37,351 bases of DNA from the NCBI GenBank assembly GCA_018654575.1, contig JABILI010000012.1:1-37351 (forward strand), given 5' to 3'. Each line of letters begins with the position of its first letter. Positions within the stretch are counted from its first letter, which is position 1. Made by a program: the position numbers and the translations under genes. Positions 1 to 37,351 of this stretch are shown in pieces. The notes under the pieces were generated by a model that was not told where the DNA came from, did not search any database, and was given only the letters and a program-made list of their open reading frames with translations. The DNA comes from Porticoccaceae bacterium. GTDB lineage: Bacteria; Pseudomonadota; Gammaproteobacteria; Pseudomonadales; Porticoccaceae.

Positions 1-752
1 GGATTTCCACGCATGGTCAGCCCGCCATTAATCTGAACATTTTCTCCCGTAACAAATGCTTCATCACTCGACAACCATACTGCGGCTGCCGCCACGTCAT
101 CTGATGTATTCAATCGCGACAAAGGTACCCTAGACATAAATACATCAGCCAGACCAGGCACTTCAAAGTTACCCTCCGTCATTGGTGTTTTAGTTAGCGC
201 TGGAGAAATTGAATTCGCACGAATGCCATATTGACCATAATCATTCGCAACACAACGGATCAGCGCCTCAGCTCCTGTCTTAGTGCCGATGTAAGCAGCA
301 TGATTATTAACCAATGCTTTGGTCGTGGCTGAGGAAATATTAATCAAGGAGCCGCCAGATATGGGATTTTTTATCATCACTCTAACGAACTCAGCAAGAA
401 AATAGTGTACACCCTTAAATTGCAAGTTGACGATTCCATCTAATTCATCATCGGTTATCTCAAGTACAGGCTTTAGCAGGCCCCACCCTGTTGTGTTGAT
501 AGCAATATCAACCGTACCAAGCTCCTGTTGCGCCTGTTCTGCTAATTGCCGCACCTGATCGTGATTAGTAATATCACAAAGGCCATAGCTACTGCCTAGC
601 TCAGATGAGAGGGCTTTTAGCGCTTCTTCATTGCGACCACTAACCAATACCTTTGCACCTTCTTCGGTTAGGCGTCGCGCAATTATCTGACCCATATTAC
701 TGTTGGTTGCGGCACCCAATACTACCGCCCTTTTACCTTCTAGCCGCTTCAT
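1..752 (-). CDS. SDR-family oxidoreductase, partial (C-terminus off the left edge)
   Basis: Reading the minus strand from the ATG at 752 gives an uninterrupted frame of 250 codons to the window edge. The start reads MKRLEGKRAVVLGAA, a Rossmann-fold N-terminus with a modified glycine motif (GAATNSNMG, about residues 13-21) in place of the usual TGxxxGxG. Further in are an NISS segment with the catalytic Ser, a YIGTK segment holding the YxxxK Tyr and Lys 13 residues later, and the late TGENVQINGG motif that closes classical SDRs, so only a few residues are missing. It is probably an NAD(P)-dependent dehydrogenase of a hydroxy/oxo or acyl-CoA intermediate; the substrate cannot be told. It is transcribed away from the luxR-type gene, with a 138-bp gap between the two starts. 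Confidence 0.85.
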   Translation of the reverse strand, partial: MKRLEGKRAVVLGAATNSNMGQIIARRLTEEGAKVLVSGRNEEALKALSSELGSSYGLCDITNHDQVRQLAEQAQQELGTVDIAINTTGWGLLKPVLEITDDELDGIVNLQFKGVHYFLAEFVRVMIKNPISGGSLINISSATTKALVNNHAAYIGTKTGAEALIRCVANDYGQYGIRANSISPALTKTPMTEGNFEVPGLADVFMSRVPLSRLNTSDDVAAAAVWLSSDEAFVTGENVQINGGLTMRGN

Positions 753-890
753 AACAATTACCCTCAAAATTTCACCCTCAATATACCCTTAAGATGCTGT
801 TATTGCCCTACTCAAAAATGACAGCTTAAATGAAACAAATTACTTACTCCTCATCCTTGTTTTGCTATAGCTTCGGTGAGAGAATAAATT

Positions 891-1703
891 ATGGATGAAT
901 GTTTAGCTCCAAAATACAATGCATTAAGTCGACCCGATCTGCTAGAAATACTAGGCAAAGTGCAAATCGATTCTATGGAAGACATCCATGATGCTGCCGT
1001 CGCTTTGCAGTATGTCGGTAATGAGTACGGCCTAAAGATGGCGATATGTGATGATATTTCTTCTCGTGAACCCCTAATAGATCATAATGGTGTTGTGTTA
1101 AATGCCGATGTCTTTGGCTGGGTCGAAGATAAGGAGCGATGGTGGGAGAGAGATAGTCTGGCACTACACTCACCAATGGTGAGGGCATGCCGCTATGAAA
1201 ATGAACCGTTCTGGTGTAATTCTGAGGGCTTTCATTGTCATGGTTATAATCCTTACATAGAAAAAATTGATCTTAAAACGTATTTTGAAGAAGTTGCTCG
1301 TTTTCAGTCTGCGATTCTTATACCGATTCATTTACCTTTTGGTCAAATTTCAGCGAGTAGTATTCACTCCTTGGATGCAGGGAAAACAGATTTTTCCAAA
1401 GAATTTGAACTTTATGCAGATTTTTTTGCTCTTTTGTTTCGTCGGTTCATTACCGGTTATGTTTCTGCCATAAGAACCACGCGCCGAATTCCATCTGACT
1501 GTGTGTTATCTAAACGCGAAGTCGAATGCTTGCGATGGGCTGCTTTAGGTAAAACAGATAGCGAAGTTGGGATAATTATCTCTCTCTCTCACGCTACTAT
1601 TCGCTATCACATGCACCGTGCGGGTGAAAAACTTAACTCAGTCAATCGTGCTCAAACAATTTTTAAAGCAGGGCAGCTTGGATATTTAGGCGCCAACGAC
1701 TAG
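891..1703 (+). CDS. LuxR-family transcriptional regulator (orphan, autoinducer-binding-like N-terminus)
   Basis: 270 residues. The C-terminal part (about 204-264, beginning LSKREVECLRWAALGKTDSE) is a LuxR/FixJ-type helix-turn-helix. The N-terminal 170 residues have the length and layout of the autoinducer-binding domain: Trp84/Trp85, Pro95 and Trp108 fit its conserved pattern, but the Asp of the family's Asp-Pro pair is Ser94, so the acyl-homoserine-lactone contact made by that Asp is absent. No luxI-type synthase is in the window. It may therefore sense a pathway substrate or CoA ester, as other LuxR-type regulators do in steroid degraders (for example TeiR of Comamonas); that role is inferred from its position at the edge of the cluster. 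A GGTGAGAG stretch precedes the ATG. Confidence 0.85.
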   Translation: MDECLAPKYNALSRPDLLEILGKVQIDSMEDIHDAAVALQYVGNEYGLKMAICDDISSREPLIDHNGVVLNADVFGWVEDKERWWERDSLALHSPMVRACRYENEPFWCNSEGFHCHGYNPYIEKIDLKTYFEEVARFQSAILIPIHLPFGQISASSIHSLDAGKTDFSKEFELYADFFALLFRRFITGYVSAIRTTRRIPSDCVLSKREVECLRWAALGKTDSEVGIIISLSHATIRYHMHRAGEKLNSVNRAQTIFKAGQLGYLGAND

Positions 1704-1718
1704 AAGTCGTAATTTGCG

Positions 1719-1725
1719 CCCTATT
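1719..1725 (+). promoter_or_regulatory. Near-match to the recurrent CCCTATC box
   Basis: CCCTATTAAAATC lies in the 124-bp gap before the first Rieske gene, about 100 bp upstream of its ATG. It differs from the CCCTATCAAAAC version at 9448 by one base in the core. Listed as a weak member of the box family. Confidence 0.25.
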
Positions 1726-1827
1726 AAAATCGATATACCGTAACTCTGACTTTAAGGTTATTGTTGACAGGCACGCTGCGAGTAACAGCATACTCATATA
1801 GTCAACCAAAATTGGGTAACTCCAACT

Positions 1828-3042
1828 ATGAAAAGCCCTGATGAATCCATAAATTGGGAAAAAGTGCGAGCGCAAAGTGCTCGAGAATCTCAAAGAAAAC
1901 AAGTACATATGTTAAAGGCCGGCAATCAAATGGCAGATGCCGCATTGCCTTTGCATAAGTCTATCTATACTGATGACCTTCGTTTCAACGCAGAACGAAA
2001 ACATATCTTTCTATCGCAACCATTAGTGGCATGCCTTTCTGGCGATATTTCAGCAGCAGGCGATACAATCTTGTTTGATGCTGCCGGCCCTTCTATTTTA
2101 GTCACACGCACGAAGGATGGTGAAGCACGAGCCTTCTTGAATATGTGCACACACAGGGGCGCAAAGCTAGTAGAAGAAACTGAACCCTGGTCTGGAGTAA
2201 AAAACAAACTCACATGCCCGTTCCATGCATGGACTTTCGACAGTACCGGTCGCCTCATTGGGCAGCCAGGTAAGGAGGGGTTTGAAAAGTGCAATATAGG
2301 TGGACGTAATCTAATCGAACTTCCGTGCGCGGAACATATTGGCTTAGTATTTGTAAAAGCTAACCCAGATGCTGACCCTATCGATGCTGAAGAGTTCTTG
2401 GGTGACTATGCAGATATACTCGCGCAACTGGAGTTATGGCGAGCAGAGCCGGTAAAGAAAGGTGTGCTTACCGCAGAATCTAATTGGAAATTTGCCCTCG
2501 ATACTTATGGCGAGAGCTATCACTTTAAAACTCTGCATAAGACAACTATTGCCAAAACCAACTATAACGACAAGCAGGTTTTTAACGCGTTTGGCATGCA
2601 TCATCGAATTGAATTCCCTAAACTTTCAACTGGGGATTTAATTGATAAAGATGAAAGTGAATGGCCGGAAACTATCTATGGCGGAGTACATTTTCTATTT
2701 CCCAACACAGTGATATTTTTTGGCGCAGTAGCTGATAACGTTTTTTTTACTCAAGTATTCCGCTTATTCCCAGACGGCGTTGGCAAAACCCGCTGCCAAT
2801 TTGCGGTGTATGCGCCATTTGGCGTTGAGTCTGAATCTCATAAGGCAAACTGTATCGCCGCCTACGACGCAACCGCTACAGTAGTCCAGGAAGAAGACTA
2901 TCGAGTCGCATCCCACGGCTATGCAAACTTGTTATCAGCACCGCAAGATCATCATGTAGTTTTAGGTGCAAACGAGTTAGCGTTACAAGTTGTACATCAA
3001 CATATAGCAAAAACTATAGGTATGCCACTCGAGCAAAATTGA
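1828..3042 (+). CDS. Rieske non-haem iron ring-hydroxylating oxygenase, alpha subunit
   Basis: 404 residues. The Rieske [2Fe-2S] ligands are Cys107-x-His109 (MCTHRG) and Cys130-x2-His133 (CPFHAW). The C-terminal catalytic domain carries the mononuclear iron site: Asp225 and Glu229 in the bridging segment, His232 and His237 (ESYHFKTLH), and a likely third ligand Asp357 (QEEDY). It should insert oxygen into a ring or activated carbon at the expense of NAD(P)H. No beta subunit, ferredoxin or reductase is encoded nearby, so electrons must come from elsewhere in the genome. The start at 1828 leaves a 40-residue leader before the domain; no strong Shine-Dalgarno sequence is visible. The next genes (NmrA-like, fused beta-oxidation enzyme) run in the same direction. 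Substrate unknown. Confidence 0.92.
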   Translation: MKSPDESINWEKVRAQSARESQRKQVHMLKAGNQMADAALPLHKSIYTDDLRFNAERKHIFLSQPLVACLSGDISAAGDTILFDAAGPSILVTRTKDGEARAFLNMCTHRGAKLVEETEPWSGVKNKLTCPFHAWTFDSTGRLIGQPGKEGFEKCNIGGRNLIELPCAEHIGLVFVKANPDADPIDAEEFLGDYADILAQLELWRAEPVKKGVLTAESNWKFALDTYGESYHFKTLHKTTIAKTNYNDKQVFNAFGMHHRIEFPKLSTGDLIDKDESEWPETIYGGVHFLFPNTVIFFGAVADNVFFTQVFRLFPDGVGKTRCQFAVYAPFGVESESHKANCIAAYDATATVVQEEDYRVASHGYANLLSAPQDHHVVLGANELALQVVHQHIAKTIGMPLEQN

Positions 3043-3114
3043 ACCCCAAAAATTCTTTTCGTCCATATTTTCTTGCTATTCTGAGTTATGAATACCAGAC
3101 ATTTAGATATTCTC

Positions 3115-3130
3115 CACTATCAAAACAGTG
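3115..3130 (+). promoter_or_regulatory. Putative operator CACTATCAAAACAGTG
   Basis: This sits in the 144-bp gap before the NmrA-like gene. It shares ACTATCAAAAC with the box at 9448 and begins and ends with an inverted CACT/AGTG. An exact box in the other orientation follows at 3162. Function inferred only from recurrence. Confidence 0.3.
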
Positions 3131-3161
3131 TATTGGTTGGATGTGCTGTCAAGGCTATGCT

Positions 3162-3168
3162 GATAGGG
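3162..3168 (-). promoter_or_regulatory. CCCTATC box (reverse orientation)
   Basis: GATAGGG lies 18 bases before the ATG of the NmrA-like gene and just upstream of its AGGAG ribosome binding site. It is one of seven exact copies of this heptamer seen in non-coding gaps of the window. Confidence 0.35.
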
Positions 3169-3186
3169 AAATTAGGAGAATAAACA

Positions 3187-4122
3187 ATGTCAACAGTATC
3201 AGTAGTGGGCGCGACAGGTCGACAAGGTCTTGCTCAAGTTAAACAACTACTAAAACAAGGTTATGACGTACGTGCGTTATCACGCAGCGACGCACCCGAT
3301 TTGGGAGAATTTACTCATAAAGTCCGCACTCGATATTTGGATATTGAAGACAAGTCCTCAATTGAAGCAGCGATAGAAGGCTCTCAATTTGTATTTTATA
3401 ACCACCCACTGCATCTGAACGATAAGCGCGAAGAATTAATTACCAATCTCGGACATGCTAGCAAAAAGGTTGGCATAAAAAGATTAGTATGGAACACAGC
3501 AAGCTGGATACCCGATCGCCCAGGTGATTCACATACCTACACTCAAAACACTCACTCTATCAAAGCTTTATGGGACACCGGTGTCCCAGCGACGGTATTT
3601 GGTGCAGTACTATTTATGGATAACCTATTAACTGACTGGGCCCGACCGCTGCTCATGGAAGAAAAAAAATACATTTACCCACATGCTCCGAATCTTGGCG
3701 CAAACTGGATCTGTCTAGATGACGTCGCAAAAATCATGATGGTATCGCTCGATCGCCCCGATATGGTTGGCAGCTGGCTAAATATTGGTGGCCCGGAGCG
3801 ATTAACTGGCTCACAAGTGACGGCGACTCTGTCTGAAGCACTTGGTTTTGAGCTCGAATATGACCCTAGTACGCCAGAAGAATTTTCACAACTACTTTTA
3901 GCCGCCATGGGTGACTCTGTCGCCAAAGAAAATAGAAAAGCGTTCGCGACGTATATCTCCGAGTTTTATCATTTCAACAATGCGTCACCCACGACTCCCT
4001 TTGCAGTCAACACTGAGTATATGCTCGAGCGCTTACCAGAAATAAAACTGGAAACGTTGCTATCTTGGGCAATCCGACAGGACTGGTCTGGTAATAGTGA
4101 TGTTCGTCCGTCAGGCGGTTAA
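3187..4122 (+). CDS. NmrA-like NAD(P)-binding (atypical SDR) family protein, copy 1
   Basis: 311 residues. The N-terminus MSTVSVVGATGRQG carries the GxxGxxG dinucleotide-binding motif of atypical SDRs of the NmrA/HSCARG type, followed by a basic segment (RALSRSD) suited to NADP. There is no classical YxxxK in the usual place; the NTASW segment takes the position of the Ser region. It is clearly paralogous to the protein at 14211-15131: both share FMDN, WICLDD-AK, GGPE-LTG and a C-terminal RQDWS. AGGAG precedes the ATG by eight bases. It may be a reductase, isomerase or redox-sensing protein acting with the oxygenase upstream; a precise reaction cannot be assigned. Confidence 0.85.
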   Translation: MSTVSVVGATGRQGLAQVKQLLKQGYDVRALSRSDAPDLGEFTHKVRTRYLDIEDKSSIEAAIEGSQFVFYNHPLHLNDKREELITNLGHASKKVGIKRLVWNTASWIPDRPGDSHTYTQNTHSIKALWDTGVPATVFGAVLFMDNLLTDWARPLLMEEKKYIYPHAPNLGANWICLDDVAKIMMVSLDRPDMVGSWLNIGGPERLTGSQVTATLSEALGFELEYDPSTPEEFSQLLLAAMGDSVAKENRKAFATYISEFYHFNNASPTTPFAVNTEYMLERLPEIKLETLLSWAIRQDWSGNSDVRPSGG

Positions 4123-4244
4123 ACCATAAATAAATTGGCTATGACTAATCCATGTTAATATTGCTTGATTAAAAAATTGAAGCTCAGTTGCTACTGGCTC
4201 TTGAGTAGAAAAACCAAATAACAGAGAGATAAATTAATACCTTT

Positions 4245-6299
4245 ATGACTAATTTACTAACTTATGAAGTTACCGACGGCATTGCGGTGTTAACCGTCGA
4301 TTCCCCACCTGTTAACGCGCTTGGGTATGACGTCCGAAAATCCATTGTTGACGGATTCGAAAAAGCATCTGCCGATGTCGATATCAACGCCATTGTGCTG
4401 ATCTGTAAAGGGCGAACATTCTTTGCCGGCGCCGATATCCGTGAGTTTGGGACCGAGCCTAAATTCCCCATCTTGCCTGAAGTCATTGCGACAATTGAAT
4501 CAAGCCCTAAATTAACTATTGCTGCACTCCACGGAACACCACTCGGCGGTGGACTAGAAACCGCTCTAGCCTGCCACTACCGTGTTGCCTTAGCAACTAC
4601 TCGTGTGGGACTTCCCGAAGTAAAGCTCGGTCTACTCCCGGGAGCAGGTGGTACACAAAAATTACCTCGTTTGACAGGCATTCCCTCAGCACTGGAAATA
4701 ATCACTAGCGGGAGACAAATAAAATCGGGTGAGGCTCTCAAGCTTGGGATCATAGATAAAGTCTGTATAGGTGATGATCTATCCGGCGAAGCAATTGCGT
4801 TCGCGAAAGAGTTGGTCTATCAAAATGCGGCGCGCACTTTAGTGTCAGAGCGCAATGAAAAAACTGCGGAACATCAAGGACAGGCAGAGATTTATGATGC
4901 CTTCAGAGCTAAAAATTCTAAACGTTTTCGTGGATTCAAGTCAGTAGAAAATATTATCAAAGCAATCCAAGCATCAGCTGATCTACCCTACAAACAAGGG
5001 CTAAAACGTGAGCGTGAACTGTTCTCGCAATTACTAGAAAGTCGCGATGCGACAGCACAACGGCATGTTTTTTTTGCCGAACGTGAGACCGGTAAAATTC
5101 CCGACATACCTAAGACCACACCAGTTCGACCAATAAATAATGTCGGCATTATCGGTGCGGGTACAATGGGTGGGGGTATAGCTATGAACTTTTTGAATGC
5201 TCAGATTCCAGTGATTCTCCTAGAGAAAAAACAAGAAGCCCTTGACCATGGTATTAGTGTTATTAGACAAAATTATCAGCGTTCGGTCAAAGGTGGCCGT
5301 ATGTCCGAAGAAGCTCTCGAGGCTTGTATGAAGTTGATAACTCCTTCTTTAGATTATGCGGACTTATCATCTGTGGATCTTGTTATTGAAGCGGTATTCG
5401 AAACTATGGATATCAAAAAGACTGTCTTCAGCACGCTTGATACCGTCGTCAAAAAAGGCTGCATTCTTGCTTCTAATACCTCCTACCTCGATATAAATGA
5501 GATTGCGGAATCAACCTCAAGACCACAAGACGTTATCGGTCTACATTTTTTCTCTCCAGCGAACATAATGAACCTATTGGAAGTCGTGCGGGGTGAAAAA
5601 TCAGATCCTGAAGTAGTCAATACCGGTATGCGTTTAGCCAAAAAAATCATGAAAACACCCGTACTATCTAGAGTCGGCTGGGGTTTTATCGCTAATCGTG
5701 TTATGAAGGTCAGAAGTTATCAGACTGACAATCTAATCCTGCAGGGTATCAATCCTGAAACAATCGACAAAGTGATATACGACTATGGCTTTGCCATGGG
5801 CCCTATCGCTGTGAAGGACCTGGTTGGGCTAGATGTTATAGGTCGAGATTCGGGCGAACGAACTGTCGAGAGTGTATTGGTGAGTATGGAGCGGCTTGGA
5901 CAAAAGAAAAATGGCGGTTACTACGACTATGATAAGAACCGACAAAGAGTACTCTCCCCGATCGCTATGGAGGTCATTAAAGACATTGCCCAGGAAAAGG
6001 GCATAGAACCAGTACCTGCAGACGAAGGAGAAATACTGGCTCGCTTGCTCTACCCTGTGATTAACGAGGGTGCCAAGGTACTTGATGAAGGCATTGCTCT
6101 TCGTAGCTCAGATATTGATATTGCCTGCATCAAAGGCTACAACTGGCCTGTTTATCAGGGTGGTCCGATGTTTTGGGCTAACACCATTGGCTTAAAAAAG
6201 GTGCTGGGGAAATTACAAGAATTTGAACAACGATTCGGCGAAGCCTTTACTCCCTCTCCATATCTTGTTCGATTGGTCGAAGAAGGAAAAGAATTCTAA
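4245..6299 (+). CDS. Fused enoyl-CoA hydratase / 3-hydroxyacyl-CoA dehydrogenase (FadB/FadJ-type, multifunctional beta-oxidation)
   Basis: 684 residues. Residues 1 to about 190 form a crotonase domain with GGGLE (catalytic Glu105) and PEVKLGLLPGAGGTQ (Glu125). A linker to about 295 follows, then an NAD-binding 3-hydroxyacyl-CoA dehydrogenase domain with GIIGAGTMGG (301-310), catalytic His434 in GLHFFSP, Glu446 and Asn484 (FIANRV), and finally the paired C-terminal dehydrogenase domains. The order and length match peroxisomal-type bifunctional enzymes more than the roughly 715-730 residue FadB. It hydrates 2-enoyl-CoAs and oxidises the resulting 3-hydroxyacyl-CoAs. The 122-bp gap upstream and weak Shine-Dalgarno sequence (AGAGAG, rather far from the ATG) leave open whether it has its own promoter. 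Confidence 0.93.
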   Translation: MTNLLTYEVTDGIAVLTVDSPPVNALGYDVRKSIVDGFEKASADVDINAIVLICKGRTFFAGADIREFGTEPKFPILPEVIATIESSPKLTIAALHGTPLGGGLETALACHYRVALATTRVGLPEVKLGLLPGAGGTQKLPRLTGIPSALEIITSGRQIKSGEALKLGIIDKVCIGDDLSGEAIAFAKELVYQNAARTLVSERNEKTAEHQGQAEIYDAFRAKNSKRFRGFKSVENIIKAIQASADLPYKQGLKRERELFSQLLESRDATAQRHVFFAERETGKIPDIPKTTPVRPINNVGIIGAGTMGGGIAMNFLNAQIPVILLEKKQEALDHGISVIRQNYQRSVKGGRMSEEALEACMKLITPSLDYADLSSVDLVIEAVFETMDIKKTVFSTLDTVVKKGCILASNTSYLDINEIAESTSRPQDVIGLHFFSPANIMNLLEVVRGEKSDPEVVNTGMRLAKKIMKTPVLSRVGWGFIANRVMKVRSYQTDNLILQGINPETIDKVIYDYGFAMGPIAVKDLVGLDVIGRDSGERTVESVLVSMERLGQKKNGGYYDYDKNRQRVLSPIAMEVIKDIAQEKGIEPVPADEGEILARLLYPVINEGAKVLDEGIALRSSDIDIACIKGYNWPVYQGGPMFWANTIGLKKVLGKLQEFEQRFGEAFTPSPYLVRLVEEGKEF

Positions 6300-6340
6300 A
6301 CATCAGATGCTCAGCCCAGCTGATCCAACCAATCAAATAA

Positions 6341-6371
6341 CCTAAGAGTACCGGTATCAGCTGCTCTTAGG
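6341..6371. terminator. Hairpin between convergent genes
   Basis: CCTAAGAG at 6341-6348 pairs with CTCTTAGG at 6364-6371, with a small TACCGGTA palindrome in the loop. It lies at the junction of the convergent fused beta-oxidation and Rieske genes and covers the last codons of the latter. No U-tract follows on either strand, so terminator function is uncertain. Confidence 0.35.
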
Positions 6372-7931
6372 GGCTGTATCGCTAGCCAGCCACTTATTCA
6401 ACGTCTCGTAAAAGTGACGAAGTTTTGATTCCTGATAGTTAGCAAAAATAACCTCACCCTTCGGATGATTATGCAGTCCCTTTTGAACCATCGGATGATT
6501 TAAAGCATCCTGATTGAATACTTTGAGTAGGTATCCCGCAAAGTCAGGAGCGTCGCAGTAGTCATCGTCAAGGTCAAGGAAAGTGAGTTCAGCCGGCGCT
6601 GGACGTTCCTGCCCTTCAGGCACGGGCACCATCCACATTACTTCATGCAATGACTGCTCTGGGTTATCACCATCGGGCCTGAAGCGGTAAAAAATCGGAT
6701 TGAAGTCTCCCCACGGGCTCAGATTTGGAAACAAACTGTAAAAGATCGCCTCATTAAAATCAGAATCGCTGACTTTATCTATGGCGTCTCCAAACGACGG
6801 ACGATATTGATCTCGCATAAGTGCAGCTCTCGCCTGACGATAAACATAAGGCGAATCTGGGTCTGTCGGATAACTATCAGGCATATCCTCTTCACCCGCT
6901 TTTAGCTTCCCACCTATCCAATTGCACAGATGAGGGTCAGCAAATTGCATCTCACCTTCAATATAATTGGCCGACATATCAAATACCCCCGCCCTACCAT
7001 TTCTGTCGGTCACTTCTACGCGATTTTCTTCGATGCGCCGGTAGGTGTGCCCACTGATAGGGTGACAAAAACTCTGGAAAACTTTGCCATCGGGAAACGC
7101 TTCGTAATCAGGGTCATGATGGTCAATGTGAGGACTCGGCGGCCCAGAAGCCGAAATGGCTCGAGAATAATTTCCCCAGACATCGTATTTGGAGTTTGAA
7201 TCCGCGAAGGTAGGTAACAACTCAGGATGTGTGCCAACCACATGGTAACTTTCCATAAATGCGTCTTGAGCTACCTTCCAGTTACAAGGCAAACGTTTGA
7301 TTAAATGTGCTGCTTTATAGCGTTGCGAGAAAGGAAGATTGAAATGCCGATCAAAATCACCAATAAAGTCTTCCAGTGATTCGCAGTCAGGATCTGGGTT
7401 AATAAATACGAATCCGCCCCAATGACCAACACTTACGGCAGGAAGTGCATACTCCTCTTTTGCTGCAGCTACGGTTGGAAAATCCCATTCACAAGGAACT
7501 TCTCTTAACTTGCCGTCTAAATCCCAGGACCAACCATGAAACGGGCAACGGATAACTTTGAGGCCTTTGCGATGGTTATCGCACAACTGTCGTCCACGAT
7601 GCATGCAGGCATTAGGGAATGCTTTAACCTCATCTGCCGCTGTACGAACAATCATGAATGATAACCCAGCAATATCGTAGACATGAGTATCACCAACATT
7701 GGGGATATCATCTTCGTGACATGCCATCTGCCAGACACGCTTCCATAAACGTTCGACCTCAAGGTCATGCTCTTCTTTGGAGAAAAAGCGTCTAACATCA
7801 ACTTTAGTAACGCCAGGGTCCATCGGCGACTCTTCTAGATAGACTGCTGGCGGCGGGACTGCGTCCCCACTGGCGAGCTCAATGTAGCTAATTCCGTTTG
7901 AGCGATCTTTTCCTGTTACCGTTTCAACCAT
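6357..7931 (-). CDS. Rieske ring-hydroxylating oxygenase alpha subunit, long form
   Basis: 524 residues from the ATG at 7931, chosen because AAGG lies nine bases upstream; the frame could extend to a TTG at 7964 without a ribosome binding site. In numbering from that longer start, the Rieske ligands are Cys120-x-His122 (CMHRGRQ) and Cys140-x2-His143 (CPFHGW). The catalytic domain has Asp234, His241 and His246 (ESYHVVGTH). It is about 100 residues longer than ordinary alpha subunits, with an extended, acidic, Asp/Pro-rich C-terminal half. It resembles large oxygenases with aromatic or polycyclic substrates, but the substrate is unknown and no reductase partner is present. The next gene upstream in the same direction is an MFS carrier, 70 bp away, suggesting co-transcription of uptake and attack. 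Confidence 0.9.
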   Translation of the reverse strand: MVETVTGKDRSNGISYIELASGDAVPPPAVYLEESPMDPGVTKVDVRRFFSKEEHDLEVERLWKRVWQMACHEDDIPNVGDTHVYDIAGLSFMIVRTAADEVKAFPNACMHRGRQLCDNHRKGLKVIRCPFHGWSWDLDGKLREVPCEWDFPTVAAAKEEYALPAVSVGHWGGFVFINPDPDCESLEDFIGDFDRHFNLPFSQRYKAAHLIKRLPCNWKVAQDAFMESYHVVGTHPELLPTFADSNSKYDVWGNYSRAISASGPPSPHIDHHDPDYEAFPDGKVFQSFCHPISGHTYRRIEENRVEVTDRNGRAGVFDMSANYIEGEMQFADPHLCNWIGGKLKAGEEDMPDSYPTDPDSPYVYRQARAALMRDQYRPSFGDAIDKVSDSDFNEAIFYSLFPNLSPWGDFNPIFYRFRPDGDNPEQSLHEVMWMVPVPEGQERPAPAELTFLDLDDDYCDAPDFAGYLLKVFNQDALNHPMVQKGLHNHPKGEVIFANYQESKLRHFYETLNKWLASDTAPKSS

Positions 7932-8001
7932 AGTTTTCTGCCTTATAATATGAATATCATACAAATCAGCACAGGCACTATCCTGTACAAGATCGAAAAT
8001 T

Positions 8002-9288
8002 TTATGTGTATTCTAGATCATCATCCGGTTCGATATCTGGTTCAAGTTCGGCTGACATTGCCCGTCCTGTCCAAAGATAACAAATGGAGCCTATGACCGA
8101 CGCCGCAATACAAACAATAATTAACGCATAATTAAGTGACTTAACACCATACTCGATTGCCAGATAGTCACTCAACATTCCGACCAATAGCGGGCCTAGT
8201 GCCGCACCCATTAAAGTAGTGATCATTAAGGCAAACGACGACCCCACAGCCCGCTCACCAGCACCAAGCGAAGATTGGAGTATAGACAATGTAGCGCCTT
8301 GTGGAATCATAAAAACAAAATAGGCAATTACAAAACAAGAGAGGAAAACCTGAAAGCTATCTGCCATTACGCAAAACCAAAGTGCCACAACGGCAATGAC
8401 AATTACAATAGCTGGAATCCAAGCACGCCAGCGTGCATCACGTTTTGCCATATAGTCAGTAAGATAGCCGCCGATTAAAGGAGCGGGTACACCAGCTGCG
8501 ATATAGGTCAGACCAAGATACAAACCCACTTTGCTCAATGATACGTCAAAATTACGCAGCATAATCGGCGCTAACCAGAATGCCATTGCATATCCAATCA
8601 TAGTTAACATGGCAAAGGATATGCTAATGCGAATGAAAACAGGATTAGCGGCCAGTGACTTGAGCGTTTCCTTTATATCTTTAGCTTGCTTGTCTTTTGC
8701 CTCACCAACATCTAAGCGCCCTCGCTGAGGTTCTTTAACCGTAAAGAAAAATAACAAACCCATTAGCACACCTGGTATCCCCAGCACTAAAAAGGTGTTG
8801 CGCCAGCCTATCATTTCGCCAAGGATGCCGCCGATTATTAGCCCTCCACCTGTACCAAGCGCAGCACCAACTATATAGACACCCATGGCACGCGCTCTTT
8901 CACTAGGCTTAAAATAATCAGCAATAAGAGAATAGCTAGGCGGACCGCCGCCCGCTTCACCAACACCGACGCCGAGACGAGCGAAAAACAAACTATAAAA
9001 TCCAACAGCAGCGCCACATAAAGCCGTCATGCCACTCCAAAGAATCACTGCGAGTGAGAGGATGTTTTTTCGATTACCCCTGTCTGCCCAACGTGCAATT
9101 GGAAAACTCATCAGGGCATAAAATAATGCAAACGCCAAACCTGCAAGTAACCCAACCTGGGTGTCGGAGAGATAAAAATCTGCTTTGATATCTTCCATCA
9201 AAATAGACATGATGAGCCGGTCAGCTATGTTAATCATGGATATAACTGTCACCATGATCAGTACATAAAATCGGTAGTATTTCTGCAT
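8002..9288 (-). CDS. MFS transporter, spinster-like
   Basis: 428 residues from the ATG at 9288, preferred because AAAAGGA lies eight bases upstream; an in-frame ATG at 9327 would add 13 hydrophilic residues. Twelve hydrophobic segments are apparent. The early sequence (NIADRLIMSILMEDIKADF) followed by LSDTQVGLLAGLAFALFYA, and the loop motif ARWADRGNRKNIL (motif A between helices 2 and 3), are typical of bacterial spinster-type carriers. The C-terminus is acidic. These proteins are common in steroid and aromatic degradation clusters, where they are thought to import or export organic acids. The direction and substrate cannot be deduced. The gene is divergent from the acyl-CoA dehydrogenase at 9590. 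Confidence 0.9.
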   Translation of the reverse strand: MQKYYRFYVLIMVTVISMINIADRLIMSILMEDIKADFYLSDTQVGLLAGLAFALFYALMSFPIARWADRGNRKNILSLAVILWSGMTALCGAAVGFYSLFFARLGVGVGEAGGGPPSYSLIADYFKPSERARAMGVYIVGAALGTGGGLIIGGILGEMIGWRNTFLVLGIPGVLMGLLFFFTVKEPQRGRLDVGEAKDKQAKDIKETLKSLAANPVFIRISISFAMLTMIGYAMAFWLAPIMLRNFDVSLSKVGLYLGLTYIAAGVPAPLIGGYLTDYMAKRDARWRAWIPAIVIVIAVVALWFCVMADSFQVFLSCFVIAYFVFMIPQGATLSILQSSLGAGERAVGSSFALMITTLMGAALGPLLVGMLSDYLAIEYGVKSLNYALIIVCIAASVIGSICYLWTGRAMSAELEPDIEPDDDLEYT

Positions 9289-9589
9289 ACGGGCGTTCCT
9301 TTTAGCTAACAAAAATCGGCAGTCCATCTGTTTAAAGACTTCGTTTCATACATTGCTAGTAGCGCAATCACGTGTCCCAATTTCAAATATACACTTATCT
9401 CCGCCAGATCGCTCTAGTCTAAAATGACCATAGCTATTATTGACCCCCCCTATCAAAACTGCTACTACTTAAAAGCCCCTTCTACTCGTATAACTAGCAC
9501 TTTCGAGTATCGCAAAAAAACTTCGATCTGGCAGAATGTAAATCCGTATCGTAGATATGCTGGCAGAACACTAATGATGGTAAACACAA
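9289..9589. promoter_or_regulatory. Divergent intergenic region, 301 bp
   Basis: This gap separates the MFS gene (minus) from the side-chain operon (plus) and must hold promoters for both. It contains a run of seven C (9444-9450) running into CCCTATCAAAACT (box at 9448-9454). TTGACC at 9440-9445 resembles a -35 element, but the -10 at the right distance is poor. No small gene is apparent. Confidence 0.5.
9448..9454 (+). promoter_or_regulatory. CCCTATC box
   Basis: CCCTATCAAAACTGCTACTA (9448-9467) lies about 140 bp before the first gene of the side-chain operon. It matches the copy at 32925 at 14 of 20 positions, the best agreement between any two boxes outside the heptamer. Confidence 0.4.
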
Positions 9590-10684
9590 GTGGATTTTGA
9601 TTTATCTGAAACACAGCGGTTATTTCAAGCAACGACTGAGCGCTTTGCCAGTACCGTTGATGTAGCAACCCGACTCTCTATTAGAAGCCTGGATGGTAGC
9701 TATGACAAGAGCCGGTGGCAGGAACTAACCGAATTAGGGTTATTAAGTATTGGTGCAAGCACCGAGTTTGATGGTCTAGATGGTTCACTGACAGACTTAA
9801 GCGTTATAGCTGAAACGCTAGGGCTCAACAACGCGTTAGATCCATGGCTTGAGAATGGAGCATTCCCCGTAAGGTTAGGTAATATCGCTACTGATGATGC
9901 ATTATTAAAGGCAATACTTGATGGTAGCCAGCTGGTCTCAGTTGCTTTTGCAGAACAAAACAACCGCTACGAACTCTTTCCAGGTAACACGATAATAACA
10001 ACACGTGATGACGGTAGCGGTTACTACTTAAATGGTGAAAAGCATTTTGTTCTAACAGCCGCTCTTGCAGATATATTACTTGTCACTGCTCAATTCAATG
10101 GTGAATTTGGCATTTACTCTGTTGCAGCGAACAGCGACGGTGTCGATACTCATTACTACCGCCTCGCAGATGGCAGCCAGGCTGCGGCACTGACTTTTAA
10201 ACAGGTAGAACTGTCCCTTGATACTCGGCTTAGCATTGATTTTGAGCAATTTCAGGACGTCATTGCAGAAATCAATGTGTTGTGTTGTTCCGAAATACTC
10301 GGTCTTAGCCAGCTTCTACTCAATGAGACAATAAGCTACGTGAAAGAGCGTGAACAGTTTGGTACCACTATTGGTTCATTCCAATCAATCCAACATGGTC
10401 TGGTTGATTGTTACAGTGCACTCGAACAGATGAGATCACTTCTTTTTCGAACATTGTTATTAGAAGATAAAAGCGGTGAAAAATGGCGTGCAAACGTTAT
10501 GGGAGCTAAAGCTTTCATCGGCGAAAATGCACATCTTATCGCTCACAAAGCAGTCCAGTACCATGGTGCCATGGGAATCACAGATGAGGTTTCTATAGGG
10601 CACGCAATGAAGAGAATTATGCTGCTATCGCGTTTATTCGGCGATGTAGCCAATAACCTTAAACACTACGCGAGAAGTACATGA
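9590..10684 (+). CDS. Acyl-CoA dehydrogenase subunit lacking an evident catalytic base (ChsE-type partner)
   Basis: 364 residues from a GTG start; MDFDLSETQRLF is a normal ACAD beginning. Substrate/flavin regions and the KEREQFGTTIGSFQSIQ segment are present. The C-terminus ends in LSRLFGDVANN instead of the YEGTSQIQ element that carries the catalytic Glu, and the alternative helix-G position used by isovaleryl-CoA dehydrogenase aligns with a non-acidic residue (AEINVLCC). Such short, base-lacking ACADs pair with a catalytic subunit in alpha2-beta2 enzymes of steroid side-chain degradation (ChsE1/ChsE2, CasC type). The likely partner is encoded at 12471 in the same operon. Its stop overlaps the next start by four bases (ATGA). 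Confidence 0.85.
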   Translation: MDFDLSETQRLFQATTERFASTVDVATRLSIRSLDGSYDKSRWQELTELGLLSIGASTEFDGLDGSLTDLSVIAETLGLNNALDPWLENGAFPVRLGNIATDDALLKAILDGSQLVSVAFAEQNNRYELFPGNTIITTRDDGSGYYLNGEKHFVLTAALADILLVTAQFNGEFGIYSVAANSDGVDTHYYRLADGSQAAALTFKQVELSLDTRLSIDFEQFQDVIAEINVLCCSEILGLSQLLLNETISYVKEREQFGTTIGSFQSIQHGLVDCYSALEQMRSLLFRTLLLEDKSGEKWRANVMGAKAFIGENAHLIAHKAVQYHGAMGITDEVSIGHAMKRIMLLSRLFGDVANNLKHYARST

Positions 10685-11076
10685 CAAAAAATTTACAACC
10701 TATCGCATCAGGGCTCTGGAGCGATGAGGCACAACCTCACTTACTCGCCGGGCAGTCAACCGACGGTAGGATTTTTTTCCCAATTCCAGAAGGAGATTCT
10801 GGTAAAAACCTCGAGGTTATTAAACTCTCCCGTACTGGCACCCTTTGGTCATTTACTCGGCAGGACTTTAAACCAAAGCCCCCTTATGACGGACCCGAAG
10901 AATTCAGTCCGTTCCTGCTCGGTTATGTTGAGTTGCCAGGTGAGATCATCGTTGAATCGTATATCATAGGCACTACGCTCGAGGAGCTGAAAATAGGTAT
11001 GGCGTTAGAGTTTGTGATAACACCCTTTGATGAAAAACGCTCGACCTATGCATTTAGACCGGAGCAAACATTATGA
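10681..11076 (+). CDS. DUF35/OB-fold protein without zinc-ribbon cysteines (ChsH2/Ltp2-partner-like)
   Basis: 131 residues. The C-terminal half (GTLWSFTRQDFKPKPPY, then PFLLGYVELP) is a DUF35 OB-fold, known to bind Ltp2-type thiolases and some MaoC-like hydratases. The usual N-terminal rubredoxin-like zinc ribbon (C-x2-C pairs) is replaced by GRIFFPIPEGDSGKN; the protein has no Cys at all, so zinc cannot be bound in the normal manner. It is coupled on both sides by ATGA overlaps, with the ACAD before and the Ltp2-like gene after. It most likely acts as the stabilising or acyl-channel partner of the thiolase-fold protein in retro-aldol cleavage of a branched hydroxyacyl-CoA. Confidence 0.82.
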   Translation: MTKNLQPIASGLWSDEAQPHLLAGQSTDGRIFFPIPEGDSGKNLEVIKLSRTGTLWSFTRQDFKPKPPYDGPEEFSPFLLGYVELPGEIIVESYIIGTTLEELKIGMALEFVITPFDEKRSTYAFRPEQTL

Positions 11077-12218
11077 GTAAGGTTTATATCATCGGGGCAG
11101 GCATTCACCCATTTGGCCGCACTGAAGAACGCTCTGGGCGCGACCAGGGAGTGTTTGCTGTGCGCGAAGCTCTCAACGATGCCAATTTAGAATGGGACGA
11201 CATTCAGTTTGCCAGCGGAGGATCGATTGCAGCCGGAAATGCTGATGTTATGATTAATGATCTCGGCCTCACGAGTTTGCCGTTTATTAATGTATTCAAC
11301 GGTTGTGCAACGGGGGGTAGTGCCTTATCGACCGCTCAGAACGCAATCGCTTCAGGTCAATGTGACATAGCAATGGCCGTTGGTTTTGATAAACATCCAC
11401 GTGGAGCTTTTAACGCCAATCCAAAGGCGTTCGGACTGCCCGATTGGTACGGCCAAACTGGCATGATGTTAACAACCCAGTTTTTCGCTTTAAAGCTTCA
11501 ACGCTACATGCAACTGCATGGAATTAGTAGAGAAACTTTGGGTCGTGTGGCTGAAAAATCTTTTCGCAATGGCGAACGAGCAAACCATGCTTGGCGTCGA
11601 ACGCCAATGGATTTAGATACGATCTTAAACTCCACAATGATCAATCATCCATTATCAAAATTTATGTTTTGCGCACCTGCTGAAGGAGGTGTAGCACTCG
11701 TTTTAGCCAGTGAAAAAAAGGTACGCGAATTAGGCGCCAATGCTGTGGGCATTGCCAGCGTAGCTATTCGTAGCCGTCCGCCAGGCTCATTTGAAGTGTT
11801 TGCGCCTTCAATGGAAGTCGAAGACGGCGGCAAACCTACTATCCTGGCATCAAAAGCCGCATTTGAGATGGCAGGGATTGGTCCAGAAGATATTGATGTT
11901 GCTCAACTTCAAGATACCGAATCTGGCGCTGAAATTATGCACATGGCCGAAAATGGCTTTTGTGAAGATGGCGATCAGGAGCAGTGGTTAGCTGAGGGTC
12001 GCACAGAAATTAATGGTGCCCTACCGATCAATACCGATGGTGGCTGTATTGCATGTGGCGAACCTATCGGTGCTTCTGGATTACGACAAGTCTACGAAAA
12101 TGTCACTCAGTTGAGAGGTCGCGGTGAGGCCAGACAAGTAAGTGGAAAAGTAAAAACCGCCTATAGCCATGTATACGGCGCTCCCGGTCTTTCCGGTGTT
12201 GCTATTCTGGAGGTCTAG
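11073..12218 (+). CDS. Ltp2/SCPx-type thiolase-fold protein, probable retro-aldolase
   Basis: 381 residues, thiolase fold. Cys78 sits in the nucleophile segment (NGCATGGSA). The motif that reads GHPxGASG in true thiolases is GEPIGASG here (Glu330 in place of the catalytic His), and the C-terminus has HVYGAPGLSG in place of the CxGGG loop. The GEP change and adjacent DUF35 gene fit the Ltp2 aldolases, which split a C-C bond in the hydroxylated side-chain CoA ester of steroids (propionyl-CoA or acetyl-CoA leaving) rather than doing thiolysis. Its first codons overlap the DUF35 gene (ATGA) and its TAG shares its last base with the next GTG. Confidence 0.85.
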   Translation: MSKVYIIGAGIHPFGRTEERSGRDQGVFAVREALNDANLEWDDIQFASGGSIAAGNADVMINDLGLTSLPFINVFNGCATGGSALSTAQNAIASGQCDIAMAVGFDKHPRGAFNANPKAFGLPDWYGQTGMMLTTQFFALKLQRYMQLHGISRETLGRVAEKSFRNGERANHAWRRTPMDLDTILNSTMINHPLSKFMFCAPAEGGVALVLASEKKVRELGANAVGIASVAIRSRPPGSFEVFAPSMEVEDGGKPTILASKAAFEMAGIGPEDIDVAQLQDTESGAEIMHMAENGFCEDGDQEQWLAEGRTEINGALPINTDGGCIACGEPIGASGLRQVYENVTQLRGRGEARQVSGKVKTAYSHVYGAPGLSGVAILEV

Positions 12219-12469
12219 TGAGTACACGTATTGATGCCCACTTTGTAACGGCAGGAAAATATCACGATATAGATTTTGCACGACTGGAAATTCTCAAGCT
12301 GTTAGCGGAGCATACAGAAATTCGAACCACTGTGGCATGCGACTTGCCTGGGATTCAAGATTTTTATCCTAACCCTGAAAAGTGTGTTTGGAATTATCCT
12401 GTTTACTACGAGCTTCTTAGGCGTGGCATTCTTTGGACAAAACGTTCAGATGTGAGCAAGGAGCGATAA
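12218..12469 (+). CDS. Shrunken ThuA-like protein (apparent in-frame internal deletion)
   Basis: 83 residues from a GTG that shares one base with the preceding TAG (TAGTG); TGGAGG lies upstream. The first ~46 residues (GKYHDIDFARLEILKLLAEH) look like the N-terminus of ThuA-domain proteins that accompany these clusters, and residues ~48-77 (NYPVYYELLRRGILWTK) look like the C-terminal end of the same ~240-residue family. The middle ~150 residues appear to be missing without loss of frame. Comparison is from memory of the family. The gene still has start, ribosome binding site and coupling, so a small product may be made, but it cannot form a full ThuA domain. It may be a remnant retained to keep translation flowing to the ACAD gene at 12471. 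Confidence 0.6.
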   Translation: MSTRIDAHFVTAGKYHDIDFARLEILKLLAEHTEIRTTVACDLPGIQDFYPNPEKCVWNYPVYYELLRRGILWTKRSDVSKER

Positions 12470-12470
12470 T

Positions 12471-13679
12471 ATGGACATGAACTTATCAGTAGAAGACCTT
12501 GCGTTTAAAAATGAGGTTAGCTCATTTTTAGATGATAATCTAAGCGAATATCTTCGCACCGGCCTGTTGCGAACACCAGGGGTGTTTGTCGAACCAGATA
12601 TCGGTGAGGAATGGCATAAAATCCTCTATAAAAAAGGATGGATAACACACCACTGGCCAGTTGAAGATGGCGGTATGGGATGGACTCCAATGCAAACTTA
12701 CATTTACGAAAAAGAAGTAGCACTGGCTCAAGCGCCGAAACCCGCTCCGATAAGTTTGACACTCATTGGGCCGGTTTTGTGTAAATACGGATCTACAGCA
12801 CAAAAAGAAAAGTTTTTACCACGTATAAGATCAGGTGAAGATTTTTGGTGCCAAGGTTATTCGGAACCTGCCAGTGGATCTGATTTGGCCTCTCTATCGA
12901 TGCGCGCGGTGCTGGAAGGTGACAAGTACGTGCTGAACGGCTCTAAAATCTGGACCACACATGCACAACATGCCAATTGGATATTCTGTTTAGTCAGAAC
13001 CGATACATCCGTAAAAAAACAAGCGGGTATAACGTTTCTACTTGTACCACTTGACCAGCCCGGCATTAAAGTTGCGCCCATTTTATCGATGTCCGGTGAT
13101 CACGAAGTCAATCAAGTGTTCTTTGACAACGCTGAGACTTTGCTGGAATACAGGGTTGGGGATGAAGGACAAGGCTGGGAAATAGCAAAATTTCTTCTGC
13201 AAAATGAACGAGGTGGCAGCTGCTTTGCACCAAAGACTCTGGTACATATCTCTGATTTAGAAAAATACGCCGACACCTATGAAACTGCTGATGGTAAGAC
13301 GATGAAGAATGACCCAGACTTCATGAATCGTCTCGCTAAATTAAAACTACGCGCTCACGCGCTGGAATTTACCGAGTTACGCATTCAGGCTGATATTGCC
13401 AATGGCCGCCCAGCAGGTCCCCAAACATCGCTGACCAAATTAATCTCTTCGAATCTAGCTCAAGATGTGCAGGCCCTGCATAACGAACTATTTGCCTATG
13501 AAGGTTTACAGCTTCCATCAGAACGCCCCCTGTACCATGACGATGCTCCTGAACCGATTGGCAGTGCTGCTGGGCAGACCTCACTAGCGGCTTACCTTAA
13601 TGGCCGTGCAGCGACCATTTATGGCGGCAGTGACGAAGTTCAGAAAAATATTATTGCCAAACAAATTCTTAGACTATAG
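12471..13679 (+). CDS. Acyl-CoA dehydrogenase, catalytic subunit of a heteromeric enzyme
   Basis: 402 residues. AAGGAG lies seven bases before the ATG; only one base separates it from the preceding TAA. ACAD landmarks in order: YSEPASGSDLA (134-140 region, substrate/flavin loop), NGSKIWTTHA, and a late IYGGSDEVQKNI. The YEG Glu of medium-chain enzymes is Gly here, but Glu246 in LLQNERGGS falls where isovaleryl-CoA dehydrogenase has its base, so this subunit can be catalytic. With the base-lacking subunit at 9590 it probably forms an alpha2-beta2 ACAD of the steroid side-chain type (FadE28/29, ChsE). This pairing is inferred from operon position and residue pattern. Confidence 0.88.
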   Translation: MDMNLSVEDLAFKNEVSSFLDDNLSEYLRTGLLRTPGVFVEPDIGEEWHKILYKKGWITHHWPVEDGGMGWTPMQTYIYEKEVALAQAPKPAPISLTLIGPVLCKYGSTAQKEKFLPRIRSGEDFWCQGYSEPASGSDLASLSMRAVLEGDKYVLNGSKIWTTHAQHANWIFCLVRTDTSVKKQAGITFLLVPLDQPGIKVAPILSMSGDHEVNQVFFDNAETLLEYRVGDEGQGWEIAKFLLQNERGGSCFAPKTLVHISDLEKYADTYETADGKTMKNDPDFMNRLAKLKLRAHALEFTELRIQADIANGRPAGPQTSLTKLISSNLAQDVQALHNELFAYEGLQLPSERPLYHDDAPEPIGSAAGQTSLAAYLNGRAATIYGGSDEVQKNIIAKQILRL

Positions 13680-13719
13680 TGATACTGATACAAACATTGA
13701 CCATCCGCCGGAGATCAAG

Positions 13720-14205
13720 ATGTCTGAGTTAAATGTCCCTAATTTTGGTGAGCTCTTATCTCCTTATATTGAAAAAGTACCTCCAGCAGCAATACCAAAT
13801 TTTCTAGCTCTTCTTGAGCGAGGTGCTGCACAACGCTATCGCGACTGGGCGGATCAACTACCGACATTTAGCAAAGGTCTTTTAGCCTGCTCGGCCAGTG
13901 AAGATAAGATTGCTGATATTATTGAGTCATTATTTTTGATAGATGATGAGTTAACTGCTGAAGTTCAGGCTCCACTTCCGGAAGCGCGAGACACCTATTA
14001 CAATGTTTTTAAAAACTTGTCTCTAGCTGATCAATTAGGGATTCAAGCTGATGCTGAATTGCAGGGCGCTGAGGCTTGGCGGGTAATGATAAGTGATGAT
14101 ATTCCTGATGAGATTAATCGAGGATTAAAGCAATGCATGGTGTTAGAGGAAGAAAGTTCCGCCTATCTTTACAGTATCCTCGACGACGTCCGACAGTTAG
14201 GGTAA
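13720..14205 (+). CDS. Hypothetical helical protein closing the side-chain operon
   Basis: 161 residues from the ATG at 13720, chosen because CGGAG lies six bases upstream and the frame before it overlaps the ACAD gene. I do not recognise a family. The sequence is acidic, with about six amphipathic helices and no signal peptide, membrane segment, Cys cluster or nucleotide motif. Segments such as AIPNFLALLERGAAQRYRDW and LSLADQLGIQADAELQGAEA look like helical packing surfaces. The 40-bp spacing from the ACAD and same strand place it in the operon. It could be an assembly or regulatory protein for the heteromeric ACAD or aldolase; that is a guess from position only. It ends 5 bp before the convergent NmrA-like gene. 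Confidence 0.7.
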   Translation: MSELNVPNFGELLSPYIEKVPPAAIPNFLALLERGAAQRYRDWADQLPTFSKGLLACSASEDKIADIIESLFLIDDELTAEVQAPLPEARDTYYNVFKNLSLADQLGIQADAELQGAEAWRVMISDDIPDEINRGLKQCMVLEEESSAYLYSILDDVRQLG

Positions 14206-14210
14206 ATTCA

Positions 14211-15131
14211 TCAAACTGTACTCCAATCCTGACGAGCAGCCCATTCATCGTAGGTAGTCAGTTTAACCGGAAGCAGGTCTTCAAAGCCCTGTGGATCTAC
14301 ATTTAAAGGCGACACGGCCTGCTCATTATACCAGCTGTAAAAACTGGCCATACCATTATAGATACTACGCGGCTCCAGCTCACGAGAACCCGTCACCAAC
14401 TCACTCATATTTTGAGCAAACGTAGTGGGACTAATGCTTTTAAATTTTATTGATCGCCCACTCACATCGCTTATTTTTTCAGCTATCTGGAATCCAGTCA
14501 AAGCTTCAGGCCCACCTACTGTAATAGTCTTATTTTTTAGATCCCTAGTGACTGCCGCATATGCACTTAATTTTGCCAAATCGTCCAGACAGATCCAGCT
14601 AACCTTTAGGTCCTCTTTTGCGGGATAAACGAAAGTATCTTTATGTACAATTGTTGGCTTACACCAGACACGAATCATATTATCCATGAAAACAGCAGGA
14701 CGCAGAATCACATAATCAACCCCGCATTCTCGAAGTGATGCTTCAATCCGACGTCGACCGTCATGTCCACCAACGCCGAGGTCAGTGTCAGCAACATAAC
14801 AACTGGTATTAAAAACAATCTTCTTAAGCCCAGAAGATGCTGCTGCTGCCGCAATATTACGTCCGAACTCAGCAGCAATATCAACATTAAATTCGAACGG
14901 CAAATGCATAGCGACCGCATCGACCTGCGAAAATGCAAGCTCTAATGAGGCTTGATCCATAATATCCGCAGAGATGACAGGCATATCAGAATAGGGAGTC
15001 GCCTTCATCGCATCTAGTCGTCGAACACCTGCGACCGGTGTTAAGCCATAATCGAGCAGAGCGGCAACCAAAGGTAAGCCCTGATCTCCAGATGCACCGA
15101 GTACAAGTACCCGTTCAATCGGCACAGGCAC
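14211..15131 (-). CDS. NmrA-like NAD(P)-binding (atypical SDR) family protein, copy 2
   Basis: 306 residues from a GTG that shares its G with the TAG of the upstream SnoaL-like gene (TAGTG), a sign of translational coupling. The N-terminus has VLVLGASGDQG, the NmrA-type GxxGxxG motif. It shares FMDN, WICLDDLAKL, VGGPEALTG and a terminal RQDWS with the protein at 3187-4122, so the two are paralogues by an older duplication. A NTSCYV segment stands where copy 1 has NTASW. It may reduce or isomerise an intermediate with the SnoaL-like partner; the substrate is not deducible. The convergent neighbour ends five bases away, leaving no room for a normal terminator. Confidence 0.85.
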   Translation of the reverse strand: MPVPIERVLVLGASGDQGLPLVAALLDYGLTPVAGVRRLDAMKATPYSDMPVISADIMDQASLELAFSQVDAVAMHLPFEFNVDIAAEFGRNIAAAAASSGLKKIVFNTSCYVADTDLGVGGHDGRRRIEASLRECGVDYVILRPAVFMDNMIRVWCKPTIVHKDTFVYPAKEDLKVSWICLDDLAKLSAYAAVTRDLKNKTITVGGPEALTGFQIAEKISDVSGRSIKFKSISPTTFAQNMSELVTGSRELEPRSIYNGMASFYSWYNEQAVSPLNVDPQGFEDLLPVKLTTYDEWAARQDWSTV

Positions 15132-15529
15132 TATGTGTTGCCTATTTCTTTGGCTATCTCAGCGGTATCAAAATAATGAATTTGCATCTCCACCAGTTTT
15201 CCATCACTAACACGACCAACTTCGGTGACCGATTGCACAAATCGTCTACCTGTTTTTTTGGAAATGAGAGTGAGATCAACAATTACTGCCGCCCAGTCAC
15301 TGCCGCCTATGATTTCCTTGATGACGGGTGAAAATTCATCGAAGTGCGATACTACCGCCGGATACAGACGCTGGAACGCATCTTTCCCCTTCCATATACC
15401 ACCATAGGGTAAAGATTCTGGCTCCATAATTTTGAAATCGTCGCCTAGCAACGCCATAACGCCCTCCCAATCTTGCTCACCCATTCGCTGGTAAACGCTA
15501 CCTAGTATTTCTGCTGCGGTCATTGACAT
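15131..15529 (-). CDS. SnoaL/NTF2-like (ketosteroid-isomerase fold) protein
   Basis: 132 residues; AAGGAG lies six bases before the ATG. The sequence fits the small alpha+beta cone fold of SnoaL/NTF2/ketosteroid isomerase: an N-terminal helix (AEILGSVYQRMGEQDWEGVM), then the acidic strand region KIMEPESLPYGGIWKGKD, then VIVDLTLISKKTGRRF and a terminal EMQIHYFDT strand. The polar pocket residues (Glu in MEPESLPYGG, His in IHYFD) could act as an acid/base pair. Members act as isomerases, cyclases or hydroxylase-like enzymes, or only bind ligands; its coupling to the NmrA-like gene by a TAGTG overlap suggests a joint step on a ring ketone or enol. Confidence 0.82.
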   Translation of the reverse strand: MSMTAAEILGSVYQRMGEQDWEGVMALLGDDFKIMEPESLPYGGIWKGKDAFQRLYPAVVSHFDEFSPVIKEIIGGSDWAAVIVDLTLISKKTGRRFVQSVTEVGRVSDGKLVEMQIHYFDTAEIAKEIGNT

Positions 15530-15567
15530 GCTAAGCTCCTTAGTTATTTTGTTGATTTATGGTTGAG

Positions 15568-16332
15568 CTAGAATTGAACCCGTTTTGTGAAGCCGCCGTC
15601 AATAACTAAATTTGCTCCGGTGGTATATGGACTCGCCGGACTCGACAAAAAAACCACAGAGTTAGCAACTTCTTGCGGCTCACCCAGACGACCCATTGGC
15701 ATTTGCGCTAGTACACCGTTATAAAAGTCTTCCATACTGGCTTTAATCGTCTCCCAGTTTCCACTTGGGTATTCAATCGGGCCTGGCGATACACAGTTTA
15801 CACGGATGCCTTGAGGCGCAAGGGCCTGACTCAGCTGCGAACCATAGGTTATCATGGCCGCTTTGATCGCATTAAATGCCTGTGGTGCCACGAACTTTTC
15901 TACGGCTGCGGTAGAAGACATGAATATAATAGAACCGCAATCCGAGGCTGCCAAAGCCGGTGTCAGCACGTCGATTGCAATTGATGCTCCTTTAATATCG
16001 AGATCAAGACAGCGATCCCAATCGCCGGTAGCGCCCTGCCCAGAGGCACTCGCAGTATGTACAAAGATATCGCAGCCACCCAGATCTTTAACTGCTTTTT
16101 CTAACCAAGAAGCATAACCCTCAGGGTTCCCAGTCATATCCAATTGTGTACCGAATACTTTTCCTGTGCCGGCCGTATCAATGACTTTCTCAGCCGCCGC
16201 AACGCGGTCGGCATTACTGGAAAAAAAGGCGACGTCGCAACCTTCTGCCGCATAGGTTTTAAGAGATGCTAGCCCCAAGCCGTGGGAGCCACCATTCATG
16301 ATTACTTTTTTGCCTTTTAATCCAAGATCCAT
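15568..16332 (-). CDS. SDR-family protein with Phe at the catalytic Tyr position
   Basis: 254 residues. It has a GGSHGLG glycine motif (14-20), MSS with Ser140, Lys157 and the late TGANLVIDGG. Thirteen residues after Ser140, where every classical SDR has the proton-donating Tyr, the codon at 15876-15874 is TTT: the motif is FNAIK, not YxxxK. The rest of the fold is intact, so this is not decay. Without Tyr a normal alcohol/ketone oxidoreduction should be severely impaired; the protein may bind cofactor or ligand without turnover, work with another residue, or catalyse a different reaction. AAGGCG precedes the ATG. It sits between the ligase and the SnoaL-like gene in one minus-strand series. 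Confidence 0.88.
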   Translation of the reverse strand: MDLGLKGKKVIMNGGSHGLGLASLKTYAAEGCDVAFFSSNADRVAAAEKVIDTAGTGKVFGTQLDMTGNPEGYASWLEKAVKDLGGCDIFVHTASASGQGATGDWDRCLDLDIKGASIAIDVLTPALAASDCGSIIFMSSTAAVEKFVAPQAFNAIKAAMITYGSQLSQALAPQGIRVNCVSPGPIEYPSGNWETIKASMEDFYNGVLAQMPMGRLGEPQEVANSVVFLSSPASPYTTGANLVIDGGFTKRVQF

Positions 16333-16419
16333 ACATCGCCTTTTTCTAGTATTATTTAGTTAACTGTAACGCTTACTCATTACAGTGTGAATAATCAAAA
16401 TCGTCAGGGCTAACCGCGA

Positions 16420-16426
16420 CCCTATC
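16420..16426 (+). promoter_or_regulatory. CCCTATC box
   Basis: This lies in the 105-bp gap upstream of the SDR start at 16332 and just after the acyl-CoA ligase stop, in the context GACCCTATCGTCTAAAG. It is one of the exact intergenic copies, about 90 bp before the SDR start, the same distance as the dyad has from the TonB receptor start. Confidence 0.35.
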
Positions 16427-16437
16427 GTCTAAAGCTG

Positions 16438-18036
16438 CTAATTCACTGCCCTTTTTTTGTCCTTCCAATAAGGCTCACGTAATTCGCGTCGTAAGATCTT
16501 CCCAGAAGGATTACGCGGTAGGCTATCAATAAAATTGATAGTTTTTGGGCACTTAAACTTCGCAATACGTGTACGTGCAAAGCGAATGATGTCATCAGCA
16601 CTAACCTCGGAATTATCTTTAGCAACCACAAACGCTTTGATCGCTTCACCCCACTTTTCATCTGGCACACCAATAACCGCCACATCTTCTACATCAGGGT
16701 GCGAATAAACAGCATCTTCAACTTCAGCTGGATAAACGTTTTCGCCACCGGAAATAATCATATCTTTGACTCGATCGTGTATATACAAATAGCCATCATC
16801 GTCAAGGTATCCCGCATCACCGGTTCGCAGCCACCCATCGTCATCAATTACAGTTTTGGTTGCTTCAGGTAAATTCCAATACGCTTTAATATTCTTAACA
16901 GATCGAGTGGCTATTTCACCAATTTCACCGTTAGGCAAGTTCCCCCCCTGCTGATCAATTACTTTTAGCTCAACACCCAACATAGCATTCCCGACAGAAC
17001 GCATTCGCTGGATGTCAGTTTCATCCTCGCTGTCCGGAAGATGATCCTCGGGCGACAGAGCAACAATGGTTCCACCACTTTCTGTCATGCCATACATTTG
17101 CACAAAGCCACAGCCAATTTTCTTAGTGGCCTCTCGCATGAGCGCCATTGGTATGGGGGATGCACCGTAAAATATAAACTTAAGATTACCGAAATCAGTT
17201 TTGTCGAACTGAGGATCTTTTAACAACATCTGCAAGGTCGAAGGTACAACGAAAATTTTGCCGATCTTATATTTTTCAATCAGTTTAAGTGTTTGGTTAG
17301 GATCATATTCTGCCAGAATTACCACTTGCGCCCCGCTATGAATGATGCTCAGACCAAACGCGGTGCCACCGACATGGAAACATGGCATAGCTAATAGACC
17401 TGTTTCCCCGCGCGAGTAACGCTGCCATTCCTGCAACACATCACCTTCTTCCTGCCCCCGTAATGCCAGCATCATTCTATCGGTAAGTATTGCGCCTTTA
17501 GGCCGCCCTGTGGTGCCAGAAGTATAGAGTTGCAAGATCGCATCATCAGCGGAGACATCGAGGCCTGGATCAGTATCAGAAAATTGTTGCTGCCATACAC
17601 TATAGGATTGAGCCCCCTCGACTTCACCATCAATCAGAAAGATCTTTGGTGAAATCGTTAACGATGATCGTATGTCCATCAGGACATCATGAAACTCCTT
17701 AGCTGCAAAAATAAGTTTCGCTCCAGAATCATTGAGCACATATCCTAGTTCCGGGCCGGCAAGCCTCCAATTCAATGGCGATATTACCGCTCGTATTTTG
17801 GCAGCCGCTGCAATAAGTTCAAAATAGACTGGTGAATTTTTTCCAAGAAAAGCAATACGATCAGTCGCCTGAATACCTTCATTAAGCAAGCCATTTGCTG
17901 TTTGACTGCTGAGACTATGGTATTCAGCAAAGGTTGTTTTTGTATCTTCAAAATGAAACACGGTATCGTTACCTAGCTCCTTTGCTCGCAACCTAACCGT
18001 TTGAGCAATTGAATAAAGGTCGTTTGTAGATATCAT
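16438..18036 (-). CDS. Acyl-CoA synthetase / AMP-dependent CoA ligase
   Basis: 532 residues, ANL superfamily. The phosphate loop is YTSGTTGRPK (171-180); the adenylate region has YGMTESGG; the hinge motif follows as GWLRTGDAGYLDDDGY, then DMIISGGENVYPAEVED; catalytic Lys513 lies in NPSGKILRRE. It activates a carboxylic acid to its CoA thioester with ATP. Length and sequence style fit FadD3/FadD17-like or short fatty/aryl acid ligases of catabolic clusters; the acid is probably the side-chain or ring-derived carboxylate. CGGAGCTTAGC precedes the ATG, identical over GGAGCTTAGCATG to the leader of the SnoaL-like gene at 15529. Confidence 0.93.
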   Translation of the reverse strand: MISTNDLYSIAQTVRLRAKELGNDTVFHFEDTKTTFAEYHSLSSQTANGLLNEGIQATDRIAFLGKNSPVYFELIAAAAKIRAVISPLNWRLAGPELGYVLNDSGAKLIFAAKEFHDVLMDIRSSLTISPKIFLIDGEVEGAQSYSVWQQQFSDTDPGLDVSADDAILQLYTSGTTGRPKGAILTDRMMLALRGQEEGDVLQEWQRYSRGETGLLAMPCFHVGGTAFGLSIIHSGAQVVILAEYDPNQTLKLIEKYKIGKIFVVPSTLQMLLKDPQFDKTDFGNLKFIFYGASPIPMALMREATKKIGCGFVQMYGMTESGGTIVALSPEDHLPDSEDETDIQRMRSVGNAMLGVELKVIDQQGGNLPNGEIGEIATRSVKNIKAYWNLPEATKTVIDDDGWLRTGDAGYLDDDGYLYIHDRVKDMIISGGENVYPAEVEDAVYSHPDVEDVAVIGVPDEKWGEAIKAFVVAKDNSEVSADDIIRFARTRIAKFKCPKTINFIDSLPRNPSGKILRRELREPYWKDKKRAVN

Positions 18037-18145
18037 GCTAAGCTCCGTTTCTAAACAGGCATCTAAAGTATACTTTTAGCCGCCGTTTTTATATCGAAAC
18101 CTCACTTTTCACACCTAACAAAACAGCTAGCCTGCCCTGTGTTTA

Positions 18146-18152
18146 GATAGTG
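18146..18152 (-). promoter_or_regulatory. Variant of the CCCTATC box (CACTATC)
   Basis: Read on the minus strand this is GCACTATCTAAACAC, sharing ACTATC(A/T)AAAC with the sites at 3115 and 9448. It sits in the 200-bp gap between the divergent ligase (18036) and SDR (18237) genes. Inexact match, so weak. Confidence 0.25.
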
Positions 18153-18236
18153 CTATTGTGGCGGCATACCGTTAGATAATTCCTACAAATGTAATTCCAC
18201 CCGCACTCTCCATGGGCGCAACTAACAGGATAGAGT

Positions 18237-19037
18237 ATGAATCGACTAGATGGAAAAATAGCCATTATCACCGGCGGCTCGAAAGGACTGGGGGAGGCTG
18301 ATGCTCGCCTATTTATTGCCGAAGGCGCGACTGTCATTATTGCCGACATAGACGATGAGGCTGGAGAAAAAATCGCAGCTGAGTTAGGAGCAAAAGCTGA
18401 ATATCAGCATCATGATGTGAGAGATGAGGAGCGCTGGATCGAATTAATAGACGATGTAGTTAAACGTCATGGTGGCCTACACGTTTTAGTTAACAATGCA
18501 GGTGTTGTGATTCCCGGATCAATTGAGGAACAAACCACCGAAGATTTTGATTTCATCATGGACGTCAGCGCCAAAGGTACGTATTTTGGGTGTAAGCACG
18601 CTGTTCCAGCCATGAAAAATTCTGGCGTTGGGTCAATCATCAATATGTGTTCTATTGCTTCAGTTCAAGGTGAAGGTGGAATTATTGGATATGCTGCCGC
18701 CAAAGGCGCGATGCAGGGTATGACACTTTCCATTGCCGCGTACTGCGCGAAAGATCAAATGAACGTGCGCTGCAATAGCTTACATCCGTCTAGTATCCTT
18801 ACGCCCATGGTTGAAAATATCAGAGCCCTTATAGCAGCTAAAAGAGAGCAGGATCCAGATCAAGACTACAGCAACAAAAAGATGGTGCCAATGGAGGAAC
18901 TAGGGGATCCTAATGATATCGCTCACACAGTGGTATTTCTTGCTTCTGATGAGTCACGATTTATCAATGGTGCTCAAATAAGAATTGATAACGGAAAATC
19001 TATCATTCCGGGTATCATTATTCCGGAAGAGATATAA
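18237..19037 (+). CDS. Classical SDR-family oxidoreductase (hydroxysteroid-dehydrogenase-like)
   Basis: 266 residues with a complete classical SDR set: TGGSKGLG (12-19), Asp at the end of strand 2 (IADID, implying NAD preference), NNAG (86-89), Ser139, Tyr152 and Lys156 (YAAAK), then NGAQIRIDNG. Sequence style is near 3-alpha/20-beta or 7-alpha-hydroxysteroid dehydrogenases and other NAD-dependent secondary alcohol dehydrogenases. It probably oxidises a ring or side-chain hydroxyl to a ketone. The C-terminal tail (KSIIPGIIIPEEI) extends past the usual end. AGGA lies eight bases before the ATG. It stands alone on the plus strand, divergent from the ligase and convergent with the Meh-like gene. 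Confidence 0.9.
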   Translation: MNRLDGKIAIITGGSKGLGEADARLFIAEGATVIIADIDDEAGEKIAAELGAKAEYQHHDVRDEERWIELIDDVVKRHGGLHVLVNNAGVVIPGSIEEQTTEDFDFIMDVSAKGTYFGCKHAVPAMKNSGVGSIINMCSIASVQGEGGIIGYAAAKGAMQGMTLSIAAYCAKDQMNVRCNSLHPSSILTPMVENIRALIAAKREQDPDQDYSNKKMVPMEELGDPNDIAHTVVFLASDESRFINGAQIRIDNGKSIIPGIIIPEEI

Positions 19038-19081
19038 GTTAGAGCCATTAGACTTAGCTCTTGACGTAAAACGAAGAAAAT

Positions 19082-19903
19082 CTAATCCTTAAAAATAACA
19101 TCGGCCTTCAAGCAGGTTCGGCCATCGCCACCGATGGTCGCCACCTTTCCCTGGCGACCATTAATGTTAGCCGTTAGGTATAGTGGCTGGTCGCAAAAAG
19201 CTGCAGAAAGGGCCTTAAAAGAAAACTCTTTTATTTCACCATGCTGCGCTGCCAGCTGCAGGGCCTGTGTCGCCATCAAGGGTCCCTGTACTACTAGTGC
19301 CGGGTACAACTCCTCAGACTTCGCGTAGGGTAGGTCGTAGTGGATACGGTGGGTGTTAAATGTCAGCGACGAGTAACGGAAGAGTATTGTAGGCTCTGGC
19401 TTTAATTGCTCGACAATTTGCCAGCCGTCGGGTGCACCTGCAGAGACCTTAGGCAAAGGGGTGCGAGAGCCGGCGGCCTCCCGGTATACGATCGTTTGCT
19501 GTTCTCTGATAGCGATATCGTCATTCACCCATGTTTCATGATCGACCTCAACAAATACCAAGGCGCCAGTTTTGCCTGTTTTTTCGTTAATTGCGGTAAT
19601 ACTCGAGCGTCTAACAATACTCGCCCCTAAAGGCAGGGGCCGTAGAAACTCTACCCGACTGGCGGCCCACATACGTCGTGGTAAATTAATCGACGGCATA
19701 AACCCGCCCTTTGGAGGATGACCATCCAGCCCTAGTTCTGAAGTGGATGTGTCTGGCAGGCAAAGGCACCAATGATATCCATGCGGCGCAAAAGTTCCTT
19801 CATGCTCAAGGCCAAAGGTCGCGCAAAAACGATCTACTCCAGCTTGAGAGATCACATCACGCTGCTCAAGTGTCTTGCCTACCCATGCTTGGTAAGTGCT
19901 CAC
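19082..19903 (-). CDS. meh: Mesaconyl-C4-CoA (3-methylfumaryl-CoA) hydratase-like protein (Meh family)
   Basis: 273 residues, a double-hotdog (FAS1-like/HTD2-type) dehydratase. The N-terminal hotdog runs to about 150; the second carries the active-site segment YSSLTFNTHRIHYD (177-190) with Asn183, His185, His188 and Asp190, then PALVVQGPLM. This is the pattern of mesaconyl-C4-CoA hydratase, which makes (S)-citramalyl-CoA in the 3-hydroxypropionate bicycle. Its GTG start overlaps the stop of the Mcd-like gene (GTGA), and that gene overlaps the Mct-like one. The context of all three makes the Meh call stronger than sequence style alone. It might instead hydrate another branched enoyl-CoA. Homology judged from memory; confidence in exact substrate is moderate. 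Confidence 0.75.
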   Translation of the reverse strand: MSTYQAWVGKTLEQRDVISQAGVDRFCATFGLEHEGTFAPHGYHWCLCLPDTSTSELGLDGHPPKGGFMPSINLPRRMWAASRVEFLRPLPLGASIVRRSSITAINEKTGKTGALVFVEVDHETWVNDDIAIREQQTIVYREAAGSRTPLPKVSAGAPDGWQIVEQLKPEPTILFRYSSLTFNTHRIHYDLPYAKSEELYPALVVQGPLMATQALQLAAQHGEIKEFSFKALSAAFCDQPLYLTANINGRQGKVATIGGDGRTCLKADVIFKD

Positions 19904-21546
19904 TTAGTCGGCCTTGAAGTCAACTTTCCACGCGCAACAACTTGGGCCTGTATTTCACCCGCACCTTCAAAAATGTTCAAAATACGAGCATCACATAAAA
20001 TCCTGCTTATTTCATATTCCATTGCGTAACCATTGCCGCCGTGAATCTGCAAACTTGCATCTGCACTGGCCCAAGCAGTTCTTGCCGCCAGTAGTTTTGC
20101 CATGCCGGCTTCAATATCACAACGATGGCATTTGTCTTTCTCTCGTGCCGCAAAATACGTAAGTTCTCTTGCTAGTAAGATATCAACCGCCATCATAGCT
20201 ATCTTATCTGAGACACGCGGAAACTCAAATATAGATCGTTTGAATTGTTTGCGCTCCAAAGCATAGTTTAGCCCTAGTTCTAACGCTCTTCTAGCTACAC
20301 CAACGGCTCTCGCCGCAGTCTGTATTCGAGCTCCCTCAAAGGTTTTCATCAACTGTTTAAAACCGTTGCCTTGTTCTCCACCCAGCAAGGCGCTGTCTTG
20401 AAGCTGAAAATCATCAAAAGCCAGCTCGTACTCGCGCATTCCCCGATACCCAAGAACTTCAATCTCAGTGCCACTTAGTCCTTCAACAGGGAAAGGTTCG
20501 TCTTCACTACCTCGAGGTTTAGGCACCAAAAACATAGATAACCCAGCATATCCTTTTTCATCAGGCTTGCTTCTAGCCAACAATGTCATTAAATCAGAAC
20601 GAGAAGCGTGCGTAATCCAGGTTTTATTTCCTTTGATTTTCCAACCATCATCAGTGCTCACCGCGCGAGTAGTTAAGGCACCCATATCAGACCCCACATC
20701 GGGTTCAGTGAAAACGGCGGTCGGTAACACGTCACCACTTGCGATTCCTGGTAACCACTGATCGCACTGCTGGGCAGTACCACCCAGCGAGATTAGCTCA
20801 CCTGCTATTTCCGAACGTGTACCCAGCGAGCCTGCGGCAATCCAGCCTCGACTTAATTCTTCGGTAACAACGCTCATAGCAAGCTTACCAAGGCCAAGCC
20901 CACCAAACTCCTCAGGTATGCAAATGCCAAACGTTCCCATATCAGCCAATTCAGCAACGATCTGATCGGGAATAAGAGCATTTTGCAAATGCCATTGATG
21001 AGCATGCGGAATAATTCGTTCGTTTGTAAAACGACGATACTGATCTCGGGCGGCATCAATGAAATCATCACCCAGGCGTTCACTGGCAAACACGCCATCT
21101 CGACATTGCTCTGCCAAAGCAAGACGATTCTCGGCTGTATTCCCGGTGTTTAGTAACTCTGCAACAGAGACATCATTAGCTAAATTATTGGCTTCAATAT
21201 TCAAGCCAAAATCAGTTGGCCTGATCACTTCGTTTTGCCCCATCGCTACTCCACCCAATATCTGGGCTAGGTACTCACCGAACGCTATTTGCACACTTAA
21301 TTGCTCTACCTGCCGGAAATTACCACTCTCATGCAATGATTCTGCCCAGCGCAGTAAAACACTGAGCGCAGTTGCGGTTGAAGTGATCCAAGCATAGCCA
21401 TGCACTATTCTCTGATGTTTATCAGCCAATTCAGAGACCATTCTGCCATCTTGAATAGTCGCTTGATCCACGACCTGATGAACCTGTTCAACATAATGAT
21501 CCAACGCTGTGAGAGCGGCCTGATAGGTTGTAAACTCTGTACTCAT
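19900..21546 (-). CDS. mcd: Methylsuccinyl-CoA dehydrogenase-like acyl-CoA dehydrogenase (Mcd family)
   Basis: 548 residues, about 160 longer than a normal ACAD. The extra N-terminal domain is helical and contains QIAFGEYLAQILGGVAMGQN and then EVIRPTDFGL, a segment characteristic of (2S)-methylsuccinyl-CoA dehydrogenase of the ethylmalonyl-CoA pathway. The ACAD core follows from about 165, with TEPDVGSDMGALTTRA, KGNKTWITHAS, ERKQFKRSIFEFP and the catalytic Glu527 in IFEGAGEIQ. Expected reaction: methylsuccinyl-CoA to mesaconyl-C1-CoA, electrons to ETF. The ATG overlaps the Mct-like stop (ATGA) and its own TGA overlaps the Meh-like GTG. No ethylmalonyl-CoA mutase or crotonyl-CoA carboxylase is in the window, so the substrate is likely made differently here. 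Confidence 0.8.
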   Translation of the reverse strand: MSTEFTTYQAALTALDHYVEQVHQVVDQATIQDGRMVSELADKHQRIVHGYAWITSTATALSVLLRWAESLHESGNFRQVEQLSVQIAFGEYLAQILGGVAMGQNEVIRPTDFGLNIEANNLANDVSVAELLNTGNTAENRLALAEQCRDGVFASERLGDDFIDAARDQYRRFTNERIIPHAHQWHLQNALIPDQIVAELADMGTFGICIPEEFGGLGLGKLAMSVVTEELSRGWIAAGSLGTRSEIAGELISLGGTAQQCDQWLPGIASGDVLPTAVFTEPDVGSDMGALTTRAVSTDDGWKIKGNKTWITHASRSDLMTLLARSKPDEKGYAGLSMFLVPKPRGSEDEPFPVEGLSGTEIEVLGYRGMREYELAFDDFQLQDSALLGGEQGNGFKQLMKTFEGARIQTAARAVGVARRALELGLNYALERKQFKRSIFEFPRVSDKIAMMAVDILLARELTYFAAREKDKCHRCDIEAGMAKLLAARTAWASADASLQIHGGNGYAMEYEISRILCDARILNIFEGAGEIQAQVVARGKLTSRPTK

Positions 21547-22769
21547 GAATTTCTCTCTCCCACTACACCTTGCTCTATTAACTGCGACACCTTATCTTCA
21601 TCTAGACCCAACACTGACGCTAAAACAGACGTAGAGTGCTGACCTAAATGCGGTGCCACATTGGGTGTGCCCCGCTTATGATTGGCGATAGTCAAAGCCG
21701 AGCCAGGGGTCGGGTAGGTATAGTTACTAGGGTTTTTAATTTCACTAAAAACGGGGTTATTTTTAACCAGAACCTCGTCCTCAGCAGCATCATGCATACT
21801 TTGATATTCACCCCAGCAACCGCCGACAGCATCCAACGCAGACTGAAGCTCTACCGCTCGTCTCAGACAAACACGTGACTCAATCAAAGGATAGAGTGCA
21901 TCACTGTGTTCATAGCGCACACCCTCATCTTTGGCGAATGTCACACCTCTGGCAGACTCCACTTCGCTGACTTGCTGCTCAATCTCAAGAACGCTTAACA
22001 AGCCTCGCCACTGTCGTGGAGTAATAGCCATGATCATCATGCGCTTACCATCGGCTGTCTTGAAATCTTTACCAAAGGCGCCATAGACCTGGTTGCCATG
22101 TCGGGTGCGATTACCATCCTGATACAACACTTCTGCGAGTTGCCCCATATTGGCCATTGCCGTTACACCAATATCAGCCAGTGGTATTTTGTATTCGCCA
22201 CCCTCACCTGTTGTTGCTCTGTGTTTGTCGGCTGCTAACAAACTAAATGCCGTGTATGCCCCAGCTAAAAGATCCCAGGCAGGTAATACATGATTAACAG
22301 GCTCATCATCTGGCAGTGACTGCGGGCCAGTCATTAAAGGGTATCCAAGCGCACAATTGACGGTGTAATCTAATGCAGGCCCGCCATTGGCTTGACCCAT
22401 CACGCGCGCAACGATCACATCTTCACGCTTTTCCTTAAGTTTCTTGTACGACAAAAATCCATTTTGCGGGAAATTGGTCAACAATATGCCGCCATTTCCC
22501 CCAGGAGCGCAGGCCAGGTCTTGAATTAGGCTTTTACCTTCGTCAGTACCTATATTTACTGTTATGGATTTCTTGCCTTTATTCAGACCTTCCCAATAAA
22601 AGCTGGCACCCTCATTACTTTTTGGCCAACGGTTATAATCTGGACCTCCGCCAATCGTATCAACACGAATCACTTCGGCACCCAGTTGCGCAAGATACAA
22701 ACCAGCGCTAGGCGAAGCTACAAAAGAAGATGCCTCGATAACGCGTAATCCCTTTAAAATTCCATACAT
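21543..22769 (-). CDS. mct: 2-methylfumaryl-CoA isomerase-like family III CoA transferase (Mct family)
   Basis: 408 residues, CaiB/BaiF (class III) CoA-transferase fold. The N-terminus GILKGLRVIEASSFVASPSA and later DYNRWPKSNEGASFYWEGLN, DYTVNCALGYPLMTGP and QVYGAFGKDF closely follow the style of mesaconyl-CoA C1-C4 CoA transferase (Mct), which moves CoA within one mesaconate molecule. The catalytic Asp is probably Asp166 in PAWDLLAG, at the family position before the helix leading to ATTGEG. It is coupled to the thiolase upstream (five-base gap) and to the Mcd-like gene downstream (ATGA). It would turn mesaconyl-C1-CoA from Mcd into the C4 isomer for Meh. A succinyl-CoA-dependent transferase is the alternative. 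Confidence 0.8.
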   Translation of the reverse strand: MYGILKGLRVIEASSFVASPSAGLYLAQLGAEVIRVDTIGGGPDYNRWPKSNEGASFYWEGLNKGKKSITVNIGTDEGKSLIQDLACAPGGNGGILLTNFPQNGFLSYKKLKEKREDVIVARVMGQANGGPALDYTVNCALGYPLMTGPQSLPDDEPVNHVLPAWDLLAGAYTAFSLLAADKHRATTGEGGEYKIPLADIGVTAMANMGQLAEVLYQDGNRTRHGNQVYGAFGKDFKTADGKRMMIMAITPRQWRGLLSVLEIEQQVSEVESARGVTFAKDEGVRYEHSDALYPLIESRVCLRRAVELQSALDAVGGCWGEYQSMHDAAEDEVLVKNNPVFSEIKNPSNYTYPTPGSALTIANHKRGTPNVAPHLGQHSTSVLASVLGLDEDKVSQLIEQGVVGERNS

Positions 22770-22774
22770 AAAAC

Positions 22775-23980
22775 TTAGGTTCCGAGAGGACCGATGATAG
22801 AAACTGAACTCACATTTTGTGAAGGCATACCGCCCAAATTATGTGACAAACAAAAGGTGGGGGCAATTTTACGCTGACGCTCGCCAGCTCTGCCTAATAG
22901 TTGCAAGTAATTCTCATACACCATGCGCAAACCTGAGGCGCCGATCGGATGGCCAAAACATTTCAAACCACCATCTATCTGACAGGGGACTTTGCCATCT
23001 GCATCAAATAGTCCATTTAGTACATCTTTCCACCCCTCCCCCTCTTTTGAAATAAACAGGTCTTCCATGGTGATCAGTTCAGTAATAGAGAAACAGTCAT
23101 GTACCTCGGTCAGAGACAGCTGACTGCGAGGGTCTGTTATACCCGCTTCTTTATAGGCTTTTGTTGCAGCAACGCGGGTGGTGTGTAGATAACTGCCATC
23201 CCATTGATCGCTTTGCATTTCCCAGCCATTAGAGCTGACCACCTGCATCGCCTTTATCGCGACGATATCAGTTTTACCCAGAGATTTGGCAATTTCCGGC
23301 GTAGTAACGATCGCACAGGCTGCGCCATCGGAAACACCACAACAATCAAAAAGACCCAATGGTTCGGCTATCATTGTAGCATTCAAGGCTTTATCAATAT
23401 CAATCACATTACGTAAATGCGCCTTAGGATTTTTAGCGCCATTAGCGTGACTTTTAACAGAGACGTGCGCCATGGCCCGTTTGAGATCTGATTTTTCAAT
23501 TCGATGTTTTGCACCATAGGCACTGGCCAATTGGGCAAAATTCCCCGGTGCTGATCCGGTGACACCGATCATATCCCAGCGTGAACCACGAGTTCGAGTC
23601 GGTAAACCGCCATAGCCGGTATCTTTAAGTTTTTCCACACCCATAGCCAGGGCGATATCTGCCGCGCCTGAGGCGACCGCATAGACCGCCCCTCGCAGCG
23701 ATTCTGTGCCGCTGGCACAATAGTTCTCAACCTTGGTGACACCTATGTCAGGCAGTCGCAGTGCCACTGCCGCCGGAATGCCCGATGGCCCGGTGCTTTG
23801 CGCATCAAACCCGACACCCAACCAGGCCGCATCAAGCTGCGATACCTCAATACCAGCGTCTGCAATTGCCTCTTCAAAAGCCTCGACCATCAAACCATCA
23901 GCATCGGTGTCCCAGCGCTCGCCAAAGCGTGCACAACCCATACCTAAAATAGCGACCTTATCTTTAATGCCACTTGCCAT
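22775..23980 (-). CDS. Thiolase (acetyl-CoA acyltransferase, SCPx/archaeal-like type)
   Basis: 401 residues from the ATG at 23980. This start is preferred to one 12 codons upstream because GAGGAGA precedes it and it shares one base with the upstream stop (TGATG). Cys88 (NYCASGTES) is the acyl-accepting nucleophile; GHPIGASG retains the catalytic His, unlike the Ltp2-like protein at 11073; the C-terminus has CLSHNLGG. It resembles the thiolases that pair with DUF35 and HMG-CoA synthase proteins in archaea. It should cleave a 3-oxoacyl-CoA. The directly upstream gene is an HMG-synthase-like/DUF35 fusion, so a complex of the two is likely. Confidence 0.88.
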   Translation of the reverse strand: MASGIKDKVAILGMGCARFGERWDTDADGLMVEAFEEAIADAGIEVSQLDAAWLGVGFDAQSTGPSGIPAAVALRLPDIGVTKVENYCASGTESLRGAVYAVASGAADIALAMGVEKLKDTGYGGLPTRTRGSRWDMIGVTGSAPGNFAQLASAYGAKHRIEKSDLKRAMAHVSVKSHANGAKNPKAHLRNVIDIDKALNATMIAEPLGLFDCCGVSDGAACAIVTTPEIAKSLGKTDIVAIKAMQVVSSNGWEMQSDQWDGSYLHTTRVAATKAYKEAGITDPRSQLSLTEVHDCFSITELITMEDLFISKEGEGWKDVLNGLFDADGKVPCQIDGGLKCFGHPIGASGLRMVYENYLQLLGRAGERQRKIAPTFCLSHNLGGMPSQNVSSVSIIGPLGT

Positions 23981-25428
23981 CAGGACTCTCCTCGTTGCAC
24001 TGGTATAGCTTTCCAAAAATATTTTCTAAACCCACGAAGCTCGTCAAATGCCTTTATTCTGAAAACCATTCTCATTTGCTTGCCCACATCAGCCTCACCC
24101 TCTTCAATATCGGCAAACTCTGCGACCATACGTCCACCACCTTCGAAATCGATCATCCCGTAATAACTTGGGGGATCAGGTGAATAGGCCAGTCGATCCG
24201 CAGTAAAACTGAGGACCGTAGCGCGACGATCGGCAAGCGGATAGTCTTCGAAGGTTCCAGTCGCCCTTGAGACAGTATTTACCGGCAGATCGGTCTTGGG
24301 GAACTGAATCACTCCAGTTTCGGTACATTTACCACCAATCAACCCCAGTACCGTTTTACGGTCACGGGCAAGACTAGTGCCTGGCTGTTTTTCATCCAAC
24401 TCGGCGCGCATACCCTTATCAATATCTAGTAACCCTCGATGAAACAGATACCTTGAGTAGTTGGTATCTTGTAAACCGGGCTGCATAAATTCTGTCTGTC
24501 TCTTGTTGACTACTCCCAAGTATTCGGTCGTTTCAAAAACCATCACATCAGCGCCCTGGCCGAAGCTAGCTAGCAACACTTTTTGACCAGGCTTAGCCTT
24601 TTGAAGTGTCATCGCTAACATTAATAATGGATGGCAGACACCTGTATCGCCGATAGTTGCCATATGGGGATCCGCTACGGCTTCAACTGGCATTCCTGCA
24701 ACAGCCGCAAGTTTTTGTGGTACGCCTTTTACTGGTACAGCGATCACTGCATGATCAATGGCATTTCCCGAGATCTCTAGCTTAGCCAAGGCGGACTTAA
24801 TAGTTGAGCCTAGAATTTTCTGATAGCCCTCGTCGCGCACAAAGCGAGCTTCCCAGGTGTAATCGAAATCCGCACCCGTTTCACGATAATGATCAACGAA
24901 GTCGATCGTGTTGGAGTATCCGCCAAGGTAATTTGCAATAACGTCGCCAGAGCCCGTTAAAAAAGCTGCTGACGCATCGCCATAACTCATTTCCTGTATA
25001 GACGCGACTTTAGATTTACGTCGGTCAGCGGCCAGACACAGGTCGGTAGAATCGTTTTGTAGTGATTGCATGAGTGAACTAGTAGCAGCTCGAAGGCTGC
25101 CGGTTTGATCAGCACTCATGACATTATCAGAGAGATTCAATGCTTCTTTAGCAATACCCGCATTAGATCGGTCAGCAAAGGGCAACGTAGTTGAAGCCAG
25201 ACTAACTGACTCAATTAAAGTGCGATCAATGCCATCCAAGCAATAACGCCCAGCCTCAACCGCCATTGTCACGGAGTCTTCATCCCAATTACTAATCGCC
25301 TTTTCACCGTTCGCCAGACCACTCAATCCAGGGGCATACCAACTGTTGGCCTCATAGATAGAGCTTCTTTGAAGACGGCGGCGAGGTACATAAAGGCCAT
25401 AACTTAAAATGCCGGAATTCATACTCAT
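23980..25428 (-). CDS. HMG-CoA-synthase-like protein fused to a DUF35/OB-fold domain
   Basis: 482 residues. Residues 1 to about 310 are a KAS III/HMG-CoA-synthase-like fold (GILSYGLYVPRRRL; NWDEDSVTMAVEAG; DTGVCHPLLML). The position of the synthase nucleophile Cys is Ser111 in QTGSLRAATS, and the Glu of the synthase ATES motif is not apparent, so normal condensation is unlikely. Residues ~360-482 form a DUF35 unit: a degenerate zinc ribbon with only Cys368 (GGKCTETGVIQFP), then an OB-fold (ATVLSFTADRL; YYGMIDFEGGGRM). Fusions of this layout occur beside thiolases. It may serve as an acyl-CoA carrier or platform for the thiolase at 22775, first gene of the five-gene operon. Confidence 0.85.
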   Translation of the reverse strand: MSMNSGILSYGLYVPRRRLQRSSIYEANSWYAPGLSGLANGEKAISNWDEDSVTMAVEAGRYCLDGIDRTLIESVSLASTTLPFADRSNAGIAKEALNLSDNVMSADQTGSLRAATSSLMQSLQNDSTDLCLAADRRKSKVASIQEMSYGDASAAFLTGSGDVIANYLGGYSNTIDFVDHYRETGADFDYTWEARFVRDEGYQKILGSTIKSALAKLEISGNAIDHAVIAVPVKGVPQKLAAVAGMPVEAVADPHMATIGDTGVCHPLLMLAMTLQKAKPGQKVLLASFGQGADVMVFETTEYLGVVNKRQTEFMQPGLQDTNYSRYLFHRGLLDIDKGMRAELDEKQPGTSLARDRKTVLGLIGGKCTETGVIQFPKTDLPVNTVSRATGTFEDYPLADRRATVLSFTADRLAYSPDPPSYYGMIDFEGGGRMVAEFADIEEGEADVGKQMRMVFRIKAFDELRGFRKYFWKAIPVQRGES

Positions 25429-25586
25429 AATGCCTAATTAAATTGGAAAATTTTTCGAGGTACTATGTATTACTAAACACACCTCTTTGGTTTATTATTT
25501 AGCACTAAAGCTAATTGTAATGGAACTAGTACTTTTGGTGTAATAGGACACTGATCAATAAATAATAACGCCAAGGCTTAATTACC

Positions 25587-26375
25587 ATGATAGATAATGA
25601 ATACTTACTGTATGAAATCAAGAACAATGTCGCTGTTATAACCTTAAACCAGCCGAATTCCATGAACGCCATAAGTCCGGAGTTTGCACAAGCACTTGAA
25701 GAAGCCGTTGACTGTGCTAGCAAAGATGCAGGCGCGATTGTTTTGCTAGGCAGTGACCGCGCATTTAGTTCCGGCGCCAATCTAAAAACCAACCGATTCG
25801 ATCAGGGTAATACTGAAATAGACGTCGGTATTAATCTGGAAAATGTTTACAACCCGTTTTTAAACAAACTAACTGAGCTGCCTATTCCTTTAATCGTTGG
25901 CGTCCGTGGCGCAGCTGCAGGGATCGGATGCTCTATCGCATTAATGGGTGACATTATCATCGCCGGTCGTTCGTCATTTTTCTTACAGGCGTTCTGCAAC
26001 ATTGGTTTGGTTCCAGATGGCGGCGCTGCCTTTTTACTCGCTAAATCGGTCGGACGGGTTAAGGCCATGGAATTAATGCTGCTTGGCGAACGCTACCCAG
26101 CGGAGCAAGCACTCCTGGATGGCTTAATCACTCGTATGGTAGAAGACGACGAGGTGATAGAAACCGCAATGAAGTATGCTGACAAGCTGGCTAAAGGCCC
26201 CAGTAAAGCTTTAGCAATGATTCGTAAATCTGCTTGGGCTGCCTTAGACTCGAGCTTCGAGGACCAACTTAAATTAGAACGAAAATTACAAAAGACTGCG
26301 GGACTAACGCAGGATTTCAAAGAAGGTGTGGCTGCGTTTCGAGAAAAACGCAAACCCAATTTCACTGGTAAATAA
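25587..26375 (+). CDS. Crotonase-family enoyl-CoA hydratase/isomerase (PaaG-like)
   Basis: 262 residues, single crotonase domain. The oxyanion-hole segments AFSSGANLKT (59-68) and GAAAGIGCSIAL are present. The first catalytic Glu of hydratases is absent; instead Asp144 in NIGLVPDGGAAF matches the acid of PaaG-type isomerases, which shift double bonds or open epoxide-derived rings. So an isomerase role on a ring- or chain-derived enoyl-CoA is more likely than hydration. It starts 158 bp from the divergent HMG-synthase-like gene and ends 11 bp from the convergent Rieske gene. AAGG lies some 11 bases before the ATG. Confidence 0.88.
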   Translation: MIDNEYLLYEIKNNVAVITLNQPNSMNAISPEFAQALEEAVDCASKDAGAIVLLGSDRAFSSGANLKTNRFDQGNTEIDVGINLENVYNPFLNKLTELPIPLIVGVRGAAAGIGCSIALMGDIIIAGRSSFFLQAFCNIGLVPDGGAAFLLAKSVGRVKAMELMLLGERYPAEQALLDGLITRMVEDDEVIETAMKYADKLAKGPSKALAMIRKSAWAALDSSFEDQLKLERKLQKTAGLTQDFKEGVAAFREKRKPNFTGK

Positions 26376-26386
26376 TAGTCCGCAGA

Positions 26387-27745
26387 TCAGCCTTTTGCTT
26401 CGCCTTTAGCTATATAGCGATCGACCTCTTCATGGAAAAACTGAACCCGTTTTTCCTGATCTGCCATATAGGAACCAGTGTAGCCTTTCGATATTAACCC
26501 TGTCTGCTGTGTTGACCACACCCTAACATCATCATCGATCACCGGCCCACAGGATACTTCTCGAACTTTACCTGCTATATGGGGCACCTTCACATCCAAA
26601 TCGACCATATCTTCCATAGCAGCCGCATAGTATTCGGTCGCATTATCGGGGAACCACATCAAAAACCAAGTATCAAAATAGCATTTTGACGGATCCGTTG
26701 GATGTGGCGTTGCCTTGAGGAATATACAACCATCCGGTTTAAGGCTTAGGGACAGATTCGGGAAAATCGTATAATGGAAATGGTCTGTCAGTTGCTCGTC
26801 ATGCATCCCAGAGTAATCAAAACCTCTTTCCGCGCCTTGCTCACGCTTAATCTTTTGCATCGCTTTACGCATGGATTGCGGGTCCTCACGGAATGTCTCT
26901 GGATCGAGGCCCCAAAACTCAAACTCTTCTTTTAACAACTCCTTGGTGGTATCAAAATCTCCTCGCAATCCCACGGTCGGTTTGGCGCCAGGCATAATCA
27001 TTCGCGCATGGCCTTCTTTCTCGAATATATCCATCTGGCAGTGCTTATAAGATTGCTCCATAACGTGATGCGCCCCAATATGCACAAATGGTAGATGATA
27101 CGATTCATTGAAATTGTCCTGCACGATCTTCCAATTAAAATCGCCTTCTATTGTGACCCAATGGGTGCGCTTCATACGGCTCAGGTCATAGGTGTTGATT
27201 TGCGAATAAACCGGCCCGAGATATTCTTCGAGCGACATCACGTCTTCATCCATCGAATACCAAATAAAACCAGCAAAAACGGTACAAGGTAACTCCTTTA
27301 ATCGAAGTTTCCCGCATGGGTTTCCCTCCAAAAAGTTTTTATGATCTGGTACAAAAGCCAGCTCGCCATCCAGCTTGAATTTCCAGCCATGATAATTACA
27401 CGCTAAGTTTCTGCCATTACCGGACTCTTCATGTACCAGTCTGTTACCGCGGTGCTGACACACGTTGTAAAATGCGCGAATTTTGCCTTCATTATCACGT
27501 GTACACAGAATCGATTCCTTGCCGATCTCGCAGGTGATTCGATCGCCCGCTTCTGGGAGCTGCTCCTCCAGACCGGCAATTAACCAGGTCTTGGTCCATA
27601 TATGGTCCCACTCCTGCTGCATAAAGTCGCTTGAATAGTAACGCTCACCCGTGACTGGTTTTCCCGAAACATCTGGCTCTGGGAGTTTGACCAGATCGAT
27701 TCGATTGGAGTCGTCCAATCCATTTACTAAGGGTGCATTTGCCAT
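26387..27745 (-). CDS. Rieske ring-hydroxylating oxygenase alpha subunit (third copy)
   Basis: 452 residues. Rieske ligands: Cys96-x-His98 (CQHRGNR) and Cys116-x2-His119 (CNYHGW; the second box has Asn-Tyr rather than Pro-Phe). Iron site: Asp210, His217 and His222 (DNFNESYHLPFVH). The length and the CNYHGWKF box fit the benzoate/phthalate-like to choline-monooxygenase-like branches of alpha subunits and differ clearly from the other two in the window, so the three are not recent duplicates. AGGA precedes the ATG. No ferredoxin or reductase adjoins. The TonB receptor is upstream on the same strand but separated by a strong terminator. Confidence 0.92.
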   Translation of the reverse strand: MANAPLVNGLDDSNRIDLVKLPEPDVSGKPVTGERYYSSDFMQQEWDHIWTKTWLIAGLEEQLPEAGDRITCEIGKESILCTRDNEGKIRAFYNVCQHRGNRLVHEESGNGRNLACNYHGWKFKLDGELAFVPDHKNFLEGNPCGKLRLKELPCTVFAGFIWYSMDEDVMSLEEYLGPVYSQINTYDLSRMKRTHWVTIEGDFNWKIVQDNFNESYHLPFVHIGAHHVMEQSYKHCQMDIFEKEGHARMIMPGAKPTVGLRGDFDTTKELLKEEFEFWGLDPETFREDPQSMRKAMQKIKREQGAERGFDYSGMHDEQLTDHFHYTIFPNLSLSLKPDGCIFLKATPHPTDPSKCYFDTWFLMWFPDNATEYYAAAMEDMVDLDVKVPHIAGKVREVSCGPVIDDDVRVWSTQQTGLISKGYTGSYMADQEKRVQFFHEEVDRYIAKGEAKG

Positions 27746-27843
27746 AAAGCAATCCTAAAAGGTTAATGGTACAAAATAAGCTACGGACTATAGATTAAGA
27801 GTAAAACGGCTGGTTGTCAGCTATCAATTTATACAGCACACAA

Positions 27844-27867
27844 AAAAGGGGCGATATCGCCCCTTTT
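27844..27867 (-). terminator. Rho-independent terminator (perfect 24-bp palindrome)
   Basis: A perfect 24-bp inverted repeat, AAAAGGGGCGAT followed by its exact reverse complement, with T-tracts on both strands. It is 34 bp past the stop of the TonB receptor gene and would end that transcript before the Rieske gene. Confidence 0.85.
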
Positions 27868-27870
27868 AAT

Positions 27871-27886
27871 TCACCAATCATGGTGA
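27871..27886 (-). terminator. Short hairpin beside the main terminator
   Basis: TCACCA-ATCA-TGGTGA forms a six-pair stem between the TonB receptor stop and the main palindrome. It has no long U-tract, so it is probably an accessory stem or mRNA-end stabiliser. Confidence 0.4.
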
Positions 27887-27900
27887 TTTCTTACTGATGT

Positions 27901-30129
27901 TTAGAAACCATAATCGAACTGCACACCATAGGTAGTACCTTCATTCCACTGACGGAATGAGAGTAATGGATGAATTGTACGCCAAATAGCTTCACGCTCA
28001 TCAGTCAAGTTTTTACCGAAGACTGCAAGTCGGTACTTCTGGCCCTCACCCCATGCATAGGTAATATCAGCATTTAAGTTAGTAATACTGTCCTGGTAAC
28101 CGCGAGGATCATTACTTGCATCACCCTCCACCTCACTACGATAGCGCCATGAAAGACTGCTTTGCAACTCGCCATCTCCCATTTGAGTGGTATGAGTAAC
28201 GCCAAGGCTAAAGGTGTTTTCCGGGGTGTTGCTGGGTGTTAGATGATCGTTATTTGTGATGACACCATCACCTATAAGATCAGCATTATAGCCACTGTAT
28301 TCCGCATCTAAATACCCATAGGCAGCACGTATCTTCAACTCCTCTGTCGCCTGGAACGCCATCTCAAGCTCGAGACCCATAATATCCAAGTTTGACGCGT
28401 TTCGTACCACGGTGGCGACGTTGGTCAGACTTACAGGAATTAAGATGGCTGCTTGCTTATCTTCATAATCACTTGTGAAAGCTGTAGCATTGAAGTTCAT
28501 TCGCCCGTCCAGCAAGGTGCTCTTCATTCCGAACTCCAAGGTCTTAACGAATTCAGGCTCATAGCTTGGATCGATATCAAAGTTCGCTTGACGACCAAAG
28601 AAACCGCCGCTTTTGAAGCCCACGGTATAAGAAGCAAAGAGCATCATGTCATCAGAAGGAGTGTAAGTCAGGCCAACCTTAGGTGTAAATTCACTAAACT
28701 CAGCCTTGTAGTTAGTTAACTTGGCATTAAAAAACTCTGGTGTAGGATCGGGATTACCGGGTGTTACAAATGTACTACTCGCCCCGTCAAAGTCTTTCTC
28801 TTCTCGCGTATATCGACCACCAACTGTTAAGGCCAAATTATCAGAGAGACTCCAGTCGCCTGAGAAAAATACCGCTTTAGAGTCGGTCACCTGATCCTGA
28901 CCATTGTAGCCATAAGTGCCTACAGGGAACGGTGCCACAATAGAGAAAAGATCGAATACACGCCACCGTTGATGATAATCAACTTCCCAATAATATAGTC
29001 CGGCAACCCACTTAAACGTATCCGAGTCTTGAGAGGTCAGGCGAAGCTCCTGACTCGTCTGTTCCCATGAGTTCATATACTGAAAACGGAGCATTTTTGC
29101 AGGAGAGCCGTCAAATTGGATCATATAATCTTGTTCAAGATCTCGCTTGGTAGTGATCGAGGTCAATAGTACTGATCCCAGATCCCAATTTGCCGTTAAA
29201 ATAGTATTCTTAGCTTCGGACTCGGACACATTATTATAATCAGTGGATACTAGGTCCTTTGAACTACCAGTGTCGGTTGCCTCACAACCTCCTAATATTA
29301 TACAAGTGAGGGACGTCGAATCATTGGCGTTAGCATATGCGCCTGAGTCAGTATCATCTTGGTTAACTTCGTAGTGCAGCTGTATGTTAAAGTCCTCACT
29401 TGGCTCCCAACGAGCTGCCGCTCCGAAGGTTCTCTTATCGTCGCCGTACACCTTCCGATTAATAGTGGTGTTATAAAAATATCCATCACTTTTAATTTGG
29501 TTGCCAAACAGCTTTATACCCGAATTCTCACCCGCAGCTAGATTCAACACAGCTTTGACGTCTTTACGACCATCAGAACCCACGGTTACACTCAAGTCAC
29601 CGCCCAACTCACCGGTGACATCACCGCGGACAACATTAATTACACCTCCCGTAGTGTTCTTACCAAACAACGTACCCTGTGGTCCACGTAGAATCTCAAT
29701 CCGCTTTGTATCAAAGTTATCTAACATACTACCGGCTGCTGTACCGAGATACATTCCATCCATAATTACACCGACCGATGGATCGAAACTTTTATCTGTC
29801 TCTGAATATTCCACACCGCGCAGACTTACATTGACGCCACCTGGCGTGCCTTGATTTTTTTCGATAAACAAGTTTGGCGTATAATCAGCCATATCTCGTA
29901 TGCTACGAACACTAGCAGCTTTAAGCTCCGTCGTAACCGAGGTAACAGAAATAGGTACGTCTTGAATTGATTCTTCTCGTTTCCGTGCCGTAACTGTAAT
30001 TTCTTCCAGAACTAGGCCTTCAGAAAATACAGTCCCACCAGCTAAAGAGGCTGATATAGCGATAGCCATTGTCACTGCTGACGATATAATTTTAGATTTT
30101 TTTCTACTCACACCCGACTGAGTTGTCAT
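27901..30129 (-). CDS. TonB-dependent outer-membrane receptor
   Basis: 742 residues from the ATG at 30129, preferred over one five codons upstream because GGGGAG sits seven bases before it. A basic N-terminus (SRKKSK) and hydrophobic stretch AVTMAIAISASLAGG form a signal peptide. The TonB box region is LEEITVTARKREESIQDVPI, followed by the plug (NLFIEKNQGTPGGVNVSLRGV; RGPQGTLFGKNTTGGVINV) and a long beta-barrel ending in VQFDYGF with terminal Phe. This subfamily (ARKREE box) is common in marine and sphingomonad degraders for hydrophobic organic compounds. It probably imports the substrate of this cluster; a siderophore role is less likely as no iron genes are near. A CCCTATC dyad lies 90 bp upstream. 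Confidence 0.93.
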   Translation of the reverse strand: MTTQSGVSRKKSKIISSAVTMAIAISASLAGGTVFSEGLVLEEITVTARKREESIQDVPISVTSVTTELKAASVRSIRDMADYTPNLFIEKNQGTPGGVNVSLRGVEYSETDKSFDPSVGVIMDGMYLGTAAGSMLDNFDTKRIEILRGPQGTLFGKNTTGGVINVVRGDVTGELGGDLSVTVGSDGRKDVKAVLNLAAGENSGIKLFGNQIKSDGYFYNTTINRKVYGDDKRTFGAAARWEPSEDFNIQLHYEVNQDDTDSGAYANANDSTSLTCIILGGCEATDTGSSKDLVSTDYNNVSESEAKNTILTANWDLGSVLLTSITTKRDLEQDYMIQFDGSPAKMLRFQYMNSWEQTSQELRLTSQDSDTFKWVAGLYYWEVDYHQRWRVFDLFSIVAPFPVGTYGYNGQDQVTDSKAVFFSGDWSLSDNLALTVGGRYTREEKDFDGASSTFVTPGNPDPTPEFFNAKLTNYKAEFSEFTPKVGLTYTPSDDMMLFASYTVGFKSGGFFGRQANFDIDPSYEPEFVKTLEFGMKSTLLDGRMNFNATAFTSDYEDKQAAILIPVSLTNVATVVRNASNLDIMGLELEMAFQATEELKIRAAYGYLDAEYSGYNADLIGDGVITNNDHLTPSNTPENTFSLGVTHTTQMGDGELQSSLSWRYRSEVEGDASNDPRGYQDSITNLNADITYAWGEGQKYRLAVFGKNLTDEREAIWRTIHPLLSFRQWNEGTTYGVQFDYGF

Positions 30130-30217
30130 TATCGTACTCCCCATACTTGATTTAGAGAGCTTAAATTAACATGGAGAACAAATAACAACACTCTCATTTG
30201 TGATAACTATAGCTAGT

Positions 30218-30237
30218 CCCTATCCATTGTGATAGGG
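30218..30237 (-). promoter_or_regulatory. Perfect 20-bp dyad operator, CCCTATC-N6-GATAGGG
   Basis: CCCTATCCATTGTGATAGGG is a perfect inverted repeat of two heptamers around a six-base centre, about 90 bp upstream of the TonB receptor start. The direct repeat TTGTGATA also occurs at 30198 and 30227. No U-tract follows, so it is not a terminator. The size (20 bp) is that of LuxR-type boxes, and the half-site recurs before other genes in this window. Regulator unknown. Confidence 0.55.
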
Positions 30238-30312
30238 CGCCTGAAGTGGCCAAACAATGGTATCCGGCACATCACACCATATTAGGTTCTATTTGATGGC
30301 AGAATCCGGCCA

Positions 30313-31467
30313 TTATCGCTCATGATCACGGATCATCTCTTTTGCTATCAGCAATTGCTGAATTTGAGAGGTGCCCTCATACAACCTAAAGATACGTACA
30401 TCACGGTAAAACCTCTCCACTGCATAGTCCGCAATATAACCCGAACCACCGTGTATTTGTACGGCACGATCCGCCACGCGGCCAACCATTTCTGTGCAAT
30501 ATAGTTTGCAGGCAGCCGTATAGCGAGACAAGCGGCCACCGTTATCAAACATGCGTGCAGTTTCTTCCACCATGCATTTACCCGCAAAATATTCGGTCTC
30601 GCTGTCAGCGAGCATCGCTTGGATTAACTGGAAGTCAGCTATGCGCTGATTAAATTGCTTTCGCTCTAAGGCATAACTCAAGCTGTCATCAATCAAACGT
30701 CGCGCGCACCCTAGGGCGACCGCGCTCATATGTAAACGGCCTCTGTCGAGCACCTTCATCGCAGTGATAAATCCCTTGTTGGGTACGCCGCCAATAATGG
30801 CGTCTTTGGGAATCTTCACATCTTTCATAATGACATCGCAGATGTGGGCGCCGCGCTGCCCCATTTTTTCATTAAGAACCCCAAGTTCTATCCCTGGCAA
30901 GTCTGCATCCATCAGAAATGCTGTAACACCCCTGGAGCCTTCATCCACTGTTCCCGTACGCGCCATTAAGGTGAACACACCAGCTCGATTTGCGTTGGTA
31001 ATGTAACGCTTGGTTCCGTTAACAACATAGTGATCCCCCTCCAACCGCGCAGTTGTCCGCACAGACCCTGCATCCGAACCTGCATCTGGTTCGGTTAAAG
31101 CGAATGAACCGACCAATTTACCGCTCGCCATCCGCGGTAAATATCGTTGTTTTTGTTCTTCGGTGCCATCAATCAAAATTCCTTGCGAGCCGATACCAAC
31201 GTTGGTACCAATAACACTACGAAAAGCCGGCGACGCATAGCCAAGCTTTTGTATCACATGAGCCTCTTCTTCGACGCTCAGTCCTATACCCCCATATTCT
31301 TCAGGTATAGAAAGGCCAAACAAACCCATCTCTTTCATTTGCTCAATAATTGCCGGAGGAACCGCATCATCATCGGATACCTTCTTCTCCATTGGGATAA
31401 GCTCATTGGCCACGAATTTTTCGATACTTGCTAAGAGTTGGTTAAACGTTTCTTTGTCGAGAGCCAT
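30313..31467 (-). CDS. Acyl-CoA dehydrogenase (homotetrameric type)
   Basis: 384 residues, the usual ACAD length. Landmarks: GLSIPEEYGGIGLS, FALTEPDAGSDAGSVRT, NGTKRYITNA, ERKQFNQRIADFQLIQ, the IHGGSGY segment, and catalytic Glu364 in RLYEGTSQIQ. All active-site features of short/medium-chain ACADs are present, unlike the split pair at 9590/12471. It introduces a 2,3-double bond in an acyl-CoA, with electrons to ETF. The TonB receptor follows on the same strand after 183 bp containing the dyad operator, so the two are probably separate transcripts. The divergent SnoaL-like gene starts 309 bp away. Substrate not deducible. Confidence 0.92.
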   Translation of the reverse strand: MALDKETFNQLLASIEKFVANELIPMEKKVSDDDAVPPAIIEQMKEMGLFGLSIPEEYGGIGLSVEEEAHVIQKLGYASPAFRSVIGTNVGIGSQGILIDGTEEQKQRYLPRMASGKLVGSFALTEPDAGSDAGSVRTTARLEGDHYVVNGTKRYITNANRAGVFTLMARTGTVDEGSRGVTAFLMDADLPGIELGVLNEKMGQRGAHICDVIMKDVKIPKDAIIGGVPNKGFITAMKVLDRGRLHMSAVALGCARRLIDDSLSYALERKQFNQRIADFQLIQAMLADSETEYFAGKCMVEETARMFDNGGRLSRYTAACKLYCTEMVGRVADRAVQIHGGSGYIADYAVERFYRDVRIFRLYEGTSQIQQLLIAKEMIRDHER

Positions 31468-31776
31468 ATAACTTTAGTCTATTAATTAAAAAATCATTAT
31501 CGCTGAAACCTATCAGATTACTACTAACACTTTGGGTAAAGTTGAGTTCAAATAGGGTGTGGCATAATTTTTTAGTGTGAGCGCTAAAGATAGGGAGTGA
31601 GTACAAATAAAGCAGACATTCACCCTTTAGTAAGGTTACTAATTAAAAAGGCAGTCATACTAAAAGCCCAGCGCATAGGTTTTTCCCCGTCACTAAGACA
31701 GAACGCTATCTATTTGCATAGCAACAATTATTCTTAAAACATGTAATAAAGGGCATAGCAACCAGGAGACAAAAAA
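31468..31776. promoter_or_regulatory. Divergent intergenic region, 309 bp, AT-rich
   Basis: This separates the ACAD (minus) and SnoaL-like (plus) genes. It carries ACCTATC at 31508-31514 and an exact GATAGGG box at 31589-31595. I see no small gene, RNA gene or terminator in it. Confidence 0.45.
31589..31595 (-). promoter_or_regulatory. CCCTATC box (reverse orientation)
   Basis: GATAGGGAG lies midway in the divergent gap between the ACAD and SnoaL-like genes. An ACCTATC near-copy in the opposite orientation is 75 bp away at 31508. Confidence 0.35.
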
Positions 31777-32316
31777 ATGAGCACAATAAATTCAGAAGAA
31801 ATGAATAAAAAACTAGCCGAGATGCTCGACACGCACGAGATTAAAGCAATAGCGCATCGTTTTGCTCGCGGCCTTGATCGCTGTGATCGAGGCATCATTG
31901 AGTCTTGTTTTCATGAAGACGGTATGGATGACCATGGCTTCTTTAAAGGCAATGCTGGAGAATTTTGTGACTGGGTGATGGGAGAACTAAAGAAGTTTAA
32001 GAGCTCACAACACCTAATAACAACTCAAAATAGCGAAGTAAATGGCGACTCTGCTGTTTGTGAAAGCTATTTTTATGCCTATCACCTTTTACCTACACCT
32101 GATGGCACCAAAGACGTGATTGTAGCGGGCCGTTATGTTGATACGATGGAAAAAAGAAATGGAGAGTGGAAGATTACTCTGCGACTCGCCACTTTTGACT
32201 GGAACAAGATTACCGATTCAGCGCCACTACCCGTCGCTGATAATGATCCACGCACGCTTGGCGCCACGCTCCCCGACGACGCCTCTTACACTGCGTTTGC
32301 CAAGATCCAAAAGTAA
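31777..32316 (+). CDS. SnoaL-like (NTF2-fold) protein, longer type
   Basis: 179 residues; AGGAG lies eight bases before the ATG. The fold signature is that of the SnoaL_4-like group: helix EIKAIAHRFARGLDRCDRGIIESCFHEDGMDDHGFFKG, central strands SQHLITTQNSEVNGDSAVCESYFYAYHLL, and GRYVDTMEKRNGEWKITLRL. The Arg-Asp-Cys-His pattern near the entry resembles SnoaL-like dehydratases and isomerases of degradation clusters. It is unrelated in detail to the shorter SnoaL-like protein at 15131. A 20-bp gap leads to the VOC gene, so the two are probably co-translated. Exact reaction unknown. Confidence 0.8.
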   Translation: MSTINSEEMNKKLAEMLDTHEIKAIAHRFARGLDRCDRGIIESCFHEDGMDDHGFFKGNAGEFCDWVMGELKKFKSSQHLITTQNSEVNGDSAVCESYFYAYHLLPTPDGTKDVIVAGRYVDTMEKRNGEWKITLRLATFDWNKITDSAPLPVADNDPRTLGATLPDDASYTAFAKIQK

Positions 32317-32336
32317 TACTTTATGAGATACCAACC

Positions 32337-32873
32337 ATGACATTACCTACTCACAACATTGCTATACAAAATGCCTGGATAGTCACTGATGTAGAAGAGA
32401 CTGCAAAAAAGTGGTCAGCTGCAATGAACATTGGCCCGTTTTATATTGCGGAGTACACCCCTGCGGCCTTTGATACGATTGAATATCATGGAAAACCCGG
32501 AAAATTGCACATGAAAATCGCGATCGCCTATGCCGGTGATGTTCAAATTGAGCTGGTTGAACCTGTTGGCGTTTACCCTTGCGCCTACTTTGACACTATA
32601 GAAGCGGGGTCTACCGGATTCCATCATCTATGTTACTGGAGCGACAACATTGATGCGGACCTCACACACTATGAGCAACAGGGGTTTGATATAGCTAACC
32701 AAGGACAAATGGCGGGCGGCGGACCCCGCTTTGCATACATAGATGCTAGCGAAACGCTTGGCTGTATGATCGAGTTACTGGAACGTGCTGAGGGTACCGA
32801 AAAGATTTTCAATACCTGGAAAGAAAACGCAAAAAATTGGCAACCTGGCGATCAGGCCATCGTCAAACTCTAA
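32337..32873 (+). CDS. VOC/glyoxalase-superfamily protein
   Basis: 178 residues made of two beta-alpha-beta-beta-beta repeats. Possible metal ligands are His6 (HNIAIQNAWIV), Glu72 (VQIELVEP), His96/His97 (GFHHLCYW) and Glu146 (GCMIELLE), the two-His two-Glu pattern of VOC enzymes such as methylmalonyl-CoA epimerase and glyoxalase I. An epimerase, isomerase or ring-cleaving role would fit; extradiol dioxygenases are larger, so ring cleavage is less likely. The weak Shine-Dalgarno sequence and short gap to the SnoaL-like gene suggest one transcript. The C-terminal tail ends with a Trp-containing helical segment. Confidence 0.82.
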   Translation: MTLPTHNIAIQNAWIVTDVEETAKKWSAAMNIGPFYIAEYTPAAFDTIEYHGKPGKLHMKIAIAYAGDVQIELVEPVGVYPCAYFDTIEAGSTGFHHLCYWSDNIDADLTHYEQQGFDIANQGQMAGGGPRFAYIDASETLGCMIELLERAEGTEKIFNTWKENAKNWQPGDQAIVKL

Positions 32874-32924
32874 GGGCTAACTCAAATTCTGATTACAGCT
32901 GTCAGGATCTCATACGCGATGACG

Positions 32925-32931
32925 CCCTATC
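32925..32931 (+). promoter_or_regulatory. CCCTATC box
   Basis: CCCTATCAATGATGCTAACT (32925-32944) is in the 123-bp gap before the thiolase gene, about 65 bp from its ATG. It shares the heptamer and TGCTA seven bases later with the copy at 9448. Confidence 0.4.
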
Positions 32932-32996
32932 AATGATGCTAACTGACATGCCTGACCGCATGCTGTATAAAGTGCGGAAACTAATAGGATAACAAC

Positions 32997-34241
32997 ATGA
33001 CTGATGCTTACATTATTGACACTTGTCGCACGCCTCGGGGTATTGGGAAAATTGGTAAAGGTTCGCTGGCGCATATTCATCCACAGCAGCTTGCGGCAAC
33101 CGTACTAAAAGCGCTAGCCGATCGTAATAACCTCAACACTGAAGAAGTCGACGACATTATCTTTGGCTGTAACAATCAAAGCGGTAAGCAAGGCTCTGAC
33201 ATAGGTCGAATGGCTGCTCTGGATGCCGGCTATTCCACTCTAGCATCTGGCGTCACACTCGACCGTTTTTGTGGTTCAGGTATTACCTCAATTAATCTAG
33301 CTGCGGCACAAGTTATGTCGGGTATGGAAGATGTGGTTATCGGCGGCGGTGTTGAAATGATGAGCTATACAGGCTCGATCAAAAACTCAGGTGAAAACTA
33401 TCCCTTATTTGATCGCGGCAACTTGTCTTTGAGAGAAAAACACCCACAGTCAAATCAAGGTATATGTGCGGATGCCATTGCAACTCTTGAAGGTATTGAT
33501 CGCGACAGTCTAGATCAACTTGCGGTCGTCTCTCAGCAGCGTGCCGAACGGGCCATAAATGAAAACCGCTTTGATGGCTCCCTCGTTACTGTGTATAACG
33601 CAGATGGGTCGGTAGCATTGGACAAAGAGGAGTTCCCTCGTCCAGGCACCAACACAGAATCGCTCGCTGGATTAAAGACGGTGTTTGATCAATGGCGCGT
33701 AATGCCCTTTGACGAAACTGGACAGACCTATGGCGAGCTCATCGAAAAAGTCTATCCTGAAATAACACAATGGAATCATGTGCATCATGCAGGCAATAGC
33801 TCAGGCGTTGTTGATGGTGCGGGTGCAATTTTACTGACATCAAAATCCTATGCAGAGAAAAGCAGATTAAAGCCTCGGGCTCGTATCGTAGCGACTGCCA
33901 ACATAGGTGACTGCCCCACATTGATGTTAAACGCGCCAGTACCTGCCGCAAAAAAGGTTCTCGCAAAAGCCAATCTCAGTAAAGACGATATTGATGTATG
34001 GGAAATCAATGAAGCGTTCGCTGTGGTGGCAGAAAAGTTTATCCGTGACCTAGATTTAGACCGAGAAAAAGTTAATATCAATGGTGGTGCTATGGCACTG
34101 GGTCACCCGATCGGTGCGACTGGAGCTATGCTGATTGGGACAGCATTGGACGAATTAGAACGCTCGGGCGGTCGGTATGCTCTAATTACCATGTGTGCCG
34201 GCGGCGGCATGGCGCCAGCGATTATTGTCGAGCGTGTATAA
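32997..34241 (+). CDS. Thiolase (acetyl-CoA C-acyltransferase, FadA/FadI-like)
   Basis: 414 residues with the complete degradative thiolase set: nucleophile Cys92 (DRFCGSGITS), NEAF, catalytic His370 (GHPIGATG) and acid/base Cys400 (CAGGG). The first residues (AYIIDTCRTPRGIGKIGKGSL) are typical of acetyl-CoA acyltransferases from steroid and fatty-acid clusters (FadA5/FadA6-like). It cleaves 3-oxoacyl-CoA with CoA, releasing acetyl- or propionyl-CoA. AGGA lies seven bases before the ATG. Unlike the other two thiolase-fold proteins in the window it has no DUF35 neighbour. It converges on the acylase gene. Confidence 0.93.
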   Translation: MTDAYIIDTCRTPRGIGKIGKGSLAHIHPQQLAATVLKALADRNNLNTEEVDDIIFGCNNQSGKQGSDIGRMAALDAGYSTLASGVTLDRFCGSGITSINLAAAQVMSGMEDVVIGGGVEMMSYTGSIKNSGENYPLFDRGNLSLREKHPQSNQGICADAIATLEGIDRDSLDQLAVVSQQRAERAINENRFDGSLVTVYNADGSVALDKEEFPRPGTNTESLAGLKTVFDQWRVMPFDETGQTYGELIEKVYPEITQWNHVHHAGNSSGVVDGAGAILLTSKSYAEKSRLKPRARIVATANIGDCPTLMLNAPVPAAKKVLAKANLSKDDIDVWEINEAFAVVAEKFIRDLDLDREKVNINGGAMALGHPIGATGAMLIGTALDELERSGGRYALITMCAGGGMAPAIIVERV

Positions 34242-34337
34242 AATAATGGTAACTCCGGGCAATGACGTTCGGCGACCGATTCGAATTGCAATTGGCGGGT
34301 TACATCAGTGATCAACCTTATAAGAACGGATAAAGGG

Positions 34338-34354
34338 GACGAAAGTAATTCGTC
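34338..34354. terminator. Weak hairpin between convergent genes
   Basis: GACGAA-AGTAA-TTCGTC forms a six-pair stem in the 155-bp gap between the convergent thiolase and acylase genes. There is no adjoining U-tract; terminator role is a guess. Confidence 0.25.
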
Positions 34355-34396
34355 GCTGATCAAATTTCCTATTTAAAGTATTGGTTTGTAAAAGTG

Positions 34397-36778
34397 CTAT
34401 TCTGACAGTGATAAAGAACTGCGTGCATTTTTGGAAATATCACTACTCTCAAAATAAATATCTCGCCATTCTTTATCGCGATAACGCGCTGTTTGATCAC
34501 TAAAATTTTCAGAACTTGGCGCGCCTGACTGGCTATAGGACAAAATTGCCTCAGCGCGTGGGCCCTTATCGGTAAAGTTAACAGTCATGATGAAGCTCGA
34601 GCCATGGGCGATATTATAGCCACTGCTGCTCAACGTTTTACTATCACCCAAACGGTCATTACTTCCAGAGAATATAGGTGAATCGATATAAGGACGAGTC
34701 ACCTGAAGATTAGCAATGCCTTCACGGCTATTCCCACCATGCACGGGGAATGGAGTGCCGGCTCGATGTGCTGTTTGCAGATCGCCTAGCGAGATGTCTA
34801 GCTCAATACTCGCATTATTTAGAAGCAAAGCTGCCTCCGCGAGTGCTATTAGCGGCCGCTCTCCTGTCGCAAGCCCTACTGGTGTCAGCGCTGGTTTTTT
34901 TACATCGAACTCACCAGAAAACAGGGGGCCTGGAAATCGCGTGGCAGTAACGTCATAGCGAGTTATCCACTCTCTAAACAACACCGCACCTCGGCTCTCT
35001 AAATTGTAGCGGTTATCCCAGCTCTCTAAAATATTACACGCATTGGTTAAATCAACAGACTCATCGGCTATTGAGACTTTAGGATTCTGTTTGCATCGAT
35101 CAAGTAACTCAGGCTTGAGTAAATGTGCAGATAAACCTGAATTGTCGAACAGAGCCGCTTGAATCTCTTTGGGTGAAAACAGGCCATCCTCGCCGCGGAA
35201 ATTAAATCCGTTTAGGCCCTCCAGTATATGGATATTCATCCGAGTGCGGACGCTCCGTGGCGTCTTGGTGGCACCATATAAGGGTGAGTAACCGGTGGTG
35301 GGGTGTTTAGGGTCGCTCAGCCAGTAACTATCATTTGAATTAAACACGTAATAATCACTTTCAATCAATGGCCGCTGTTCAAACGTAGTTGTGCCAGGTG
35401 TCAAAGCATCCGGGTGCGCAACCCACTCGTCTCGAAGAGTGCTTCCATCAAGAATGACTAGGCCCTTGGTTAAATACAATTGCTTCAATTGAGGCACCTG
35501 CTCAATGCGTGCATTCCAGGCTTCTATTGCCTCAGAACTGAGCGCTCCCACATTGCTATTATCAAGGTAGACAGCTCGGCCTTCTGCGCTGGTTGATATA
35601 GTATTTACCCATGGCATCGCGTTGTATGTTTTATGCGCTTGGATAAATTCATCCATAGACTGTGCTTGCCCCATTGCTAACCACTGGGCCATCACTTGAG
35701 TATTGTCGCTATTGGCATCACGAGAGGCATAGGCCGTTTGCTTGGTCCACGCAAGCCCCGGTATTTGAACGATTGGCCCGTGGTGACTGAACCAAATAGG
35801 CGTGGTTTGGATTTCCATCCCTTCGCTTGTTAGCACGCTGATAGATACGTCACGCGCTTCGAGTGAACGCCACTCTCCCTCGTAACGGTATTGTGTTGGA
35901 TCCTCTGGATTCAGGGTAAGCTGATAAAGCACTACGCGTTTAGAATCTGATACGGTGTGTGTCCAACCAATGGCATTGTTGAAGCCGATGGCAACACCAG
36001 GATTTCCTACTAAGCTAGCGCCATATACATTCAATTCTCCAGGGATAGTCAAATGCTTTTCCCAAAATCGACTGGTGCCATACCAGGGATAGTGTGGGTT
36101 GGCTAATAGCGTGCCCTTACCATTTTTCGTGGCTTTACCTCCAAATGCCCAGCCATTAGACCCCATGCCTTCGAGTTTAATGGCGTTAAGCGCCGCCATT
36201 TGCTGTGATGGAGCCACCTCAACAGTAGCCGTTGTTGCAGGCGGTTGAGCTGCTACAACAGCAGCCGCCATTCGGGTAATAGTATGCACTGAGACCACAT
36301 ACTGAGTCATAAAGTCTTCAGCACTGACGGGCCTCACCCATGGTGCATGGTCACACCACGAACCGAATTCTCCTGCGGAATCGTTTAGATATCGGTTATA
36401 GCCTTCGGTGTATCCCTCAATCCATTTTCTGATTTTCCCAGTCTGAGCGGTCAGCGCGGCGCGCCCCTTCACTGGCATATTCAAGGCTTTCATCACCATA
36501 TCGCTATACACATGAGCGTTCTCATGCCCCGCACCCAAATACTGTGCCGCTTCACCTTTGGCGGTAATTAGAGCCACGGCCATATTGCACACATGATCTT
36601 GCCCAGAGGCATAAGCTTCACCATAGCCGAGACTGCCATAGTCCGCGGCTTTAATGTGGGGTACACCATATTGTGTGCGCACAATGTCTACTTGATACCG
36701 TGATGAATCCTTAGTGTCTGGCTGGCATGCGGCCAGAGCCATTATTGCGATACACAGTAAAAGATAAATCTTTTTCAT
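34397..36778 (-). CDS. Penicillin-acylase-family Ntn-hydrolase, predicted lipoprotein
   Basis: 793 residues. The N-terminus MKKIYLLLCIAIMALAAC is a lipoprotein signal with lipobox LAAC (Cys18), so the enzyme is membrane-anchored on the periplasmic side. An alpha-subunit part to ~170 is followed by a Thr/Ala/Pro-rich spacer (176-200), then Gly206-Ser207-Asn208 (GMGSNGWAFGG), where autocleavage would free Ser207 as N-terminal nucleophile. NPHYPW and FNSNDSYWLSDP are the downstream motifs of the aculeacin/AHL-acylase branch. It hydrolyses an amide bond. In this context it may remove an amino-acid or acyl conjugate from the substrate before uptake; AHL or lactam hydrolysis is the alternative. Confidence 0.9.
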   Translation of the reverse strand: MKKIYLLLCIAIMALAACQPDTKDSSRYQVDIVRTQYGVPHIKAADYGSLGYGEAYASGQDHVCNMAVALITAKGEAAQYLGAGHENAHVYSDMVMKALNMPVKGRAALTAQTGKIRKWIEGYTEGYNRYLNDSAGEFGSWCDHAPWVRPVSAEDFMTQYVVSVHTITRMAAAVVAAQPPATTATVEVAPSQQMAALNAIKLEGMGSNGWAFGGKATKNGKGTLLANPHYPWYGTSRFWEKHLTIPGELNVYGASLVGNPGVAIGFNNAIGWTHTVSDSKRVVLYQLTLNPEDPTQYRYEGEWRSLEARDVSISVLTSEGMEIQTTPIWFSHHGPIVQIPGLAWTKQTAYASRDANSDNTQVMAQWLAMGQAQSMDEFIQAHKTYNAMPWVNTISTSAEGRAVYLDNSNVGALSSEAIEAWNARIEQVPQLKQLYLTKGLVILDGSTLRDEWVAHPDALTPGTTTFEQRPLIESDYYVFNSNDSYWLSDPKHPTTGYSPLYGATKTPRSVRTRMNIHILEGLNGFNFRGEDGLFSPKEIQAALFDNSGLSAHLLKPELLDRCKQNPKVSIADESVDLTNACNILESWDNRYNLESRGAVLFREWITRYDVTATRFPGPLFSGEFDVKKPALTPVGLATGERPLIALAEAALLLNNASIELDISLGDLQTAHRAGTPFPVHGGNSREGIANLQVTRPYIDSPIFSGSNDRLGDSKTLSSSGYNIAHGSSFIMTVNFTDKGPRAEAILSYSQSGAPSSENFSDQTARYRDKEWRDIYFESSDISKNARSSLSLSE

Positions 36779-36867
36779 TTCTCGACCTTGATTTAGATTA
36801 CTGCATTAGTGTAAGTCTCAAATAGTATGGTTTTACATAGAAATTTCTCTTACTATTTTTTAATCTA

Positions 36868-37200
36868 TTAAGACTCTTTAGAACTTTTAGAAAGTAAATA
36901 TATGTAGTAAATACAAATTGGCACAACAATTATGTCTACGCCAACATGAAATATACTAAATGGATTGCCATGAAGATAGTTGTAGCGATAAACACCTAAC
37001 ATACCACCTATGGTTGGATATACTGCTCCAGCCCAATAAAAACGTATAGTCTCCTTCTTAAATATCTTCATGCCAATAAAAAAGTATAGAACGCCAAATA
37101 AAGAAGCTCCCATTACATTACTTGTAGGCGGGTAAATAAAAAGCTGAGTGACATGAGTAACGCCCGAGATCATTAAAAGAATTCCTGCAAATTTGCTCAT
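36868..37200 (-). CDS. Small four-helix membrane protein of unknown function
   Basis: 110 residues from the ATG at 37200. The frame could run to 37287, but the extra 29 residues are basic and unlike a leader. Four hydrophobic segments are seen, at about 4-22, 30-47, 53-72 and 83-104, with short polar loops and a Lys/Ser-rich tail. No catalytic or binding motif is recognised. The sequence is visibly more AT-rich than the catabolic genes, and its role in the cluster is doubtful. The Shine-Dalgarno sequence is weak. It probably marks the right-hand edge of the catabolic region. Confidence 0.65.
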   Translation of the reverse strand: MSKFAGILLMISGVTHVTQLFIYPPTSNVMGASLFGVLYFFIGMKIFKKETIRFYWAGAVYPTIGGMLGVYRYNYLHGNPFSIFHVGVDIIVVPICIYYIYLLSKSSKES

Positions 37201-37351
37201 ATATTTTTTCTTATTCCCACTCAATCGTAGTCGCAAAATAACCCTTGTAAGAACAATGGTTTGCGAGTTCCAAAATAGGGTATACAAGTAGTTTACAAGT
37301 TTTTGGTTTTATTTTGTTTTCCACGAATCTTAAAGAACCTCTATTTTCCAA

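Follow-up and report, generated by a model that had tools for sequence, protein, structure and literature searches.

Mcd, Mct and Meh are enzymes known from separate pathways, and the locus described here raises the question of what they do together in a marine SAR92-type bacterium, whose genes for all three overlap at 19082-22769 on the minus strand of the window (the whole analysed stretch of 37,351 nucleotides). Taken together, family matches, active-site residues and gene neighbourhood suggest that this module is probably a terminal drain for methylsuccinyl-CoA within a large catabolic gene cluster.

Organization of the locus and proposed route

A sequence-only reading of this DNA had described three open reading frames joined by 4-bp overlaps and coding for homologues of Mct, Mcd and Meh. 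The overlaps are exact, ATGA at 21543-21546 between Mct and Mcd and GTGA at 19900-19903 between Mcd and Meh, both read from the sequence; the strand (minus) was added by our analysis, and the family calls were upheld by matches to TIGR04253 and to PDB entries 8apq, 6es9 and 8khg. The features discussed are the following.

21543..22769, minus: Mct-like CoA transferase of family III, 408 aa, proposed to move CoA from C1 to C4 of mesaconyl-CoA
19900..21546, minus: Mcd, a (2S)-methylsuccinyl-C1-CoA dehydrogenase, 548 aa
19082..19903, minus: putative Meh/Ich-type hydratase, 273 aa, GTG start
22775..23980, minus: thiolase of the archaeal acetoacetyl-CoA thiolase type (PRK06157 665 bits, cut-off 403; 6esq_A 175 bits)
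23980..25428, minus: fusion of an HMG-CoA-synthase/PhlA-like domain with a ChsH2-type OB domain (Pfam OB_ChsH2_C), here HMGCS-OB
25587..26375, plus: enoyl-CoA hydratase belonging to this cluster, also found near the module in Sphingomonas paeninsulae (46% identity)
30313..31467, minus: acyl-CoA dehydrogenase (ACAD_c) of the wider cluster, with relatives directly before Mct in two sphingomonads
3..788, minus: SDR gene, truncated where the contig stops

The thiolase gene lies directly upstream of Mct and ends 5 bp before it. Its start was set at the ATG at 23980 instead of the listed TTG at 24016, and the S. paeninsulae orthologue (79% identical) begins at the matching residue. The HMGCS-OB gene is the first of a five-gene block, and its product matches 9skh, a 2,4-diacetylphloroglucinol biosynthesis protein (96 bits), 5m3k (PhlA, 87 bits) and 6esq_I (67 bits).

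In the route that we propose, the cluster itself would supply methylsuccinyl-CoA by thiolysis, the probable catalyst being the thiolase/HMGCS-OB pair at the start of the operon. Mcd would then convert (2S)-methylsuccinyl-C1-CoA to mesaconyl-C1-CoA, passing the electrons to ETF, after which the transferase would shift CoA intramolecularly from C1 to C4 by an aspartyl-CoA mechanism, giving mesaconyl-C4-CoA. Hydration by the Meh-like enzyme would yield (S)-citramalyl-CoA, and a CitE-type lyase of the same cluster, located just beyond the window, would cleave it to acetyl-CoA and pyruvate. The genes and their families, the catalytic residues, the arrangement of the operon, the conservation of the cluster and the linkage of the lyase in sister genomes are established from the sequences; we infer the substrates, direction, electron acceptor and stereochemistry of these steps, as well as the specificity of the lyase.

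The dehydrogenase and the ethylmalonyl-CoA pathway

The window Mcd consists of an ACAD core and an N-terminal domain of about 170 residues, as in Mcd of Paracoccus denitrificans (PdMCD, 6es9), to which it is 58% identical. The match to 6es9 (639 bits) spans residues 32-540 of 548 and covers the N-terminal domain; the next PDB chain, the (2S)-methylsuccinyl-CoA dehydrogenase 8ciw, scores 280 bits. All 11 active-site positions checked are identical to those of PdMCD, including Arg252, Arg376, Arg421, Glu535, Ala285, Phe287 and supporting residues. Among 40 aligned rows, with the window and PdMCD counted, the PdMCD pattern occurs in 26 and the 8ciw pattern in 13, one row being incomplete. Whether the ACAD might fall outside Mcd was tested by phylogeny, which placed it in a 21-row PdMCD clade with 6es9 (support 81/99, UFBoot/SH-aLRT) in a tree where some outgroup branches are long.

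PdMCD is itself an enzyme of the ethylmalonyl-CoA pathway (PMC5798300), and the window Mcd could act in that pathway as well. Yet neither Ccr (crotonyl-CoA carboxylase/reductase) over cut-off nor Ecm (ethylmalonyl-CoA mutase) was found in the genome, the assembly of which is 97.55% complete, and a complete ethylmalonyl-CoA pathway was rejected on these grounds. The two mutase genes found code for MCM and IcmF, both of which pass their family cut-offs. Because Ccr over cut-off is missing and the mutases are of these two kinds, Mcd does not appear to serve the complete pathway. Four PF01575 MaoC-domain genes were found, all outside the window, of which NCBIfam names one as PaaZ and assigns no family to the other three; this may also speak against such a role, and the 4-bp overlaps that tie Mcd to Mct and Meh speak against it too. 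We therefore regard an ethylmalonyl-CoA role for this Mcd as extremely improbable; its product would pass to C1/C4 transfer and not to glyoxylate and propionyl-CoA as in Paracoccus. Moreover, independence from vitamin B12, which had been put forward as a feature of the route, is not a point for an organism that encodes two B12-type mutases.

The CoA transferase

The transferase matches TIGR04253 with 374 bits, the next family scoring 89 bits, and 8apq (2-methylfumaryl-CoA isomerase) with 352 bits over residues 1-404, and it is 43% identical to Mct of Chloroflexus aurantiacus. The catalytic Asp165 and the carboxylate-binding Arg47 and Tyr136 are all present, being kept in 85, 84 and 82 rows, respectively, of an 85-row alignment. 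In Mct, Arg47 occupies the space of the gating loop of inter-molecular enzymes, and conservation of the cork residue Leu/Ile43 has been reported for intramolecular transferases (PMC9813914). The cork positions, Leu43 and the CoA-binding Arg75 and Arg104, are replaced by Pro43, Gly75 and Asn104 in the window enzyme, and across the 85 rows position 43 carries Pro 50 times, Leu/Ile 34 times and Asp once. The enzyme falls in a clade sister to Chloroflexus Mct; we named this clade Mct-II, and position 43 is usually Pro in it. Owing to the absent cork residues, we term it Mct-like and not Mct. Its description as an Mct homologue thus holds in so far as it is far nearer to Mct than to the other matching families, but it stands in a sister clade and under the equivalog cut-off of TIGR04253 (725 bits).

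A transferase of this kind may act on free methylsuccinate, in an Ict-like activation, or move the CoA of methylsuccinyl-C4-CoA to C1, besides or instead of mesaconyl transfer. The altered cork of Mct-II would agree with this, as would the joint presence of Mct-II and Mcd on the MCPA plasmid pCADAB1, the C4 ester expected from thiolysis of 5-methyl-3-oxoadipyl-CoA in MCPA degradation (derived from the intermediates in PMC3877037) and the activation of methylsuccinate by Ict in Pseudomonas and Cupriavidus (PMC12290011). However, Arg47 is kept almost throughout, the succinyl-CoA:mesaconate transferase model scores 63 bits against 374 for the Mct family, and a C1-type Mcd followed by a C4-type hydratase would still require a C1 to C4 step. 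We hold this alternative to be unlikely and prefer the transfer of CoA within mesaconyl-CoA.

The hydratase and the lyase candidate

In a PDB search up to E=1, the hydratase matched two entries only, the itaconyl-CoA hydratase 8khg (39% identity) and the MaoC_dehydrat_N protein 8huc, with 182 bits each; Meh is absent from these matches and NCBIfam gives no family at E 1e-5, hence Meh and Ich assignments cannot be separated. In the stretch N-x-H-R-I-H-Y-D, Asn183, His185, Ile187, His188, Tyr189 and Asp190 are invariant across the 20 aligned rows, and Arg186 is kept in 19 of them. We propose that this putative MaoC hydratase of the Meh/Ich type would convert mesaconyl-C4-CoA to citramalyl-CoA.

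A genome search for a citramalyl-CoA lyase returned a candidate of the HpcH_HpaI family outside the window, at the start of contig C13 (108-980). Its closest PDB entries are 5ugr (131 bits) and 3qll (121 bits), and its 168 bits against RipC_Ccl and 199 bits against citE fall short of the respective cut-offs of 375 and 443. In the sister genomes G771 and G778, the cluster includes a CitE/Ccl-type lyase gene some 22.7 kb away from Mct, immediately following the SDR gene that the contig end cuts here; the C13 gene is apparently the next gene beyond the left end of the window. The lyase is outside the operon, 19-20 kb from Meh. Two PF03328 genes over cut-off exist in the genome, and the one on C13 was chosen because the other, on contig C95, adjoins homoprotocatechuate-pathway-like genes and is without a relative in the other loci compared. 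Lyase orthologues (at least 69% identical) occur in 4 of 50 genomes of the genus, all four among the five Mct-II carriers, although these genomes are related, so that the cases of co-occurrence cannot be counted as independent. No lyase was seen in G774, an Mct-II genome that is 82% complete, and G784 has a 35% identical lyase relative without Mct.

Conservation of the cluster

Of four SAR92/Porticoccaceae loci, three contain the five-gene block from HMGCS-OB to Meh and one ends within Mcd. An Arenicella locus has the block too, and the order Mct-Mcd-Meh is repeated on two sphingomonad plasmids; the association of these genes is thus not due to chance. The cluster is also present on a contig of the SAR92 clade bacterium H921. 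In fact, a Sphingobium herbicidovorans plasmid carries a complete Mct-Mcd-Meh-lyase operon. All four functions lie within 12 kb in 9 of the 86 Mct loci tallied, among them two same-genus genomes with other Mct and Mcd lineages, and the Mct-Mcd pairing is seen with two different lineages of each. HMGCS-OB relatives occur in 11 of 48 Mct loci, as judged by a clustering of neighbouring frames that mixed real and spurious ones in high-G+C loci and serves as basis for the HMGCS-OB and thiolase families only.

On the other hand, 29 of 55 window-type Mct loci lack an Mcd, whichever its type, within 12 kb (by best score, many loci being short), so Mct-II may take other substrates as well. Perhaps the three enzymes handle not C5 compounds but a bigger dicarboxyl-CoA from the parent skeleton that bears methyl or carboxy substituents, with the transferase shifting CoA to the opposite carboxyl and letting beta-oxidation continue. 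In Phenylobacterium, Mct-II has ordinary ACADs as neighbours, Mcd and Meh being absent. The Mct-II loci of Pelagerythrobacter, Altererythrobacter and Marinicaulis include the HMGCS-OB/thiolase pair, again with no Mcd or Meh close by. ThnP of naphthalene degradation offers a chemical precedent, albeit of family I (PMC11659651). Against this stand the retention of every PdMCD pocket position checked, in a pocket that PMC5798300 describes as specific to (2S)-methylsuccinyl-CoA, and the linked lyase candidate of the citramalyl-CoA type. We judge a larger substrate to be improbable, and methylsuccinyl-CoA is preferred as the substrate of the module.

As a tentative extension, it is possible that Proteobacteria built a methylsuccinyl-C1-CoA drain (Mcd, Mct, Meh and lyase) at least twice from different Mct and Mcd lineages, finishing methyl-branched rings and methylaromatics. 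Mct-II might then be an intramolecular enzyme of its own kind whose cork is loosened and which turns the C1 ester into the C4 ester and back, for methylsuccinyl-CoA as well as for mesaconyl-CoA, and therefore either thiolysis product could enter.

Comparison with known pathways

The joined route from methylsuccinyl-CoA to citramalyl-CoA, proposed from the sequence, gains support from the Mcd clade, the proximity to the Mct family and the lyase candidate in the cluster. A C4-ester route from methylsuccinate to citramalyl-CoA in Pseudomonas and Cupriavidus was already published in 2025 (PMC12290011), but the combination of C1-type Mcd with an Mct homologue differs from it. The itaconate-methylsuccinate cluster of Pseudomonas aeruginosa and Cupriavidus necator comprises Ict, Ich, Ccl, C4-Mcd and Msi and, like the proposed route, ends in acetyl-CoA and pyruvate after passing through mesaconyl-C4-CoA and (S)-citramalyl-CoA (PMC12290011). 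In addition, the window hydratase is homologous to itaconyl-CoA hydratase, and the C13 lyase matches RipC_Ccl under cut-off. In these two organisms, however, free methylsuccinate is activated at C4 and oxidised by a C4-ester dehydrogenase with no C1/C4 transfer, whereas the window encodes a C1-ester Mcd and an Mct homologue that would bridge C1 to C4. No MmgE/PrpD family member was found among the scanned subset of window proteins. With the Mct-Meh-Mcl leg of the 3-hydroxypropionate bi-cycle (Chloroflexus, Roseiflexus; partial in Kentron), the module would share the Mct and Meh functions and the end products of citramalyl-CoA, yet mesaconyl-C1-CoA arises there from beta-methylmalyl-CoA and here would arise from methylsuccinyl-CoA via Mcd, and the window transferase is in a sister clade to the Chloroflexus enzyme. 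Most likely, the module is a variant of the published kind of route that combines enzymes known from separate pathways.

Parent substrate and significance

The Rieske and ACAD matches in the window are far under equivalog cut-offs, and its thiolases and acyl-CoA ligase pass broadly named models only, so that these genes point to no particular parent substrate. The suggested steroid or isoprenoid parent is therefore one possibility, and methylated aromatics could serve equally well as the source. In the 4-methylmuconolactone (mml) pathway, thiolysis of 4-methyl-3-ketoadipyl-CoA gives methylsuccinyl-CoA, the type of input that the module needs, as the reported end product, its later fate not being described in the available part of that report (PMC6449761). 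No ortho-cleavage genes, as found in that pathway, were recognised in the window by inspection without models. By derivation, methylsuccinyl-CoA is also an end product of MCPA-type degradation.

The module offers a testable answer, with named genes, to the fate of methylsuccinyl-CoA. If true, it would account for Mcd and Mct genes that marine and soil bacteria carry without using them in the ethylmalonyl-CoA pathway or in CO2 fixation; the presence of Mcd or Mct genes alone should not be taken to signal either. Finally, the Mct-II clade would provide a second lineage for the study of intramolecular CoA transfer.

Operon layout and family assignment

Three overlapping genes at 19082–22769 had been proposed from the sequence-only reading, rightly so, as the coordinates were recovered and the genes are joined by the overlaps ATGA and GTGA in the window sequence. 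Two further genes precede Mct in the same direction, and because the thiolase end sits 5 bp before Mct, the following genes look like a five-gene operon:

23980–25428, minus, HMGCS-OB, a fusion of an HMG-CoA-synthase/PhlA-like protein with an OB domain
22775–23980 (if the ATG start is right), minus, thiolase
21543–22769, minus, Mct, CoA transferase homologue
19900–21546, minus, Mcd, methylsuccinyl-CoA dehydrogenase homologue
19082–19903, minus, Meh, mesaconyl-C4-CoA hydratase homologue

The window corresponds to contig C1 (1–37351) of an assembly that is 2.42 Mb in size and 97.55% complete. In the genome collection, SAR92/Porticoccaceae records come nearest to it, with 87–89% identity for the CoA transferase.

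Mcd matched PDB 6es9 (Paracoccus denitrificans, PdMCD) with 639 bits and 58% identity, the N-terminal domain and core both being covered. For Meh, 8khg (39% identity) and 8huc were the only PDB matches up to E=1, with 182 bits each. Mct scored 374 bits with TIGR04253 (next family, 89 bits), which lies below the curated cut-off of 725, and 352 bits with PDB 8apq, with 43% identity to the Chloroflexus enzyme.

Active-site residues and phylogeny

Residue numbering was taken from excerpts of PMC5798300, PMC9813914 and PMC9196870. All 11 PdMCD positions checked (248, 252, 285, 287, 318, 320, 376, 380, 418, 421, 535) are identical in the window protein. This pattern was found in 26 of 40 rows, window and PdMCD included, and that of the second Mcd lineage (8ciw-type) in 13; one row was cut short. 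The 8ciw-type signature is Ile at PdMCD positions 285 and 287 and Ser at 380. The dehydrogenase call also held in the ACAD tree (42 selected rows, with several long outgroup branches and some joins flagged unsafe), where the window protein groups inside a 21-row clade with 6es9 (81/99), separate from the 8ciw group (100/100).

Among the Mct rows, one of which is a distant transferase (26% to Chloroflexus Mct), Asp165 is invariant (85/85); 84 rows have Arg47 and 82 have Tyr136. The “cork” consists of Leu/Ile43 and the CoA-binding Arg75 and Arg104. Position 43 is Pro in 50 of the 85 rows (window among them), Leu/Ile in 34 and Asp in one, and the window protein has Gly instead of Arg75 and Asn instead of Arg104. 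Judged by these residues, the window Mct has the catalytic set and lacks the cork, because PMC9813914, in the excerpt available, describes Leu or Ile 43 as conserved in all transferases known to be intramolecular, four of which are named. In the Mct tree (84 rows), one part holds Chloroflexus Mct and the other the window, with support of 83/96 at the drawn split and 100/99 for 29 rows including Chloroflexus. The CoA transferase call stands as to its best matches, TIGR04253 and 8apq; the protein belongs to a sister clade of Chloroflexus Mct and scores below the curated cut-off.

A candidate lyase at the probable end of the cluster

A genome search for citramalyl-CoA lyase, proposed earlier as a check, yielded a CitE-type candidate at 108–980 of contig C13 of the same assembly, linked to the cluster in the sister genomes G771 and G778. 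An SDR gene runs off the window left end, and the 107 bases preceding the lyase at the C13 start fit the rest of the SDR (compared with G771 by eye); no overlap of at least 10 bases between both ends was seen by eye. In G771 the cluster is largely collinear, with the acyl-CoA ligase gene elsewhere and a second LuxR-type gene present, and goes on with Rieske1, LuxR, SDR and lyase, an end shared by G778; the Mct–lyase distance in sister genomes is 22.6–22.8 kb. Since the SDR appears to be split over both contig ends and the G771 order agrees, the first gene past the window is in all likelihood the C13 lyase.

Within the genus, Mct was detected in 7/50 genomes (five window-type, 87–100%; two at 41–44%), and a CitE-type lyase in 7/50 (E up to 1e-30). 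Identity of at least 69% to the candidate was found in four, namely its own genome, G771, G778 and G780, all carrying window-type Mct. The fifth window-type genome (G774, 82% complete) gave no lyase at E up to 1e-30, and G784 has a 35% relative and no Mct. For independent genomes, such co-occurrence would have a probability of ~2e-5 in the case of the lyase orthologue and of ~3e-6 when all lyases and all Mct types are counted (6/7); with genomes that are related, both figures exaggerate the association. The window-type genomes are seemingly the Porticoccaceae records L036–L039 of the locus comparison and so not separate evidence. In the genus members G761 and G788, a different cluster holds Mct, 8ciw-type Mcd, Meh and lyase within ~12 kb.

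Distribution and pairing of Mct with Mcd

Mct relatives (E up to 1e-40) occurred in 7/369 genomes sampled from the class, 21/390 from the order and 24/72,556 plasmid records (14 of the 24 examined), and a contig-collection scan with the window Mct protein gave 48 loci. Pairing was tallied over 86 loci: 73 of the 74 loci L010–L083 (L083 was dropped, its match being too short), 11 plasmid loci (L088–L098), L119 and L120; L100–L117 and L125–L127 were left out. The counts are raw and lower bounds, many loci being only ~4 kb long, and Mct type follows the better score. This division does not fully coincide with that of the tree: L072 is Chloroflexus-type by score and sits in the window part. Within 12 kb, the 31 loci nearer Chloroflexus Mct have 8ciw-type Mcd in 19 cases and PdMCD-type in 2, whereas the 55 nearer window Mct have PdMCD-type in 25 and 8ciw-type in one. 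A Meh-type gene lies nearby in 7/31 and 17/55, respectively, and a lyase-type gene in 7/31 and 8/55; all four functions are present in nine of the 86 (L031, L068, L072, L079, L080, L090, L098, L119, L120). Pairs of 8ciw-type Mcd and Chloroflexus-type Mct were seen at L019–L023, L026–L029, L092, L096 and L098, in same-order genomes and on plasmids.

In our view, the strongest case for a common pathway is that one partnership recurs in two lineages each of Mct and Mcd. What speaks against it is that no Mcd of either type shows up within 12 kb in 29 of the 55 loci with window-type Mct, Phenylobacterium (with ordinary ACADs) among them. As part of this group, loci L043, L044, L045 and L047 (~7–11 kb; Pelagerythrobacter, Altererythrobacter, Marinicaulis) carry HMGCS-OB, thiolase and Mct with no Mcd or Meh nearby. 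The window-type Mct clade (Mct-II) may have a different substrate in these three genera.

Other features of the window

The thiolase and HMGCS-OB pair of the likely operon (22775–25428, minus) resembles PhlACB; it also resembles the archaeal thiolase/HMGCS complex 6esq. HMG-CoA synthases have a catalytic cysteine, and in HMGCS-OB aligned to PhlA none was seen at the corresponding place. Relatives of the pair stand alongside Mct in 11/48 loci. Further features are:

9590–12218, plus, second thiolase/OB pair, which follows a small-subunit-type ACAD
12471–13679, large-subunit-type ACAD, downstream of the second pair
34397–36778, minus, 793-aa lipoprotein-like ORF at the cluster edge, of penicillin-acylase family look by eye

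The layout around the second pair is reminiscent of the aldolase genes for the degradation of steroid side chains.

Plasmid counterparts

On pSHV1 of Sphingobium herbicidovorans MH, genes for a CoA transferase, ACAD, MaoC and aldolase/citrate lyase are consecutive; the first three show 51, 64 and 43% identity to the window proteins, and the lyase 30% to the C13 candidate (nearest PDB 3qll, 198 bits). A Sphingomonas paeninsulae plasmid has the order MaoC, HMGCS-OB, thiolase, ACAD, Mct, Mcd, Meh, the six genes from HMGCS-OB to Meh being 47–79% identical to window proteins, with no lyase annotated within the 48 kb viewed. On the MCPA plasmid pCADAB1 (L089, 12001–15049), Mct, an 82-aa ORF and Mcd follow in order, with 3-oxoacid CoA-transferase/pcaF genes ~25 kb away, maleylacetate reductase and chlorocatechol dioxygenase at ~43 kb, and neither Meh nor lyase annotated beside them; by eye, the ORF looks like a 3-oxoadipyl-CoA thiolase start. 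The pCADAB1 paper, in the part available, traces carbon to succinyl-CoA (PMC3877037), and “acyl-CoA” and “methylsuccin” were both absent in a term search of its main text. On a Paraburkholderia sp. 22B1P plasmid (L126, 6523–11248), two CoA transferases flank a pair of MaoC genes that have a CoA ester lyase between them; the annotation of the stretch viewed lists no acyl-CoA dehydrogenase.

The proposed route and possible parent substrates

A complete ethylmalonyl-CoA pathway was considered as an alternative setting. The best crotonyl-CoA carboxylase/reductase (TIGR01751) match in the genome reached 86 bits (cut-off 379), and the two mutases found score above their cut-offs as methylmalonyl-CoA mutase (1255 bits against 876) and as IcmF (1761 against 1500); because of both, the complete pathway is, as far as the assembly can tell, absent. 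By these matches, B12-type mutases are present in the genome. Conversion of methylsuccinyl-CoA to citramalyl-CoA, as first suggested, is the best-supported reading, to which a lyase candidate is now added.

As to the parent substrate, methylsuccinyl-CoA is given as an end product of 4-methylcatechol ortho-cleavage in an excerpt of PMC6449761. By derivation, thiolysis of MCPA intermediates is expected to give the C4 ester, whereas 4-methyl-3-ketoadipyl-CoA would give the C1 ester, and only the latter would enter a C1-type Mcd directly. Mutant evidence for an itaconate–methylsuccinate cluster is given in PMC9875883. Titles and abstract openings of the open-licence papers listed by searches on these enzymes and intermediates, a scope outside which most subscription journals lie, held no description of a route by C1-type Mcd, Mct and Meh. 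Mcd, Mct, Meh and lyase would together be known enzymes recombined into a C1-ester form of a methylsuccinate route already described; this combination is found in several genera and was apparently assembled more than once.
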